From: Herbidospora cretacea
GTDB lineage: Bacteria; Actinomycetota; Actinomycetes; Streptosporangiales; Streptosporangiaceae
Direction: 5' to 3'
Assembly: GCF_001570605.1 (NCBI RefSeq)
Contig: NZ_BBXG01000001.1
Location: 310,001-374,000, forward strand
DNA: 64,000 nucleotides
A model generated the notes under the pieces. The model made no database searches. It was not told the origin of the DNA and was given only the letters and a program-made list of their open reading frames with translations. This document shows positions 1 through 64,000 of the stretch, in pieces. A program made the translations under genes and the position numbers. Positions within the stretch are counted from its first letter, which is position 1. Each line of letters begins with the position of its first letter.

Positions 1-3000
1 CCCTCGACCCGGCCAAGGCGCTGCGCCTGCTCGACCAGGCGCTCGCCCTCGACGAGACCTTCGTCGCGGTCGCCGACATCGACTGGAGCGGCGCGCCGCC
101 GCGACCCCTCCTCTCCGACCTCCCCGAACTCAAGGACCGGCAGCGGCCCGAGACCGTGACCCTCGCCGACCGGCTCGCCGGGATGTCCGGGGCCGACCGC
201 GACAGGGCGCTGCTCGACGTCGTGCGCGGCCAGGTCGCCGAGGTCCTCGGGCACGCCTCCGCCGACGCGATCGACGCGGGCCGGGCCTTCAAGGAGCTCG
301 GCTTCGAGTCGCTCACGGCCGTCGAACTGCGCAACCGGCTGGCCCTGGTCACCGGGCTCCGGCTGCCCGCCACGCTGGTGTTCGACCACCCGACGCCGAA
401 GGCGCTGGCCGCGTACGTCAGGGACGAACTGCTCGGCACCGAGGCCGAGACGAAGACGGTCGCCGTCGCGGCCTCCGACGAGCCGATCGCGATCATCGGG
501 ATGGGCTGCCGCTTCCCCGGCGGCGTGACCTCCCCCGACGACCTCTGGCGGCTGCTCGCCGACGGACGCGACGGCATCGCCCCCTTCCCGGACGACCGGG
601 GCTGGGAGCTGGAGAGCATCGCCAGCGAGTCGCTCGAAGGCGGCTTCCTCGACGACGCCTCCGGGTTCGACCCGGCGTTCTTCGGCATCTCCCCGCGCGA
701 GGCCCTGGCGATGGACCCGCAGCAGCGGGTCCTGCTGGAGGTCGCCTGGGAGGCGGTCGAACGGGCGGGCATCGACCCGGCCTCGCTCAAGGGCGCGCCG
801 GTCGGCGTCTTCGCGGGCACCAACGGGCAGGACTACCTGCCGCTGCTGCTGAACGCCACCGAGGACCTCGGCGGCTACCTCGGCACCGGCACCACCGCGA
901 GCGTCCTGTCCGGGCGCATCGCCTACACGCTGGGGCTGGAGGGCCCGGCGGTGACGATCGACACGGCCTGCTCGTCGTCGCTGGTGGCCCTGCACATGGC
1001 CGTCCAGGCGCTGCGGAGCGGCGAGTGCACGCTGGCGCTCGCGGGCGGCGCGACGATCATGTCGACGCCGAACCTGTTCGTCGAGTTCACCCGCCAGCGC
1101 GGGGTCGCCGCAGACGGGCGCTGCAAGGCGTTCGCCGCCGCCGCCGACGGCGCCGGGTTCGCCGAGGGCGCCGGGATGATCGTGGTCGAGCGCCTCTCCG
1201 ACGCGCTGGCCGCCGGGCACCCGGTCCTCGCGGTGGTCCGCGGCTCGGCCGTCAACCAGGACGGCGCGTCCAACGGCCTCACCGCGCCCAACGGCCCCGC
1301 CCAGCAGCGGGTCATCCGGCAGGCGCTCGCCAACGCCGGGCTGACCGTCCGCGACGTCGACGTCGTGGAGGCCCACGGCACCGGCACCTCGCTGGGCGAC
1401 CCGATCGAGGCCCAGGCGCTCATCGCCACCTACGGCCAGGACCGGGAGGAGCCCGTCCGGCTCGGCTCGGTGAAGTCGAACATCGGCCACACCCAGGCCG
1501 CCGCCGGCGTCGCCGGACTCATCAAGATGGTGCTCGCCCTGCGGAACGGCGAGATGCCCAAGACCCTGCACGTCGACGAGCCCTCACCTCACGTCGACTG
1601 GACGGCCGGGGCCGTCGAACTCCTCACCGAGCCCCGCGCGTGGCCGTCGACGGGCCGCCCGCGCCGGGCCGCCGTGTCGTCGTTCGGCCTCAGCGGCACC
1701 AACGCCCACACCATCCTGGAGCAGGCCCCGCCCGTCACCACCGAAACGCCCGGCGAGCCTCCCGCGACGGTCTGGCCGCTGTCCGCCCGCACCCCCGAAG
1801 CCCTGAAGGCGCTGGCCGCCGGGCTGCGCGGGCGCGCCGACCGGGCGGAGGTGGCATCCGCGCTCACCGCCCGCACCGTGTTCGAGCACCGCGCCGTCGT
1901 GCTCGCCGACGAGCACGTGGACGCCCGCCTGTCCCTCGGCGACCAGGCCGGGGTCGTCACCGGCGAGGCCGCCCCCACCGGCCCGCTGGTGTTCCTCTTC
2001 ACCGGCCAGGGCTCGCAGCGTCCCGGCATGGGCGACGAGCTGCGCGCGGCCTATCCCGTCTTCGCCGCCGCGTACGACGAGATCTGGTCGCGCTTCGACC
2101 TCACCACGGACGACCCCGACGACACCGGCTGGGCCCAGCCCGCCATCTTCGCCTTCGAGGTGGCCCTCCACCGGCTCGTGGAGTCGTGGGGCCTCACCCC
2201 GGACGCGGTCGCCGGCCACTCGATCGGCGAGATCGCCGCCGCCCACGTCGCCGGGGTCCTCTCCCTCGACGACGCCTGCACGCTGGTCGCCGCCCGCGCG
2301 TCCCTGATGTCGGCCCTGCCGAGGGGCGGCGCGATGGTCGCCGTCCAGGCGACGCCCGGCGAGATCTCGGGGAACGTCGACATCGCCGCGATCAACGGCC
2401 CCGCCTCGGTCGTCATCTCCGGGGAGGAGGAGGCCGTCCTGGCCGAGGCCGCCCGGTTCGGGAAGACCAGGCGCCTGGCCGTCTCCCACGCCTTCCACTC
2501 CCGCCTGATGGACCCGATGCTCGACGACTTCCGCCAGGCGATCGAGGGCCTCACCTTCCACGAACCCGCGATCCCCTTCGAGGGAGGCCGGGACTGGGTC
2601 GCCCACGTGCGCGACACGGTCCGCTTCCACGACACCGTCCAGCGGTTCCCGGGGGCGACCTTCGTCGAGATCGGCCCGGACGCCGTGCTGGCCGCCATGG
2701 CCGAAGGGACGGTCGCCACCCAGCGGCGGAACCGCCCCGAGGCCGCGACCCTGCTGATGGCCCTCGGGCAGCTGTTCGCCCGGGGCGTCGAGGTCGACTG
2801 GTCCCGCGTGTTCACCGGCCCCAAGGCGGTCCTGCCGACCTACCCGTTCCAGCGGCAGCCCTACTGGCCGGTCCCGCTGCGCGCCGCCGAGTCGCCCCTG
2901 CACTACGACGTCACCTGGCAGGACCTCGCCCCGGCCCGCCCCGGCCCGGCGACCTGGCTGCTCATCACCCCCGGCACGGCCGACGCCGGCCTCGCCGAGG

Positions 3001-4679
3001 CGCTGCGCGACCAGGGCGACGAGGTCATCCCGTTCGCGGTCGACGCCCTGGACCCCGACTGGACCGGGCTGCCCGACCACGCCCACGCCACCGGCGTGCT
3101 CTCGCTGCTGGCCCTGGACACCCGGCCGGTCGCGCCGGGCGTCCCGGCCGGTCTGACCGCCACCGCGACCCTGGCGACGGCCGGGCTGGCCGCGCCGCTC
3201 TGGTCGCTCACCCGCCAGGGCGACCCCGACCAGGCGATGGTGCGCGGGCTCGGCCGGGTCGCCGCGCTGGAGCAGCCCCACCGCTGGGGCGGCCTGGTCG
3301 AGATCCCGGACACGCCCGACGCGGCGCTGCTGCGCGCCGCGCTGGCCTCCGGCGAGGACGACCTCGCGATCGACGGAGGCGTGCGGGCCCGCCGCCTAAC
3401 CCGGAGCGGAGCGCTGCCCGCCGCCGAGTGGACCACCTCGGGCACCGCCCTGGTCACGGGCGGCACCGGCTCGGTCGGCGCCCACGTCGCCCGCTGGCTC
3501 GTCGGGCGGGGCGCCGATCACCTCCTCCTGACCAGCCGCCGAGGCCCGGACGCCCCCGGCGCCGCCGACCTGAAGGCCGAACTGGAGGCGGCCGGGGTCA
3601 CCGTCACGATCGCCGCCTGCGACGCGGCCGACCGCGCCCAGCTGGCCGCACTGCTCGACGCGCACGAGATCAGGTCGGTCTTCCACGCCGCCGGGACCCT
3701 CGACGACGGGGTGATCGAGTCGCTCACCCCCGAGCGGTTCGCCCGGGTCGCCAGCGCCAAGGCCGTCGCCGCCTGGAACCTGCACGAGCTCACCTCCGGC
3801 CTGGACGCGTTCGTGCTGTTCTCCAGCGTCGCCGGAGTGCTGGGCGCGGCGGGCCAGGGCAACTACGCCGCCGCCAACGCCTACCTCGACGCCCTGGCCG
3901 AGCTCCGCCACGCGCGGGGCCTCCCGGCGACCTCGGTCGCCTGGGGCGCCTGGGCCGAGGGCGGCATGGCCGGGGCGGAGATCGCCGACCGGCTCAAGGC
4001 CCGCGGCCTGCCCGCCATGCGGCCCGACCGGGCCGTCGCCGCGCTCGGCCGCCTGCTGGCGTCCGGCAAGGCCACCGGCGTGGTGGCCGACGTCGACTGG
4101 CCGCGCTTCGCCCCCGCGTACGCCGCCGCGCGGCCCCGGCCGATGATCGCCGCGTTCGCCGGGCCGGTCGCCGCCGGACCGGGCGCGGAACCGCCGCTGG
4201 CCGATCGGCTCGCGGCCCTGCCGGAGGCCGACCGCCCGGCGCTGGTGCTGTCCCTGGTCCGCTCGCGCGCCGCCGCCGTGCTGGGCATGGAGTCGGGCGA
4301 CCAGGTCAGGCCCGGCCAGGCGTTCAAGGAACTCGGCTTTGACTCGCTGACGGCCGTCGAGCTGCGCAACCTGCTCGGCACCGCCACCGGACTGACCCTC
4401 CCGGCGACGCTGGTCTTCGACTACCCGACCAGCGCCGACCTGGCCGCCCACCTGCTGGCCGAGGTGCTGCCGAGCGCCGAGGAGAGCAGGCGGGCGGAAC
4501 TCGACGGCATGGAGCACCGGCTGGCCGCCCTCGCCGAGGACGACCGCGCCGGGATCACCGCCCGCCTGGAGGCGCTGCTGGCCAGGCTGCGCGACCCCGG
4601 CCCGGCCGACCTGTCGGAGCGCCTCGACACCGCCACCGACGACGAGCTCTTCGAGCTGTTCGACAAGGAGCTCCGATGA
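1..4679 (+). CDS. Type I modular polyketide synthase (5' end outside window)
   Basis: The reading frame is open from base 3, so the gene starts upstream of the window; the internal GTG at 156 is not the true start. Visible domains in order: the tail of a ketoreductase (to about base 130); ACP (about 200-420, pantetheine Ser at 309-311 in the variant motif GFES); KS (477 to about 1740, Cys at 969-971 in DTACSSS, His in EAHGTGTS and KSNIGHTQ); AT (about 1980-2720, Ser at 2220-2222 in GHSIGE); KR (about 2895-4130, TGGTGSVG at 3456, Tyr at 3864-3866 in QGNYAAANA); ACP (about 4200-4440, Ser at 4344-4346); and a C-terminal docking tail. The AT carries HAFH at 2487-2498, which in this family predicts malonyl-CoA. 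The KR has LDD at 3699-3707 and no Trp before the Tyr, predicting a B1-type (D-hydroxy) reduction. There is no DH or ER, so the module leaves a hydroxyl. The AT is short between its HAFH and EIGPD motifs. The stop overlaps the next start (ATGA). Confidence 0.96.
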
Positions 4680-7600
4680 CGAACGAAGAGAAACTCCGCG
4701 ACTACCTGAAGCGGGCCATGAGCGACCTGCACGCCGCCAAGCGGCGCATCACCGACCTGGAGGCCGCCGACCGGGAGCCCGTCGCGATCGTCGGCATGGC
4801 CTGCCGCTTCCCCGGCGGCGTCACGACGCCGGAGGAGTTCTGGCGGCTGCTGGCCAACGGCGGCGACGCCCTCACCCCGCTCCCGGACGACCGGGGCTGG
4901 GACCTGGAGTCCCTCTACGACCCCGACCCGGACAACCCCGGCACCTCCTACGTCCGCGACGGCGGCTTCCTGGACGGCGTGGCCGACTTCGACGCCGCGT
5001 TCTTCGGCGTCTCCCCGCGCGAGGCCCTCGCGATGGACCCCCAGCAGCGGCTCCTCCTGGAGACGTCGTGGGAGGCCGTCGAACGCGCCGGCATCGACCC
5101 CCGGTCGCTCAAGGGCTCGGCCACCGGGGTCTTCGCCGGCACCAACGGCCAGGATTACACTGGGCTGGTGCTCAGCGCCCCGCCCGAGGGCGTGGAGGGC
5201 TACCTCGGCACCGGCAACGCGGCGAGCGTGCTGTCGGGACGGGTGTCGTACACGCTCGGACTGGAAGGGCCCGCAGTCACGATCGACACGGCCTGCTCCT
5301 CGTCGCTGGTGGCGCTCCACCTGGCCGCCCAGTCGCTGCGGCGCGGCGACTGCACCCTCGCCCTGGCGGGCGGGGTGACCGTGATGGGCACCCCGTCGGC
5401 GTTCGTCGAGTTCAGCCGCCAGCGCGGGCTCGCCTCCGACGGCCGGTGCAAGGCCTTCGCGGCCGGGGCCGACGGCACCGGCTGGTCCGAGGGCGCCGGC
5501 GTGCTGCTCCTCGAACGCCTCTCCGACGCCGTGGCGAACGGCCACCGCGTGCTGGCGGTGGTGAAGGGCTCGGCCATCAACCAGGACGGCGCCTCCAACG
5601 GCATCACCGCGCCCAACGGCCCCTCGCAGCGCCGGGTGATCCGCCGGGCCCTCGCCGACGCCGGGCTCGGCCCCGCCGACGTGTCGGCCGTCGAGGCCCA
5701 CGGCACCGGGACCTCCCTCGGCGACCCCATCGAGGCCCACGCGCTGGTCGCCGCCTACGGCCGCGACCGCGACGAGCCGCTCCTGCTCGGCTCGGTGAAG
5801 TCGAACATCGGCCACACCCAGGCCGCCGCCGGCGTCGCCGGGGTGATCAAGATGGTGCTGGCCCTGGCCCACGAGGAACTGCCCCGCACCCTGCACGTCG
5901 ACGAGCCCTCCCCGCACGTCGACTGGTCGGGCGTCGAGCTGCTGACCCGTCCCGCCGCCTGGCCGCGCGGCGACCGGCCGCGCCGCGCCGGGGTGTCGTC
6001 GTTCGGCTTCAGCGGCACCAACGCCCACGTCATCCTGGAGGAGCCGCCGCCGGTCGAGGCGGTCGCCCACGAGGACGTCCCGTGGGTGATCTCCGGCCGG
6101 ACCCATCAGGCGCTGCGCGCCCAGGCCCTCCGGCTCAAGCCCCACGTCGGCCGTCCCGGCGTCGGGCACGCCCTCGCCACCGCCAGGACCGCGTTCGAGC
6201 ACCGCGCCGTGCTGCTCGGCGACGACCGCGCGGCCCTGCTCGACGCGCTCGCCCGGGGCGACAGCCCGAGCGGCGCCGTCCAGGGCGTCGCGGCCGAGGA
6301 GCCGAAGGTCGCGTTCCTGTTCACCGGCCAGGGGTCGCAGCGGCCCGGGATGGGCCGGGAGCTCTACGACGCCTACCCCGTCTACCGGGAGGCGTTCGAC
6401 GAGGTCTGCGCCCGCTTCCCCGGCCTCGCCGACGCCGTCTGGTCGGGCGGCGGGCTCGACGAGACCGCCTTCACCCAGGCCGCGATCTTCGCCGTCGAGG
6501 TCGCCCTGTTCCGGCTGGCCGCCTCGTTCGGCGTCACCCCCGACGTGGTCGCCGGCCACTCGATCGGCGAGTTCGCCGCCGCCCACGCGGCGGGCGTGCT
6601 CACCCTCGACGACGCCTGCACGCTCGTCGGCGCGCGGGGCGCGCTCATGCAGGCGCTCCCGAAGGCCGGCGCGATGGCCGCCGTCGAGGCCTCGGAGGAG
6701 GAGGCGCGCGGCACCCTCACCGGCCGCACCGCCATCGCCGCCGTCAACGGCCCGACCTCCGTGGTCGTGTCGGGGGAGGAGACCTCGGTCCTGTCGATCG
6801 CCGGGTTCTGGGCGGAGGCGGGCCGCAAGACCAAGATCCTCAAGGTCTCGCACGCCTTCCACTCGCCCCTGATGGAGCCGATGCTGGCCGACTTCGGGCG
6901 GGTCGCCCGGAGCGTGACCTTCCACCCGCCGCGCATCCCGTTCGTCGCCCACGGCGACGTGACCTCGCCCGGCTTCTGGACCGCGCACATCGTCGAACCG
7001 GTGCGTTTCCTGGCCACCCTGCGGGAGCTGGCCGCCCGGGAGGTGACGGCGTACCTGGAGATCGGCCCCGACGCGGTGCTGACCGCGATGGCCGCCGACG
7101 CGGGCGCGACCACCCACGTCCCCGCCATCCGCCGGGGACGGCCCGAACGGCGCACCTTCCTGACCGCGCTGGCCGAACTCCACGTCCACGGCGTGCCCGT
7201 GCGCTGGGCCGACCCGGGCCACCCCGTCGACCTGCCCACCTACGCCTTCCAGCGCCGCCGCTTCTGGCCCGGCGTGCGGCTCCCGGCCGCGCCGCCCGTG
7301 CCGGCGGCGGAGCGGACCCCGATCCTCGCCGACCGGCCGGAGGGCGACATCCTCCAAGCGGTGGTGACGCTGTCGGCGGCGGTGCTCGGCCACGACGACC
7401 CGGCCGAGATCGAGCCCGGCCGCCGGTTCCTGGAGCTCGGCTTCGACTCGCTGGCCTCCCTCGAACTGCGCCGGCGTCTCGCCGTCGCCACCGGCCTGGA
7501 CCTGCCGGCCAGCCTCACGTTCGACCACCCGACGCCCGCGCTGCTGGCCAGGCACCTCGGCGCGCAGCTCACCGCGCCCGCGCCGCGGAGCGACGGCGGC

Positions 7601-8419
7601 ATCCTCGGCCAGCTCTACCGGCGCGCCGCCGAGACCGACCGCCTCGACGACTTCATGACGCTGGTCTCCGACGCCGCGGAGTTCCGTCCCGTCTTCACCG
7701 ACCCGGCGGAGGTCAGCCCCGATCTCGTACGGCTCTCCTCCGGCCCGGACACCCCGGTGATCATCGGCTGCAGCGGCATGACCGCCGCGGGCGGCCCCCA
7801 CGAGTTCGCCCGCTTCGCGGCGGGCCTGCGGGGGATCCGGCAGGTCGACGCCGTCGCCCTGCCCGGCTTCGCGGCCGGGGAGGACCTCCCGGCCACCGGC
7901 GAGGTCGCGCTGCGCGCCCAGGCCAGAACCATCCTGGACGCGGTCGGCGCGACCCCCTTCGTGCTCGTCGGCCACTCGGCCGGCGCGATCATGGCGCACG
8001 CGCTGGCCCGGCACATGGAGGAGGCGGGGGTCGGCCCGGCCGGGCTCGTCCTGGTCGACGTCTACCCGCCGTTCAGCGAGGTGCTGACCGGCTGGCAGGC
8101 CGAACTCGCCGGGGGAGTGCTGGCCGAGACGACCGTCCCCCTCGACGACCACCGGCTGACCGCCAGCACCGCCTACGCCCGCCTGTTCATGGAGTGGCGG
8201 CCCGAACCGCTCGCCGCCCCGGTGCTGCTGGTCCGCGCGTCGGAACCGCTCGGCACCCCCGTGGACGGCTGGCAGGCGACCTGGCCCCACGACCACACGG
8301 CCGTCGACGCCCCCGGCGACCACTTCACCATGATGGGCGCCCACGCGGGCGCCGTCGCCGCGGCCGTGCAGAACTGGCTGGCCGCTGCCATCCCTACCGC
8401 GAAGGAGCAGTCCCGATGA
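4676..8419 (+). CDS. Type I polyketide synthase, terminal module KS-AT-ACP-TE
   Basis: This 1247-residue protein starts with a short charged N-terminal docking helix ([15 protein letters not shown]) that would pair with the tail of the preceding PKS. It then has KS (from about 4775; Cys at 5294-5296 in [15 protein letters not shown] and KSNIGHTQ present), AT (about 6308-7110; Ser at 6560-6562 in GHSIGE; HAFH at 6851-6862, malonyl-type), ACP (Ser at 7448-7450 in LGFDSL) and a C-terminal thioesterase (Ser at 7976-7978 in GHSAG; His at 8321-8323 in GDHF). No KR lies between AT and ACP, so the last extension keeps its beta-keto group. Together with the hydroxyl made by the preceding module, release would give a 3-keto-5-hydroxy acyl end, cyclised or hydrolysed by the TE. 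That chemistry is inferred from domain content. The protein is the last of the assembly line. Confidence 0.96.
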
Positions 8420-9186
8420 ACGACGACCTGTGGATCCGGCGGTTCCATCCCGCGCCCCAGGCCCCGGCCCGGCTCGTCTGCCTCCCGCACGCGGGCGGCT
8501 CGGCGAGCTTCTACATGCCCGTCTCCTCGATCATGTCGCCCAAGGTCGACGTGCTGGCCGTGCAGTACCCGGGCCGCCAGGACCGCCGCCACGAGCCCCT
8601 CATCCCCGACCTGATGACCCTCGCCGACCAGGTCGCCGAGGTGCTGTCGCGGTGGATGGACCGTCCGACGGCCCTGTTCGGCCACTCCATGGGCGCCGCC
8701 CTGGCCTACGAGGTGGCGCTGCGCCTGGAGGCCGCCGGCACCGCCCCCGCAGGTGTGTTCGTCTCCGGCCGGCGCGCGCCCTCGACGAAGCGGACCGAGA
8801 ACGTCCACAAGCGCAGCGACGACGGCCTGGTCGCGGAGCTGAAGCGGCTCGCCGGCACCAACGCCGCCCTCCTCGGCGACGAGGAGGTGCTGCGCATGGT
8901 CCTGCCGGCCACCCGCAACGACTACCGCGCCATCGAGACCTACGAGTACGACCCCGGCCGCCGCCTGACCGTCCCGCTCGTCGCGCTGACCGGCGACAAC
9001 GACCCCAAGACGACCGTCGACGAGGCCCGCGCCTGGCGCGGCCACACCGACGGCCCCTTCGACCTGCGCGTCTACCCCGGTGGCCATTTCTTCCTGACGC
9101 CACACGCGGCCGACGTGATCGACGTGATCAACCGGTTCCTGACCTCGCAGAGGAAGGTGCGCGATGACAGTCTTGTCGGACAGTGA
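8416..9186 (+). CDS. Type II (editing) thioesterase
   Basis: 256 residues, alpha/beta-hydrolase of the RifR/GrsT type. It shows the N-terminal [14 protein letters not shown] oxyanion region, the nucleophile motif GHSMGA and the terminal catalytic His in PGGHFFL. In this family the enzyme removes wrongly loaded or decarboxylated acyl groups from PKS ACPs. Its ATG overlaps the PKS stop by four bases, so it is translationally coupled to the terminal module. Its own 3' end overlaps the P450 start by 23 bases. Nothing is missing compared with the usual 250-residue length. Confidence 0.93.
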
Positions 9187-10405
9187 GCTCAGCTCCCACC
9201 TGAAGAAGAGCAAGGCCGCCCTGTGGTCCGTCGGCGCCCTCGGCGACCCGTACGCCCTGGTCCTGCGCGGCCTCGACGACCCCTACCCCGTCTACGAGAA
9301 GATCCGGGCCTACGGCCCGATGTCCAGGAGCCGTCTGGGCACCTGGGTGACCGCCGACCACGGCCTGGCCCACGAGCTGTCCCGCGACCGCCGCTTCGGC
9401 GTCCGCTTCAAGGACGGCCGCCGGGTGGCCCCGTCGGTGCCGCAGTTCGACAACTCCTTCGTCGGCATGGACGCCCCCGACCACAACCGCCTGCGCCGCA
9501 TCGCCGCCCCGGCGTTCCTGCCGCGCGTGGTCGAGCAGTACCGCGCCGAGGTCGAGAAGCTCTGCCACGACCTGATCGACCAGATCGACACCAGCGGCGA
9601 GTTCGACCTCATGGAGACCTTCGCCCGCCAGGTCCCCGTCAACGTGATCGCGAGCCTGTTCGGCATCACCGACGAGAACCGCGCCCAGTTCCAGCGCTTC
9701 TGCAAGGGCCTCACCCACACCCTCGACGGCAACCTCACCCTGGCCGCCGCCCGCGACCTGTCCGAGTCGATCGAGGGCATGAACGAGCTGGTCGGCGAAC
9801 TCATCGAGGAGCGCTCCGCCCGCCCGGCGGGCGACGTCATCAGCCGCATCCAGAAGGCCCTCGACGGCGACAAGCTCACCACCGCCGAGGCCGTGACGAT
9901 CTGCACGATGCTCTCCCTGGGCGGCAGCGAGACGACCGTGAACATGATCGGCAGCGGCATCCTGGCCCTCCTCGACACCCCCGGCCAGTGGGACCTCCTC
10001 AAGAACGACCCCGGGCTGTCGGCCGCGACCGTGGAGGAGTCCCTGCGCTTCGACACCCCCGTGCAGATCCAGGTCCGGGTGGCCCATGAGGAGGTGGAGG
10101 TCGCCGGAGTCCCGCTGGCCGTCGACGACGTGGTCGCCATCATCAACGCCGCCGCCAACCGCGACCCGGCCGTCTACACCGACCCGAACACCTTCGACAT
10201 CACCCGCGTGAACCCCGCCGACCACCTGGCCTTCTCGGGCGGCGCCCACTACTGCGCGGGCGCGCCCCTGGCCCGGCTGGAGGGCGACGTGGCGTTCCGG
10301 GCCCTGGCGGAACGACTGCCGGGCCTGCGGCGGGCCGGCGAGGTGAAACGCCGCAAGTCAGGCGTGATCCGCGGCCTGCTGGAGTTCCCCGTCAAAGTCG
10401 GCTGA
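9164..10405 (+). CDS. Cytochrome P450 tailoring enzyme
   Basis: 413 residues, the normal length of a soluble bacterial P450. The heme loop reads FSGGAHYCAGAPLAR with the thiolate Cys at 10253-10255 (residue 364). The I-helix oxygen-activation motif is LGGSETT, and the K-helix ExxR is EESLR. It probably hydroxylates or epoxidises the released polyketide. Substrate and position cannot be read from sequence, and no ferredoxin gene lies alongside. It is the last gene of the rightward PKS operon; a perfect hairpin follows 6 bases after its stop. Confidence 0.94.
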   Translation: MTVLSDSELSSHLKKSKAALWSVGALGDPYALVLRGLDDPYPVYEKIRAYGPMSRSRLGTWVTADHGLAHELSRDRRFGVRFKDGRRVAPSVPQFDNSFVGMDAPDHNRLRRIAAPAFLPRVVEQYRAEVEKLCHDLIDQIDTSGEFDLMETFARQVPVNVIASLFGITDENRAQFQRFCKGLTHTLDGNLTLAAARDLSESIEGMNELVGELIEERSARPAGDVISRIQKALDGDKLTTAEAVTICTMLSLGGSETTVNMIGSGILALLDTPGQWDLLKNDPGLSAATVEESLRFDTPVQIQVRVAHEEVEVAGVPLAVDDVVAIINAAANRDPAVYTDPNTFDITRVNPADHLAFSGGAHYCAGAPLARLEGDVAFRALAERLPGLRRAGEVKRRKSGVIRGLLEFPVKVG

Positions 10406-10411
10406 TTCAGG

Positions 10412-10448
10412 CGAACGGCGGGTCCGGAGAGACCGGACCCGCCGTTCG
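10412..10448 (+). terminator. Hairpin terminator after the PKS-P450 operon
   Basis: A perfect 16-bp inverted repeat (cgaacggcgggtccgg at 10412-10427 and its complement at 10433-10448) with loop agaga. It lies directly behind the P450 stop and between convergent genes. No T-run follows on the plus strand, as is common for actinomycete terminators. Confidence 0.75.
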
Positions 10449-10466
10449 GCATGCGGAGAACACGTA

Positions 10467-10501
10467 CAAAAAAGAGAGGGCGGCCCTTTCGGGTCGCCCT
10501 C
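10467..10501 (-). terminator. Rho-independent terminator of the ABC exporter operon
   Basis: Read on the minus strand it is an 11-bp stem with one mismatch (gagggcgaccc / gggccgccctc), loop gaaa, followed by tctttttt (A-run at 10467-10473 on the plus strand). It lies just behind the permease stop at 10509. Confidence 0.85.
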
Positions 10502-10508
10502 ACCAGGA

Positions 10509-12440
10509 TCAGTGCACGCTCTCCAGGTCCCGGTCGTGGCCGTTGTCCTCCGGCGCGTTCTGCTTCTCGCGTTCCGCCTTGTCGTGGCGGTTCTGGATGG
10601 CGGTTCCCCACCACATCATCGCGATTCCCAGCACGGTGAACGCGACCGCCACCGGAATCCGCCAAGGGTCCTGCAGATGCAGGGCCAGGAACCACAGCTT
10701 CGTCTCGCTGTCGTTGAAGATGAGCCACAGAGGCACCAGGCCCTGCGGGAACAGCGGGATCCAGCAGAACACCCACAGGAACACCACGAGGGCCTGCTTC
10801 CCCGGAGGGAGCTTGGCCTTCGGGCGGCCCACCGACAGGGTCGCGTCGTCGGACGAGCCCGGTGTCACGGTCCCGCCGGAGCGCATGAGGCTCAGCAGCT
10901 CGGGGCCCTTCGCCGCGAGGCGGTGGTGGGCCAGGCGGCCGAACCAGACGGCCAGCCAGACGCCGGTGCCGACGCCGACGGCGACCGCCAGCCACGACAC
11001 GACCGGCAGGTCGAACCGGTCGCCCAGGTAGGCCACGCCGGCCGCCGGGATCGCGGTCAGGACGACCAGGAGCAGCATCATGATGACCTGGCCGAAGATG
11101 TTGCCGGCCTCCAGCGGGTTGCCGCTGCGCTTGTTCGGCTCGGTCACCGGGACCAGCATGTAGACCGACACCAGGGCGATCAGGCCGGCGCCGCCGCCCA
11201 GGACCGCCGCCAGGATCGACAGGGCCCACGGCCACGTCCAGCCCTCGCCGCCGACGACGGTGCCGGCGACGGTGAAGACGATGGCGATCGGGGCGACCCG
11301 CAGCAGCCAGGCGGCCTGGCGGCCGCGCACCTCGGCCCTCTCGGTGCCGGGGGTGACCAGGTTCAGCCACAGCGAGGTGCCGTCGAGGCCGAACAGGTTC
11401 GCCGACGTCGCGGCGGCCATCACGACCACCAGGACACCGGCCCACGGCAGCATGCCGTACCAGTCGATGAGCAGCGGGACGAGCGTGTAGAGCAGGCCGA
11501 AGAAGATGGCGAACCACAGCAGGTGGGTGCGCATCAGGTCACGCGACCAGGTGCGCAGTTCCTTGGCCGCCACCGCGCCGGTCGCGCCCCGGGAGCCCAC
11601 CCGGTCGAGCAGGCCGCCCTCGGCGCCGCTGCCCTGGGGCACCCAGTGGAGGGGCTTGGTCGTGGTGCGCCGGACCAGCAGGACCGACCAGACCAGCAGG
11701 GCCGCGCCGATGACGGCGCAGATGCCGAGCAGGGCGGCGGCGACCACGAGCCAGTCGCCCCGCCCGGCCGCCTCGACGGCGGCCATGCCCCAGCCCGACG
11801 GCAGCCAGTGGACGGCGGTGGAGAAGGCCGGGGGGAAGCCGTAGTTCAGCAGGTCGAGCTGGACGGCCGCCCAGACGAGCACCCACGACTGGTTGAGGAT
11901 GACGTTCATCGAGGCGTTGACCAGCGCGGCCAGGATCGCGCCGACGCGCGAGCGCACCGCCACGCCGAGCACGCCGATCATCAGCCGCGACAGCGCCACG
12001 ACCAAGACGAGCTGGAGCGGGATCGCCACCAGGGCGACCGTGAAGCCCGCCACGCCGTGACCGGTCGCGTAGACGGCCAGGGCGCAGAAGGCGATCAGGC
12101 TGATGATGGGGGCGACGCCGACGAACGCCGTGCCGAGCAGGCCGAAGGCCAGCTTGCGCGGGTTGATCGGCAGCAGCGAGAAGTGTTCGGGCCGGACGCT
12201 CTCGTCGCCGCCGCCGGTGTAGACGGGGCCGAGCATCCACCCGAACAGCCAGACCGCGAAGAGCGCCGCCAGCAGGTCGGCGCTGATCTGGGGGGAGGCG
12301 ATCTCGGTCCCGGCCACGACGATCGTGCCGACGGCCAGGACGAGACCGGCCAGACCGCCCATCACCATGCCCGCTGCGCGGGAACCACCTATCGAGTGCC
12401 GGAGCACCCGTAATTTCATGCCGATCAGGACGCCAACCAT
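10509..12440 (-). CDS. ABC transporter permease, large polytopic membrane protein
   Basis: 643 residues with many hydrophobic segments spread along the chain (for example around residues 25-45, 55-75, 105-150, 200-240 and 300-350, and near the C-terminus), a basic N-terminus and a charged hydrophilic C-terminal tail. It overlaps the end of the ATPase gene by 16 bases, so the two are coupled as an exporter of the ABC-2/antibiotic-efflux kind. The position behind the P450 suggests export of the polyketide or self-protection; that is inference. I recognise no substrate-defining motif. Confidence 0.85.
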   Translation of the reverse strand: MVGVLIGMKLRVLRHSIGGSRAAGMVMGGLAGLVLAVGTIVVAGTEIASPQISADLLAALFAVWLFGWMLGPVYTGGGDESVRPEHFSLLPINPRKLAFGLLGTAFVGVAPIISLIAFCALAVYATGHGVAGFTVALVAIPLQLVLVVALSRLMIGVLGVAVRSRVGAILAALVNASMNVILNQSWVLVWAAVQLDLLNYGFPPAFSTAVHWLPSGWGMAAVEAAGRGDWLVVAAALLGICAVIGAALLVWSVLLVRRTTTKPLHWVPQGSGAEGGLLDRVGSRGATGAVAAKELRTWSRDLMRTHLLWFAIFFGLLYTLVPLLIDWYGMLPWAGVLVVVMAAATSANLFGLDGTSLWLNLVTPGTERAEVRGRQAAWLLRVAPIAIVFTVAGTVVGGEGWTWPWALSILAAVLGGGAGLIALVSVYMLVPVTEPNKRSGNPLEAGNIFGQVIMMLLLVVLTAIPAAGVAYLGDRFDLPVVSWLAVAVGVGTGVWLAVWFGRLAHHRLAAKGPELLSLMRSGGTVTPGSSDDATLSVGRPKAKLPPGKQALVVFLWVFCWIPLFPQGLVPLWLIFNDSETKLWFLALHLQDPWRIPVAVAFTVLGIAMMWWGTAIQNRHDKAEREKQNAPEDNGHDRDLESVH

Positions 12441-13228
12441 GACGGGCCCTTCATAGCGTCGACGTGTGCGCCGACGAGTTCGACGAAACGGTCTTCGAGG
12501 GTGCCGCCCGCCCGGACCTCGTCAATGGATCCGGCGGCGGCGACCCGGCCCTTGTCGATGACCGCCACGTGGTCGCACAGCTGCTCCACCAGGGCCATGA
12601 CGTGGCTCGAGAGCACCACGGAGCCGCCGCCGGCGACGAAGCTCTTGAGCATGGCCCGGATCGTCAGGGCGGACACGGGGTCGACGGCCTCGAAAGGCTC
12701 GTCGAGCACGAGCAGGCGCGGGCCGTGCAGCATGGCCGTGGCCAGGCCGATCTTCTTGCGCATACCGGTCGAATAGTCGATCACCAGAGTGCGCTCGGCC
12801 TGGTCGAGTTCGAGGATCTCCAGCAGTTCTGCGGCCCGCTCGCTCGCGGTGCCCTTGTCCAGGCCGCGCAGGCGGCCCAGGTAGGTGAGCAGCTCACGTC
12901 CGGTGAGCCGCTCGGGTAATGCCAGCCCGTCGGGCAGCACGCCCACGCGGGCGCGTGCGTCGATGGGGTCGGCCCAGACGTCCACCCCGAAGATACGGGC
13001 GTGGCCGGCGTCGGGCCGCAGCAGGCCCACCGCCATGGACAGTGACGTGGTCTTGCCGGCGCCGTTGGGACCCACCAGGCCGTAGAACGACCCGGGGGGG
13101 ACGGAAAGGGTCACATGGTCGACCGCGACTTTCGGGCCGAACCTCTTGCTGAGTCCCTCCAATTCCAGCGCGGGAGCAGAACCTGCCTCGGGGACCGATT
13201 CCGTACCTGGTAGCGGAGACGCGTGCAC
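12425..13228 (-). CDS. ABC transporter ATP-binding protein
   Basis: Nucleotide-binding subunit with Walker A (GPNGAGKTT), signature motif YSTGMRKK in place of LSGGQ, Walker B (LLVLDEPFEAVD) and an H-loop (SSHV). I chose the GTG at 13228 (267 residues) because gagggag lies five bases ahead of it; a GTG at 13261 would add 11 residues without a good ribosome site. The C-terminus runs into the permease gene. The pair forms a two-gene exporter facing the PKS operon. Confidence 0.92.
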   Translation of the reverse strand: MHASPLPGTESVPEAGSAPALELEGLSKRFGPKVAVDHVTLSVPPGSFYGLVGPNGAGKTTSLSMAVGLLRPDAGHARIFGVDVWADPIDARARVGVLPDGLALPERLTGRELLTYLGRLRGLDKGTASERAAELLEILELDQAERTLVIDYSTGMRKKIGLATAMLHGPRLLVLDEPFEAVDPVSALTIRAMLKSFVAGGGSVVLSSHVMALVEQLCDHVAVIDKGRVAAAGSIDEVRAGGTLEDRFVELVGAHVDAMKGPSWLAS

Positions 13229-13537
13229 GATAGCTCCCTCGTGTCGAGACTTCTCGTGCACACGCTATCGAAACAATGGCGTGTCCAATTACTCCAGACC
13301 GTCTGTCAAGACGCCCGCAATGCCGACCCTGTCAGGGGAAACGCCCGCGACCAGCGATAACGGACGGCCTCCCCGATCACCCCTGAACGACCCCAGAGGA
13401 GTTTCCGCACTTAGCCCGTCTCGCGACGATAGGGGTGGCTCGGCCGCTCCGGATAGCCGAATGATAATCCCAGAAAACCGGCGGCCCATAGCCTCCATAT
13501 CGCCAGAGTAATGGGAATCCCTGACAGAGGGGGGGCC
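13229..13537. promoter_or_regulatory. Divergent promoter region between exporter and LAL regulator
   Basis: About 310 bases with no convincing gene. It must hold the promoters for the leftward ABC operon and the rightward LuxR gene. An inverted repeat ACACGC-N13-GCGTGT lies at 13260-13284, just upstream of the ATPase start, and could be an operator. A TTGACA hexamer lies on the minus strand near 13309-13314. I could not pair it with a convincing -10 box. Confidence 0.45.
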
Positions 13538-16381
13538 ATGGGCCTTGTGGAGAGAGCGGAGGCGTTCGCCGCCCTCGAAGGACTGATAGCGGACGCGCGG
13601 TCGGGCAAGGGGCGGGTAGCGCTCCTGACCGGCACCGTCGCGACCGGCAAGAGCGAACTCCTGTACGCCTTCGCCGAGAAGGCGACCGAACTCGGCGCCT
13701 TGGCGGTGATGGCCTCGGCGTCCCGGGCGGAGCAGAACCTGCCCCTAGGGGTGCTGGGCCAGCTGATCCAGGACGCCCCGCTGATGGCCGAGGACCGTGA
13801 GCGCGCGATGGGCCTGATGGCCGAGAGCGCGGCCCTCGCGGCCGGCCAGGACGAGCACGACGACCCGGCCGGCGCCCTCATGGAGCCGGTCGACGTCCAG
13901 GTCGTGCACGCGCTGTGCACGATCCTCCTGGAACTGTCCGAACGCCATCCGCTGCTGATCGTGGTCGACGACGTCCACCACGCCGACCGGATGTCGCTGC
14001 TCTGCCTGGCCTACCTGGCCCGGCGGGTGCGCTTCGCCCGGATCGCCGCCGTGTTCGGGCACCCCGACCACGGCCGCTACACCGAGACCTTCTTCCAGAC
14101 CGAGCTGATGCGCCAGCCGCACGCCCGGCGCGTCCACTTGGCGCCGCTGTCGGCCCGGGGCGTCACGGCGCTGGTCGCCGACCGGCTCGGCCGCACAGTG
14201 GCCGAGCGCTTCGCGGCCGACTGGTTCGCGATGTCCGGCGGCAACCCGCTGCTGGCCGCCGCGCTGATGGACGACTACGAGACCGGCGCCCGGACCGCGC
14301 CGGACCAGACCCCGTCGGAGCTGGTGGTGGGCGACCGCTACGGGCAGGCCGTGCTGTCGTGCCTGCACCGGGGCGAGCCGATGACCCTCCAGGTCGCGCG
14401 CGGCCTGGCGGTGCTCGGCGGGTCCGACTCGCTGGCCCCGCTGCTCGGGCTGACCCAGACCGGCGTCACCCAGTCGTTGCAGGCCCTGACCGCCTGCGGC
14501 GTCGTGGCCGGGGGCGCGTTCCGCCACGAGGTGGGACGGGCCGCCGTGCTGGCCGACATCGAGACCCCCGAGCGGGCCGACCTGCACCGTGCCGCCGCGC
14601 GCCTCGCGCACGAGGGCGGCGCGGCGGCGGCGACCGTCGCCGACCACCTGCTGCAGGCCGGTCGCGTCGGCGCCGTGTGGGTGGCGCCGGTGCTGGAGGA
14701 CGCCGCCAGGGCCGCCCTGCGCGAAGGGCGCGTCAAGACCGGCGTCGCCTATCTCCAGCTCGCCGCCCGCGAGTGCACCGACGAGCAGCACCGGATGCGC
14801 ATCCTGACGATGCTGGTCCGGGCCGAGTGGCGGATCAACCCGGGAGCCCCGGCCGCCCACCTGGCCGAGCTGGCCGGCGCCCTCCAGCGCGGGCAGCTGC
14901 GGGGCGGCGACGCGGCCGTCCTGGCCCGCGCGCTGCTGTGGCACGGCCGCACCGCCGACGCCCGGGAGGTCCTGGAGCACCTCGCCCTGGACGCCGACCC
15001 GGCCGACGCGGAGGCGGCGGGCGAGCTCGCCGTGGCCCATCCGTGGCTGCGGGTCACCCATCCGGCGTTCCTGGCGGAGCTGCGGGCCGGCCGCGCCGGG
15101 ACGTCCAGGGAGACCGAGGAGGGAGAGCGCAGGCACGGCCTGTTCGGCGAGCCGGTCCGGCGCGCCGCGATGTCGGTGGCCGCCAGCCGCCGGCTGGAGG
15201 CGACCTCGGCCCTGGCCGAGGTGCTGACCCGGGGCCCGCGCGAGGGCCTCGCCGACGGCATCGAACGCCTCCTGCGCGGCTCGCGCCTGGAGGAGATGTC
15301 CCTCGACACCGTCGAGAGCGCCCTGCTCGCGCTGACCTACGCGGGCGCCCACGACCGGGCCGCGCCCTGGTGCGACCTGTTCAGCGTCGAGGCCGCCTCC
15401 CGGCACGCGCCGAGCCGGCAGGCCCGGCTCGACGCCATCAAGGCCGAGATCGCGGTACGCCAGGGCGACCTGCCCGCGGCCGAGCAGAGCGCCCGCCAGG
15501 CGCTGGCCACCATCCCCCCGACCAGCTGGGGCGTCGCCGTCGGCGGCCCGATCGCCGGACTCGTCCTGGCGGCCACCGCCATGGGCCGCTACGACACCGT
15601 CGGCGAGTTCCTCGACCGGCCCGTCCCCGACGCCATGTTCGAGACCCGTTACGGCCTGCTCTACCTGTACGCCCGGGGCCGCTACAGCCTGGCCACCGGT
15701 CACCCGGCCGCCGCGCTGCGCGACTTCCAGGCGTGCGGCGAGCTGGTCCGCAAGTGGGAGCTCGACGTGCCCGGCTTCATCCCGTGGCGGATCGACGCCG
15801 CGGAGGCGTGCCTGCGCGTCGGGCGGCAGGACCAGGCCCGTCAGCTCGTCGAGTCGCAGCTGCGCCGCTGCGGCCCGGCCGCCAAGCGGGTGCAGGGCAT
15901 GGCCATGCGCGTCCTCGCCGCCACCGGCGAGGTCCGCCACCGGCCGATGCTGCTGCGCCAGTCGGCGGAGCTGCTCCAGGTGGGCGGCGACCGCTACGAA
16001 CTCGCCCGGGCCCTGCTGGACCTGGTCGAGGCCTACCAGTCGCTCGGGGAGTACCGCCGCGCCGGGATGATCACCGGCCGGGCCCTGAGCGTCGCCAGGG
16101 AATGTCAGGCCGAACCGCTCAGCCGCACGCTCTTCCGTGACGGCGACGACAAGAAGACCGCCGAGGCGGCCCCGGCCCCGGCCACGGGCCTGTCCGACGC
16201 CGAGCGCCGGGTGGCCGTGCTGGCTGCGGCCGGATACACCAACCGTGAGATCGCCGGGAAGCTCTACATCACGGTGAGCACGGTCGAACAGCACCTGACC
16301 CAGACCTACAAGAAGCTGAACATCACCCGCCGTGCGGATCTCCCGCCCAGCTTGGAGTTCGGCAGCCCCTTAACCACCTGA
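13538..16381 (+). CDS. LuxR-family transcriptional regulator, large ATP-binding (LAL/MalT) type
   Basis: 947 residues. The N-terminal AAA/STAND ATPase has Walker A (GTVATGKS) and Walker B (LLIVVDDVHH). A long helical/TPR-like middle follows, then a C-terminal LuxR helix-turn-helix (LSDAERRVAVLAAAGYTNRE, then IAGKLYITVSTVEQHL). The ATG at 13538 is preferred over one at 13511 because agaggggggg lies at the right distance ahead of it. LAL regulators are usual pathway-specific activators of modular PKS clusters. The gene carries a single TTA leucine codon at 16370-16372, three codons before the stop. In streptomycetes such codons make translation depend on the bldA tRNA. It reads toward the carboxylase genes, with a 14-base gap to the next GTG. 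Confidence 0.92.
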   Translation: MGLVERAEAFAALEGLIADARSGKGRVALLTGTVATGKSELLYAFAEKATELGALAVMASASRAEQNLPLGVLGQLIQDAPLMAEDRERAMGLMAESAALAAGQDEHDDPAGALMEPVDVQVVHALCTILLELSERHPLLIVVDDVHHADRMSLLCLAYLARRVRFARIAAVFGHPDHGRYTETFFQTELMRQPHARRVHLAPLSARGVTALVADRLGRTVAERFAADWFAMSGGNPLLAAALMDDYETGARTAPDQTPSELVVGDRYGQAVLSCLHRGEPMTLQVARGLAVLGGSDSLAPLLGLTQTGVTQSLQALTACGVVAGGAFRHEVGRAAVLADIETPERADLHRAAARLAHEGGAAAATVADHLLQAGRVGAVWVAPVLEDAARAALREGRVKTGVAYLQLAARECTDEQHRMRILTMLVRAEWRINPGAPAAHLAELAGALQRGQLRGGDAAVLARALLWHGRTADAREVLEHLALDADPADAEAAGELAVAHPWLRVTHPAFLAELRAGRAGTSRETEEGERRHGLFGEPVRRAAMSVAASRRLEATSALAEVLTRGPREGLADGIERLLRGSRLEEMSLDTVESALLALTYAGAHDRAAPWCDLFSVEAASRHAPSRQARLDAIKAEIAVRQGDLPAAEQSARQALATIPPTSWGVAVGGPIAGLVLAATAMGRYDTVGEFLDRPVPDAMFETRYGLLYLYARGRYSLATGHPAAALRDFQACGELVRKWELDVPGFIPWRIDAAEACLRVGRQDQARQLVESQLRRCGPAAKRVQGMAMRVLAATGEVRHRPMLLRQSAELLQVGGDRYELARALLDLVEAYQSLGEYRRAGMITGRALSVARECQAEPLSRTLFRDGDDKKTAEAAPAPATGLSDAERRVAVLAAAGYTNREIAGKLYITVSTVEQHLTQTYKKLNITRRADLPPSLEFGSPLTT

Positions 16382-16395
16382 CCCGGAGGTATCGC

Positions 16396-18000
16396 GTGCA
16401 CATTCAGGAGGAGATCGGAAAGGTCGCCGCATCGGCCCGGCTGCCGGTCGAGACGATGCGGGACCGGATCGCCGAGCTCGCGCTCATCAGGGAGAGCGTG
16501 CTGCAGGGCCCGGACGACGACGCGACGCTGCGCCAGCACGCCAAGGGCAAGCTCACCGTCCGCGAACGCCTGGACGTGCTTCTCGACCACGGATCGTTCG
16601 TGGAGATCGAGGTGTTCAGAAGGCACCGCGCCACCGGCTTCGGCCTGGAGCGCAAACGACCCCACACCGACGGCGTGGTGGCCGGCTGGGGCAAGATCTA
16701 CGGCCGCGACGTCATGGTCTACGCCCATGACTTCCGCATCTTCGGCGGCGCGCTCGGCGAGGCCCACGCCAGCAAGATCCACAAGGCGATGGACCTGGCC
16801 GAGGCCGCCGGGGTGCCGCTGATCAGCCTCAACGACGGCGCCGGCGCCCGCATCCAGGAGGGTGTCACCGCCCTCGCGGGCTACGGCGGCATCTTCACCC
16901 GCAACGTCCGGATGTCGGGCGTGATCCCGCAGATCAGCGTCATGCTCGGCCCGTGCGCGGGCGGCGCCGCCTACTCGCCCGCGCTGACCGACTTCGTCTT
17001 CATGGTCGAGGGCACCGCCCAGATGTTCATCACCGGCCCGGACGTCGTCAAGGCCGTCACCGGTGAGGAGATCAGCCAGAACGACCTGGGCGGCGCGGGC
17101 GTGCACGGGAGCCGGTCCGGCGTCGCCGGGTTCGTCCACCCCGACGAGGTCACCTGCCTGGAGGACGTGCGTTACCTGCTGTCCCTGCTCCCGGCCAACA
17201 ACCGCGAACTGCCCCCGTCGGTGGTCCCGGCCGACCCGCCGGACCGCCCCACCGACGCCCTGATCGACATGGTCCCGGCCGACCCCGCGCAGTCGTACGA
17301 CATGGCCTCGGTCATCGAGGAGATCGTCGACGACGGCGAGTTCTTCGAGTTCCACGCCGACTGGGCCCCCAACCTCATCACCGGCCTGTGCCGCCTGGAC
17401 GGCCACGTCGTCGGCATCGTCGCCAACCAGCCCAAGCACCTGGCGGGCGTGCTGGACATCGGCGCCTCGGAGAAGGGCGCGCGCTTCATCCAGATGTGCG
17501 ACGCCTTCAACATCCCGCTGGTGTCGCTGGTCGACGTGCCCGGCTTCCTGCCGGGCGCCGACCAGGAGCACAACGGCATCATCCGGCACGGCGCCAAGCT
17601 CCTGTACGCCTACTGCGCCGCCACCGTGCCGCGCGTCCAGCTCGTCGTCCGCAAGGCGTACGGCGGCGCGTACATCGTGATGGACTCGCGGTCGATCGGG
17701 GCCGACCTGTCCTTCGCGTGGCCGACCAACGAGATCGCGGTGATGGGCGCGGAGGGCGCCGCCAACGTGATCTTCCGGCGGGAGATCGCCGCCGCCGACG
17801 ACCCGGCCGCGCAGCGCGCCAAGCGGGTCGACGAGTACAAGACCACCCTCATGCACCCCTACTACGCGGCCGAGCGCGGCCTCGTCGACGACGTCATCGA
17901 CCCGCGCGAGACCCGGTCGGTGCTGACCCGCTCGCTCGGCCTCCTGCGCGCCAAACACGCCGAGCAGCCGCAGCGCAAGCACGGCAACCCGCCCATGTGA
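16396..18000 (+). CDS. Acyl-CoA carboxylase beta subunit (carboxyltransferase)
   Basis: 534 residues, the family's normal size, GTG start with ggagg seven bases ahead. It transfers CO2 from carboxybiotin to acetyl- or propionyl-CoA, making malonyl- or methylmalonyl-CoA extender units. Two crotonase-like halves are visible, with oxyanion-hole glycines in [13 protein letters not shown] and [13 protein letters not shown], and the family ending KHGNPPM. The position I take as the substrate-selecting residue is Asp in GADLSFAWP, as in PccB-type propionyl-CoA enzymes; that assignment is from memory of Streptomyces enzymes and is not proven here. It starts a beta-epsilon-alpha operon directly behind the LAL regulator. 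Confidence 0.93.
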
Positions 18001-18006
18001 GGCCTG

Positions 18007-18216
18007 ATGTCACCCGAAACGATGTCACCCGAGATCGAAGTCGTGCGCGGCGAACCCACGGAAGAGGAACTGGCCGCCCTGGTCTGCGCCCTCCTCCTGG
18101 TCGCCGAGCCTGCCCCGACCGCCACCGGAGGACGCCCGGAGCCGCGATGGTTGCCGCAGGGCCACCGTTCCGCGCGCTCCTGGGCCACCCCGGCCGTCCC
18201 GCGAAGGCCGCGATGA
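18007..18216 (+). CDS. Acyl-CoA carboxylase epsilon subunit
   Basis: 69 residues. The N-terminal part reads [20 protein letters not shown], the hallmark of the small epsilon subunit that stimulates actinobacterial acyl-CoA carboxylases. The C-terminal half is a Pro/Arg-rich stretch. It sits six bases after the beta subunit and overlaps the alpha subunit start by ATGA. Two starts are possible (18007, and ATG at 18022). Confidence 0.85.
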
Positions 18217-19958
18217 AGCTCAGCAGAATCCTGATCGCCAACCGCGGCGAGATCGCGGTGCGGATCGTCCGCGCGTGCGCCGACGAGGGGCTGACCAGCG
18301 TCGCCGTCTACGCCGAGCAGGACACCGACGCCCTGCACGTGCGCCTGGCCGACCACGCCTACGCCCTCGGCGGCCAGACGCCCGCCGAGACCTACCTCGC
18401 CATCGACAAGATCATCGAAGTCGCGATCCGGTCCGGCGCCGACGCCGTCCACCCCGGTTACGGCTTCCTCGCCGAGAACGCCGCGTTCGCCGAGGCGGTC
18501 CTGCACGCCGGCCTGACCTGGATCGGGCCGCCCCCGCACGCCATCCGCTCGCTGGGCGACAAGGTCGCCGCCCGGCACATCGCCCTCCGCGTCGGCGCGC
18601 CGCTGGTGCCCGGCACCGAGAACCCGGTCGAGGGCGCGGCGGAGGTGCGGGAGTTCGCCGCCGCCCACGGCCTGCCCATCGCCATCAAGGCCGCCTACGG
18701 AGGCGGCGGGCGCGGCCTCAAGGTCGCCCGCACCATGGAGGAGATCCCCGACCTCTACGACTCGGCGGTCCGGGAGGCGGTGACCGCGTTCGGCCGGGGC
18801 GAGTGCTTCGTCGAGCGCTACCTCGACCGCCCGCGCCACGTCGAGACGCAGTGCCTGGCCGACCGGCACGGCAACGTCGTCGTGGTCTCCACCCGCGACT
18901 GCTCGCTCCAGCGCCGCCACCAGAAACTCGTCGAGGAGGCCCCCGCGCCGTTCCTCACCGACGCCCAGAACAGGCTCCTGTACGACAGCTCCAAGGCCAT
19001 CCTGCGGGAGGCCGGCTACGTGGGCGCCGGGACCTGCGAGTTCCTCGTGGGGGCCGACGGCACCATCTCGTTCCTGGAGGTCAACACCCGGCTCCAGGTG
19101 GAACACCCGGTCACCGAGGAGGTCACCGGCATCGACCTGGTCCGCGAGATGTTCCGCGTCGCGGCCGGAGAGGAGATCGGCTACGACGACCCGCCCGCCC
19201 GGGGTCACTCGATCGAATTCCGGATCAACGCCGAGAACCCGGCGGCGAACTTCCTGCCCACGCCCGGCCACATCACGGCGCTGCGCGCGCCCGGGGGACC
19301 CGGGGTGCGGCTCGACTCCGGCTACCTGGAGAACCAGACCGTGCCGGAGACGTTCGACTCGCTGGTGGCCAAGCTCGTCGTGACCGGCGCGACCCGGGCG
19401 CAGGCGCTGCGGCGGGCCCGGCGGGCGCTCGCCGAGACGGTCGTCGACGGCCTGCCGACCGTGCTGCCGTTCCACCGGGCCGTGGTGACCGACCCCGACT
19501 TCGCCGACGAGCCGTTCGCGGTGCACACCCGGTGGATCGAGACGGAGTTCGCGGCCCGGATGCCCGCGGCGGGCGACCCCGCCGAGGTGCCGCCGCGCGG
19601 CCCGCGTGAGCGGATCGTCGTCGAGGTCGCCGGGCGTCGTCTCGACGTCGTCCTGCCGCTGTCCGCCAAGGGACTGGGCGGGCCGCAGCAGCAGGCCGTG
19701 CGCCGGCCGAACCGGCGCGCGGGCGGGGCGAAGGCGGCGGCCGGGGGAGACGCCCTGGTCAGCCCGATGCAGGGCACGATCGTCAAGGTCGTGGCCGCCG
19801 ACGGCGCCGAGGTCTCGCAGGGCGACACCATCGTCGTCCTGGAGGCCATGAAGATGGAGCAGCCCCTGACCGCCCACAAGCCGGGCGTGATCAGGGGCCT
19901 CGCTTCCTCGGTCGGGCAGAGCGTCTCGGCCGGTTCGGTGATCTGCGAGATCGGTTAG
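18213..19958 (+). CDS. Acyl-CoA carboxylase alpha subunit (biotin carboxylase + BCCP)
   Basis: 581 residues. The N-terminal biotin carboxylase begins [16 protein letters not shown], and the ATP-grasp domain shows the glycine-rich [11 protein letters not shown] and the catalytic [10 protein letters not shown]. The C-terminal biotin carboxyl carrier domain has EAMKMEQP with the biotinylated Lys at 19851-19853 (residue 547). With the beta and epsilon subunits it forms a complete carboxylase likely dedicated to polyketide extender supply. Its stop is directly adjacent to the stop of the convergent PPTase gene, leaving no room for a terminator between them. Confidence 0.95.
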
Positions 19959-20642
19959 TCAGTTCGCGCCAGACTCGGCGGGTGCGGCGAGCGGGACCAC
20001 GATGGCCGTCAGGAGGAGGCCCTCGCCCGCGAGCCAGCGCCCGCCGAAGGCGTTGATGCGGCGGCCGTTGACCCGGGGGCCGGTGACCAGCAGGCGGGCG
20101 CCGAACGTGCCGCGCGCCGGGTCGAAGTGGATGACCGCGTCCTCGAAGTTCAGCCAGCAGTTGGCCAGCGGGTACCAGGCCTTGTAGACCGACTCCTTGG
20201 CGCAGAACAGCAGCCGGTCCCACGGGATCGAGGGGTGGGCGCGGCGCAGCGCGCGGATCGCCTGCCGCTCCTCGGGCAGCGCCACGGCCTCCAGCACGCC
20301 CGGCGGCAGCGCCTCGGCAGGCTCGGCGTCGATGCCGATGGAGGCCACGGTCGTGTTGAGCCCGACCACCGCGCCCCGGTAACCCGTGCAGTGGGTGATG
20401 CTGCCCACCAGGTCGCCCGGCCATAAGGGCTCGCCGCGCACACCGGGGAGGATGGGCGCCGGCGGGCGGTCGAGCTTGCGCATGGCGAGGCGGGCGCAGG
20501 CGCGCGCGGTGGTGAACTCGCGGCGGCGCTTGTCGACCGCGGCCGCGATGACGGCCTCCTCCTCGGGGAAGAGCGGACCGCCGAGCCGGTCGTCGACGGT
20601 GTCGGCCGCCGTCACGAACGGCGGCAGGATCTGCTCGATCAT
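19959..20642 (-). CDS. 4'-Phosphopantetheinyl transferase (Sfp/EntD type)
   Basis: 227 residues. It transfers phosphopantetheine from CoA to the Ser of ACPs, which the PKS here requires. Motifs: SIGIDAEPAE (Mg-binding Asp/Glu), the catalytic FCAKESVYKAWYPL (KESxxK) and the upstream ARACARLAMRKL region. It lies on the minus strand, convergent with the carboxylase operon and downstream of the DUF5988-like gene. Its location suggests it is the cluster's own activating enzyme. Confidence 0.93.
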   Translation of the reverse strand: MIEQILPPFVTAADTVDDRLGGPLFPEEEAVIAAAVDKRRREFTTARACARLAMRKLDRPPAPILPGVRGEPLWPGDLVGSITHCTGYRGAVVGLNTTVASIGIDAEPAEALPPGVLEAVALPEERQAIRALRRAHPSIPWDRLLFCAKESVYKAWYPLANCWLNFEDAVIHFDPARGTFGARLLVTGPRVNGRRINAFGGRWLAGEGLLLTAIVVPLAAPAESGAN

Positions 20643-20687
20643 GATTTTCCCCTGGTACTCGTCACAATGACCACGCTAAACAGGCGT

Positions 20688-20713
20688 GGCCGGTGGGAGA
20701 ACTCCCACCGGCC
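20688..20713 (-). terminator. Stem-loop between PPTase and the DUF5988-like gene
   Basis: A perfect 11-bp inverted repeat (ggccggtggga / tcccaccggcc) with loop gaac. It lies between the stop of the small minus-strand gene and the PPTase start, so it could terminate or attenuate transcription into the PPTase gene. There is no strong T-run. Confidence 0.5.
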
Positions 20714-20754
20714 GCGTCTCGGGTCGCCTGCCCGGCGTTAAGGGCACTAGGGGC

Positions 20755-20973
20755 TCACTCGGCGACCGAGGTGCGCATGACCCACCGGAACACCCAGTCG
20801 GGCCCGGCGCCGGGGACGTACGCGAAGTGCTCCCAGCCGGCGCCGTTGGGCACCTTGACCTTGCCGGACATGGCCGTCTTGCGGGGCACCTCGACGCGGC
20901 GGGGCAGATGGCGGGGACCGCCCTCCAGCAGCACGGTGAAGGCGGGGCGACGGGTCAGCGTGGCGGTCGGCAC
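20755..20973 (-). CDS. Small DUF5988-like protein
   Basis: 72 residues from a GTG at 20973, which has aaggag eight bases ahead; longer starts in the same frame lack a better site. The sequence contains LLEGGPRHLP in the first third, KVKVPNGAGWEHFAYV in the middle and VFRWVMRTSVAE at the end. This pattern (GGP..LP, EHF, F.W...T.VAE) matches small DUF5988 proteins as I remember them, which often sit beside secondary-metabolism regulators. Function unknown. It follows the SARP gene in the same direction with a 92-base gap. Confidence 0.65.
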   Translation of the reverse strand: MPTATLTRRPAFTVLLEGGPRHLPRRVEVPRKTAMSGKVKVPNGAGWEHFAYVPGAGPDWVFRWVMRTSVAE

Positions 20974-21065
20974 GATGCACGCTCCTTCATGGAGGTTGTC
21001 TGGTCCTCTCATGCTGACTTTCACGGACGGCCCCTCACATCCCCCTAGAACCCCTACGACCACCG

Positions 21066-24000
21066 TTACGTGTGCCGGGCCGACTTGAGCCGCTCGGTGA
21101 TCCTCTCGCACAGTTGGCGGCCCGCCGGGGAGTCCATCCGGTCGCAGAGCGCCAGCGCCTCGGTGAGCGCCTCGCGCGCGGCCTCCGGATCGCCGGACGC
21201 CTGGTAGGCGTCGGCCACCAGCGACAGCGCCTCGGCCTCCAGCATCGAGGCGTTCATCCGGTTGAACAGCATCAGCGCCTCCCGCAGGTGGGGCAGCCCC
21301 TCCTCGGGGTGGCGGCGGGCCAGCGCGAGCTCGCCGAGGCCGACCTTGATGCGGGCCTCGGCCAGGCGGTGGTTGGTGGTGGCGGCCAGCACGAGGGCCT
21401 GCCGCAGCGCCGCGTCGGCGGCCTCGTGCGCGCCGGTCCGCAGCCGGGCCAGGCCGAGCCCCTGGAGGGCGTACGCCTCGCCGGTCCGGTCGCCCATCTC
21501 GCGGACGACCGTGAGCGCCTGCTCGAAGATCTCCTGCGCCTGCCCGGCGTCGCCGGCCCGCAGGAGGGTGCTGCCCGTGCGGTGCAGCACCTGGGCTTCC
21601 ACCCGGCGGCTGCCGCCCTCCCTGGCCAGCCGCAGGGCGTCGGCGAGCAGGGCGCGCGCGCCTTCCAGGTCGTCGTGCTCCAGCCGGAGCTGCGCCAGGC
21701 TGTTCATCACGTACGCCGCCGCGATGCGGTCGCCGGTGCGCTGGAAGATCTCCAGGGCGCGCTCGTAGTAGTCGCGGGCCTCGTCGAACCGGCCGACCAT
21801 GCGGTCGAGCAGGGCGAGGTTCCTGATCACCAGGGCGACGCCCAGGTCGTCCGGGAGGTCCTCGAACAGCGTCAGCGCCGCGTCGAGGTTGGCCCGCGCC
21901 TCGGAGTAGCGCTGCTCGGTGATGTGCAGCGAGCTCAGCGAGTAGAGCATCGCGGCCTGCCCGCGCACGTCGTCGGCGGTCCGGGAGGCCGCGAGGGCGA
22001 TCTCGTGGGTGTCGCGCCAGTCGTCGAAGTAGGCGCGCGACTCGAACAGGGTGACCGCGCTGATGGCCAGGTCCCACGACAGCTCGGCGAACCCGGCCTG
22101 GGCGGCCTGGCGGATGCCCGCGACCAGGGTGAGGCGTTCGCGTTCGTACCAGTTCAGGGGGGCGCTGACGAGCTGGGAGACGAGCTTGTCCGGCAGCGGC
22201 CAGCGGGTCGCGCCGCTGTGGATCTGGGAGTGGTCGTCGCCGTACTCGTTGCGGTGGGCGGCCTCGGCGAGGAACAGCAAACCGCCCAGGACCCGGCCGA
22301 GCGCGGCCCGCCGCTCGGCCGCCGTCTCCTCCGCGGCCAGCCGCTCCCGGGCGAACACCCTTATGAGGTCGTGGAAGCGGTACTGGCTGTGCACGCCGTG
22401 GCCGATGCCGGTCGTCTCGATGAGCTGCGCGTCGGCGAGGTCGTCGAGCAGGTCCTGCGTCTCGTAGAGGGGGCGGTCGAGCAACGCGGCGCTGACCCAG
22501 GCGGAGAACACCGAGAAGTCCAGGATGGCCAGGCGGCGGAACAGTCTCCTGGCGTCGTCGGGGGTGCTCTCGTAGGTCAGCGAGATGCTGGCCCGGATGC
22601 CCATCTCGCCGTGCTTGAGCTCGTCGAGGCGGCGGGTCTCGTCCTCCAGCCGCCCGGCCAGCTGCTCGATGCTCCAGTGGGGCCGGGCCGACAGCCGCGC
22701 GCCAGCGATGCGCAGCGCCAGCGGGAGCTTGCCGCACAGCTCGGCGAGCTGGGCGGCCGACTCCATCTCGGCCTGCACCCGGTCGGCGCCGGCGATCCGC
22801 GACAGCAGCTCGATCGACTGCTGGAGGTCGAACACGTCGACCTCGACGTGGACGGTGCCGGGCAGGCCCGCGAGCCGCCCGCGGCTGGTGACGACGACCG
22901 CGCAGCGGGACTCGCCGGGCAGCAGCGGCGTCACCTGTCCCTCGCTGTAGGCGTCGTCGAGCACGACCAGCATGCGGCGGTCGGCCAGCAGGCCGCGGTA
23001 CATCTCGGCGCGTTCGTCGAGGCTCTCGGGGATCGCGTTGCCGGCCACGCCGAGGGCGCGCAGGAAGCGTTCGAGGACGTGCATGGGGCTGATCGGCCGG
23101 GACGCGCCGCCGTGCAGGTCGGCGTAGAGCTGGCCGTCGGCGTAGAGGTCGGCGATGCCGTGGGCGGAGTGCACCGCGATGGTCGACTTGCCGGTCCCGG
23201 CCTTGCCGATGATGCCGATGATGGGGACCGCGTACCGGGTCCGGTCCTCGGCGGCGAGCAGGAGGTGCTGGCGGATCTCCTCGACCTGTTTGGAGCGGCC
23301 GGTGAAGTCGGCGATGTCGGTCGGCAGCAGCCGGGGCACGCTGACCGCGGGGGCCTGCGGGGGAGCGGGCGGCGGGTTCGGCTGCGGGACGGCGGCCGGC
23401 GGCGGGTCCACGACCAGCGCGGGGCGCGTCGCGGCCGGCGGGGCGGCGAGGCGGTCGTCGGAGGTGAGGATGGCGTACTCGAGCTGCTGCAACTGCTCGT
23501 TCGGCTCGATCCCGAGCTCTTCGATCATCGTGCGGCGGGCCGTGCGGTAGACCTGGAGGGCCTCGACCTGCCGGCCGGAGCGGTAGAGGGCGACCATGAG
23601 CTGGCCGCGTAACCGCTCGCGCAGCGGATATTCGTCGACGAGCGTGGTCAGTTCGCTGACCAGTTCATGGTGGTTGCCCAGGTCGAGTTCGAGCTGGAGG
23701 CAGTCCTCGTTGGCGGTGATGCGGTTCTCCGCCAGGCGTCCGGCCGACGACTGCACGAACCGGCTCTCGATGCCCTCCAGCGCGGGCCCGCGCCACAGCG
23801 CCAGGGCCTCGCGGTAGACGCGGACGGCGTCCTCGAACTCGCCGCTCTCCCGGGCCCGGCGGGCCTCGGCGGTCAGCCGTTGGAAACGGTGCGAGTCGAT
23901 GGACTCCAGGTCGGCCTTGAGCGCGTAGGCGGTCGACTGGGTGGTGATGATGCCCGGCTCGCCGTGCTTGGCGAACAGGCGGCGCATCGCCGAGATGCAG

Positions 24001-24191
24001 ATCTGCACCTGTGACCTGCTGGTGTTCGGCGGGTTGTCGCCGTAGACCGCCTCGACCAGCCGGCCGATGGTCACTCCTCGGTTGGGTTCGAGCAGCAATA
24101 CGGCAAGGACGGTCTGCTGCCGGTTGCTTCCCAGGTCCAAGCGGTCGTCTCCGTCGACCACCTCGAGCGGTCCGAGAACGCGGAACTCCAC
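21066..24191 (-). CDS. SARP/AfsR-family transcriptional regulator
   Basis: 1041 residues. The N-terminal OmpR-type winged helix (starting MEFRVLGPLEVVDGDDRLDL) and BTAD (about residues 95-245, ending MIEELGIEPNEQLQQLE) define a SARP. A Pro-rich linker follows, then an NB-ARC ATPase (Walker A GKAGTGKST; Walker B MLVVLDD; VVTSRGRL sensor) and C-terminal TPR repeats (about 740-1030). AfsR-like SARPs activate secondary-metabolite clusters by binding direct repeats near -35 boxes. A single TTA codon lies at 23612-23610 (codon 194), suggesting bldA-type dependence. The start is followed upstream by a long low-GC region containing a 9-bp direct repeat. Confidence 0.94.
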   Translation of the reverse strand: MEFRVLGPLEVVDGDDRLDLGSNRQQTVLAVLLLEPNRGVTIGRLVEAVYGDNPPNTSRSQVQICISAMRRLFAKHGEPGIITTQSTAYALKADLESIDSHRFQRLTAEARRARESGEFEDAVRVYREALALWRGPALEGIESRFVQSSAGRLAENRITANEDCLQLELDLGNHHELVSELTTLVDEYPLRERLRGQLMVALYRSGRQVEALQVYRTARRTMIEELGIEPNEQLQQLEYAILTSDDRLAAPPAATRPALVVDPPPAAVPQPNPPPAPPQAPAVSVPRLLPTDIADFTGRSKQVEEIRQHLLLAAEDRTRYAVPIIGIIGKAGTGKSTIAVHSAHGIADLYADGQLYADLHGGASRPISPMHVLERFLRALGVAGNAIPESLDERAEMYRGLLADRRMLVVLDDAYSEGQVTPLLPGESRCAVVVTSRGRLAGLPGTVHVEVDVFDLQQSIELLSRIAGADRVQAEMESAAQLAELCGKLPLALRIAGARLSARPHWSIEQLAGRLEDETRRLDELKHGEMGIRASISLTYESTPDDARRLFRRLAILDFSVFSAWVSAALLDRPLYETQDLLDDLADAQLIETTGIGHGVHSQYRFHDLIRVFARERLAAEETAAERRAALGRVLGGLLFLAEAAHRNEYGDDHSQIHSGATRWPLPDKLVSQLVSAPLNWYERERLTLVAGIRQAAQAGFAELSWDLAISAVTLFESRAYFDDWRDTHEIALAASRTADDVRGQAAMLYSLSSLHITEQRYSEARANLDAALTLFEDLPDDLGVALVIRNLALLDRMVGRFDEARDYYERALEIFQRTGDRIAAAYVMNSLAQLRLEHDDLEGARALLADALRLAREGGSRRVEAQVLHRTGSTLLRAGDAGQAQEIFEQALTVVREMGDRTGEAYALQGLGLARLRTGAHEAADAALRQALVLAATTNHRLAEARIKVGLGELALARRHPEEGLPHLREALMLFNRMNASMLEAEALSLVADAYQASGDPEAAREALTEALALCDRMDSPAGRQLCERITERLKSARHT

Positions 24192-24557
24192 CTCGCAGCC
24201 CCCTGCAGAGATCCAGCAGTCTCTCGCCCGCGGGCGCGGCGTCCCGCATGACGGAGTTACCCGTCAGTTGAAAATTGAATGGGAGTGAGCTGCTGTGACG
24301 CTTTGTGTCATTCTGGACCCAGATCATACATCTTGTGCAGATTGTGATCCAGCGCAACTTGGCCTATTTAGGCCGGTTTTGTCGAGTTATTGTAACGGTA
24401 ACATAGTTGTCATGCGACATTGGTCGCGTATATGCAGACATTGGTTACCGCCCGGTATCTCGCAATGCGGAACGGCCGGAGACCCCCGTCTCCGGCCGCT
24501 CGTTTCCGGTGGCCTCGGCGGCCACCCGGGCCGCGCAGCAGGAAGTACGTGCCGAGA
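24192..24557. promoter_or_regulatory. Low-GC regulatory region upstream of the SARP gene
   Basis: About 365 bases with no gene. Roughly 24280-24460 is markedly richer in A/T than its surroundings and must hold the SARP promoter. Visible structure: the direct repeat GACATTGGT at 24416-24424 and 24437-24445 (21 bases start to start), the inverted repeat GGCCTA-tt-TAGGCC at 24361-24374, and paired gtaac elements near 24391-24402. Spaced direct repeats are the usual kind of SARP binding site, so autoregulation is possible. Confidence 0.5.
24473..24498 (-). terminator. Hairpin downstream of the small secreted-peptide gene
   Basis: A perfect 11-bp stem (cggccggagac / gtctccggccg) with a four-C loop, located 60 bases beyond the stop of the minus-strand peptide gene. 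No marked U-run. Confidence 0.6.
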
Positions 24558-24767
24558 TTAGTCCCAGGGGGTGTCCTCCGTCGCGCCGCCCGTGGGCTTG
24601 GGCGCCGGCGGGGTGAGTGTGGGCAGCGGGCTCGGCGAGGCGGCTGGGACGTCGTCGGCGAAGACCGGCTGCGCGGAGAGCACGGCGGTCCCGGCGGTCA
24701 GCCCGCCGAGGGCGATGAGCGTGGAGGCGATGAGGCGGACGGTGGCTCCGGGGCGGAGGATCTGCAT
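24558..24767 (-). CDS. Small secreted Pro-rich peptide
   Basis: 69 residues with gaagga seven bases before the ATG. Residues 1-37 form a clear Sec signal peptide: basic start (MQILRPGATVRL), hydrophobic core (IASTLIALGGLTAGTAVL) and AQPVFA cleavage region. The mature part is only about 32 residues, rich in Pro, Ser and Thr, ending TEDTPWD. No cysteine is present, so it is not an obvious lanthipeptide or thiopeptide precursor. I do not recognise the family. It stands alone between the SARP gene and the transthyretin-like gene. Confidence 0.65.
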   Translation of the reverse strand: MQILRPGATVRLIASTLIALGGLTAGTAVLSAQPVFADDVPAASPSPLPTLTPPAPKPTGGATEDTPWD

Positions 24768-25059
24768 GGGATTTTCCTTCGGGGTCGTATTCCTGGGGCG
24801 CTTTCCCTCACCCGAGAATTGCTGACCGGTTTTGTTTTCCCGTCGCTCTCTCGGTGTGTCCTCAACCTAGGAAAGGCCGCCATCCGCTCGTTATCGGTTC
24901 GCTCTCGGGCCTCCATCCACCACCTTTATCGGTGGCCGGCGCCGTCGAATAGCGGATGGAAAGGGGATCGATAGCGGCCGTTGTCACCCTCGGTCTGCAA
25001 CCGAAATCAGCACAGCGGCCCGCGCGGGCTCGCGGGCCTGGAGAGTGGGCGTTCCGGAC
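24768..25059. promoter_or_regulatory. Divergent intergenic region, peptide gene / transthyretin-like gene
   Basis: About 290 bases with no convincing gene. It holds TTATCGG twice (24891-24897 and 24926-24932) and a 9-bp inverted repeat (ccatccgct at 24880-24888, agcggatgg at 24951-24959). These could serve the promoter of the rightward transthyretin-like/LeuA operon. No clear -35/-10 pair was found. Confidence 0.4.
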
Positions 25060-25398
25060 ATGAGCATCACGTCGCAAGCGCTGGACAGCGTTTACGGCCG
25101 GTCGGCCGCCGGCGTGCGCGCCCGGCTGGAGCAGGCCGTCGACCTCGGCTGGCGCCGTCTGGGGACGGCGGAGACCGACGCGGACGGCTGCATCGCCGAA
25201 TGGGCGGCCGATCATTTCGAACGCGGGCTCTACCGAATCGTGTTCGACAGTGACCACTATTTCGTCGGCCTCGGGCTGAGCGCGGCCTATCCGGAGATCA
25301 CCGTGATGTTCCGGATTGCCGACGAGTCCGACTCCTATCGGATCCAGGTCACCCTTTCGCCCCACTCGTATTCCATCTACTTCGGGACCGACAACTAG
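25060..25398 (+). CDS. Transthyretin-fold protein, degenerate 5-hydroxyisourate hydrolase homologue
   Basis: 112 residues, the usual HIUase length. Fold signatures are present: SQALDSVYGRSAAGVRARLE at the start, TDADG in the middle, YPEITVMF before the last strands, and LSPHSYSIYFGTDN at the end. The catalytic residues conserved in HIUases are all changed: the N-terminal His (before VLD) is Gln6, the Arg of ADGR is Cys44, the His of YHVPLLLSP is Arg94, and the terminal YRGS is YFGT followed by two extra residues. It should therefore not hydrolyse hydroxyisourate. No other purine-catabolism gene is nearby. It is nine bases upstream of the LeuA homologue, so the two are probably co-transcribed. 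Its activity is unknown; a recruited biosynthetic or binding role is inference. Confidence 0.85.
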   Translation: MSITSQALDSVYGRSAAGVRARLEQAVDLGWRRLGTAETDADGCIAEWAADHFERGLYRIVFDSDHYFVGLGLSAAYPEITVMFRIADESDSYRIQVTLSPHSYSIYFGTDN

Positions 25399-25407
25399 GG
25401 ATCCGCC

Positions 25408-27123
25408 GTGAGCCACAACAGCAGAGGGGTGCGGCGCTACGAACCACCCGCATCCGTTTCACTCCCGGGCCGCACCTGGCCCGACAACCGCATCACCCAC
25501 GCGCCGCGCTGGTTGTCGACCGACCTCCGCGACGGCAACCAGTCCCTGGCGACGCCGATGGACCCGGTCCGCAAACGGGCCATGTTCGACCTCCTCGTCG
25601 GCATGGGCTACAAGGAGATCGAGGTCGGCTTCCCGGTCGCCTCGCAGGACGACCACGACTTCCTGCGCCATCTCATCGAGCACGAGCGGATCCCCGGCGA
25701 CGTCCGGATCTCGGTGCTCACCCAGGCCCGCGACGAGCTGATCCGGCGGACCGTCGAGGCGCTCCAGGGCGCGCCGCGCGCCACCGTGCACATCTACAAC
25801 GCGACCTCCCCGCAGTTCCGCGACCTGGTGTTCGGGCTGACGCGCGACGAGTGCAAGGAGATGGCGGTCCGGGCCGCCCGCCTGATGATGAAGTACGCCG
25901 ACGAGATGCTGACCGGCACCGACCTCGGCTTCCAGTACTCCCCGGAGCTGTTCAACGACACCGAGCTCGACTTCTCCCTGGAGGTCTGCGAGGCCGTCAT
26001 GGACGTCTGGGAGCCCGGCCCCGGCCGGGAGATCATCCTCAACTTCCCGACCACGGTTGAGCGCGACACCCCCAACGCGTTCGCCGACCAGATCGAGTAC
26101 CTGCACCGCAACCTGTCGCGCCGCGAGCACGTCTGCCTGTCCGTCCACCCCCACAACGACCGGGGGACGGGGGTCGCCTCGGCCGAGCTGGCGCTGATGG
26201 CGGGCGCGCAGCGGGTGGAGGGCTGCCTGTTCGGCAACGGCGAGCGGGCCGGCAACGTCGACCTGGTCACCCTCGGCATGAACATGTACAGCCACGGCGT
26301 CGACCCCGGCGTCGACTTCTCCGACCTGGGCCGGGTCCGGCGCACGGTCGAGCAGTGCAACGGCATCCCCGTGCACCCGCGCCACCCCTACGGCGGGGAC
26401 CTCGTCTTCACCGCCTTCTCCGGGTCCCACCAGGACGCCATCAAGAAAGGCTTCGACGCCCTCGCCCGGCAGGCCCACGAGGCCGGCGCCGACCCCGAGG
26501 AGCTGCCCTGGCGGGTGCCCTACCTGCCGGTCGACCCGGCCGACGTGGGCCGCACCTACGAGGCGGTGGTGCGCATCAACAGCCAGTCGGGCAAGAACGG
26601 GGTCGCCTACGTCCTGGGCGCGTGGCACCACCTGAACATCCCGCGCGGCCTGCGGATCGACTTCGCCCGCGCGGTGCAGCGCTACACCGACGCCGAGGGC
26701 GGCGAGATCTCCCCGCAGCGGGTCGGCGACCTGTTCTACCGCATCTACACCTCCTCGCTGCCCGTCCCGCTGGCGTTCGCGCCGGGCCTGGTCTCGGCGG
26801 AGCTGCACCTGGACGCGGGCGAGTTCGACATGAGCGGCGGCCGGTCCGACCAGGTCGCGGCGCTGCGCGCGGAGCTGTCCGCACGGGGCGTGGAGGTGCG
26901 GGCGGTCGAGTGGACCGCCGCCGAGGCCGCCGCCACGGGCCGGGTCGCCGTCTACGCGCACTGCCAGGTGGGCGAGCACGAGGTCTGGGGCGCCGGGGTG
27001 GAGCTCGACGCGACCACGGCCGCGCTCCGCGCGGTCAGCGCGGCGGTGGGCCGGTCGGCGTGGAGCGTGCTCAGTAGCGCCACTCCGCGTCCACGCCAGG
27101 CCAATCTGGTCGAACACCGGTAA
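25408..27123 (+). CDS. leuA: 2-Isopropylmalate synthase homologue (LeuA, type 2)
   Basis: 571 residues, normal for actinobacterial LeuA. The TIM-barrel catalytic domain carries TDLRDGNQSLATPM, the metal/acid motif HPHNDRGTG and NGERAGNVDLVTLGMN, so condensation of acetyl-CoA with a 2-ketoacid is likely. The C-terminal regulatory domain is recognisable (VWGAGVELDATTAALRAVSAAVGR), but the GNGP-type loop that lines the leucine site is replaced by SGGRSDQ and the following segment is altered. The start is GTG, nine bases after the transthyretin-like gene. It may be the housekeeping enzyme or a paralogue that makes an extended 2-ketoacid for the neighbouring cluster; the altered regulatory domain favours a specialised copy but does not prove it. 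Confidence 0.9.
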   Translation: MSHNSRGVRRYEPPASVSLPGRTWPDNRITHAPRWLSTDLRDGNQSLATPMDPVRKRAMFDLLVGMGYKEIEVGFPVASQDDHDFLRHLIEHERIPGDVRISVLTQARDELIRRTVEALQGAPRATVHIYNATSPQFRDLVFGLTRDECKEMAVRAARLMMKYADEMLTGTDLGFQYSPELFNDTELDFSLEVCEAVMDVWEPGPGREIILNFPTTVERDTPNAFADQIEYLHRNLSRREHVCLSVHPHNDRGTGVASAELALMAGAQRVEGCLFGNGERAGNVDLVTLGMNMYSHGVDPGVDFSDLGRVRRTVEQCNGIPVHPRHPYGGDLVFTAFSGSHQDAIKKGFDALARQAHEAGADPEELPWRVPYLPVDPADVGRTYEAVVRINSQSGKNGVAYVLGAWHHLNIPRGLRIDFARAVQRYTDAEGGEISPQRVGDLFYRIYTSSLPVPLAFAPGLVSAELHLDAGEFDMSGGRSDQVAALRAELSARGVEVRAVEWTAAEAAATGRVAVYAHCQVGEHEVWGAGVELDATTAALRAVSAAVGRSAWSVLSSATPRPRQANLVEHR

Positions 27124-27134
27124 TTTAGGGCGGT

Positions 27135-28157
27135 ATGACTGAGCCGGGCGAGGACGTCGTCAGTGCCCTCCGGGGCGCCGCATCCATCGAGGAACGGCTG
27201 CGGGCGGCGGGGACCGCACCTCCCGCCCACCTCGTCCGGGCCGCCGCGACGGCCCGCTCCCGCGCCGGGGAGCTGCTGCTCGACCGGGCGATCCCGGGCC
27301 TGGGCATCTCGTTCGTCGACGCGGCCCTGCTGTCCCGGCGCAGCTCACCGGACCTGGCCGCGGCCCGCGAGCACCTGCTGGCCGCGGCCCGCCACGACCC
27401 CGACGACGCCCACACCCTGCTCCTGCTGGGGTCGGTCGCCCTGGCCACCGGTGACGTGCGGGGAGCGGTGGAGGCGGTGGGCGCGGCCCGCCCGGCGGAC
27501 CGCGAGCACGCCGAGATGCTCGCCACCCTGTACGCCTGCCTCACCGCCCACGACCCGGGAACCCCCGAGGGCCGCCGATTATCGATCCTGCGCGCGGCCG
27601 TCGCGGCCCCGCCGAGCCTCATGCGGGGCCCCGTCCTGCTGGCCCTGGGGAACCTGCTGACCACCCTCTCCGACGACGCCGGCGACCTCGCCGAAGGCGT
27701 CGATCTGCTGGTCGAGCTGATGGAGCGGAGCAAGCCGGGCGACCCCGAGCACGTCCACGCGATGATCCTGGTGACGTCGGCGATGTGCCGCCACCTGACG
27801 ATCGACTTCCCCGCCGACCTGAGCCGCCTGGCGGTCGTCCTGCCCTGGGGCAGCCGCGACGACCTGACCGTGGCGTGCGCCGCCCTCTGCCGGGCCAGGG
27901 TCGAGCGGGAGCCGGAACACCTGACCGAGGCCGCCCGCCACCTGCGCGGGGCCGTCGAGGAGCCCCGGCCGGACGACCGGGAGAAGTTCCTGCTCGCCGG
28001 TGCCGGGCTGGCGCTGTTCTACGAGCGGTTCGTGGCCGAGTTCGCGCTCGAATGGCTGAACGCGGCCGACCGGTGCTGCGACATCCTGGAGGCGCTGCCG
28101 TACCACACGGACGTGTCCGCCATCCGTCAGCGGATCGCCGAGCAACGGTCCGCCTGA
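27135..28157 (+). CDS. Hypothetical alpha-helical repeat protein
   Basis: 340 residues, mostly Ala/Leu/Arg-rich amphipathic helices in TPR-like spacing (for example AREHLLAAARHDPDDAHTLL, then LGSVALATGDVRGAVEAV). No catalytic motif, signal peptide or membrane segment. It begins 12 bases after leuA, so co-transcription is likely. It contains one TTA codon at 27579-27581. I do not recognise a family; a scaffold or protein-binding role is a guess from the repeats. Confidence 0.75.
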   Translation: MTEPGEDVVSALRGAASIEERLRAAGTAPPAHLVRAAATARSRAGELLLDRAIPGLGISFVDAALLSRRSSPDLAAAREHLLAAARHDPDDAHTLLLLGSVALATGDVRGAVEAVGAARPADREHAEMLATLYACLTAHDPGTPEGRRLSILRAAVAAPPSLMRGPVLLALGNLLTTLSDDAGDLAEGVDLLVELMERSKPGDPEHVHAMILVTSAMCRHLTIDFPADLSRLAVVLPWGSRDDLTVACAALCRARVEREPEHLTEAARHLRGAVEEPRPDDREKFLLAGAGLALFYERFVAEFALEWLNAADRCCDILEALPYHTDVSAIRQRIAEQRSA

Positions 28158-28163
28158 GGCAAG

Positions 28164-28901
28164 ATGTCCCATATGACCGACATGCTCACCCGGTACGCCC
28201 GCCTCCTCGCCGCCTCCGCCGACGCCCACGTCGCCCTCCAGGGCGGCAAGGTGTCGCGGACCGACGACATGTGGCTGGCCGACTTCGGGGGAGCGGCCGG
28301 GTTCGCCAACGGGGCGACGCTGCTGCGGGAGCCGCAGGACGTGGGTCGCCTCGCGGCCGAGGCGCTGGACTTCGCCGACCTCCACGAGGGCCCCGGCCTG
28401 TTCTACTTCTGGGGCGGCTGGCCGCTGCCCGAGCCGGTCGGGCCCTGGCGATCGGACGGGCGACCGCCGCTGATGATCCGCGAGCCGGCCGACCCGCCGA
28501 GGCTGCCGCACCACGTCGAGGAGGTCACCGGAGACCCGGCCGAGTTCGAGGCGACCCTGGCCCGGTCTTACCCGCTCGACCGGGCGGGCTGGCAGCCCGG
28601 CCGCCTGTTCGGCGGGGACATCCACGCCACCGGCTGGCGGCTGTTCCTCGGCCGGCTCGACGGGCTGCCGGTGGCGACCTCGGCGGCGTACACCCACGAC
28701 GGCCTGACCGAGGTCAACTACGTCTCGGTGGCCCCGGAGGCGCGGGGCCGGGGGTTCGCCGCCGCCGTCACGTTCGCCGCCTCCTGCGCCGACCCCGCCG
28801 CCTCGGCCATGCTGCTGGCCAGCGACCTCGGCCTGCCCGTCTACGAGAAGATGGGATTCCGGGCGCTGACCCACTTCCACATGTGGGCCTACGACCGCTG
28901 A
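28164..28901 (+). CDS. GNAT-family N-acetyltransferase
   Basis: 245 residues. The C-terminal half has the GNAT core: VNYVSVAPEARGRGFAAAVT with the acetyl-CoA-binding R-G-x-G-like loop, then SDLGLPVYEKMGFRALTHFH, the typical end of the fold. The N-terminal half is less conserved. Substrate unknown. It follows the helical-repeat gene by six bases and its 3' end overlaps the convergent membrane-protein gene by 13 bases. Confidence 0.85.
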   Translation: MSHMTDMLTRYARLLAASADAHVALQGGKVSRTDDMWLADFGGAAGFANGATLLREPQDVGRLAAEALDFADLHEGPGLFYFWGGWPLPEPVGPWRSDGRPPLMIREPADPPRLPHHVEEVTGDPAEFEATLARSYPLDRAGWQPGRLFGGDIHATGWRLFLGRLDGLPVATSAAYTHDGLTEVNYVSVAPEARGRGFAAAVTFAASCADPAASAMLLASDLGLPVYEKMGFRALTHFHMWAYDR

Positions 28902-29683
28902 CGCGGCGGCATCGGGAAGAACCCGCTGGTCCGCGACACGTAGTCGACGAACTCCTGGCCCTTGCTCTTCGCCATGCGCTTCTCCGTCAGCGCCTTCCCG
29001 CTCTTGGAGATCAGCAGGTACGTCATCAGCACCGGGCAGACGACAGTGAGCAGCGCCCACGGGTTGCCGACGGAGATGAAGAAGAGCCCCCACCACACGG
29101 CCGCGTCACCGAAGTAGTTGGGATGCCGGGTCCACGCCCACAGCCCCCGGTCCATGACGCGGCCCTTGTTGGCCGGGTCGGCCTTGAACGCGGCGAGCTG
29201 GGCGTCCCCGATCGCCTCAAAGGCGAACCCGACGATCCAGAACGCCACCCCGATCCAGGTGAGGGCGTTCAGCGGCTCGGCCTGGTACATCGCGATCTGC
29301 ACCGGCAGGGACACGAACCACATCACCGCGCCCTGCGGAAGATAGATCTTCCTCAGCACGAACGGGGCGACCGGCCCCTGGTTCTGGCGCAGCATGGCGG
29401 CGTACCGGGGGTCCTCGCCCTTGCCGCGGTTGCGGTTGTGGATGTACGCGCCGAGCCGCACCCCCCAGATGGCGGTGAGCAGCAGCGCGAGCGTCGCCCG
29501 CACGAGGTTGCCGTCGGCGATGACGAGGGAGAGCACGAAGGAGACGACGGCGATGACGACGAACCCGATGCCCCACACCGAGTCGACGATCGACTGGTTG
29601 TCCGTGCGCAGTGCGTAGGCCATGGTGGCCGCCATGGTCAGCGCGACGGCTATGAGGGTCGCGGCCAGATTGATCCAGATCAC
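28889..29683 (-). CDS. DUF1295 membrane protein (steroid 5-alpha-reductase / isoprenylcysteine methyltransferase-like)
   Basis: 264 residues from a GTG at 29683, which overlaps the stop of the upstream thiolase gene by four bases (GTGA). Several membrane spans are visible (residues about 2-22, 33-55, 60-80, 115-135, 145-165, 195-225). The family signature RGLWAWTRHPNYFGDAAVWWGLF lies near residues 185-207. DUF1295 proteins resemble 3-oxo-5-alpha-steroid 4-dehydrogenases and membrane methyltransferases. Coupling with a thiolase suggests a lipid or isoprenoid substrate, but the reaction is not known. Confidence 0.88.
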   Translation of the reverse strand: MIWINLAATLIAVALTMAATMAYALRTDNQSIVDSVWGIGFVVIAVVSFVLSLVIADGNLVRATLALLLTAIWGVRLGAYIHNRNRGKGEDPRYAAMLRQNQGPVAPFVLRKIYLPQGAVMWFVSLPVQIAMYQAEPLNALTWIGVAFWIVGFAFEAIGDAQLAAFKADPANKGRVMDRGLWAWTRHPNYFGDAAVWWGLFFISVGNPWALLTVVCPVLMTYLLISKSGKALTEKRMAKSKGQEFVDYVSRTSGFFPMPPRQRS

Positions 29684-30840
29684 AATGACCCGTCTACCCT
29701 TTCGATGAGGACTGCCACCCCGAGCCCGGCGGCTCCGCTGACCGCCGCGACGCCGTAGCGCCCGCCGAGGCGCTCCAGATCGTCGACGCACTGCCCGACC
29801 ATGATCGCCCCGGTCGCGCCGAAGGCGTGGCCCATCGCGATCGTGCCGCCGCCGGGGTTGAGCCGGTCGGGGCCCGGCCCGAGGTCGCGCCGCAGCCGCA
29901 GGCACAGGGCGGAGAAGGCCTCGGCGAACTCGTACACGTCGACGTCGTCAGGCGAGAGCCCGGCCCTGGCCAGCACCTTCTCGATGGCGGCCTGCCCGGC
30001 GGTCAGCATGATCACCGGGTCGACGGCGGCGGTGGCGGACGCGACGATCCTGGCCCTGCCGGGGCGGGTGCCGAGCACGAGCAGCGCCGCCCCGTCGGCC
30101 AGCGCGGGGGAGGAGCCGACCGTGTGGTGGTGGTCGATCGCGCCGACCTCTGGGTGGGCCTTGAGCGCGACGGCGTCCTGCGCCGGGTCGGCGAAGGCGG
30201 GCGGGAGCGCGGCGAGCGACTCCATCGAGGTGCCGGGCCTGATCAGCTCGTCGCGGTCGAAGACCGACCCGTCGGCGCGGGTCGCCGGGATCACCGAGGC
30301 GGCGTAGTCGCCCCGGTCCCAGGCCCGCGCCGCCTTCGCGTGGGTCTCGACGGCGTAGGCGTCGAGCTGCTCGCGGGTGAACCCGTCGATGCTCGCGTTC
30401 AGATCGGCGGCGACGCCCATGTGGATCGAACCCGGGTCGGTCCAGAGGGGCGCGCGGTCGCTGAACATGGGCACCCGGGACACGCTCTCGACGCCCCCCG
30501 CCACCGCGAGGTCCAACTCCCCGGTGCGGACGCGCGCCGCCACCTGCGCCACCGCGTCGATCCCGCTGGCGCAGAAGCGGTTGACCGTGCCCCCGGGGAC
30601 CCCATCGCCCCATCCGGCGGCCAGGGTCGCGACCCTGGCCAGGTTGCCGCCCTGCTCGTCGACCTGCGAGGCCGACCCGACGATCACGTCGCCGACGGCG
30701 GCGGGGTCGAGCCCCCTGGCGACGAGGGCCCTCTGGAGATCGGCGACCAGGTCGACCGGGCTCCGGTGGTGGAGGGAGCCCTTGGGCGACCCCTTGGCGC
30801 GCGGGGTGCGGACATAGTCGAGGACGTAGACGTCGGACAC
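29680..30840 (-). CDS. Thiolase-family protein lacking the second catalytic Cys
   Basis: 386 residues. Thiolase features: nucleophilic Cys in VNRFCASGIDAV, EAFSAL in place of NEAFA, and the catalytic His in GGTIAMGHAFGATGA. At the C-terminus the usual C-x-G-G-G motif, whose Cys acts as acid/base, is replaced by VSGAAGLGVAVLIE, so that Cys is missing. It may be a weak thiolase, work in one direction only, or act as a non-classical Claisen enzyme. It is co-transcribed with the DUF1295 gene and divergent from the second thiolase-like gene with only 37 bases between starts. Confidence 0.87.
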   Translation of the reverse strand: MSDVYVLDYVRTPRAKGSPKGSLHHRSPVDLVADLQRALVARGLDPAAVGDVIVGSASQVDEQGGNLARVATLAAGWGDGVPGGTVNRFCASGIDAVAQVAARVRTGELDLAVAGGVESVSRVPMFSDRAPLWTDPGSIHMGVAADLNASIDGFTREQLDAYAVETHAKAARAWDRGDYAASVIPATRADGSVFDRDELIRPGTSMESLAALPPAFADPAQDAVALKAHPEVGAIDHHHTVGSSPALADGAALLVLGTRPGRARIVASATAAVDPVIMLTAGQAAIEKVLARAGLSPDDVDVYEFAEAFSALCLRLRRDLGPGPDRLNPGGGTIAMGHAFGATGAIMVGQCVDDLERLGGRYGVAAVSGAAGLGVAVLIERVDGSL

Positions 30841-30877
30841 GTTTGCACTCTAACTCTGTCTGTTGTAGTACGAAAGT
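30841..30877. promoter_or_regulatory. Short divergent promoter between two thiolase-family genes
   Basis: A 37-base A/T-richer spacer between oppositely directed starts. Promoters for both directions must overlap here, so joint control is likely. No clear operator palindrome was seen. Confidence 0.5.
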
Positions 30878-32083
30878 ATGCCGGAAGCCGTATGGGTCCT
30901 GGGTGGCCACCAGACCGACTTCGCCCGCAACTGGTCCCGCGAGGGCCTCGACTTCGCCGATCTCACCGAGGAGGTCGTGCGGGGCACCCTGGACGACGCC
31001 GGGATCGCCCCCGCCGACGTCGGGGTGATCCACGTCGGCAACGCCTTCGGCCAGCTGTTCACCGGCCAGGGCCAGCTCGGCGGCATGCCCGCCACGGTCG
31101 TGCCCGAGCTCTGGGACGTCCCCGCCACCCGCCACGAGGCCGCCTGCGCCTCCGGCGGCGTGGCCCTCCTCGCGGCGATGGCCGACATCGAGTCGGGCCG
31201 GTACGACTGCGCCCTGGTCCTCGGCCTGGAGCTCGAACGCACCGTCCCCGGCGACGACGCCGCCGGCCACCTGGGCGCCGCCGCCTGGGTCGGCCACGAG
31301 GGCCGGGACGCCAAGTTCATGTGGCCGCACATGTTCAGCGCCCTCACCGACGAGTACGACCGCCGCTACGGCCTCGACGAGGCCCACCTGCGCGAGATCG
31401 CCCGGCTGAACTTCGCCAACGCCAAGGCCAACCCCCTCGCCCAGACCCGGAAGTGGACCTTCACCCCGGAGAGCTTCGAGGCCGACGACGCCGCCAACCC
31501 GGTCGTCGAGGGCCGGGTCCGCCGGACCGACTGCTCCCAGATCACCGACGGCGGCGCGGGCGTGGTCCTGGCCGGCAGACGGTTCATGAGACGGCGGGCG
31601 ATGGCCCGGATCCTCGGCTGGGGCCACCGCACGGTCGGCCTGCCGCTGGACCGGAAGCTGGCCCGCAGCGCCGGCGACCGCTACGTCCTGCCGCACGTCC
31701 GCCGCGCGATCACCGACGCCTTCACCCGCGCCGGGGTCTCTCTGGAGGGGATCGACGGCATCGAGACCCACGACTGCTTCACCATGTCGGAGTACGCCGC
31801 GATCGACCACTTCGGCATCACCGAGCCGGGCGAGAGCTGGAAGGCCGTCGAGAACGGCGATCTGGCGATCGGGGGGCGTATCCCGGTCAATCCGAGCGGC
31901 GGCCTGATCGGCGGCGGCCACCCGGTCGGCGCAACCGGCGTACGGATGGTGCTCGATGCGTGTAAGCAGGTGTCGGGACGCGCGGGGGCGGGTCAGGTCG
32001 AGGGGGCCCGCCGCTTCGGCACGCTCAACATCGGCGGCAGCACCACCACGACCGTCAGCTTCGTGATCGGAACAGGGGAGTAG
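30878..32083 (+). CDS. SCP-x type thiolase / acetyl-CoA acetyltransferase-like protein
   Basis: 401 residues. The active Cys is in HEAACASGGVALL and the C-terminal His in GGLIGGGHPVGATG; the NEAF-type loop is ETHDCFTMSEYA, as in the SCP-x branch. These enzymes cleave 3-ketoacyl-CoAs, often with branched or sterol-derived chains. It is followed two bases later by the carotenoid-oxygenase gene and then a regulator, making a rightward operon. Confidence 0.88.
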   Translation: MPEAVWVLGGHQTDFARNWSREGLDFADLTEEVVRGTLDDAGIAPADVGVIHVGNAFGQLFTGQGQLGGMPATVVPELWDVPATRHEAACASGGVALLAAMADIESGRYDCALVLGLELERTVPGDDAAGHLGAAAWVGHEGRDAKFMWPHMFSALTDEYDRRYGLDEAHLREIARLNFANAKANPLAQTRKWTFTPESFEADDAANPVVEGRVRRTDCSQITDGGAGVVLAGRRFMRRRAMARILGWGHRTVGLPLDRKLARSAGDRYVLPHVRRAITDAFTRAGVSLEGIDGIETHDCFTMSEYAAIDHFGITEPGESWKAVENGDLAIGGRIPVNPSGGLIGGGHPVGATGVRMVLDACKQVSGRAGAGQVEGARRFGTLNIGGSTTTTVSFVIGTGE

Positions 32084-32085
32084 CC

Positions 32086-33594
32086 ATGGACGTCGACGTC
32101 GTCGCACGGGTCCTGTCGACCCTTCCGGAGGATGACGACCACCCCTACCGGACCGGACCGTGGCGTCCCCAGACGACCGAGTGGCGGGCCGACGACCTCG
32201 ACGTGACCGGCGAGATCCCGGCCGACCTCGACGGGGTCTACCTGCGCAACACCGAGAACCCCGTCCATCCGGCCATCGAGCGCTACCACCCGTTCGACGG
32301 CGACGGCATGATCCACGTGATCGGCTTCCGCGACGGCAAGGCGTTCTACCGCAACCGCTTCGTCCGGACCGACGGCTTCCTGGCCGAGGCCGAGGCGGGA
32401 AAACCCTTGTGGGCGGGCCTGGCCGAGCGCCCCTCGCTGTCGCTCCGCGACGGCTGGGGCGCGCGCGGCGGTCTCAAGGACGCGTCGTCGACCGACGTCG
32501 TCGTGCACGCCGGGGTGGCGCTGACCAGCTTCTACCAGTGCGGCGACCTCTACCGGCTCGACCCGCTCACCCTGGAGACGCTGGGCAAGACCACCTGGAA
32601 CGGCGACTTCCCCTATGCCTGCGGGGTGTCGGCCCACACGAAGGTCGACCCGCGCACCGGGGAGCTGCTGTTCTTCAACTACGGCACCGACGAGCCCTAC
32701 ATGCACTACGGCGTGGTCTCCGCCGACAACCGCCTGACCCACTACGTCGACGTCCCGCTGCCCGGCCCGCGGCTGCCCCACGACATGGCGTTCACCGAGA
32801 ACTACGCCATCCTCAACGACTGCCCCATGTTCTGGGACCCGGCGCTGCTGGCCCGGGGCAAGTACGCCGCCCGCTTCCACCCCGAGATCCCGCTCCGCAT
32901 CGGCGTCATCCCGAGGAACGGTTCGGCGGTCCGGTGGTTCGAGGCCGCCTCCACCTACGTCCTGCACTGGGTCAACGCCTACGAGGAGGGCGACGAGATC
33001 GTGCTCGACGGCTTCTTCCAGGAGGACCCCGAGCCGAAGGACATCGGCGACGGCAGCTACTACCAGCGCATTTTCCGCTTCCTCGCCCTCGACCGCATGA
33101 AGACGAAGCTGCACCGCTGGCGGCTCGACCTGAAGACCGGCGCCTGCCGCGAGGAACGGCTGACCGACTCCATCACCGAGTTCGGCGTGCTCAACTCCGG
33201 GTTCGGCGGCGTCGGCTACCGCTACGCCTACGCGGCGACCGGCGTCGAGGGCTGGTTCCTGTTCGACGGCCTGACCAGACACGACCTGCTGACGGGCAAG
33301 GAGGAGACGTACAAACTGCCGGAGAACGTCTACGGCAGCGAGCCCGCCATGGCCCCCCGCACCGGCTCCGCCGCCGAGGACGACGGCTACCTCATCACCC
33401 TGACGACGGACATGAACCACGACCGGTCCGAATGCCTGATCTTCGACGCCGCCCGGGTGTCCGACGGCCCGCTGGCCCGGATCCGCCTCCCCGAGCGGAT
33501 CTCCAGCGGCACCCACGCCACCTGGGCCGCCGGCGACTCCATCCCCGGCTGGCGCACCGCCGACGCGCCCGAACAGGCCATCGGGCTTGGCTGA
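32086..33594 (+). CDS. Carotenoid oxygenase family protein
   Basis: 502 residues, seven-bladed propeller family that cleaves C=C bonds of carotenoids, apocarotenoids or stilbenes with a non-heme Fe(II). The family start GEIPADLDGVYLRNTENPVH is clear. Four iron-ligand His candidates are present at expected spacing: His184 (HTKVDP), His232 (HDMAF), His294 (HWVNAY) and His477 (GTHATW). Substrate is uncertain. With the thiolases it could form a degradative route for an isoprenoid or phenylpropenoid; that is inference. Its end overlaps the regulator gene by eight bases. Confidence 0.93.
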   Translation: MDVDVVARVLSTLPEDDDHPYRTGPWRPQTTEWRADDLDVTGEIPADLDGVYLRNTENPVHPAIERYHPFDGDGMIHVIGFRDGKAFYRNRFVRTDGFLAEAEAGKPLWAGLAERPSLSLRDGWGARGGLKDASSTDVVVHAGVALTSFYQCGDLYRLDPLTLETLGKTTWNGDFPYACGVSAHTKVDPRTGELLFFNYGTDEPYMHYGVVSADNRLTHYVDVPLPGPRLPHDMAFTENYAILNDCPMFWDPALLARGKYAARFHPEIPLRIGVIPRNGSAVRWFEAASTYVLHWVNAYEEGDEIVLDGFFQEDPEPKDIGDGSYYQRIFRFLALDRMKTKLHRWRLDLKTGACREERLTDSITEFGVLNSGFGGVGYRYAYAATGVEGWFLFDGLTRHDLLTGKEETYKLPENVYGSEPAMAPRTGSAAEDDGYLITLTTDMNHDRSECLIFDAARVSDGPLARIRLPERISSGTHATWAAGDSIPGWRTADAPEQAIGLG

Positions 33595-34504
33595 CTCGCC
33601 GACCCTCCTCGAACCGGGGGGCACGAACGCGGTGGGGGTGACCCTCGGCCTGGTCGGCGACGAGTGGAACCTCCTCATCCTCCGGCACGCCGTGATGGGG
33701 GTCCGGCGCTACGCCGAGTGGCGCGCGGCGCTGCCGATCTCCCACGCGGTCCTGACCGCCCGGCTGGCCCACCTCACCGCGATGGGCGTCTTCGACCGGG
33801 TCCGCTACGCCGGGGACCGGTGTGAATACGTGCTGACCAAGCGGGGCCGCGACCTGTGGCCGGTCCTGCTCACGGTCTGGGCGTGGGAGTCGGCGTGGGT
33901 GCCCGAACACGCCGAGTCGCTGCCCGTGATGACCCACCGCGCCTGCGGCTCGGAGTTCCGCCCCGTCCTGGCCTGCCAGGCCTGCTCGGAGGCGGTCCTA
34001 CCCCGCGACGTCTCCGGGGTCTTCGGCCCCTCCGGCTCGTGGGAGCGCTCGGTGCCCGCCGGCGCGACCCGGCGGCGCGGCACCTCCGCCGAGGCGGGGC
34101 TGTTCCCCCAGACGATGAGCCTCATCGGGAACCGCTGGTCGTCGGCGATCCTCGGCGGGGCGTTCCAGGGCCTGCACCGTTTCCGCGACTTCGAACAGCG
34201 CCTGGGCGCGCCACCGGCGATCGTCGCCGACCGGCTGCGGGTCTTCTGTGAGCTGGGCATCTTCGAGCAGGTCCCCTCACGCGACCGGGCCGACTGGACG
34301 ACCTACCACCTGACCGACAAGGGGCGGGGCTTCTTCCCCGTCGTGGTGACCGCGATCGCCTGGGGCCAGCGCTGGTTCCGCGCCCCCGAGGGTCCCGCGC
34401 TGGTCTATCGGCACCGGTCGTGCGAGCGCTGGTTCCTGCCCCGGCTGCTCTGCGGCACGTGCGGTGCGGCCCTGAGCGGCCAGGACGTCGCCGTGGGGCG
34501 TTAG
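33587..34504 (+). CDS. Tandem HxlR-like winged-helix regulator with duplicated zinc-knuckle motifs
   Basis: 305 residues from a TTG start overlapping the preceding stop. Two HxlR/PadR-like winged helices are visible: residues about 17-95 (LVGDEWNLLILRHAVMGVRR) and 170-245 (LIGNRWSSAILGGAFQGLHR). Each is followed by the same Cys pattern, HRACGSEFRPVLACQAC and HRSCERWFLPRLLCGTC, that is HRxC-x9-CxxC. The whole unit is thus an internal duplication in which one chain carries two DNA readers and two putative metal sites. It is likely to regulate the thiolase/oxygenase genes. Confidence 0.85.
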   Translation: MADSPTLLEPGGTNAVGVTLGLVGDEWNLLILRHAVMGVRRYAEWRAALPISHAVLTARLAHLTAMGVFDRVRYAGDRCEYVLTKRGRDLWPVLLTVWAWESAWVPEHAESLPVMTHRACGSEFRPVLACQACSEAVLPRDVSGVFGPSGSWERSVPAGATRRRGTSAEAGLFPQTMSLIGNRWSSAILGGAFQGLHRFRDFEQRLGAPPAIVADRLRVFCELGIFEQVPSRDRADWTTYHLTDKGRGFFPVVVTAIAWGQRWFRAPEGPALVYRHRSCERWFLPRLLCGTCGAALSGQDVAVGR

Positions 34505-34514
34505 TTCCGCTGGC

Positions 34515-34553
34515 GATAGTATCGGCGGCGATACTATCAGGCACGATACTCTT
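34515..34553 (+). promoter_or_regulatory. Triple GATA/TATC operator and -10 element of the ATPase gene
   Basis: GATAGTATC (34515-34523) and GATACTATC (34530-34538) are a perfect inverted pair. A third copy begins GATACT at 34545. The three start exactly 15 bases apart. The last (GATACT) sits about ten bases before the ATG at 34560 and can serve as a -10 box, so the mRNA would be leaderless and the operator would cover the promoter. Confidence 0.7.
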
Positions 34554-34559
34554 GTCGGC

Positions 34560-35954
34560 ATGACCGGTTTCGTCGGGCGGGCTCATGAGCTCGCCGCCCT
34601 CACCAGGCAGCTCGGCCGCGTCCAGGGCGACCGGCCGGGACAGTGCGTGCTGATCCGGGGCCGGCGGCGGCTCGGCAAGTCGGCGCTGGCCGAGGAGTTC
34701 ATCCACCGTGCCGGGGCGCCGTCGCTCTACTTCACGGCCCGGGGGGAGAGGGCCGACGTCGAGCTGGCGCAACTGGGCGAGGACGTCGCGGCGTCGGACC
34801 TGCCCGGCCGGGCCGAATACGCCGAAGCGGACCCCCGGTCGTGGGCCGCCGCGCTCCAGACGCTCGCGGACGCGCTTCCGGCCGACCGGCCCTCGGTCGT
34901 GGTGATCGACGAGGTCCCCTATCTCATGGAGACCGTGCACGCCTTCGAGGGGATCCTCCAGCGGGCGTGGGACCGGTTCCTGTCGCGCAAGCCGGTGCTG
35001 CTGCTGCTCATCGGGTCGGATCTGTCGATGATGAAGGCGCTGAACAGCTACGAGCGGCCCTTCCACCAGCGGGGGACCGAGATGGTCGTCGGGCCCCTGA
35101 CCCCCGCCGAGATCCAGGCCATGCTCGGGCTCGACGCCGCGACCGCGTTCGACGCCACCCTGGTCACCGGCGGGCTGCCGCTGATCTGCGCGCAGTGGCG
35201 GCGGGGAGCGACCCTGCGGGAGTTCCTGGACGACTCCCTGACCGACCCGCTCTCCGCGCTCCTCGTGTCGGCCGAACGGTCGCTCGCGGCGGAGTTCCCG
35301 GCCGACTCCATGGCGGCCGAGGTGCTGCGCGCGATAGGCAGCGGGGAGCGCACCTTCACCAACATCGCCCGCGCGGCCGGGGGGATCTCGCACACCACGC
35401 TGAGCCGGGCGAGCGCAGTGCTGGAGGCCAAGGGCATCGTCGCCGGGGAACTGCCGCTGTCGCTGCGGCCGTCGAAGGAGCGGCGCTACCGCATCACCGA
35501 TCCCTACCTCCGGTTCTGGCTGACCTTCGTGCGTCCCCACATGCCGGAGATCGAGCGGCGGCGCGGTGATCTCACCCTGCGCCGGGTCACGGCGTCGTGG
35601 AGCTCGTGGCGAGGGAGGGCGGTGGAGCCGCTGGTCCGCGACGCGCTGGCCCGGCTCCTCCCGGACGACCGGCTGCCCGCCGCCGAGATCGGCGCCTACT
35701 GGACCCGGGGGAACACCGTCGAGATCGACATCGTGGGGGCCGACCGCACGCCCAGCGCCCGGGAACTGCGGTTCGCCGGGTCGATCAAATGGCTGGAGAG
35801 CCCGTTCGACGACCACGATCTGCAGAGGCTCATCCAGCAGCGGGCGGCGCTCACCGACGGGCCGATCCCGCTGGTCGCCGTGTCCCGGGCGGGGGTGACC
35901 CCTCCGGGTGTCGCGGCCTACGGCCCGGAGGACCTGCTCCGCGCCTGGAGCTGA
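34560..35954 (+). CDS. AAA ATPase with DUF234-like C-terminal domain
   Basis: 464 residues. STAND/ArsA-like ATPase with Walker A (RGRRRLGKSALAEEF), Walker B (SVVVIDEVPYLME), sensor-like LLLIGSDLSMM and a winged-helix region (FTNIARAAGGISHTTLSRAS). The C-terminal portion (YWTRGNTVEIDIVGADR) resembles the DUF234/PD-(D/E)xK-like segment of this family, common in archaea and actinobacteria. Cellular role unknown. It stands alone behind an elaborate operator, and its 3' end overlaps the convergent EamA gene by 104 bases. Confidence 0.85.
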   Translation: MTGFVGRAHELAALTRQLGRVQGDRPGQCVLIRGRRRLGKSALAEEFIHRAGAPSLYFTARGERADVELAQLGEDVAASDLPGRAEYAEADPRSWAAALQTLADALPADRPSVVVIDEVPYLMETVHAFEGILQRAWDRFLSRKPVLLLLIGSDLSMMKALNSYERPFHQRGTEMVVGPLTPAEIQAMLGLDAATAFDATLVTGGLPLICAQWRRGATLREFLDDSLTDPLSALLVSAERSLAAEFPADSMAAEVLRAIGSGERTFTNIARAAGGISHTTLSRASAVLEAKGIVAGELPLSLRPSKERRYRITDPYLRFWLTFVRPHMPEIERRRGDLTLRRVTASWSSWRGRAVEPLVRDALARLLPDDRLPAAEIGAYWTRGNTVEIDIVGADRTPSARELRFAGSIKWLESPFDDHDLQRLIQQRAALTDGPIPLVAVSRAGVTPPGVAAYGPEDLLRAWS

Positions 35955-36792
35955 CCGGGCGGCCCAGCAGGATGCCCGCGAACGTCAGCGCCAGGCCGCC
36001 CAGCTGGACCGGGGTGAGGGTCTCGGCCGCGACCACGGTGCCGACGAGCACCCCCGTCACGGGGTTGAGCAGGCCGATGAGGCCGACCGTGCCGGCCGGG
36101 AGATGGCGCAGGCCGGTGAACCAGGCGGTGAAGGCGACCGCGGTGGCGATCACCGACACGTAGGCGTAGGCGGCGATCGCGGGGGCGTCCACCACGGGCG
36201 GGGCGCCCTCGGCGACGATCGCGACCGGGACCAGGACCAGGCCTCCGGCGGTGAGCTGCCAGGCCGTGGACGACAGCACGTCCACCCCCGCGCTCCAGCG
36301 CTTGGCCAGGATGAAGCCGACCGACGACAGGACCATCGCCGACACCGAGGCCAGGACGCCCCAGCCGTTCACCGCCCCGGCCCCGGTCAGGACCGTGAGG
36401 GCCACTCCGGCCACGCCGACGGCCGCGCCGAGCAGGTGGGTGACCGCCGGGCGTTCGGCGACCAGGCCCCAGGCCAGCAGCATCATCACCATCGGCGAGG
36501 TCGCCATGATGGTCGAGGCGACGCTCGACGGGAGCAGCTGCGCCGCCAGGTAGACGAGGGCGAAGAAGACGCTCATGTTGAGCGAGCCGAGGACGAGCGA
36601 ACGCCACCACCACGACCCGCGCGGCAGGCTCCGCGTCACCAGCAGGAGCAGCAGACCGGCGGGGAGGGCGCGGAACACCGCGCCGTAGAGGGGATGGTCG
36701 GCGGGGAGGTAGGTGTGGGTGACGTAGTAGGTCGTCCCCCACGCGATGGGGGCGATGGCCGTCACCGGGGCCCACCGCCAGGTGGCTTCCAT
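35851..36792 (-). CDS. EamA/DMT-family transporter
   Basis: 313 residues with ten hydrophobic helices in two five-helix halves, as expected for the drug/metabolite transporter superfamily (for example VTAIAPIAWGTTYYVTHTYL and AFTAWFTGLRHLPAGTVGLI). A basic, Pro-rich tail of about 30 residues at the C-terminus overlaps the ATPase gene. It is divergent from a MarR regulator, the usual arrangement for a regulated exporter. Its ATG lies inside an operator palindrome. Confidence 0.92.
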   Translation of the reverse strand: MEATWRWAPVTAIAPIAWGTTYYVTHTYLPADHPLYGAVFRALPAGLLLLLVTRSLPRGSWWWRSLVLGSLNMSVFFALVYLAAQLLPSSVASTIMATSPMVMMLLAWGLVAERPAVTHLLGAAVGVAGVALTVLTGAGAVNGWGVLASVSAMVLSSVGFILAKRWSAGVDVLSSTAWQLTAGGLVLVPVAIVAEGAPPVVDAPAIAAYAYVSVIATAVAFTAWFTGLRHLPAGTVGLIGLLNPVTGVLVGTVVAAETLTPVQLGGLALTFAGILLGRPVSSRRGAGPPGRRPRHPEGSPPPGTRRPAGSARR

Positions 36793-36823
36793 GGAAGCAA
36801 TATAGCTTCCCGGGAAGCTATAT
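36785..36823. promoter_or_regulatory. Paired MarR operator palindromes
   Basis: A 14-bp perfect palindrome GCTTCCATGGAAGC (36785-36798) overlaps the EamA start codon. A 24-bp perfect palindrome (half-site ATATAGCTTCCC at 36800-36811, mirrored to 36823) follows. Both share the core GCTTCC/GGAAGC. The second contains TATATC, which may be the -10 box of the marR gene, so binding would shut both promoters. Confidence 0.8.
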
Positions 36824-36833
36824 CCTGACCGGC

Positions 36834-37334
36834 GTGATGGATCACGTCGCGCGCATCCAGCAGGAATGGGCCCGCGAGCGGCCCGACCTCGACGTCGGCC
36901 CGGCCGGGGTCATCGGGCGGTTGCACCGGGTCGGCGGTCACCTGACCGAGCGGCTCTGCCTCGTCTTCCGGCGGTTCGGGCTGACCGAGGGCGAGTTCGA
37001 CGTGCTGGCCGCCCTGCGCCGGGCGGGCGCGCCCTTCGAACGGGCCCCCGGCGAGCTGGCCGCCCACACGATGGTGACCACGGGGGCGATGACCAAGCGG
37101 ATCGACCGGCTGGAACAGTCGGGGCTCGTCACCCGGCGGCCCAGCGACTCCGACGGCCGGGGCCGCGTGGTGGCCCTCACCACGGCGGGCCTGGAGCTGA
37201 TCGACGCGGCCTTCACCGAGCACATGGCCAACGAGCGCCGCCTGCTCGACGCCCTCTCACCGGAGGACGCGGAACGCCTGGAGGCGATCCTCACCACCTG
37301 GCTGGCCGCCTTCGAACTGCCCGTCGGCGACTGA
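36834..37334 (+). CDS. MarR-family transcriptional regulator
   Basis: 166 residues. Winged helix with ELAAHTMVTTGAMTKRIDRL (recognition region) and the wing SDSDGRGRVVALT, flanked by dimerisation helices. The start can be GTG 36834 or ATG 36837. TATATC lies about ten bases before it, so a leaderless transcript is likely. It probably represses itself and the divergent EamA exporter through the palindromes between them. Confidence 0.92.
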   Translation: MMDHVARIQQEWARERPDLDVGPAGVIGRLHRVGGHLTERLCLVFRRFGLTEGEFDVLAALRRAGAPFERAPGELAAHTMVTTGAMTKRIDRLEQSGLVTRRPSDSDGRGRVVALTTAGLELIDAAFTEHMANERRLLDALSPEDAERLEAILTTWLAAFELPVGD

Positions 37335-37438
37335 CGCGGCGTGACGGCGGGCGGGCCGAGCGGGTGAGGAGCGCCGGATGACCGCCGCACGCCGGGCGGC
37401 GGGAGGCGCCGGGGTGGGCGTGAGCCGTAACGGAAGAG

Positions 37439-37465
37439 GGGTGGCCGGTGGAAGGCCGGCCACCC
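37439..37465 (-). terminator. Hairpin behind the DUF839 gene
   Basis: A perfect 10-bp inverted repeat (gggtggccgg / ccggccaccc) with a seven-base loop, seven bases past the stop of the minus-strand DUF839 gene and between convergent genes. It could serve both. Confidence 0.65.
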
Positions 37466-37472
37466 GTTCGGT

Positions 37473-38630
37473 TCAGCGGCGGAACGGGCCGGTGACGCAG
37501 TAGGTGATGCCGCCCGACGACGAGCCCGACGTCCCGCGCTGCGACGAGAAGTAGAGGCGGTCGCCCGCCGGGCTGAAGGCCGGACCGGTGATCTCCGAGG
37601 AGCCCTGGCCGGTGATGCGGAGGAACGGGGAGATCTTGTCGTCGGGGGTGATCATGCAGATCTCCATGTTGCCGCCGTCCTCGGCGACGTAGAGGTCGCC
37701 CGAGGTGGCGCCGGTGACGTTGTCGACGCCGGTCAGCGGGGGAGTGCCCGGCGACACGAGGCTGTCGTCGTAGGCCAGCTCGTAGGTGTTGCCGGCCAGG
37801 TTGACCTGCCAGACGCGGTTGTCGCCCTTGGTGGTGAACCAGACGGTGTCGTTGGCGTAGTAGCAGCCCTCGCCGCCGTTGAACGACTTCGAGCCCGAGA
37901 CCTGGCTGCGGGTCACTGTCGGCGAGCCGTCGGGGTCGGGGACGTTCGCCCAGGTGAACGAGCCGCTCGTGGCCGAACCGGCGACCATGACCTGGAGCCT
38001 GCCCGCCGACAGGTCGCCCCAGGTCGCCGGGACGAACCGGTAGAAGCGGCCGTCGGTCTCGTCTTCGGTCAGGTAGACGACCTTCCTGACCGGGTCGGCC
38101 GCCGCGGCCTCGTGTTTGAACCGGCCCATCGCGGGGCGCTGGACCGCCGCGCCGCCGAAGGGGTAGGTCTCGTACACGAAGCCGCGGCTGACCTCCTCGC
38201 AGGACAGCCAGGTGTTCCACGGGGTCTTGCCGCCCGCGCAGTTCTGCCGGGTGTCGGCCAGGATCCGGCCGGCCGACACGACGTCGCCGGAGGAGCCGAA
38301 GCGGATCGCCGAGGCGCCGCCGCCCGGGTTGATCTCGGAGTTGGAGACGTAGATCCAGCCGGATCCGTCGGCGAAGCAGGCCCCGCCGTCAGGGGCGTCG
38401 TGCCAGGTGTACGAGGTGCCGGAGACCACCTGCCGGGATCGGGCGATCACCCGGCTGGTGAAGCCCGACGGCAGCAGGATGCCGTTGGCGTCGGCCGCCA
38501 GGAGCGGGCCGTAGGGACTGGCGGCCGGTTGGGCCGGGGCCGCCAGGGCGGCGCCCTGCCAGAGAGTGCCGGAGAAGGCCACCATGCTCGCACCCAGGAC
38601 GGAAGCGCGAAGGAAATTGCGTCTTTCCAT
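37473..38630 (-). CDS. Tat-exported DUF839 (PhoX-like) protein
   Basis: 385 residues. The N-terminus MERRNFLRASVLGASMVAFS has a twin-arginine signal, with cleavage likely after ALAAP. The rest is a predicted beta-propeller with repeated blade-like stretches (GWIYVSNSE, VVYLTEDE, LYVAEDGGNMEI, RLYFSSQRG) typical of DUF839/PhoX-like phosphatases. PhoX enzymes use Ca and Fe; I cannot verify every ligand here. A good ribosome site (ggagg) precedes the ATG. It stands alone and is probably extracellular. Confidence 0.85.
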   Translation of the reverse strand: MERRNFLRASVLGASMVAFSGTLWQGAALAAPAQPAASPYGPLLAADANGILLPSGFTSRVIARSRQVVSGTSYTWHDAPDGGACFADGSGWIYVSNSEINPGGGASAIRFGSSGDVVSAGRILADTRQNCAGGKTPWNTWLSCEEVSRGFVYETYPFGGAAVQRPAMGRFKHEAAAADPVRKVVYLTEDETDGRFYRFVPATWGDLSAGRLQVMVAGSATSGSFTWANVPDPDGSPTVTRSQVSGSKSFNGGEGCYYANDTVWFTTKGDNRVWQVNLAGNTYELAYDDSLVSPGTPPLTGVDNVTGATSGDLYVAEDGGNMEICMITPDDKISPFLRITGQGSSEITGPAFSPAGDRLYFSSQRGTSGSSSGGITYCVTGPFRR

Positions 38631-38745
38631 GTTTTCTTACCTCCTTGACTGGGACTGTAAGCCGCGCAATGTTTACACACGGTGAACGGCACACGGGCGT
38701 GGCGTGTCGGGTTTGGTATGACCGAGTTTCCGGCATCATCCCGGA

Positions 38746-41106
38746 ATGAGGCCCTATATCCCGCCCTACACCCTGCCGCTGACCAGCGAATCCGCCGACG
38801 TCGCGACCGCGGGCGGCAAAGGCGCCTCCCTCGCACGGCTCGCCTCGGCCGGGCTGCCGGTGCCCGGAGGGTTCCACGTCACCGTCGCCGCCTGTCACGC
38901 CGGGATGAACCGCGAGGTGACCGCCGCCATCGCGGCGGCCTACCGGGCGATGGGCGACGACGTGCCGGTGGCGGTGCGCTCGTCGGCCACGGCCGAGGAC
39001 CGGCCCGACGTGTCGTTCGCCGGGCAGCACGACACCTATCTGGGGGTGCGCGGCGCCGCCGCCGTGCTCGACGCGGTGGAGCGGTGCTGGAACTCCCTCG
39101 ACAACGACCGGGCGCGGGCCTACCGGCAGCGGGTGGGGATCGACCGGCCGGGGATGGCGGTGGTCGTCCAGGAACTGGTCGACGCGTCCGTCTCCGGGGT
39201 CATGTTCACCGAGCTCGACGGGAAACTGCTGATCAACGCGGCGTGGGGGCTGGGGGAGACCGTCGTGGGCGGCACGGTCACGCCCGACGTCTACACCCTC
39301 GACCGCGAGGGCCACATCGAGGAGACGATCTCCGAGAAGACGGTGATGGCGGGCACGTCCGGGCTCGTGCCGGTGCCCGCCGACATGCGGCTGGTCCCCA
39401 CGCTGACCCGCGAGCAGGTGATGGCCCTGGCCGGTCTCGGCAGACGCATCGAGAACCTGTACGGCATGCCGATGGACGTCGAATGGGGGATCGCCGAGTC
39501 CAAGCCGTACATCCTCCAGGCCCGGCCGATCACCGGGCGGCGGGAGGTCTGGAACGACTCCCTGCGCGGTGACTACCTGTGGTGCAACGGCAACCTCGGC
39601 GAGGCCATCCCCAGCGTGATGACGCCGGTGACCTGGTCGGTGGTCCAGCGGTTCATGGCCGACGCCATGATCACCGGTTCGTTCGCCGGGCACCCGATGT
39701 GCGGCAACATCGGCGGCCGGTTCTACGTGAACCTGTCGGTCCTGCTCGCCATCGGCGAGTCGCTCGGCCTCACCCGGGTGATCCGCGACAGCCTGGAGCC
39801 GATCTTCGGCCGCCTCCCCGAGGGCGCCGACGTCCCGCGCCTGCCGCTGTCCAGGGCCCAGCTCGTACGGGGAGTCCTGCCCCTCCTGCGCGGCAGGCTG
39901 GGCCTGTTCACCTACGCCCGCAGGCTGAACCGCGCACTGCCCCGCGCCCGGCGCCGCGCCGACGACCTGCGGACCCTGATCGCCGTCAGCAACGACCTGC
40001 CGCACCTGTGGCGCGAGGCGGTCGAACCCTACTTCCGCGACTGCAACCGCCTCCTGGCCGCCGCCGGACGCCAGGACGCCGGCAGCCTGATCTTCCTGCG
40101 CAACCGCCTGGAACGCCTCGTCGGCACGGCCGACGCCAACGCGCTGACCAGCGGCTTCGGCGCTTACCTGGAGAGCATGGGGCCGCTGCTCAACCTCGGC
40201 CGGGTCAAGTGCGGGCGGATGTCCCGCGACGAGTACGCCCACCGCTGGGGCCACCGCTGCGCCGACGAGTTCGAACTCTCGGCCCCCCGGCCGGGAGAGG
40301 ACCCCGAATGGCTCGACCAGGAGCTCCTCGGCCTGACCGAGGACCCGATCGAGCTGCTGCGGCGGCAGGAGGCGGTGTCCCGCGAGGCCTGGCGGCGCTT
40401 CCGGGAGCGCGACCCCGCCAACGCCTACCGCTACTGGGCCCGGATCCGGCGGTGGGGCGAGATCGTCCAGGCGCGGGAGGAGGCCAGGTCGGAGGCGGTG
40501 CGGGCGTTCTGGGTGCTGCGCGACTGGGTCCGCCGGGCCGGTTCGGTGGCCGGGATCGGCAACGACGTCTTCTTCCTGCGGATCGGCGAGATCCTCTCGC
40601 TCCTCAAGGGCGACCGGGACGTGCTCGGCCTGATCGGCGCCCGCCGCGCCGCCTACGACCACTACCGGTCGCTGCCGTCCTACCCCGGCGTGATCCGGGG
40701 CCGCTTCGACCCGGAACGCTGGGCCGCCGACCCGGACCGCCGCACCGACTACGCCGGCCCGAAGGCCGGGACGCCCGAACGCGACGGCTCCATCAGCGGA
40801 TTCCCCGGCGCGGCCGGGGTGGTCGAGGGCATCGCCCGCGTCATCCCGTCGGTCGGCGAGTCGGAGCACCTGGCCGCCGGGGAGATCCTGGTCACGTCGG
40901 TGACGAACGTGGGCTGGACCCCGCTGTTCCCGCGCGCCGCCGCGGTGGTCACCGACGTCGGCGCACCGCTGTCGCACGCCGCGATCGTGGCCCGCGAACT
41001 GGGCATCCCCGCCGTCGTCGGCACCGGCGACGCCACCTCGCGCATCCGCGACGGCGCCCGCGTGCGGGTCGACGGGACCGCCGGGACGGTCGAGGTCCTC
41101 GACTAG
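38746..41106 (+). CDS. PEP/pyruvate-binding ATP-grasp enzyme, rifampin-phosphotransferase-like
   Basis: 786 residues with the PPDK/PEP-synthase architecture. The N-terminal ATP-grasp half shows GGKGASLARLASAGLPVPGGF, AVRSSATAEDRPDVSFAGQ and VEWGIAESKPYILQARPI. A helical middle domain (about 270-680) follows. The C-terminal phosphohistidine domain carries GAPLSHAAIVARELGIPAVVG with catalytic His744 (40975-40977). This three-part layout, with a middle domain unlike PEP synthase, is that of rifamycin phosphotransferase, which is somewhat longer (about 860). The substrate could be rifamycin or another antibiotic, or unknown. No regulator is beside it. Confidence 0.82.
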   Translation: MRPYIPPYTLPLTSESADVATAGGKGASLARLASAGLPVPGGFHVTVAACHAGMNREVTAAIAAAYRAMGDDVPVAVRSSATAEDRPDVSFAGQHDTYLGVRGAAAVLDAVERCWNSLDNDRARAYRQRVGIDRPGMAVVVQELVDASVSGVMFTELDGKLLINAAWGLGETVVGGTVTPDVYTLDREGHIEETISEKTVMAGTSGLVPVPADMRLVPTLTREQVMALAGLGRRIENLYGMPMDVEWGIAESKPYILQARPITGRREVWNDSLRGDYLWCNGNLGEAIPSVMTPVTWSVVQRFMADAMITGSFAGHPMCGNIGGRFYVNLSVLLAIGESLGLTRVIRDSLEPIFGRLPEGADVPRLPLSRAQLVRGVLPLLRGRLGLFTYARRLNRALPRARRRADDLRTLIAVSNDLPHLWREAVEPYFRDCNRLLAAAGRQDAGSLIFLRNRLERLVGTADANALTSGFGAYLESMGPLLNLGRVKCGRMSRDEYAHRWGHRCADEFELSAPRPGEDPEWLDQELLGLTEDPIELLRRQEAVSREAWRRFRERDPANAYRYWARIRRWGEIVQAREEARSEAVRAFWVLRDWVRRAGSVAGIGNDVFFLRIGEILSLLKGDRDVLGLIGARRAAYDHYRSLPSYPGVIRGRFDPERWAADPDRRTDYAGPKAGTPERDGSISGFPGAAGVVEGIARVIPSVGESEHLAAGEILVTSVTNVGWTPLFPRAAAVVTDVGAPLSHAAIVARELGIPAVVGTGDATSRIRDGARVRVDGTAGTVEVLD

Positions 41107-41120
41107 GGAAGAATGGCCGG

Positions 41121-41498
41121 GTGGTCGAGACGGGGTGTCCTTGCGGGTCCGGCAAGGGTTATGGGGAGTGCTGCGGGCGGTTCCACGCGGGGGAGGCGGC
41201 GGCGCCGACCGCCGAGGCGCTGATGCGCTCGCGCTACAGCGCCTACGCCAAGGGCGACACCGCCTACCTGCTCACCACCTGGCACTCCTCGACCAGGCCC
41301 CAGCGGCTCGACCTCGACCGGAAGACCCGGTGGACGGGGCTGGAGATCCTCGGCGCCACCGGCGGGTCGGCCGTCCACACCGAGGGCACGGTCCGGTTCC
41401 GGGCCCGCTACGCCGAGCGCGGGCAGGCCGGCGTCCTGGAGGAGCACAGCGCGTTCACGCGCGAGAACGGCCGCTGGGTCTATGTCGCCGCTCTCTGA
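41121..41498 (+). CDS. YchJ-family (UPF0225) SEC-C motif protein
   Basis: 125 residues from a GTG at 41121. The N-terminal SEC-C zinc motif is CPCGSGKGYGECCGRFH, followed by the YchJ hallmark AEALMRSRYSAYAKGD and a short NTF2-like region ending ENGRWVYV. The family's role is not established. It overlaps the methyltransferase start by 17 bases. Confidence 0.9.
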   Translation: MVETGCPCGSGKGYGECCGRFHAGEAAAPTAEALMRSRYSAYAKGDTAYLLTTWHSSTRPQRLDLDRKTRWTGLEILGATGGSAVHTEGTVRFRARYAERGQAGVLEEHSAFTRENGRWVYVAAL

Positions 41499-42555
41499 CC
41501 TCGGCCTGCGCCGCTACCCCGACGACCCGCGCGACCGGTTCCGCGCCTGGGACGCCGCCGACGAATACCTCCTCGACGAGCTCGGCGAACCGCAGGGCAC
41601 GGTCGTCGTGTTCGGCGACCGCTGGGGTGCGCTCACCACCGCCCTGGCCGCCTTCGACCCGGTGCAGATCACCGACTCCTACCTGACCCAGCAGGCCACC
41701 CGGGCCAACGCGGCCCGCCTGGGCCTGGGAGAGCCGCGCCTGCTGTCGGTGCTCGACGCGCCGCCGCCGCGGGTCGACACGCTGCTCGTCCGGATCCCCA
41801 AAAGCCTGGCCCTGCTGGAAGACCAGCTCGTCAGGCTCGCGCCGTCGGTCCACTCCGGCACGAGAATCGTCGGCACGGGCATGGTGAAGGAGATCCACAC
41901 CTCCACGCTGGCCCTCTTCGAGAAGATCCTCGGCCCGACCCGGACCTCCCTCGCGGTGCGGAAGGCCCGGCTGATCTTCACCGAGCCGCGCCCCTCGCAG
42001 GCCACGAGCCGGTTCCCGGTCTCGTACAGCCACGAAGGGATGGAGCTGGTCAACCACGCCGGCGTGTTCTGCGCCGACCGGCTCGACATCGGCACCCGGT
42101 TCTTCCTCAAGCACCTGCCGGAGACGCGCAAGGGGCAGCGGGTCGTGGACCTCGGGTGCGGCAACGGGATCGTCGGGGCGTTCGTGCTGCGCGACAACCC
42201 CGACGCCGAGGTCCTGTTCGTCGACGAGTCCCACGCCGCGGTCGCCTCGGCCCGCGCCAACGTCCGGGGCCCGGCGGAGTTTCTGGTGGGCGACGGGCTG
42301 GCGGAGGCCGAGCCGGGGTCGGCCGACCTCGTGCTGTGCAACCCGCCCTTCCACGAGCACCAGGCCGTCACCGACGCCACCGCGTGGCGGATGTTCACCC
42401 AGGCCAGGCGGGCGCTGCGGCCCGGGGGCGAGCTGCGGATCGTCGGCAACCGGCACCTCGGCTACCACGCCAAGCTGAAGCGCCTGTTCGGCAACTCCGC
42501 CGTGGTCGCCGGCGACCCGAAGTTCGTCGTGGTCAGCGCGGTCAAGAGCCGGTGA
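41482..42555 (+). CDS. RlmG-like class I SAM methyltransferase
   Basis: 357 residues in two Rossmann halves. The N-terminal half is degenerate. The C-terminal half has the SAM loop VVDLGCGNGIVG and the base-methyltransferase motif NPPFHE. This is the layout of RlmG/RsmC enzymes, which N2-methylate guanines in rRNA. Target base assignment is by family only. Confidence 0.88.
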   Translation: MSPLSDLGLRRYPDDPRDRFRAWDAADEYLLDELGEPQGTVVVFGDRWGALTTALAAFDPVQITDSYLTQQATRANAARLGLGEPRLLSVLDAPPPRVDTLLVRIPKSLALLEDQLVRLAPSVHSGTRIVGTGMVKEIHTSTLALFEKILGPTRTSLAVRKARLIFTEPRPSQATSRFPVSYSHEGMELVNHAGVFCADRLDIGTRFFLKHLPETRKGQRVVDLGCGNGIVGAFVLRDNPDAEVLFVDESHAAVASARANVRGPAEFLVGDGLAEAEPGSADLVLCNPPFHEHQAVTDATAWRMFTQARRALRPGGELRIVGNRHLGYHAKLKRLFGNSAVVAGDPKFVVVSAVKSR

Positions 42556-43042
42556 CGCCGGCCACTCGGTCGAACTGCCGGCGGTGGAGAGCCTTCATGG
42601 CGTCCTCGAACTCGGGGATCGGGCCTTCGACGGTCACCAGGGGGGCGACCTCCTCGATCGGGAGGGGGCGCACCGGCGCCGACGGCGCGCCCCACCCGTC
42701 GCGCCACCCGGTCAGCTGAGCGGCCGAGACGACGTACACGATGCGGCCGAGGCCCACCCATCCGTGGGCGGCCGAGCACATCGGGCAGTGTTCGCCGGAG
42801 GTGTAGACGGTCGCGCCCGCCCGGTCCTGCGGCGTCATGTTGGCGGCGGCCCACCGGGCCAGTTCGAACTCCGGGTGCCGGGTCTCGTCGCCGCCGGAGG
42901 TCCGGTTGTGGTCTTCGGCCAGTTTCGTGCCGTCGGCCGTGGCCAGCACCGAGCCGAACGGCTCCTCGCCCTTCTCGTACGCCTCGTGCGCCAGCTCGAC
43001 GCAGCGCCGCAGATGCCCCAGGTCCGTCCCGGAAACCGCCAT
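42542..43042 (-). CDS. Nucleoside/cytidine deaminase-family protein
   Basis: 166 residues. Zinc deaminase motifs HPEFELARWA (H-x-E) and EHCPMC (PCxxC-like) are present. The family includes guanine and tRNA-adenosine deaminases. It starts two bases after the ABC permease stop, so it is the last gene of the transporter operon, an unusual partner for a sugar porter. Its 3' end overlaps the convergent methyltransferase gene by 14 bases. Confidence 0.88.
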   Translation of the reverse strand: MAVSGTDLGHLRRCVELAHEAYEKGEEPFGSVLATADGTKLAEDHNRTSGGDETRHPEFELARWAAANMTPQDRAGATVYTSGEHCPMCSAAHGWVGLGRIVYVVSAAQLTGWRDGWGAPSAPVRPLPIEEVAPLVTVEGPIPEFEDAMKALHRRQFDRVAGVTGS

Positions 43043-43044
43043 GA

Positions 43045-43869
43045 TCACCCTTTCACCGCGCCGACCAGTCCGTTCACGAAGTAGCGCTGGAGGAACGCGA
43101 AGAGCGCGATCACCGGCAGCACCATGATCAATGATGCCGCGAGCACCTCGTTGTAGCGGACGACCGTACCGGAAATAAGGGATTCGAGCCCCAGCGGAAG
43201 CGTGTAGAGCGCCTCGTCGTTCAGGGAGACCCGGCTCAGCACGTACTCGTTCCACGTCGGGACCGCCGTCAGGACCGCGATCGTGATGTGGGCGGGCCTG
43301 GTCAGCGGCAGGTAGACGCGCAGGAAGATCCGCGCCTCGCTCGCGCCGTCGGCCCGCGCGGCCTCGCGCAGTTCCCTGGGGATGCCCCGGAACGCCGCCG
43401 TCAGCAGCAGCACCGTCAGCGGGGCCGTGCCGTTGACGAACGGCAGCACCAGGCCCATGTGGGTGCCGAGCAGGCCCAGCCGGTTCTCCAGGATGACGAC
43501 CGGCAGCAGCACCGTGATGCCCGGGACGAACAGCAGCGCCACGAACAGCCAGTAGAGCGTCTTCGCGCCGGGGAACCTGAGCACCGCGAACGCGTAGGAG
43601 GCCAGGCTGTAGACGACCAGCACGCCGAGCACCGTCAGCCCGGTCACGACGAGGCTGTTGCGGAAGTAGTCGACGAACGCGAGCTGGTTCCACGTGGTCA
43701 CGATCGTGTCGAACGTGGGCTCGCGCGGGATCAGGTGGCCGCCGTCGAGGATCTCCTCGCGGGTCTTGAACGCCCCCGACACCATCCACAGGAACGGGTA
43801 GAGGCTCAGCGCGGCGTAGATCGACAGCGCCACGTAGGCGGCCGTCCTCGCGATGCGGGCGGCGGTCAC
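43045..43869 (-). CDS. ABC sugar transporter permease (MalG-like)
   Basis: 274 residues from a GTG that overlaps the first permease stop by four bases. Six membrane spans, with the EAA loop reading REAARADGASEARIFLRVYLP. It forms the channel with the other permease for a carbohydrate-type importer. No ATPase gene is in the operon; actinomycetes often use a shared MsiK-type ATPase. Confidence 0.93.
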   Translation of the reverse strand: MTAARIARTAAYVALSIYAALSLYPFLWMVSGAFKTREEILDGGHLIPREPTFDTIVTTWNQLAFVDYFRNSLVVTGLTVLGVLVVYSLASYAFAVLRFPGAKTLYWLFVALLFVPGITVLLPVVILENRLGLLGTHMGLVLPFVNGTAPLTVLLLTAAFRGIPRELREAARADGASEARIFLRVYLPLTRPAHITIAVLTAVPTWNEYVLSRVSLNDEALYTLPLGLESLISGTVVRYNEVLAASLIMVLPVIALFAFLQRYFVNGLVGAVKG

Positions 43870-44768
43870 CGCACCCTCCTCAGCAGCCGGGCGTTGGCCA
43901 GGGTCAGCAGCACGGCCCCGACGAACAGCAGCCAGCCGAGCGCGCTCGACAGGCCGAGCGTGGGCGCCAGCCCCTTGAAGAACGCCAGCTCGTAGGTCTC
44001 CAGGGCGAGCACGTTGGTGTGCCCGCCGGGCCCGCCGTTCGTCATGATCAGGAAGATCTGGAAGCCGTGCAGCGAGTCGCGGACGCCCAGCAGCACGATC
44101 CCGGCCGTCATCGGCGTCAGCAGCGGCACGATGATCCGCCGCAGCACCTGGCGCGGGGCCGCGCCGTCGATGCGGGCCGCCTCGACCATGCTCGGGTCGA
44201 TCGCCTGGAGCCCGGTCAGGTAGAGCAGCGTCGCGGTCGGCACCGCCGACCAGACCAGGATGAGGATCAGCGTCCACAGCGCGGTCGACGGGTTGGCCAG
44301 CCAGCCCTGCGGCTGCGCCAGCGAGCCGAGGCCCGCCGAGCGCAGCATCAGGTTGATCGACCCCTCGGGTTCGAGCAGGTAGCGCCAGGCGTAGTAGGTG
44401 GCGATGCCGGTGGTGACGTACGGGAGGAAGTACACCGAGCGCAGCAGCCCCCGCAGGCGGCGCACGGAGTTGAGCGTCACCGCCAGCGGCAGCGAGATGA
44501 GCACGGTCAGCAGCGGCACCGCCACGCACACCTGGAGGGTGTTCCAGGCGGCCCGGCGCACCCCCGGGGCCAGCGACGGGTCGGCCCACAGCAGGTCGGC
44601 GTAGTTCTCCAGGCCCACCCAGATCCACTCGGGGGTGAACCCGTTCCACGAGGCGAAGCTGAGCGCCAGGCCGCTGCCGATCGTGTAGACGCCCATCACC
44701 GCGAAGAGGGCCACGGCCGGGAACACGAACGCCCAGCCGGTGAGCCACTCCTTCCACCGGGCCGCCAT
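43866..44768 (-). CDS. ABC sugar transporter permease (MalF-like)
   Basis: 300 residues from the ATG at 44768. Six membrane spans, with the EAA loop VEAARIDGAAPRQVLRRIIVP. It lies two bases behind the binding-protein gene. Confidence 0.93.
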   Translation of the reverse strand: MAARWKEWLTGWAFVFPAVALFAVMGVYTIGSGLALSFASWNGFTPEWIWVGLENYADLLWADPSLAPGVRRAAWNTLQVCVAVPLLTVLISLPLAVTLNSVRRLRGLLRSVYFLPYVTTGIATYYAWRYLLEPEGSINLMLRSAGLGSLAQPQGWLANPSTALWTLILILVWSAVPTATLLYLTGLQAIDPSMVEAARIDGAAPRQVLRRIIVPLLTPMTAGIVLLGVRDSLHGFQIFLIMTNGGPGGHTNVLALETYELAFFKGLAPTLGLSSALGWLLFVGAVLLTLANARLLRRVR

Positions 44769-44770
44769 GG

Positions 44771-46156
44771 CTACTCGGCCGACTTCCACATCGCTCCGAA
44801 GATGGCGTCCAGTTCCTTGCCCGCCTGCGCCGGGTCGAGCTCCTTCAGAGGTGACAGCCGGACGAACGCGTCACCCGGTTTGACCTGGTCGTAGCCGCCC
44901 GGGAAGAACGTCGTGTCGCCCGCGTCGTAGGTGCTGGCCGGGTCGCCGGTGAAGTACTTCTGCAGCGCGGCCAGCTCCGGGCCCATCAGCGTGGCCGCCT
45001 CGGCGCCCAGGTCGGTGGCCGGCAGGTCGAGCGACTCCTTGGCGACCAGGCCTGCCCCGGACGGCGAGGTGACGTAGTCGAGCCACTTGAGCGCGGCGGC
45101 CCGGTTCTTGGACGTCGAGGTGACACCGAGGGAGGTCAGGGCCAGCGGGGCCATCACGATGTCCTTGTGGGCCCCGGCCGCCGAGGGCGGGATCGGGAAG
45201 GTGAGCACCTTGTCGGGCGACATCCCGTTCTGGGCCAGGAAGGCCAGCGTGAACGTGCCGCCGACGTTGTAGGCCGACTTGCCCTGGGCGAACGCGATGT
45301 CGGCCTCGTCGATCCCGAGGGTGGTCGCGCCGGGCATCCAGTAGGGCGTCAGCTGCGAGTACAGATCGAGGGTCTTGACCCCGTCGGGAGACCCGAACCC
45401 GGCCGCGGTGTCCTTGCCGAACAGCCCCTGGAACTTCTCCTTGCCCAGGTAGGCGTGGGCGAGCGGCTGGTAGACCCAGTTGAACCCGACCTGGCTGACC
45501 TTCAGGCCGAGCGACAGGCCGCCCGCCTGCGGGTCCTTCTCCGTGGACGTCTTCAGCGCCGCCACGAACTCCTCCCAGCTGGCCGGGGGAGTGTCGGGGC
45601 TGAGCCCGGCGGCCTGGAGCTTCTCCTTGTTGGCGTAGACGATGCCGAACGCGCCCGCCGTGAACGGGACGGCGTACATCGACCCGGCCTTGGCCTGCTT
45701 GAACGGCGAGTCGGCCGCCGCCCGGTCGATTCTGCCCTGGTCGAGGACGCCCGCGTTCTGGGTGGACGGCAGGAACCGGCCCTTCCAGGCGTCGTTCACG
45801 TCGCCGCTGATGTCGGCGAGCAGCCCGGACGCGCCGAGCTCCAGGTCCTCACCGGCGGCGTGGGCCTCCAGCACGTCGGGCAGGTCGCCCGTCTGGGCGG
45901 CGCTCTGGATCTTGCTCTTGAAGACGTCGTCGGGCGTGACGGCCTCGACCTTCACGCCGATGCCGGTCTGCGCGGTGAACTGCTCGGCGGCCTTCTGGAG
46001 CGCCGCCGCGTGCGACTGCTTGAAGGTCCACATCGTTATCGACTGCCCTGACGCGGCCGGCTCGCCCGGCTGACCACCGCCGCCTGACGAACAGCCGGCG
46101 ACCGCCACGGTGGCGGCGGCGGCCAGGGACAGGATTCGCGCTTTCATTGATGCCAT
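44771..46156 (-). CDS. ABC sugar-binding lipoprotein
   Basis: 461 residues. Lipoprotein signal with lipobox VAVAGC (mature Cys followed by SSGGGG) and the extracellular solute-binding protein family 1 fold (ITMWTFKQSH at the start; SLVVxx-like segments replaced by WLDYVTSPSG near the end). ATG at 46156 has agggggg ahead; a second ATG at 46147 is possible. The ligand is probably a sugar or sugar acid, judging from the adjacent catabolic genes. Confidence 0.92.
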   Translation of the reverse strand: MASMKARILSLAAAATVAVAGCSSGGGGQPGEPAASGQSITMWTFKQSHAAALQKAAEQFTAQTGIGVKVEAVTPDDVFKSKIQSAAQTGDLPDVLEAHAAGEDLELGASGLLADISGDVNDAWKGRFLPSTQNAGVLDQGRIDRAAADSPFKQAKAGSMYAVPFTAGAFGIVYANKEKLQAAGLSPDTPPASWEEFVAALKTSTEKDPQAGGLSLGLKVSQVGFNWVYQPLAHAYLGKEKFQGLFGKDTAAGFGSPDGVKTLDLYSQLTPYWMPGATTLGIDEADIAFAQGKSAYNVGGTFTLAFLAQNGMSPDKVLTFPIPPSAAGAHKDIVMAPLALTSLGVTSTSKNRAAALKWLDYVTSPSGAGLVAKESLDLPATDLGAEAATLMGPELAALQKYFTGDPASTYDAGDTTFFPGGYDQVKPGDAFVRLSPLKELDPAQAGKELDAIFGAMWKSAE

Positions 46157-46178
46157 GTCGGCCCCCTGGGGGTGGGAC

Positions 46179-46213
46179 GCAAATCGTTAAGACTGAACCG
46201 TGAATTTACACGG
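46179..46213. promoter_or_regulatory. Possible operator(s) upstream of the ABC operon
   Basis: GCAAATCGTTAAG at 46179-46191 resembles the perfect LacI-type palindrome upstream of the dehydrogenase gene, with mismatches. An imperfect inverted repeat CCGTG-N6-CACGG follows at 46198-46213. Both lie between the binding-protein start and the regulator stop. Confidence 0.45.
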
Positions 46214-46233
46214 GAGAAATCCTCTGTCAAGGG

Positions 46234-47775
46234 TCAGGCCGACTCGCGGCGGACCAGCCGGGCCGGGATGATCGTCTCCGTCGAGCTCTCGGTCAGCGTG
46301 CCCGACAGGCGGGCGAGCAGGCGTTCGCCGCAGGCCCGGCCGATCTCCCGCGCCGGGTTGGCCATCGTGGTCAGCCGGGGCGAGACCAGGCTCGCGGCCT
46401 CGATGTCGTCGAAGCCCATCACCGCCAGGTCGGCCGGGATCCGCAGGCCACGGGCCAGGGCGGCGTCGATCGCCCCCAGCGCCATGAGGTCGTTGGCGCA
46501 GAGCACCGCGTCGGGCGGGTCGGCGGTGCCGAGCAGCCAGGACGTGCCGCCCGCGCCGCCCGCGCGGCTGAAGCTGGTGTGCACCACCAGCCGGGGATCG
46601 GCCTCGATACCGGCCGACGCGAGCGCCAGCCGGTAGCCCGAGACTCGCTCGGCGGCGGGCCCCTCGGCGCGCGGCCCGCAGACGAACCCGATCCGCCGGT
46701 AGCCCGTCTCCAGCAGGTGGCGGGTCGCCTCGGCCGCGCCGCCCTCGTCGTCGCTGTGCACCAGGTCGACGCCGTCCTGCACCTGCACGCCGCCCAGCCG
46801 GACCACCGGCAGGCCCGCCTCGATGACCGGCAGGAGGTCCTCGGCGTGGGTGTGGAAGACGGCGAACGCGAGCCCGTCGACCTGCCGGGCGATCATCTGC
46901 TCGATCGCGGCACGTTCCATGTCCCGGTCGCCGTCGGTGTTGCTGATGATCTCGTCGTAACCGGCCGGCCGCAGCACGTCCTGCAGCCCCCGGGCCAGCG
47001 CCGGATAGAACGGGTTGGTGATGTCGGGGATGACCAGCCCGATCGTCTGGCTCCGGTTGGTCCGCAGCCCGCGCGCCAGCACGTTGGGCCGGTAGCCGAG
47101 CCGGTCGATCGCCTCCAGCACCCGCCGCCGCGTCTCCGCCGCGACCGGCCGCCGCCCGTTCAGCGTGTGGGACACCGTGGTCGCGCTGACCCCGGCCGCC
47201 TGCGCGACCAGCAGGATGCTCGGCCGCCGGGAGTCGGACCTCGGGGCGGGCGCGCGTCTGACCGGCGGCGCGGCGAACGAGGCCAGCGCCTCCCTGAGCT
47301 CCTCGCGGGCCTCCTCGGCGGCCGTGGGCGCGGGCACGCCGCCGGCCACCCGCAGGATCGCCGACTCCCACACCCGCCGGGCCGCCGCCGCGATCAGCGC
47401 CCCGGTCACGCCGGTGCCGAGCTCCTCCTCCCGCGCCGCGAACGCCTCCCGCGCGTGGGCGCGCAGGTCGGCGTTGTCGCGGTAGACGCGGGCCCGCGCC
47501 TGGTCGAGCACGCCGGTCGCCGCCACCCATTCGGCCACCACGCGCGGCACCGGCTCCCCGGGGAGCGGCCCGCGCGGCAGCAGCGGCGGATCGGCGTCGA
47601 AGTAGAGCTGCTCCTTGGCCGGGAAGTAGTTGAACACCGTCTTGACCGCGACGTCGGCCTCGGCGGCGACGTCGGCGACCGTGACGGCGGCGAACCCGCG
47701 TTCGGCGAACAGCCGCAGCGCGGCCCCGGTGATCGCCCGGCGCGTCTCGGCCTTCTTCCGCTCCCGCCGATCCAT
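46234..47775 (-). CDS. TetR-LacI fusion transcriptional regulator
   Basis: 513 residues in one uninterrupted frame. Residues 1-168 are a full TetR-type protein: helix-turn-helix [20 protein letters not shown] then [17 protein letters not shown], and a helical dimerisation part. A short Pro/Arg/Ser linker (169-184) leads into a complete LacI regulator: HTH ([20 protein letters not shown]), hinge ([21 protein letters not shown]) and sugar-sensing domain to the end ([32 protein letters not shown]). The ATG at 47775 is chosen; TATACG lies 8-14 bases ahead, suggesting a leaderless mRNA, and an ATG at 47796 would precede that. It sits between the transporter and the catabolic genes and probably controls both. 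Confidence 0.9.
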
Positions 47776-47822
47776 GGAGGGATCGTATATCCACACGCAC
47801 CTTGCATCGGCTGTAACTTCAC

Positions 47823-49082
47823 CTACGGCGGCTCGATCCCGCCGTCCGGGCGGCGGACCCGGGCCGACCAGCGTTCGTGGAGGTGCTTCTCCGGGGGGAA
47901 CCTCGCGGCGGCGCGTTCGTCGAGGTCGACGCCCCAGCCGGGGGTGTCGTGCGGGAAGAGGTAGCCGCCGACCGGGTTGACGGTGCCGGGGAAGACCTCG
48001 GCGACCGGGTCGGGGTAGACGTGGCCCTCCTGGATCTGGAAGGCGTGGGTGGTGACGTCCAGGGCGATGTTGGCCGCCGCGCCGACCGGGGAGACGTCGG
48101 CGGGGGAGTGCCAGGCGGTGCCGACGCCGTTCAGCTCGCAGAGGGCCACCAGCTTCCGGGCGGGCGTCAGGCCGCCGATCGCCGAGACGTGCAGGCGCAG
48201 GAGGTCGACGCCGCCGTTCATGACGAGCCGCGCCGCGTCGGCCACCGACCCGAGCTGCTCCCCGGCCGCGATCGGCATCGGGGCCGCCGCCCGCACCTCG
48301 GGCAGCCGGTCGTAGTGCTCGGGCGCGATCGGGTCCTCCAGGAAGAACAGCCGGTACGGCTCCAGCGCCCGCGCCAGCTGGACCGCCTGCTTGACCGTGA
48401 GCCGGGAGTGGACGTCGTGCAGCAGCCCCGGCTCCTCGCCCAGCTCCTGGCGGGCCCGCTCGAACAGGTGAGGCGTCTCGCGGAGATAGCGCTGGACGTC
48501 CCAGCCGTCGGGATAGGGCGACGACGGGTAGCCGTTCGGCGAGCCCGGGGCGCCGTAGTGGCCCAGGCCCGGCGCCCCGGTCTGCAACCGGACGTTGCGG
48601 TAGCCCGCCTCCAGCAGCCGCCGGGCGTGGTCGAGGGTCGCCTCGACCGTCGCGCCCTCGGCGTGGAGGTAGGTGTCGGCCGCCGCTCTGACCCGGCCGC
48701 CCAGGAGTTCGTAGACGGGCATGCCGGCGCGCTTGCCCATGATGTCCCAGAGCGCCTGGTCCACGCCGGAGAGCGCGCTGTTCAGCACCGGGCCGCCCCG
48801 CCAGTAGGACGAGTAGTGGACCATCCGGACGATGTCCTCGATGTCGGCCGGATGACGGCCGATCAGCAGGGGCCCGACGTGCTCGTCGACGGCCGCGGCC
48901 ACGGAGTGGAAGCGCTGGGTGAAGGTGGCGCAGCCCAGGCCGTACAGGCCCGGATCCGAGGTGTCGACCCGGACCACCACGAGCGGCGGCCCGCCGGGGG
49001 CGGTGACGATCGAGCGGACCCCGGTGATCCGGAGGTTGTCGCGGGACGGCCAGGGTGCCTGGGTCTCCTCGATCACGTTCAT
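47823..49082 (-). CDS. Enolase-superfamily sugar-acid dehydratase (ManD-like)
   Basis: 419 residues. Mandelate-racemase/enolase fold: the N-terminal capping region begins [11 protein letters not shown]. In the barrel the metal-ligand Asp is in [10 protein letters not shown], Glu in [11 protein letters not shown] and Glu in [10 protein letters not shown], with the catalytic His region [12 protein letters not shown]. This pattern is that of the D-mannonate/D-gluconate dehydratase group. Its ATG overlaps the dehydrogenase stop by four bases. Together they would oxidise and dehydrate a sugar acid taken up by the ABC system. Confidence 0.9.
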
Positions 49083-49933
49083 CTGCCCTCCACGGGGAAC
49101 AGGTGCTCGGCGCGGAAGCCGAGGAGCGTCTCGGCCACCGTCAGGTCGACCGGGGCCTCGCGGCCCTCGAACCTCCGGCGGCGTTCGACGCCCGGGTGGA
49201 AGCGGTCGAGCAGGTCCTCCGTCGGCTGCGGCGCGAGCGTCGCCGGGGCCGTCACGAAGACGGCGTGGTAGCCGGTGAGCGGCGCGGTCAGGGCCAGCCA
49301 CGCCGCGCGGGCGGCATCCCGGTCGTCCAGGTACGTCCACAGTTCCGAGGCCCCCGAGCCGGGGTCCCCGGCGTAGCGGGCGGCGGTCGTGTCGAACTTG
49401 TCGCCGGGCCCGCCGAGCAGCGGATAGCGCAGCGCCACCACGCCCGTCCCGAACCGGCGCGCCATCATCTCCCCGGTCGCCTCGTCGGCCTGTTTCGAGA
49501 GCCCGTAGGGGTCCTCGTTCTGGAGCGGGAGCCGCTCGTCGATCGGCAGATAGGCGGGGTGCAGCGGCTTGGCCGCCCACGGCATGCCGGTCACCGACAG
49601 GCTGCTGGCCAGCGCCACCCGGGATACCCCGGCCTGCCCGGCCTCCTCCAGCACCACGAAGGTCGAGCGGGTGTTGCCGCAGTAGACCTCCTCCGGCGTG
49701 CCCAGCGTCGGCGCCGGGATCGCGGCGAAGTGGAGCACCGCGTCGACCCCGGCGAGCGCCCGCCGGACCGTCGCCGGGTCGCCCGCGTCGCCCACCACGA
49801 CCCGCGGCGCGTTGGGGGCCACCCGATCGAGCGCGGTCGCCTCGACCCCCAGCTCCGCCAGCAGCGCGAGCGTGGCCCTTCCCAGCCTGCCCGCCGCCCC
49901 CGTGACCAGCACCCGGCGGGGTGTGTCGGCCAT
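49079..49933 (-). CDS. NAD-dependent epimerase/dehydratase-family protein, uronate-dehydrogenase-like
   Basis: 284 residues from the ATG at 49933, which has aggagg ahead. Short-chain dehydrogenase fold: [15 protein letters not shown], catalytic Ser in ASSLSVTG and YGLSK (YxxxK). The closest functional idea is uronate or sugar-1-dehydrogenase, because it is coupled to a sugar-acid dehydratase; this is inference. It is the first gene of a two-gene operon behind a LacI operator. Confidence 0.87.
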
Positions 49934-49947
49934 TCGATCACCCTCCT

Positions 49948-49975
49948 GCAAAACGTTTTGCTTACGAGCAAAACG
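49948..49975. promoter_or_regulatory. LacI-type operator
   Basis: A perfect 14-bp palindrome GCAAAACGTTTTGC (49948-49961) with a central CG, as LacI-family proteins bind, followed by another half-site GCAAAACG at 49968-49975. It lies 15 bases upstream of the dehydrogenase start and is the likely target of the TetR-LacI fusion protein. Confidence 0.8.
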
Positions 49976-50029
49976 CGGCGTGCAGGGGTTTGTCAACGCA
50001 CTTCGCTGGGGGATCTTATAGCCGGTATA

Positions 50030-50614
50030 TCAGGCGTTCACCGAGACCGGGATCGTGTAGCCCTGACGGCAGGTGTCGCCCAACGTCCTGCTGTCGCAGC
50101 CCTTCACCCAGAAGGTGAACCGGGCCGCGTAGCCGCCGCTGGTGATCTGACCGGTCGGGACCGGGTGCACGACCTTGCCCGCCGTCCGCGAACCGGTCTT
50201 GATCCGGTACGACGGATACGACAGCGCCAGCCCGCCCAGGTCGCCCGGAGGGTTCACGGTCCAGTAGACCCGCCAGTAGTCGTAGTTGAACGGGTTGGAC
50301 GGCCCCCACCGGAACACCGCCTTGCCGTTCTGCCGGTAGGCCGCCACGATCATCCGCTGGCCCTGGTCGGGCGTCCAGGCGACCTGGCCCCACTGGAACG
50401 ACTGCTTGCGCCCGTTGGCGTTGGGCACGCTCCGCTCCTCGCCGGTCGGGCAGCCGAGTGGGCCGTTCTGGCCGCCGAGCGAGTGCCAGAAGTCGCCGAT
50501 CAGCCCGTACGGCTGGACCGGGCACGGCGCGGCCGAGGCGGCGGTGGTGGTGGTGGGCAGGACCCCGGCCACGACGGCGGCGAGGGTCAGGAGGGCGCGG
50601 GACGAGGGTCGCAT
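50030..50614 (-). CDS. Secreted LGFP-repeat-like protein
   Basis: 194 residues from the ATG at 50614 (aggag ahead). Signal peptide MRPSSRALLTLAAVVAGVLP then TTTTAASAAPC. The mature part starts with a motif like LGFP repeats (LGGQNGPLGCPTGEERSV, then FQWGQVAW and a second FRWGPSNPF), which bind cell-wall glycans in actinobacteria. Two later Cys (in KGCDSRTLGDTC) may form a disulfide. The function beyond surface association is unknown. Confidence 0.8.
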   Translation of the reverse strand: MRPSSRALLTLAAVVAGVLPTTTTAASAAPCPVQPYGLIGDFWHSLGGQNGPLGCPTGEERSVPNANGRKQSFQWGQVAWTPDQGQRMIVAAYRQNGKAVFRWGPSNPFNYDYWRVYWTVNPPGDLGGLALSYPSYRIKTGSRTAGKVVHPVPTGQITSGGYAARFTFWVKGCDSRTLGDTCRQGYTIPVSVNA

Positions 50615-50687
50615 CTGAGGCTCCTTGATAGGGGGGGACGCCTTCAACGATGCGATCTCGGCCCCTTCCGCCGCAGGAGGGCCAGCC

Positions 50688-51227
50688 CTACGGAAAACGG
50701 ATGAAACCCGGGGGTACGTGGGGGACCAGCCAGACCCTGTTGGCGCTGACCCGGAACTCGTGCCCGTCCCGGTGCATCGAACCGGCCTCGACCGTCAGGA
50801 TCACCGGCCGGCCGCGCCGCGACCCGACCCGCGTGGCCGTCTCGACGTCTGCCGACAGGTGGACGTGGTGGCGGGCCATCCGCTGGAGCCCGCCGGCGCG
50901 GATCACGTCCAGGACCGGGGCGACGGTCCCGTGGTAGAGCAGCTCCGGCGGTTCGACCACCGGCAGGTCGAGGTCGACCTCGACCGAGTGGCCCTGGCTG
51001 GCGCGGATGCGGCCGTCGTCGATGACGTAGCGCTTCTTGTCGTTGGCCTCGACCACGTGGTCGAGCTCGGCCCGGTCGAAGGGGAAGCCGTGGGCGGCGG
51101 CGGCCCTGATCAGGTCGTCCACCGGGGTCCAGCCGTTCTCGTCGAGGACCAGCCCGATGCGTTCCGGCTCGTGCCGCAGGTGCTTGGCCAGGTACTTGGA
51201 GATGCGCACCATGCGCTTGTCGTCCAT
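50688..51227 (-). CDS. kptA: RNA 2'-phosphotransferase (KptA/Tpt1)
   Basis: 179 residues, the usual size. It transfers the 2'-phosphate of spliced RNA to NAD. The four-residue active-site pattern is visible: Arg/His in KYLAKHLRHEPERIGL, the motif IRASQGHS, LLYHGT and the Arg in VGSRRGRPVIL. Bacterial RNA substrates are unclear because tRNA splicing of the yeast type is absent. The ATG at 51227 is chosen over an upstream extension. Confidence 0.93.
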   Translation of the reverse strand: MDDKRMVRISKYLAKHLRHEPERIGLVLDENGWTPVDDLIRAAAAHGFPFDRAELDHVVEANDKKRYVIDDGRIRASQGHSVEVDLDLPVVEPPELLYHGTVAPVLDVIRAGGLQRMARHHVHLSADVETATRVGSRRGRPVILTVEAGSMHRDGHEFRVSANRVWLVPHVPPGFIRFP

Positions 51228-51324
51228 GGCCGTCGATTGTCCCGAAAAAGGGTTGTGAAGAAAAAGTGTTATCCGCAGGTCACGTGGGGGTCTCCGGTTC
51301 AGACATCCCCTACGAAGGACAACC

Positions 51325-52629
51325 ATGACTCAGACAGTTCCCCGCCGGCGCACCGCGCTCGTCGTGGGCGCCTTGGTGGCCGCCCTGAGCGCGTCCCTGA
51401 TCACCGGTGTCGGGCCCGCCGAGGCCGCCGACACGCTGGTCTCGCAGGGTCGGCCCGCGGTGGCATCGTCGGTCGAGCGGGGCGACCTGTCGGCGGCCGC
51501 GGCCTTCGACGGCAAGACGAACACCCGCTGGTCCAGCAAGTTCGCCGACCCGCAGTGGATCCGCCTCGACCTGGGCAAGGTCACGCCGATCACCCGGATC
51601 GTGCTCAACTGGGAGGCCGCGTACTCGACCGCCTTCCAGATCCAGACCTCGAACGACGCCGCCTCGTGGAAGACCATCCACACCACGACGGCCGGCAAGG
51701 GCGGCGTGCAGACGGTCAACGCGTCCGCGAGCGCCCGCTACGTGCGCCTGTACTCCACCAAGCGCAAGACCGTGTACGGCGTCTCCCTCTGGGAGTTCCA
51801 GGTCTTCGGCAACGGCTCGGGCACCTCCACCCCGACCCCTGCTCCTTCGACGACCCCGAAGCCGACGCCCTCGTCCCAGCCGTCGGCGAGCACCGGCAAG
51901 AAGGGTGTCGCCGTCTGGCAGATCCCCGGCGTCAACGCCGCCGTGGCCAACGCCAACGCCAACTGGTACTACACCTGGGCCGTCGACCACCCCAACATCA
52001 CCACCCCGTCGAACAGCCAGTTCGTCCCGATGATCTGGGGCGCCAACAGCGTCACCGACGCCAACCTGGCCAAGGCCAAGGCCGCCGGCCCCTACCTCCT
52101 CGGCTTCAACGAGCCCGACTTCGCCGACCAGTCGAACATCACGGTCGAGCGGGCCCTCGAACTGTGGCCCAGGCTCCAGGACGCCGGCAAGATCCTCGGC
52201 GCCCCCGCCGTCGCGTGGGGCGGCGACCGCGCGGGCGGCTGGCTCGACCGCTTCATGACCGGTGTGAAGCAGAAGGGCTACCGCGTCGACTTCATCCCGC
52301 TGCACTGGTACGGCGGCGACTTCGTCACCGAGCGTGCCGTCAGCCAGCTCAAGGGCTACCTCCAGGCCGTGTACGACCGCTACAAGAAGCCCATCTGGCT
52401 GACCGAGTTCGCCCTGATCGACTTCAGCAACGGCACCCGCTTCCCGACCGAGGCCCAGCAGGCCGCGTTCGTGACCGAGTCGGCCAAGATGCTCCAGTCG
52501 CTCCCGTTCGTCGAGCGCTACGCGTGGTTCGGCATCGGCGCGGGCGCCAGCGGCGTCAACAGCGGCCTGTTCCGCGACAACGGCACGCCCACCCAGGCGG
52601 GCCGCGCCTTCCAGGCTCTGCCGCGCTAG
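51325..52629 (+). CDS. Secreted GH128-type beta-1,3-glucanase with CBM32/F5-8C domain
   Basis: 434 residues. Signal peptide to about residue 35 (ends AEAAD). A discoidin/CBM32-like carbohydrate-binding domain (about 36-170; NTRWSSKFADPQWIRLDLGK) follows, then a Thr/Pro/Ser linker (172-192). The C-terminal glycosyl-hydrolase catalytic domain of the Asl1/GH128 type has acid/base Glu263 in GFNEPD and nucleophile Glu361 in WLTEFAL. It probably hydrolyses fungal or plant beta-1,3-glucan outside the cell. Gene followed by strong hairpins. Confidence 0.92.
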   Translation: MTQTVPRRRTALVVGALVAALSASLITGVGPAEAADTLVSQGRPAVASSVERGDLSAAAAFDGKTNTRWSSKFADPQWIRLDLGKVTPITRIVLNWEAAYSTAFQIQTSNDAASWKTIHTTTAGKGGVQTVNASASARYVRLYSTKRKTVYGVSLWEFQVFGNGSGTSTPTPAPSTTPKPTPSSQPSASTGKKGVAVWQIPGVNAAVANANANWYYTWAVDHPNITTPSNSQFVPMIWGANSVTDANLAKAKAAGPYLLGFNEPDFADQSNITVERALELWPRLQDAGKILGAPAVAWGGDRAGGWLDRFMTGVKQKGYRVDFIPLHWYGGDFVTERAVSQLKGYLQAVYDRYKKPIWLTEFALIDFSNGTRFPTEAQQAAFVTESAKMLQSLPFVERYAWFGIGAGASGVNSGLFRDNGTPTQAGRAFQALPR

Positions 52630-52648
52630 TCACCGCAGCGGCAGGACC

Positions 52649-52746
52649 GCCATCCCGGGACCCGCACCCCCGGCCTCACCGCCCGGGTCCCGGGATGGCC
52701 CTGCGACAAGCCCGTTCGGCCGCGGCGAAGGCGACCGAGCGGGCTT
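52649..52746 (+). terminator. Two successive terminator hairpins after the glucanase gene
   Basis: First stem: gccatcccgggacccg (52649-52664) with its perfect complement at 52684-52699. Second stem: aagcccgttcgg (52708-52719) with ccgagcgggctt (52735-52746), one T-G mispair, followed by tt. Either can stop the rightward transcript. Confidence 0.75.
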
Positions 52747-52835
52747 TTCCGTACGGGCCGCTCGCGTTGTCGATCACCATGGCCCGAGAAGTGCGACAGC
52801 TCGGCCATCACGCCGGCGAGGCTCGACGCCGAGGA

Positions 52836-53318
52836 TCACGAACGGGTGTAGCCCGCCAAGGTGGTGTCGATGATCTGGGCGCCGTCGAGCGGGGGCCCGG
52901 CCGGGTCCCACCAGTGGATGGCGGTGATCTCCTCGTTCGGCGTGAAGGCGTCGTGGCGGACGGCGGTCTCGCCGGTGAAGACGGCCGCGTACTCGGTGCG
53001 GGGCGGCCGGGTGAGCCGGAAGTGCGCGTAGCCCGCCAGGGTCAGCGCGGGCAGGTGCAGGCCGCTCTCCTCGCGCAGTTCCCGCACGGCGGCCTCAAGC
53101 GGGGTCTCGCCGGGGTCGATCCCGCCTCCCGGCAGTTCCCACTGGCCGCGGTAGCGGTCGTACACCAGCAGGAGATGTCCTTCGCACCAGACCGCGACCA
53201 GCGAGGCGGGCATCGGCGCGTCGCCGGGCGGGAGGGCTCCGTCCGCTGCGGGGAGGAAGGCGGTCAGCGCGTCGCCGGTCCGCTCGTCCAGGGCCAGATA
53301 TGGGTTCATGAGGTCCAT
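52836..53318 (-). CDS. Nudix hydrolase
   Basis: 160 residues. The Nudix box [20 protein letters not shown] then ESGL is complete (G-x5-E-x7-REUxEExGU). [15 protein letters not shown] strand precedes it. The nucleotide or related pyrophosphate substrate cannot be told. Alternative start MNPYLAL lies nine bases in. Confidence 0.93.
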
Positions 53319-53350
53319 GGTGAGCTGACATGGTGAGCTGACAGGATCGG

Positions 53351-54157
53351 GTGGTGATCGAGGCGATGCAGGAACTCACCTCCCGCGCCTGGTTCCCCGG
53401 TGCCCGCTGGCACATCGGCGACCTCGCCTGGGGGCTGCGGCAGCACACCGGCCGGGAGCACGAGTGGCCGACGAAGGTGTGGCGGTCCGAAGGCGAGGTG
53501 GTCGCGTGGGGGTGGGCGGAGCTGCCCGGTCATCTCAACCTCCAGGCGGTCGACGAGCGCTGGGCCGGTGAGGTGCTCGACTGGTTCGCCGGGATCACCG
53601 AGCCCGAAAGCGTCGTCGTCTCCAGTGCCGAGCCCCACCTGATGCGCGCCGTCGAGGCGCGCGGGTTCGCGCGGCGGGAGGGGCCCTTCTTCCTGCATCT
53701 CGTACGCGACCTCGACGGCCTGGCCCAGCCCGGCGCCGAGTGTCGGCCCGTCACCGACGTCGCGGGCCGGGTCCGGGCCCACCGGGAGGCGTTCTACCCG
53801 TCGAGGGTCACCGAGGAGAGCTACCGCGCGGTCCAGGGGACCTGGCCGTACCGGAAGGAGCTCGATGTCGTCGCCCGTGTGGAGGGCGAGGTGGCCGCCT
53901 ACTGCCTGGCCTGGCTCGACGACGCCCGCGGGGCGGTGCTGATCGAGCCGGTCGGCACCGTGCCCGACCACCGGGGGAAGGGGCTCGCCAGGGACGTCTG
54001 CCTGGCCGCGCTGCACGCCGCCAGGGCGCTCGGGGCCGAGATCGCCACGGTCAGTCCCCGGGGCGACGACGCCTGGCCGATTCCGGCTCGTCTGTACCGT
54101 TCGTTAGGGTTCAACCAAGTTGCCCGGACCGTGCATTATGGTGTGGCCCGACGATAA
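53351..54157 (+). CDS. GNAT-family acetyltransferase
   Basis: 268 residues, probably a tandem-type GNAT with a degenerate N-terminal half. The second half holds the core [20 protein letters not shown] (acetyl-CoA loop RGKGLA) and the final [12 protein letters not shown]. Contains one TTA codon at 54104-54106. The likely start is GTG 53351. Substrate unknown. Confidence 0.87.
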
Positions 54158-54166
54158 GGAGACCTG

Positions 54167-54349
54167 GTGGACCTGAAGGCTACGTTCGACGCCATCGACG
54201 CCGACCACGACGGATTCGTGACCGAGGCGGAGATCGTCGCCCACTTCCCCCACCTCCCCGCCGAGGCCCTGGGCGCGTACGCCACCGGGCTCGACGCCGA
54301 CGGCGACGGCCGCTACTCCTTCGAGGAATTCTCCCGCCTCCTCGGGTAA
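54167..54349 (+). CDS. EF-hand microprotein (two calcium loops)
   Basis: 60 residues from a GTG with aaggaga ahead. Two canonical 12-residue EF loops: residues 11-22 (DADHDGFVTEAE) and 43-54 (DADGDGRYSFEE), each with acidic ligands at positions 1, 3, 5 and 12. No signal peptide, so it is a cytosolic calcium sensor or buffer. It lies 31 bases ahead of the sigma-factor gene on the same strand. Confidence 0.92.
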   Translation: MDLKATFDAIDADHDGFVTEAEIVAHFPHLPAEALGAYATGLDADGDGRYSFEEFSRLLG

Positions 54350-54380
54350 TGTCCCGGCTCTCCGCGCCATAGAGGGGGAT

Positions 54381-54962
54381 GTGACCCCCGATGACTTCGA
54401 GGCCGTCTACCGCGGCACCTACGAACGGCTGACGCGCTACGCGGTGCGCCGCTGCGCCTCCGCGCAGGACGCCGCCGACGTGGTCGCCGACACCTACGCC
54501 GTGGCCTGGCGAAGACGCGACCGGATCCCCGGCGGCGGCGACGCCGTCCTCTGGCTGTACGCGGTCGCCCGCCGGGTGCTCTCCGAGCACCGCAGGAGAG
54601 ACCACCGCCACCGCGACGCGCGGCTCGACGCCGAGATGGCCGACCTCTACGCCCGGACGCCCGGCGTCGAGATGAGCGTGATCGGCCAGACCTTCCGCGC
54701 GCTCCCCGACGGCGACCGCGAACTGCTCGCCCTGGTCGCCTGGGAAGGGCTCGGCCACGACGAGATCGCCGTGACGCTCGGCATCACGCGCAACAACGTC
54801 CGCGTCCGCCTGCACCGTGCCCGCCGCCGGTTCGCCAAGGCGCTGGCCGCCAACGGCGTGCCCACCGCGTTCGCCCTCGAGCCTGTCTCTCAGGCAGATT
54901 CCGGAACGCGAGCCACAGACGGCCTTCGGCCGCCCGCGCCTCACTTGGGAGAGACCCGATGA
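54381..54962 (+). CDS. ECF-type RNA polymerase sigma factor
   Basis: 193 residues from a GTG. Region 2 (ASAQDAADVVADTYAVAWRR) and region 4 (LPDGDRELLALVAWEGLGHD then EIAVTLGITRNNVRVRLHRA) are clear. A 30-residue C-terminal tail follows. Its stop overlaps the start of the membrane-protein gene by ATGA, typical of a sigma/anti-sigma pair. Confidence 0.92.
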   Translation: MTPDDFEAVYRGTYERLTRYAVRRCASAQDAADVVADTYAVAWRRRDRIPGGGDAVLWLYAVARRVLSEHRRRDHRHRDARLDAEMADLYARTPGVEMSVIGQTFRALPDGDRELLALVAWEGLGHDEIAVTLGITRNNVRVRLHRARRRFAKALAANGVPTAFALEPVSQADSGTRATDGLRPPAPHLGETR

Positions 54963-55834
54963 CCGACCTTCTCACGACCATCGATCCCGCCCGCAAGGGG
55001 GGCGACCCGGACGCGCCGGGCGCCCGTGCGCTGCTGGCCCGGGTGATGAGCGAGCCCGTACCGGCGCGGCGGCGCGGGCGGCGGTTCCTGCGGCCCGCGC
55101 TGGTGGCCGTGGCCGCCGGGCTGATCGTGACCGTGACGCCGCCGCAGGTGGTGACCTCCTACGCCAACGCGGCCGTCGAGATCCACCGTGAGGGCGACCA
55201 GTACGTCGCCCGGGTCCTCGATCCCTTCGCCGACCGTGAAAGGTTCACCGAGGCGTTCCGGGCCGTCGGGCTCGACGTGCGGATCGAGGCGCTGCCGGCC
55301 TCGCCGCTGTCGGCCGGGAGGTCGATGGGGCTGATGATCGGCGGCACGTTCGACCGTCCCGGGGAGATCGGCGGGGAGTTCGCCTACGGCGGGGTCGTGC
55401 TGAGCGCCGACCCCGAGCCGAAGGGCTGCGAACCCTCCCGGCCGGGGTGCGCGATGGTCATCAGGGTGCCCGCGGGGTTCCCCGGGTCGGTGAGCGTCCG
55501 CCTCGGGCGGCCCGCGCGGCCGGGGGAGGAGTACGCCGACTACGACAAGGCGCTCGGGCCCGGCGGGCCGCTGCACGGCGTGAGGCTGCGGGACGGCGCG
55601 CCCGTGCGGGAGGTCAGGGCCGAGGCGGAGCGGCGGGGCCTGCGGGTGACGTACCGGGAGATCAGGATCGCGCCCGACGGAGGGCTGTCCTTCGTGGACA
55701 CCGCGGCGGGGGAGAAGTGGACCGTGTGGAACGCCTGGCAGGTCCGCGCGGGGGAGGTCCGGCTGCTGGTGACCGAACAGCGGCTCAGTCAGAACCCGTT
55801 TTACAACGGGTCCGCGCCACCCCCCAACCTCTAG
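54959..55834 (+). CDS. Putative membrane partner of the sigma factor (anti-sigma-like)
   Basis: 291 residues. Cytosolic N-terminus of about 45 residues ending in an Arg-rich stretch, one membrane span (about 46-62, LVAVAAGLIVTVTPP) and a large extracytoplasmic domain with no recognised motif. Position directly behind the sigma gene suggests an anti-sigma or stress sensor; no zinc-type (ZAS) motif is seen, so this is inference from context. Confidence 0.75.
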   Translation: MTDLLTTIDPARKGGDPDAPGARALLARVMSEPVPARRRGRRFLRPALVAVAAGLIVTVTPPQVVTSYANAAVEIHREGDQYVARVLDPFADRERFTEAFRAVGLDVRIEALPASPLSAGRSMGLMIGGTFDRPGEIGGEFAYGGVVLSADPEPKGCEPSRPGCAMVIRVPAGFPGSVSVRLGRPARPGEEYADYDKALGPGGPLHGVRLRDGAPVREVRAEAERRGLRVTYREIRIAPDGGLSFVDTAAGEKWTVWNAWQVRAGEVRLLVTEQRLSQNPFYNGSAPPPNL

Positions 55835-55840
55835 GCGGCA

Positions 55841-55870
55841 TTGACCCGAGATGTACCACCCCGTAACAAT
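55841..55870 (+). promoter_or_regulatory. Promoter of the Ebo-like operon
   Basis: TTGACC (55841-55846), a 17-base spacer, then TAACAAT (55864-55870) fit a housekeeping-sigma promoter. Transcription would begin near 55877, giving about a 170-base leader before the ATG at 56047. The leader contains no convincing gene. Confidence 0.65.
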
Positions 55871-56046
55871 ATGGACGTCTCGGGCTTGGCGGCGGTGGCA
55901 CGTCATGAGTCAAGCAGGGTTTTTTGAACCGTAGACGCGTTCGGCGTGCGCGTCCTCCGACTGGGGACCCAGCGTGCCATAGGCCGGCAGCCATCCGACC
56001 TCTCAAGCCGTCCCTTCCGGAGATATATCGAAAGGGAAGCTCGGTG

Positions 56047-57195
56047 ATGGTGAAGCAGAGTCGGACAGGCGTCTGGTTCGTTGGGGTTCGTGGATCGGTG
56101 GCGACCACCGCCATGGCGGGTGCCGCCGCGGTGCGTCTGGGGCTCACCGCCCCCGTAGGCCTCGTGTCGGAACTGCCGGACTTCGCACAGCTTCCGCTAC
56201 CCGCTTTCGGGGAGCTCGTGTTCGGCGGCCACGACATCGTGGCGACGCCCCTGGCGAAGCGCGTGGAGCAGCTGACCAGCTCGGGGGTGGTCCCGGCCAA
56301 CATCGCCGCGGCGGTGCTGTCCGAGGTGACCGCGGTCGAGGCGGAGATCCGCGACGGCGTCCACGTGGAGGACGCGGTTCCGCAGCTCCAGGTCGTGGAG
56401 CGGCTGGCCGCCGACATCGCGGGCTTCCGCGACCGGCACGGGCTCGACCGGGTCGTCGTGATCAACGTGTCGTCGACGGAGCCGCCCAGCGCCTACCGTC
56501 CCGAGCACGACGACCTCACGGCGCTCACGAAGGCCATGGAGACCGACGCCTACGTGCTGCCGCCCAGTTCCGTGTACGCCTACGCCGCCTTCGAGGCCGG
56601 CTGCGCCTTCGTCGACTTCACCCCGTCGACCGGCGCCCGCCTGCCGGCCCTCGACGAGCTGGCGAAGTCGCGCGGCGTCCCGTACGCGGGCAGCGACGGC
56701 AAGACCGGTGAGACGCTCATGCGGTCGGCGCTCGCGCCGATGTTCACCACGCGGGCGCTGCGCGTCCTGTCGTGGTCGGGCACCAACCTGCTGGGCGGCG
56801 GCGACGGGGCGACCCTGGCCGACCCGGCGGCCGCGGCCAGCAAGACGGCCTCCAAGCAGCGGGGCATGGCGAAGATGCTCGGGTACTCCGCCGGGGGCGA
56901 CGTCCACATTGACTACGTTCCTGACCTGGGCGACTGGAAGACCGCCTGGGACCACATCCTGTTCGAGGGTTTCCTCGGCGTCCGGATGACGATGCAGTTC
57001 ACCTGGCAGGGCTGCGACTCGGCGCTGGCCGCCCCGCTCGTGCTCGACCTGGCCCGCTTCACCGCGTGGGCGCACGAGCAGGGCGAGTCGGGGGCGCTGG
57101 CCTCCCTCGGGTTCTTCTTCAAGGACCCGGTCGGCACCGACGAGCACCGGCTGCTCACGCAGTTCGACACGCTCAAGGATTGGGCCACCCGATGA
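56047..57195 (+). CDS. Inositol-3-phosphate synthase-family protein
   Basis: 382 residues. NAD-binding Rossmann start GVWFVGVRGSVATTAMAG, the substrate-binding region AGSDGKTGETLMRSALAPMF and NLLGGGDGATL follow the myo-inositol-phosphate synthase layout, though diverged from the primary-metabolism enzyme. It heads an operon with EboA, TatD and EboE homologues. It may make a cyclitol head group or signal used in that system, in place of the sugar-phosphate cyclase (EboD) of other bacteria; that is inference. ATG 56047 follows aagggaag; GTG 56044 is possible. Confidence 0.87.
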   Translation: MVKQSRTGVWFVGVRGSVATTAMAGAAAVRLGLTAPVGLVSELPDFAQLPLPAFGELVFGGHDIVATPLAKRVEQLTSSGVVPANIAAAVLSEVTAVEAEIRDGVHVEDAVPQLQVVERLAADIAGFRDRHGLDRVVVINVSSTEPPSAYRPEHDDLTALTKAMETDAYVLPPSSVYAYAAFEAGCAFVDFTPSTGARLPALDELAKSRGVPYAGSDGKTGETLMRSALAPMFTTRALRVLSWSGTNLLGGGDGATLADPAAAASKTASKQRGMAKMLGYSAGGDVHIDYVPDLGDWKTAWDHILFEGFLGVRMTMQFTWQGCDSALAAPLVLDLARFTAWAHEQGESGALASLGFFFKDPVGTDEHRLLTQFDTLKDWATR

Positions 57196-57794
57196 CGCCC
57201 GACGACCTGCGGGCCGCGCTCGACCTGACCCCCGAGGCGGAGGCCTGGCTCTCCGAGGGCCGGGCCAAGGTCGCCGCCGACCCGGCCAAGCTGGCGGTGC
57301 TGTTCCCGGCCGCCGGTCGCAAGGTCGGCCGGGGCCCCCTTCCGAGCCTGCCCGGCTGGACGGCCGACGACGCCGCCCGCGCCCTGCTGCTGGACGCGCT
57401 GCCGCAGCCCCGCGCGGAGGCCGTCGCCAGGGCGTACACCGAAGGGGACAACGCCGAGAAGCGGGCGGTGCTGCGCGCGCTGCCGGTCCTCGGCCTCGGT
57501 GACGACGGGCTGCCGCTGGTGCGCGACGCCCTGCGCACCAACGACACCCGGCTCGTGGCCGCCGCCATGGGCCCCTACGCCGCCGCCCGCCTCGACGACG
57601 AGGGCTGGCGGCACGGCGTGCTCAAGTGCGTGTTCGTCGGCGTCCCCCTGGCCGCGGTCGCGAATCTCGCCGACCGCGCGGACGCCGAGCTCGCCCGCAT
57701 GCTGACCGACTTCGCCGCAGAGCGCGAAGCGGCCGGCCGCGTGGTGCCCGACGACGTGCACCACGCGCTCACCCTCGTAGACCAGGAGTCCTAA
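57192..57794 (+). CDS. EboA-domain protein
   Basis: 200 residues, all helical, no catalytic motif, beginning LRAALDLTPEAEAWLSEGRAKV and containing GDNAEKRAVLRALPVLG and a C-terminal KCVFVGVPLAAVANL. The call rests on sequence style and on position between the inositol-phosphate-synthase-like and TatD genes, the known neighbourhood of EboA. Function unknown; the ebo operon has been linked to moving metabolites such as scytonemin precursors across the membrane in cyanobacteria. ATGA overlap with the previous gene. Confidence 0.75.
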   Translation: MTPDDLRAALDLTPEAEAWLSEGRAKVAADPAKLAVLFPAAGRKVGRGPLPSLPGWTADDAARALLLDALPQPRAEAVARAYTEGDNAEKRAVLRALPVLGLGDDGLPLVRDALRTNDTRLVAAAMGPYAAARLDDEGWRHGVLKCVFVGVPLAAVANLADRADAELARMLTDFAAEREAAGRVVPDDVHHALTLVDQES

Positions 57795-57796
57795 CC

Positions 57797-58654
57797 GTGC
57801 GCATCTTCGACCCGCACATCCACATGACGTCGCGGACGACGGACGACTACGAGGCCATGTACGCGGCCGGCGTGCGCGCCCTCGTCGAGCCCGCATTCTG
57901 GCTGGGCCAGCCGCGCACCGGGGTGCGGTCGTTCCTCGACTACTTCGACAGCCTCGTGGGCTGGGAGCCCTTCCGGGCCGCGCAGTTCGGCATCCGCCAC
58001 CACTGCACGATCGCGCTGAACCCGAAAGAGGCCAACGACCCGCGCTGCGTGGACGTGCTCGACGAGCTGCCCCGCTACCTCGCCAAGGACGGCGTGGTCG
58101 CGGTCGGCGAGGTCGGCTACGACTCCATGACCAAGGAGGAGGACGAGGCCTTCACGCGTCAGCTCGACTTGGCGAAGGAGCACGAGCTGCCGATCATGGT
58201 CCACACCCCCCACCGCGACAAGGCCGCCGGCACCAAGCGGACCCTCGACGTGGTGCGCGAGTCGGGCATCGCCCCCGGCATGGTCGTGGTCGACCACCTC
58301 AACGAGATGACCGTGAAGATGGTCGTCGAGTCGGGGAGCTGGGCCGCGTTCTCGATCTACCCCGACACCAAGATGGACGAGGACCGCATGGTCCGCATCC
58401 TCCAGGAGTTCGGCACCGACCGGATGCTGGTCAACTCGGCCGCCGACTGGGGGCGCAGCGACCCGCTGAAGACCCGCAAGACCGGCGACGCGATGCTGGC
58501 CGCCGGGTTCTCGGCCGACGACGTCGACAAGGTCCTGTGGCGCAACCCGGTCGAGTTCTACGCCCAGTCGGGCCGCCTCGACCTGTCGGACCTGAAGACC
58601 GACGAGACCTTCGAGGGCAACTCGGTGCTGCGCGGCGTGCGCAAGGACGCCTGA
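57797..58654 (+). CDS. TatD-family metal-dependent hydrolase (Ebo-associated)
   Basis: 285 residues, TIM-barrel hydrolase. Metal ligands: FDPHIHMTSR (HxH), Glu in AVGEVGYDSM, His in IMVHTPHR, VVDHLNEMT and the late Asp in VNSAADWGRSDP. Substrate in this setting is unknown; TatD relatives are nucleases, but the Ebo version is thought to act on a metabolite. Two bases behind EboA. Confidence 0.88.
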   Translation: MRIFDPHIHMTSRTTDDYEAMYAAGVRALVEPAFWLGQPRTGVRSFLDYFDSLVGWEPFRAAQFGIRHHCTIALNPKEANDPRCVDVLDELPRYLAKDGVVAVGEVGYDSMTKEEDEAFTRQLDLAKEHELPIMVHTPHRDKAAGTKRTLDVVRESGIAPGMVVVDHLNEMTVKMVVESGSWAAFSIYPDTKMDEDRMVRILQEFGTDRMLVNSAADWGRSDPLKTRKTGDAMLAAGFSADDVDKVLWRNPVEFYAQSGRLDLSDLKTDETFEGNSVLRGVRKDA

Positions 58655-58655
58655 C

Positions 58656-59807
58656 ATGCGGCTCCGCCATCCCGACGGCTCGACGGTGCACGTCGCGTAC
58701 TGCACCAACGTCCACCCCGCCGAGAACCTGGAAGGCGTCCTCGGCCAGCTCGCCCGGTTCGGCGAGCCGGTCAGGGAGGCCCTTGGCGTCGACCGCCTCG
58801 GCCTCGGCCTGTGGCTGGCGCGCGACGTCGCGACCGCCCTGGTGGAGGACCCGGTCCAGGTGGTCCGGCTCCGCCGCGAGCTCGCGGCCCGGGGGCTGGA
58901 GGTCGTGACGCTCAACGCCTTCCCCTACCGGGGGTTCCACGACCCGGTGGTGAAGCGGAAGGTGTACGTCCCCGACTGGACCACCCACGACCGCCTCCGC
59001 TACACGCTCGACTGCGCCTCGGTGCTGGCCGGGCTGCTGCCGGAGGACGCCGCGCGGGGGAGCGTCTCGACGCTGCCCCTGGCCTGGCGGACCGATTGGG
59101 ATGCCTCACGAGCGGCCCAGGCTCGGACGAGGCTGACCGAACTGTCCGAGGGGCTGGCCAAGCTGGCCGCCTCCAGCGGCCGGACCATCCGGGTCGCCCT
59201 CGAACCCGAGCCCGGCTGCGTCGTGGAGACCGTCGAGCAGGCGTGCGCGGAGTTCGCCGCGCTCGACCACGACTGGCTCGGCGTCTGCCTGGACGTCTGC
59301 CACCTGGCCGTCCAGTTCGAGGACCCGGTCGAGGCGCTGGCCAGGCTGGAGGACGCCGGGCTGCCGGTGGTGAAGACCCAGGCGTCCTGCGCCCTGCACG
59401 TGGAGGACCCCGCCGCCGCGAAGGAGGAGCTGGCCGCCTTCCACGAGGAGCGGTTCCTGCACCAGACGCGCGAGCGCGGCGGCGGTTCGTGCGACGACCT
59501 CGACGAGGCCCTCGCCGGCCTGCCCGGGGACGACGCGTGGCGGGTGCACTTCCACCTGCCGCTGCACGCCGACCCCGAGCCGCCGCTGTCGAGCACGAGC
59601 GGCGTCCTGAACAGCACGCTGGAGGCTCTCTTCGGCGGGCCCCGGGCGGTCACCGACCACGTGGAGGTCGAGACCTACACCTGGCAGGTGCTCCCCGAGG
59701 ACCGCCGCCCGCAGGGTGACGCGGGCCTGGTGGCCGGGCTGGCCGCCGAGCTCGCCTGGACGCGCGACCGCCTGGTCGCGCTCGGACTGGAGGACGTGTC
59801 CCGATGA
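58656..59807 (+). CDS. EboE-like protein (xylose-isomerase-like TIM barrel)
   Basis: 383 residues. AP-endonuclease/xylose-isomerase fold: CTNVHPAENLEG, TLNAFPYRGFHDPVVKRKVY, VALEPEPGCVVET and VCLDVCHLAVQFEDP with metal-ligand-type Glu, His and Asp. This is the family called metabolite traffic protein EboE. It directly follows the TatD-like gene and overlaps the CopC-domain gene by ATGA. Confidence 0.88.
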   Translation: MRLRHPDGSTVHVAYCTNVHPAENLEGVLGQLARFGEPVREALGVDRLGLGLWLARDVATALVEDPVQVVRLRRELAARGLEVVTLNAFPYRGFHDPVVKRKVYVPDWTTHDRLRYTLDCASVLAGLLPEDAARGSVSTLPLAWRTDWDASRAAQARTRLTELSEGLAKLAASSGRTIRVALEPEPGCVVETVEQACAEFAALDHDWLGVCLDVCHLAVQFEDPVEALARLEDAGLPVVKTQASCALHVEDPAAAKEELAAFHEERFLHQTRERGGGSCDDLDEALAGLPGDDAWRVHFHLPLHADPEPPLSSTSGVLNSTLEALFGGPRAVTDHVEVETYTWQVLPEDRRPQGDAGLVAGLAAELAWTRDRLVALGLEDVSR

Positions 59808-60652
59808 CGAGATGGCTGGCCCGGTTGCTGATCGCGGTGCTCTGCCTGGGCACGACGACGGTCCTCCTGGAGGGCCCGGCGTTCGCCCACGGCCAGCTCG
59901 TCGAGTCGACCCCCGAGAAGGGCGGCACCCTCGCCGACCCGGTCCAGACCCTGACGATGTGGTTCACCGAGGCGCCGCCCCGCAACGCCCACTTCACCGT
60001 GACCGGGCCGGACGGGAAGCGCGTCGAGAAGCCGTGGCTGGTCGGGGCGACGAAGCGGCTCGACGAGCCGGTCACCGAGCTCTTCCTGGTCGACGGGAAG
60101 TGGGAGCCCAGGCTCTACCACGAGGGCTACTCGGTCGAGCTCCCGGTGGCCTACTGGCCCAAGGCCGGCGAGTACTCCGTCGACTACCTCTCGATCGCCA
60201 GCGACGGCGAGCAGGTCAAGGGCCAGCTGAAGTTCACCTACGCCGGCAAGCCCACCAAGGCCCCCGAAGGCTGGAAGGCGCCCGACCACGGCCCCGACCC
60301 CGGTCTGCTCGCCGCGCTGGAGGCCGCCCACGAGCAGGACCGGAACCAGCAGCAGGCGCCCGTGCCGACGACGGACACCACCACGTCGACCCAGGTCCTG
60401 CCGACGACCGCGCCCAGCGCGGCGCCGTCCCCGGTGGCGGCGCCCGCCACCGGGGACGACAGCCCGCTGGTGTGGCTGATCCCGGTCGTGCTGGGCGTCG
60501 GCGTGGTGTTCCTGCTGGCGCGGGCGATGCGGCGGCCGCCGGCGAAGAAGCCCGGCCCGAAGTCCGCCGGTAAGCCGGCCGGGAAGTCCGCCGGGAAGTC
60601 CGGCAATCCCGCGAAGAACGCCGCGACCAAGGTCAGCGCGAAGAAACGTTAA
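59804..60652 (+). CDS. CopC-domain exported membrane-anchored protein
   Basis: 282 residues. Sec signal (cleavage after PAFA), mature N-terminus HGQLVESTPEKGGTLADPVQ, i.e. the CopC fold whose N-terminal His is a copper ligand. A Thr/Pro linker (about 185-215), one membrane span (about 223-241) and a Lys-rich cytosolic tail with KSAGK-like repeats follow. It probably binds copper outside the membrane. It is translationally coupled to EboE, tying the two functions together. Confidence 0.87.
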   Translation: MTRWLARLLIAVLCLGTTTVLLEGPAFAHGQLVESTPEKGGTLADPVQTLTMWFTEAPPRNAHFTVTGPDGKRVEKPWLVGATKRLDEPVTELFLVDGKWEPRLYHEGYSVELPVAYWPKAGEYSVDYLSIASDGEQVKGQLKFTYAGKPTKAPEGWKAPDHGPDPGLLAALEAAHEQDRNQQQAPVPTTDTTTSTQVLPTTAPSAAPSPVAAPATGDDSPLVWLIPVVLGVGVVFLLARAMRRPPAKKPGPKSAGKPAGKSAGKSGNPAKNAATKVSAKKR

Positions 60653-60664
60653 GTGGAGAACCCC

Positions 60665-61009
60665 ATGAAATTCCTCGCCGCGCTGTTCGTGGCGGTTTTG
60701 GCGCTGACGGGCTGCGCCACCGGCGGTCCCGCCGCCGCGGTCGGCCCGATCAAGGAGATCACCGTCACGATCTCCGGCAAGAAGGTCAGCCCGCCCCCCG
60801 GCCGGATCGAGGTCCGCCTCAACCAGGGCGTCAAGATCACCGTGACGAGCGACGTCGCCGACGAGGCGCACGTCCACGGGTACGACAAGGCCGCGACCCT
60901 GCTGCCGAACCACCCCTCGGTGATCTCGTTCCTGGCCGACACGACAGGGCTGTTCGAGGTGGAGACGCACGACCAGGACCTCCAGCTCTTCCAGCTCGTG
61001 GTGAGCTGA
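60665..61009 (+). CDS. Cupredoxin-like lipoprotein
   Basis: 114 residues from the ATG at 60665 (ggag six bases ahead). Lipobox LALTGC. The mature domain reads EITVTISGKKVSPPPGRIEV and ends FEVETHDQDLQLFQLVV, a cupredoxin-like beta sandwich; His residues lie in EAHVHGYD and ETHDQD. The classic Cys-x-x-x-x-His-type blue-copper loop is not seen. Its stop overlaps the next start (TGATG). Confidence 0.82.
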   Translation: MKFLAALFVAVLALTGCATGGPAAAVGPIKEITVTISGKKVSPPPGRIEVRLNQGVKITVTSDVADEAHVHGYDKAATLLPNHPSVISFLADTTGLFEVETHDQDLQLFQLVVS

Positions 61010-62292
61010 TGCTGCTGGCCCACGGGGTGGGCGGCCGTCAGGACCTGCCCATCCCGTTCTCCGCCGCCCTCATCGGCGCGATCATCTGCCTCGTGGTGTC
61101 GTTCGCCGCGCTGGGGTTCCTCTGGCGGGAGCCCCGGCTCGGCGCCGGCCTCGACGACGCCCGGCCGCTGCCGGGGTTCCTCCAGTGGCGGGTGCCCGAG
61201 TGGGTGTGGCGGGCCGTCGGCCTGGTAGCGACGGCGTACTTCCTGATCGGGTTCTTCGGCCCCGACGACGCCGACAACCCGGTGGCCGGGGTGGTCTACG
61301 TCCTGTTCTGGGTCGGTCTGGTGCCGCTGTCGCTGCTGTTCGGCGGCGTCTGGCGGCTGTTCAACCCGTTGCGGACCGTCGTGCTGCTGGTCCGGGGCGA
61401 GCGGTCGTCCCGGCCGCTGCCCGACGCGGTGGGCTACTGGCCCGCCGCCGCCGGCCTCTTCGCGTTCGTCTGGCTGGAGCTGGTCGCCCCCGGGCGCGTG
61501 ACGCTGCCCGTCATCGGGGGATGGCTCTCCCTGTACGCCCTCGCGATGCTCGCCGGCGGTCTCGTCTACGGCGTGAGGTGGTTCGACAAGGGCGACACGT
61601 TCGAGGTCTACAGCGACCTGGCCGGCCGGCTCTCACCGATCGCCCGCCGGGACGACGGCGTGCTGGTGTGGCGCAACCCCCTCGACGGCATGGCGACCCT
61701 GCGCCCCGCGCCGGGCCTCACCGTCCTGGTGATCGTGCTGCTCGGCTCGACCATGTACGACAGCGTCTCCAACGCCCCGTTCTGGGTCAGGTTCGTCCAG
61801 GAGAACAGCCTCCCGGCGCCGGTGACGGGGACCTTCGGGCTGGTGGTCGTGATCCTGCTCGTGCTGGGCGCGTACCTGCTGTCGACCCGGCTGGCCGGGC
61901 GGCGCGGGATGGCCGAGCAGGGCCGGACGGCGGGCGAGATCGCCCACTCGATCGTGCCGATCGCGATCGGCTACATCGTGGCCCACTACTTCACCCTGCT
62001 CCTGTACGAGGGCCAGCGCACCCTCGCCCTGCTGTCCGACCCCCTGGTGACCGGCGCCAACTGGCTCGGCACCGCCGACTGGACCATCCAGTCGGCGTTC
62101 CTGACGCCCGCGGCCGTGGCCATGCTCCAGGTCACCTTGATCGTCATCGGCCACGTCCTCGGCACGGCCCTGGCCCACGACCGGGCGCTGGTGCTGTTCC
62201 CCCGGCGGACGGCGGTGGCGGGCCAGGTCCCGCTGCTGGTCCTGATGGTCGTCTACACCGTGACGGGGCTCATGCTGCTGTTCGCGGCATAG
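61009..62292 (+). CDS. Polytopic membrane protein of unknown function
   Basis: 427 residues with about ten hydrophobic spans and several His near membrane faces (MLLAHGVGG at the start; VAHYFTLLLYEGQ; VIGHVLGTALAHD). No family is certain; I recall relatives annotated as fenitrothion hydrolase, but I would not rely on it. It is the last gene of the Ebo/CopC operon, so a role with copper-binding or metabolite export is possible. Its 3' end overlaps the convergent gene by 23 bases. Confidence 0.8.
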   Translation: MLLAHGVGGRQDLPIPFSAALIGAIICLVVSFAALGFLWREPRLGAGLDDARPLPGFLQWRVPEWVWRAVGLVATAYFLIGFFGPDDADNPVAGVVYVLFWVGLVPLSLLFGGVWRLFNPLRTVVLLVRGERSSRPLPDAVGYWPAAAGLFAFVWLELVAPGRVTLPVIGGWLSLYALAMLAGGLVYGVRWFDKGDTFEVYSDLAGRLSPIARRDDGVLVWRNPLDGMATLRPAPGLTVLVIVLLGSTMYDSVSNAPFWVRFVQENSLPAPVTGTFGLVVVILLVLGAYLLSTRLAGRRGMAEQGRTAGEIAHSIVPIAIGYIVAHYFTLLLYEGQRTLALLSDPLVTGANWLGTADWTIQSAFLTPAAVAMLQVTLIVIGHVLGTALAHDRALVLFPRRTAVAGQVPLLVLMVVYTVTGLMLLFAA

Positions 62293-62827
62293 AACGGGCC
62301 ACCCGGAAGCCGAGATCGTCGATCTTGAACGTCGGGTGGCTCTTGCGGCGGCACGACGCCCGCAGCGCCCTGGGGCCGTCGTGCGCGCCGCCGCCCCGGA
62401 AGACCCGGTACTCGCCGTAGACCTCCGGGTCGTAGAGGTCGGACGTCCACTCCCAGACGTTGCCGATCATGTCGTACAGACCCCAGGCGTTGGGCTCCTT
62501 GAGCCCGGCCTCCCTCACCTCGCCGTGCCCGTTTCCGGCGTGCCAGGCGATGGCGTCGAGGTCCCCGTAGCGGTCGCCCCGGGACCCGGCCCGGCACGCG
62601 TACTCCCACTCGGCCTCGGTCGGCAGCCGGAACCCGTGGCGCTCGCAGTAGTCGCGGGCGTCGAACCAGGAGACGTCGGTGACTGGGCGGCGGTCGCCGG
62701 GGACGCCGTGGAACTCCTCCCGGGTCACCGGGCAGGCGGCGAGCAGGAACGGCTCGATCTCCACCGTCCACCCGGTGTTGCTCGCCTCGTCGCGGAGCAG
62801 GATCACCCCGCCCGGGATCTCGATCAT
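62270..62827 (-). CDS. Formylglycine-generating-enzyme-like (SUMF1) protein without catalytic Cys pair
   Basis: 185 residues. Family motifs PVTREEF, PVTDVSWFDARDYCERHGFR, LPTEAEWEYACRAG, GLYDMIGNVWEWTSDLYDP and LGFRVARS are clear. The two Cys that bind copper in true formylglycine-generating enzymes (in the RGGS-x-x-C-x4-C region) are not present: here the stretch is FRGGGAHDGPRALRASC. The protein is therefore probably not a sulfatase activator. It overlaps the DUF427 gene by one base. Confidence 0.87.
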   Translation of the reverse strand: MIEIPGGVILLRDEASNTGWTVEIEPFLLAACPVTREEFHGVPGDRRPVTDVSWFDARDYCERHGFRLPTEAEWEYACRAGSRGDRYGDLDAIAWHAGNGHGEVREAGLKEPNAWGLYDMIGNVWEWTSDLYDPEVYGEYRVFRGGGAHDGPRALRASCRRKSHPTFKIDDLGFRVARSMPRTAA

Positions 62828-63561
62828 CAGGAGAACTTGGTCTTCGGCCGGGTCTCCAGCTCACCGTCGACGTAGATGTCGAGCTTCTCGTTGTAGAACG
62901 CGACCAGCCCGGCGATCTTCTGGCTCTCCGGCAGCGGCGTCCGGTAGGACCAGGCGAGATCCTCGCGGCCGTTCACCGACCAGTACTCCGCCGACCCCTT
63001 GTAGGGGCAGTGCGTCACCGTGTCGGTCGCCTCCAGCAGGTCGAACCTGACGTCGGTCTTCGGCAGGTAGTAGCGGGCCGGCAGCCCGGTCTCGAAGAGG
63101 ATCCGCCCGTTGCGCGACTCGGCGACGGTCTGGCCGTCCACCTCGACCCGGATGTGCCGCGACGACGGCAGGATGTCGATCCTCGTGTACGGGTCGCGCG
63201 CGTGGAAGAACACCTCCTCGTCCTCCTCGAACCAGGAGTCCATGGAGTCCCAGTCGAAGCGGATGTACTCCCGGATCTCCTCGATCGGCGAGTCGGCGTA
63301 GACCAGCCCGGTCGCCTCCCTGCCTCCCGAGGTGACGGTGTAGAGAGTGGCGTCGCCCCGCGAGGGCGAGTGGGGGCCGGGGCCCGACTCCTTGAGCGCC
63401 CCGGGCGCCACGTCCTTCAGCGGGAAGTAGTAGGTCGGGTAGTAGGGCGCCTCCCACACGAACAGCGCCGACGACGTGTCGGCCACCGGCAGGCCACCGA
63501 GGTAGACCCGCACACGCTTGGCCGTCGGCTCCAGCCGGACACGGCCTCTGGTTGTCGTCAT
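62827..63561 (-). CDS. Double DUF427-domain protein
   Basis: 244 residues from the ATG at 63561. Two DUF427 units: residues about 10-100 (RVYLGGLPVADTSSALFVWE, PTYYFPLKDV) and 130-235 (RVEVDGQTVAESRNGRILFE, ARYYLPKTDVRFDLLEATDT). Function unknown. Its start overlaps the amidase stop (ATGA) so the two are coupled. Confidence 0.88.
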   Translation of the reverse strand: MTTTRGRVRLEPTAKRVRVYLGGLPVADTSSALFVWEAPYYPTYYFPLKDVAPGALKESGPGPHSPSRGDATLYTVTSGGREATGLVYADSPIEEIREYIRFDWDSMDSWFEEDEEVFFHARDPYTRIDILPSSRHIRVEVDGQTVAESRNGRILFETGLPARYYLPKTDVRFDLLEATDTVTHCPYKGSAEYWSVNGREDLAWSYRTPLPESQKIAGLVAFYNEKLDIYVDGELETRPKTKFS

Positions 63562-64000
63562 ACCGGCGGAAACCCACCCGGCTGACCCGATATTCCACCC
63601 GGAAACCGGTCCTTCCACGGCATCGCCTCCTCCAGGCGGGCGGCGATCCGGAACAGCAGGTCCTCTCTTCCGTACGGGGCGGCGATCTGGACGCCGGCGG
63701 GCAGCCCGTCGCGGCTGTGGCCCAGCGGGAGGCTGATCGCGGGCTGGCCCGAGACGTTGAAGACCATGGTGAACGGGCCGTAGTCGAACATCGAGGTCAG
63801 CCACGTCGTCAGGGTGTGATCGGGGTCGTCGTAGCGGAGGGTGCCGTGGGGGGCGGGGAGGCGGGCCAGGGTCGGGGTGACGAGCAGGTCGTGGGCGGTG
63901 AAGAAGCGGGCCGTCGAGCGGGTGACCCGGTTCTGGGCGGCGAAGGCGGCCATCAGGTCCAGCGCGCCGTACTCCCCGGCCACCTTCAGGACCTGGCGGG
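63558..64000 (-). CDS. Amidase signature family protein, C-terminal part
   Basis: The frame is open through base 64000, so the gene begins outside the window. The visible 147 residues include HDLLVTPTLA, FNVSGQPAISLPLGHSRDGL and AGVQIAAPYGREDLLFRIAA, the typical end of amidase-signature enzymes. The catalytic Ser-cisSer-Lys triad lies in the missing part. Confidence 0.9.
   Translation of the reverse strand, partial: RQVLKVAGEYGALDLMAAFAAQNRVTRSTARFFTAHDLLVTPTLARLPAPHGTLRYDDPDHTLTTWLTSMFDYGPFTMVFNVSGQPAISLPLGHSRDGLPAGVQIAAPYGREDLLFRIAARLEEAMPWKDRFPGGISGQPGGFPPV

Follow-up and report, generated by a model that had tools for sequence, protein, structure and literature searches.

Within the window, as we call the whole 64,000-nucleotide stretch of Herbidospora cretacea DNA analysed here, a gene for a small protein of the transthyretin/HIU-hydrolase fold directly precedes a LeuA gene, which raises the question of what such a protein does outside purine degradation. 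An earlier note, made from the sequence alone, had proposed that the scaffold was recruited away from HIU hydrolysis at the edge of a polyketide cluster, either for a new reaction, with Cys44 and His102 in the active-site area, or for binding a ketoacid or polyketide intermediate. The features considered are collected in table 1.

Table 1. Features of the window, with positions, strand and the evidence for each
Feature	Position	Strand	Evidence
Type I PKS (KS-AT-KR-ACP; KS-AT-ACP-TE), context only	156-8419	+	
LAL (large ATP-binding LuxR) regulator	13511-16381	+	PF13191 and PF00196
Acyl-CoA carboxylase beta subunit	16396-18000	+	
Biotin carboxylase with biotin domain	within ORF 17388-19958, which overruns the carboxylase beta end	+	
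PPTase	19959-20642	-	
Large AfsR-type SARP, 1041 aa: OmpR-like N-terminus, BTAD, NB-ARC, C-terminal TPRs	21066-24191	-	Profile matches, TPR model
Small exported-type peptide, 69 aa, ending in GGATEDTPWD; candidate pheromone precursor	24558-24767	-	ORF comparison across loci
Divergent heptamer repeats before the peptide gene	24878-24917	-	Two overlapping weaker predicted operator matches, matrix scores 23.5 and 13.8
Predicted SARP-type operator, AATAGCG gatg GAAAGGG gatc GATAGCG	24948-24976	+	Three heptamers, 4-bp spacers; 83 bp before the transthyretin ATG
Transthyretin/HIU-hydrolase-fold protein without catalytic histidines, 112 aa	25060-25395 (with stop, 25398)	+	PF00576, AF2 model, residue table, tree
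Paralogue of LeuA (2-isopropylmalate synthase) with an intact catalytic domain; its allosteric domain misses the Pfam cut-off	25408-27123	+	PF00682, PF22615 and PF08502 scores

Fold, residues and relatives of the window protein

The window protein scores 76.7 bits against PF00576 (gathering score 25.3), which places it in the Pfam superfamily, and its AlphaFold2 model (mean pLDDT 91.5) has the E. coli transthyretin-related protein 2g2n as its top Foldseek match in the PDB (TM 0.93). Against TIGR02962, the NCBIfam HIU-hydrolase equivalog, the same 76.7 bits fall below the cut-off of 87.45. YRGS is the C-terminal motif of HIU hydrolases and was found in all five canonical copies compared. The residues given in the earlier note are exact: Gln6, Cys44, Arg94 and His102, with a C-terminal end that reads Y107-F108-G109-T110 followed by Asp and Asn. 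Two of these substitutions fall on the counterparts of His6 and His95 in the TLP of S. dublin, whose H6A and H95A mutants lose rapid hydrolysis, according to an excerpt of PMC4324301.

In the phylogenetic tree, the protein sits in a separate clade of Streptosporangiaceae with a few Micromonosporaceae, split from the canonical copies with support of 99/96. None of the 57 clade sequences has both catalytic histidines: position 6, a canonical His, is Gln in 48 and His in two, at position 94, also a canonical His, 45 have Gln or Lys and three have His, and Phe or Leu replaces the YRGS Arg at position 108 in all 57, so that the loss of the three residues is nearly general across the clade. The former active-site positions are variable. 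Cys44 occurs in 11 and His102 in 15 of the sequences, and we rejected the idea that they form a new active site. Arg85, missing from the five canonical copies compared, is present in all 57, and Tyr12 in 52. Three SARP-linked transthyretin genes that are more divergent (L205, L206 and L208) have long branches and are placed by the tree on the canonical side; the link to a SARP thus perhaps has two origins, unless this part of the tree is mistaken.

The window protein is a probable HIU-hydrolase paralogue, which shares fold, length and probable ancestry with the family (PF00576, TIGR02962) but differs in its catalytic residues, its C-terminal end and its equivalog score, in the absence of purine neighbours and in its place behind a SARP-type operator. 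Vertebrate transthyretin likewise goes back to the duplication of an HIU hydrolase and the loss of its catalysis (PMC4324301, in excerpt), whereas the window protein represents a separate bacterial lineage in a gene-cluster regulator context.

Steady and occasional neighbours

Neither uricase nor OHCU decarboxylase had a match within 5 kb of the window transthyretin gene, as the earlier note had it for purine genes in general, and a normal HIU hydrolase is encoded elsewhere in the genome, on contig C17, with these two purine genes beside it. Across the 62 clade loci, within 5 kb, a SARP was present in 59, LeuA in 45 and LAL likewise in 45, and uricase and OHCU decarboxylase in none. The corresponding figures for 23 canonical control loci, hand-chosen among the matches listed and not a random draw, were 23 for OHCU decarboxylase, 22 for uricase, one for SARP and zero for both LeuA and LAL. 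Recruitment of the scaffold away from HIU hydrolysis is therefore borne out by the residues, by the neighbours and by the canonical copy elsewhere in the genome. The steady partners of the transthyretin gene are an AfsR-type SARP, a putative small exported-type peptide and a SARP-type operator, and LeuA only partly. Linkage to PKS genes was rejected, KS being found in the fetched flanks of only one of 62 other loci (carboxylase beta in 10, PPTase in six). Several loci count against the cassette model: no SARP lies within 5 kb at L037, L075 and L087, of which the former two, but not L087, are short contigs; the sole nearby SARP at L040 is only 36% identical; and L235 has SARP and transthyretin genes and no peptide by our rule. 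Among the titles and abstract openings listed by paper searches, none concerned the cassette, a weak absence given that most subscription journals and preprints lie outside their coverage.

The link to LeuA noted earlier is real but, at 45 of 62 loci, not obligatory, and the ketoacid or polyketide ligand of the earlier note is conjectural. Where present, LeuA nearly always stands immediately downstream of the transthyretin gene, and the nine-base gap reported for the window is correct. The window LeuA contains the catalytic HMGL-like domain (PF00682, 232 bits) and the post-catalytic domain (PF22615, 113 bits), and scores 741 bits against NF002991/PRK03739 (cut-off 455). Its allosteric domain reaches only 12.8 bits against PF08502 (cut-off 24.9); the canonical LeuA of the same genome, to which it is 53% identical, scores 103.5 bits, and one of five other cassette LeuAs tested passes (L038, 28.8 bits).

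Peptide, SARP and operator

The peptide gene, the operator and the link to an AfsR-type SARP are absent from the earlier account. By a strict rule, a similar peptide ORF was found in 50 of 66 loci, and in about 57 with relaxed ORFs. The N-terminus, a basic start followed by a hydrophobic stretch, is signal- or leader-like as judged by a home-made rule, not SignalP. Tails of relatives end in NTPWG, NPWD, GDPWG or CC..WP; CC-containing tails occur in L048, L052, L053, L057, L072, L074, L076 and L098, and some tails are tandem, with repeats in L079, L080, L081, L083, L085, L086, L088, L205 and L206. Searches of NCBIfam and Pfam (seven and two peptides, respectively) gave no match above cut-off, the window peptide having none near the NCBIfam cut-off. 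Over 12 pairs, 83 differing codons were synonymous and 145 non-synonymous (101/77/111 at the three codon positions); by these counts the peptide evolves fast, so that conservation is visible at the tail only. Among 11 Sphaerisporangium-type loci (L041-L047, L049-L051 and L060), the tail is kept in several with a degenerate leader, and no such ORF was found in three (L043, L046 and L051). The strict match counted at L125 looks spurious, as it lies on the other strand and has a different tail.

In most loci, the peptide ORF is upstream of and co-directional with the SARP, although orientation and distance vary; the gap is 366 bp in the window (24191 to 24558) and about 140 bp in L048. The ORF of L196, L205 and L206 does not precede the SARP and retains the tail. 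We rejected the possibility that such a peptide accompanies every SARP. It was not found beside 16 sister SARPs without a transthyretin gene, each with at least 0.9 kb upstream, nor was a PW-type tail found in roughly 1.2 kb upstream of 29 other fetched BTAD loci of the same genome (30 of the 35 matches were fetched, and two of these share an ORF). The sister loci come from 20 fetched SARP loci, of which four were set aside: L202, in which the SARP is cut by the contig start side; L204, with only 459 bp upstream and the transthyretin gene of its genome on another contig end; L196, which retains both a transthyretin remnant and the peptide; and L203, because the transthyretin gene of its genome is at a contig end and the cassette may be split. 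L203 has 8.8 kb upstream without a transthyretin gene or PW tail, and counting it would give 17 sister loci. Among the 16, the strict rule gave a match only at L197, where it picked up the L048 peptide; this peptide goes with the transthyretin-linked SARP that neighbours the sister SARP on that stretch of the genome.

The SARP has a clear BTAD domain (PF03704, 154.4 bits), a Trans_reg_C score just below cut-off (PF00486, 26.0 against 26.2 bits) and AfsR as its best NCBIfam match, with 643 bits below that model's cut-off of 1430. The model of its TPRs (pLDDT 92.9) resembles peptide-binding TPR superhelices including Rap-Phr, a likeness that is generic for TPRs. SARP activators bind heptamer repeats with an 11-bp pitch. 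The predicted operator is the one place in the 8.28-Mb genome where the degenerate pattern matches with zero mismatches, and with at most four mismatches in 21 positions it recurs in 53 of 63 upstream regions, against one of 1260 shuffles. PimR likewise uses three heptamers with 4-nt spacers (PMC5930380, in excerpt), and AfsR shares the SARP, NB-ARC and TPR domains. Unlike these SARPs, the cassette has a linked exported-type peptide and a transthyretin-fold gene as putative target, and the operator sequence is of the type GATAGCG/GAAGGCG.

The gene arrangement also recalls the RRNPP systems (Rap, PlcR, NprR and Rgg), in which a small exported-type propeptide with a conserved, sometimes duplicated C-terminal tail lies beside a TPR regulator. 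In PMC10075063, these are defined by a propeptide of 10-100 aa, Sec-dependent secretion, a receptor of 250-500 aa with C-terminal TPRs and adjacent genes at -60 to 400 bp. The window agrees in its propeptide of 69 aa, its C-terminal TPRs and its gap, but the candidate receptor, a SARP-NB-ARC-TPR protein, is 1041 aa long, and the system is actinobacterial with a transthyretin-fold partner.

A possible regulatory circuit and its alternatives

The conserved cassette suggests that a group of soil actinomycetes has a peptide-signalling circuit not described before. We give an even chance to a scenario in which a non-catalytic HIU-hydrolase paralogue was recruited into a peptide-SARP circuit, which would also drive a LeuA whose allosteric domain is not recognisable. 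In this scenario, the peptide would be secreted and processed, its short C-terminal tail (DTPWD in the window) would be the signal and the SARP TPR domain the receptor. Bound to the three-heptamer operator, the SARP would activate an operon whose first gene encodes the transthyretin-fold protein; the weaker divergent repeats may put the peptide gene under the same SARP and close a positive loop. The operon would run on into LeuA, and into LAL in most relatives, so that activation would raise a leucine-type ketoacid pathway free of feedback control together with the next regulator. The transthyretin-fold protein, having lost catalysis, would be a cytosolic, probably tetrameric, ligand-binding part of the cassette, which most likely tunes the SARP inside the loop by binding either the tail of the peptide or some other small ligand. 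A more specific version is tentative: an actinobacterial peptide pheromone with the tail xxPW[G/D/E] or CC..WP may induce the AfsR-type SARP, the dead HIU hydrolase serving as its dedicated intracellular carrier, co-receptor or sink.

It is highly improbable that the window protein is simply a divergent HIU hydrolase of the ordinary kind: it has the fold and the Pfam match, and 42 of the 57 clade sequences retain Tyr107, counterpart of Tyr108 in S. dublin TLP, but both histidines required in that enzyme are substituted, a canonical copy exists in the same genome and purine neighbours occur at none of the 62 clade loci. A new enzymatic activity gained together with LeuA, for example on a 2-oxoacid or an alkylmalate product, would fit the usual position of LeuA and its intact catalytic domains beside a degenerate allosteric domain in the window copy, and Arg85 and Tyr12 could form a new pocket. 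We nevertheless consider it rather unlikely, since 17 of the 62 loci have no LeuA within 5 kb, a LeuA-LAL pair on another contig of the same genome (L212, contig C13) lacks a transthyretin gene, and positions 44 and 102 offer no conserved nucleophile or acid-base pair.

Other readings centre on the peptide. It might be a RiPP-type precursor with PW cores, tailored or bound by the transthyretin fold and LeuA to yield an antibiotic or morphogen and not a signal, as its leader-like N-terminus, tandem C-terminal cores and CC-containing tails could suggest. The constant partner is, however, a transcription activator with TPRs; known modifying enzymes are not constant in the cassette, and a lantibiotic dehydratase occurs only at L196, by eye beside other short precursor-like ORFs, which leaves this reading a small chance. 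It is less likely still that the ORF governs translation of the downstream SARP, as a regulatory leader or by encoding a ribosome-arrest peptide: its usual position and orientation and a C-terminus conserved right before the stop would agree with this role, but tandem tails are hard to account for, orientation and distance vary, and the tail is kept at the three loci where the ORF does not precede the SARP.

AfsR-type large SARPs are STAND proteins and are presumed to await an inducer. In AfsR, the NOD-TPR part inhibits the protein's own SARP domain and ATP relieves this inhibition; the excerpt of PMC10936776 describing this names no inducer. Were the peptide the inducer in the circuit proposed here, it would define a ligand class for a large SARP, and short synthetic peptides readable from genomes could switch on silent gene clusters across Streptosporangiaceae. 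The transthyretin fold would then have been recruited a second, independent time as a signal binder, an HIU-hydrolase paralogue having turned into a non-catalytic binder independently of vertebrates.

The LAL of the window, the usual downstream regulator of the cassette, is here found not behind LeuA but upstream of the SARP; it shares 68% identity with the LAL in the L038 cassette (951 columns), and a weak operator-like site is found near it at 13452-13480.

A transthyretin-fold clade with a broken catalytic set

The ORF, the residues Q6, C44, R94 and H102, the nine bases that separate it from LeuA and the nearby PKS were all found as the earlier note had them, and the HIU-hydrolase fold is kept: the AlphaFold2 model of the protein (pLDDT 91.5; 33 input sequences) is a transthyretin fold that matches the transthyretin-related protein of E. 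coli with a TM score of 0.93. Among 57 clade sequences, the residue at position 6 is usually Gln (48), otherwise Glu (4), His (2), Arg (2) or Leu (1), and position 94 carries Gln in 39 sequences, Lys in 6 and His in 3. No sequence combines the two histidines, and position 108, an Arg in the 5 canonical HIU hydrolases compared, is occupied by Phe (54) or Leu (3). These counts indicate that the catalytic stripping first claimed for the window protein extends to the whole clade. According to a review, rapid hydrolysis is lost in the S. dublin TLP mutants H6A, H95A and Y108F (PMC4324301); by alignment, the window equivalents are Gln6, Arg94 and Tyr107, the Tyr being kept. The proposal that Cys44 and His102 are new active-site residues does not hold: position 44 is mostly Arg (29; Cys in 11) and position 102 mostly Tyr (35; His in 15), so that neither is a new conserved residue. 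W31, R59, Y67, G72, Y77 and R85 are invariant in all 57 sequences, though R85 is missing from the 5 canonical copies compared.

The window's own genome contains two PF00576 genes, the second of which has a YRGS end and sits between OHCU decarboxylase and uricase genes, identified by family tests. Among the matches listed from 297 genomes of the family, 57 are at least 50% identical to the window protein and the remainder at most 46%. A search of 394 genomes of the class with alignment A1 gave 9 matches of at least 154 bits, all from the same family, the closest match outside it (genome G562, another family) scoring 105 bits. Scanning the GTDB species genomes with a pattern yielded 32 named loci: 29 in genera that we take to be Streptosporangiaceae (GTDB sense), 2 in Winogradskya and 1 in Actinoplanes.

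In a tree of 112 columns, with many inner forks open and the root placed for drawing only, a 99/96 branch separates 60 clade rows and the long-branched outsider L134 (from G562) from 23 canonical rows, L135 and three divergent SARP-linked rows on long branches (L205, L206, L208). Given the position of these three, the SARP link could have arisen twice, or the tree may place the long branches wrongly. G562 also carries, at L235, a 45% transthyretin-like gene (PF00576, 46.8 bits) tail-to-tail with a 54% SARP; no peptide ORF of the type defined below was found there.

Gene neighbourhood of the cassette

Around 62 clade genes, at distances up to 5 kb, we found a SARP in 59 cases, LeuA in 45 and LAL in 45, and OHCU decarboxylase and uricase in none. 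At the same distances from 23 canonical genes, which were our own choice from the family match list, we found OHCU decarboxylase 23 times, uricase 22 times, one SARP (34% identity, 4.5 kb away) and neither LeuA nor LAL. The earlier note had linked the protein to LeuA and PKS genes; the LeuA half of this link holds in part, but a ketosynthase domain (KS) occurs in the fetched flanks of only L206 among the 62 other loci. Their surroundings vary: 10 have an acyl-CoA carboxylase beta gene, 6 a PPTase gene and 21 DUF1702 genes, L071 has a terpene synthase and L196 a lantibiotic dehydratase, and 28 contain none of these, nor a UnbV-like gene or KS. The cassette is thus portable, with no tie to a polyketide.

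Features and their coordinates (window positions unless a locus is named)
Feature	Position	Strand	Remarks
Operator-like doublet	13452-13480	+	GATAGCC gaat GATAATC
LAL	13511-16381
SARP, AfsR-type	21066-24191	-	1041 aa
Peptide ORF, between SARP and transthyretin gene	24558-24767	-	69 aa; basic and hydrophobic start, Pro/Thr-rich linker, EDTPWD end
Candidate operator	24948-24976	+
Transthyretin-fold protein	25060-25395	+	112 aa
LeuA homologue	25408-27123	+
LAL of L212 (contig C13)	6039-8699
LeuA of L212 (contig C13)	8785-10458
Cassette remnant of L196	6882-14664		SARP, decayed transthyretin gene, GNTPWD peptide, small SARP
Transthyretin-like gene and SARP of L235	1266-4701

The DUF1702 loci (L061, L063, L064, L066-L070, L073, L074, L076-L085, L088) have a UnbV/FG-GAP ORF in 20 of 21 cases and no KS in the fetched flanks; this gene set is known from enediyne clusters. 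The L196 remnant adjoins the lantibiotic dehydratase, with short ORFs that look precursor-like by eye. At L185-L195 and L197, sister SARPs (57-65% identity) that lack their own transthyretin gene and peptide lie near a PPTase gene. At L055, L058, L059, L112, L113 and L126 a small SARP takes the LeuA/LAL place, after or overlapping the transthyretin gene end, and the downstream member is therefore interchangeable among regulators.

The window LeuA keeps its catalytic and post-catalytic domains, and its allosteric domain scores 12.8 bits (103.5 bits in the canonical LeuA on contig C6 of the same genome); among five further cassette LeuAs, only that of L038 passes the Pfam threshold for this domain. 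Leucine feedback has probably been lost in the window enzyme. The window LAL is 68% identical to the L038 cassette LAL, but lies on the other side of the SARP. At L212, a second LeuA paralogue adjoins a LAL with no transthyretin gene beside the pair, and LeuA-LAL is thus a separable unit; the nearby SARP is only 39% identical to that of the window.

The small peptide and a possible regulatory loop

Under a strict rule (30-120 aa, a hydrophobic stretch after a basic residue, a PW- or CC..W-type end), the cassette contains a peptide ORF in 50 of 66 loci, which are related and hence not independent events; one match, at L125, looks spurious. The density is 50 in 405 kb of cassette versus 11 in 842 kb of surrounding sequence at the same loci. 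Eight more loci (L041, L044, L045, L060, L052, L053, L057, L206) have a tail-bearing ORF outside the rule, giving about 57 of 66; on no reading was one found at L040, L043, L046, L051, L087 or L125, nor at the short-contig loci L037 (leader meeting the contig end), L075 and L208. Repeats of the tail occur at seven clade loci as well as at L205 and L206. No such peptide lies next to the SARP at 16 sister loci without a transthyretin gene, where the SARPs are 49-65% identical over 982-1024 aa. The 29 other fetched BTAD loci of the window's own genome have no peptide that ends in a PW-type tail. Across twelve related peptide pairs, 83 differing codons are synonymous and 145 non-synonymous: the linker changes rapidly, unlike the tail.

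The small propeptide, C-terminal tail, adjoining TPR regulator and duplicated cores recall the logic of RRNPP systems, as set out in the available part of PMC10075063. RRNPP receptors given there measure 250-500 aa, however, and membership was rejected because the candidate receptor has 1041 aa. The TPR model of the window SARP resembles peptide-binding superhelices: LGN complexes have the best E-values, APPBP2 bound to a C-terminal degron gives the top query TM (0.69) among the 50 structure matches listed, and Rap with Phr-type peptides gives 0.54-0.58. Because TPR folds are alike, this likeness argues only weakly for a peptide receptor. In AfsR, the NOD and TPR parts keep the SARP domain inhibited until ATP binds; the available part of that account names no inducer (PMC10936776). 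The transthyretin-fold protein would act inside the peptide-SARP loop as a non-catalytic binder, a general role to which we give about an even chance; that the peptide is the ligand of this protein or of the SARP is a more doubtful proposition.

The candidate SARP operator

The pattern GATAGCG-N4-GAAGGCG-N4-GATAGCG was scanned upstream of the transthyretin gene at 63 loci. If up to 4 of its 21 positions may differ, it occurs in 53 of 63 upstream regions (eight exact), versus 1 of 1260 first-order shuffles; as the pattern was built from these same loci, the comparison shows conservation and not independent discovery. In the 64-kb window, a matrix of 51 sites, the window's own included, scores 24948 (+) highest (36.7), followed by 24889 (-) at 23.5, 24878 (-) at 13.8 and a next site at 4.7. 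A degenerate pattern, widened to match the window site, finds one zero-mismatch site and two with three mismatches in the 8.28-Mb genome, where the reversed pattern finds none. L040 and L087 have a site at 4 mismatches without a close SARP adjoining. The PimR operator, which consists of three directly repeated heptamers set four nucleotides apart (PMC5930380), is the experimental precedent for the cassette's candidate.

In Sphaerisporangium-type loci (L041-L047, L049-L051, L060), the peptide leader is degenerate or the ORF was not found, yet several retain a tail, for example GGNTPWG; the operator has 3-4 mismatches and the transthyretin C-terminus is changed to HFR-x, a concerted change of all three. 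The weak operator-like doublet in the window, the fifth-best matrix match (2.65), starts 59 bp and ends 30 bp ahead of the LAL start and could connect the LAL with that SARP too.
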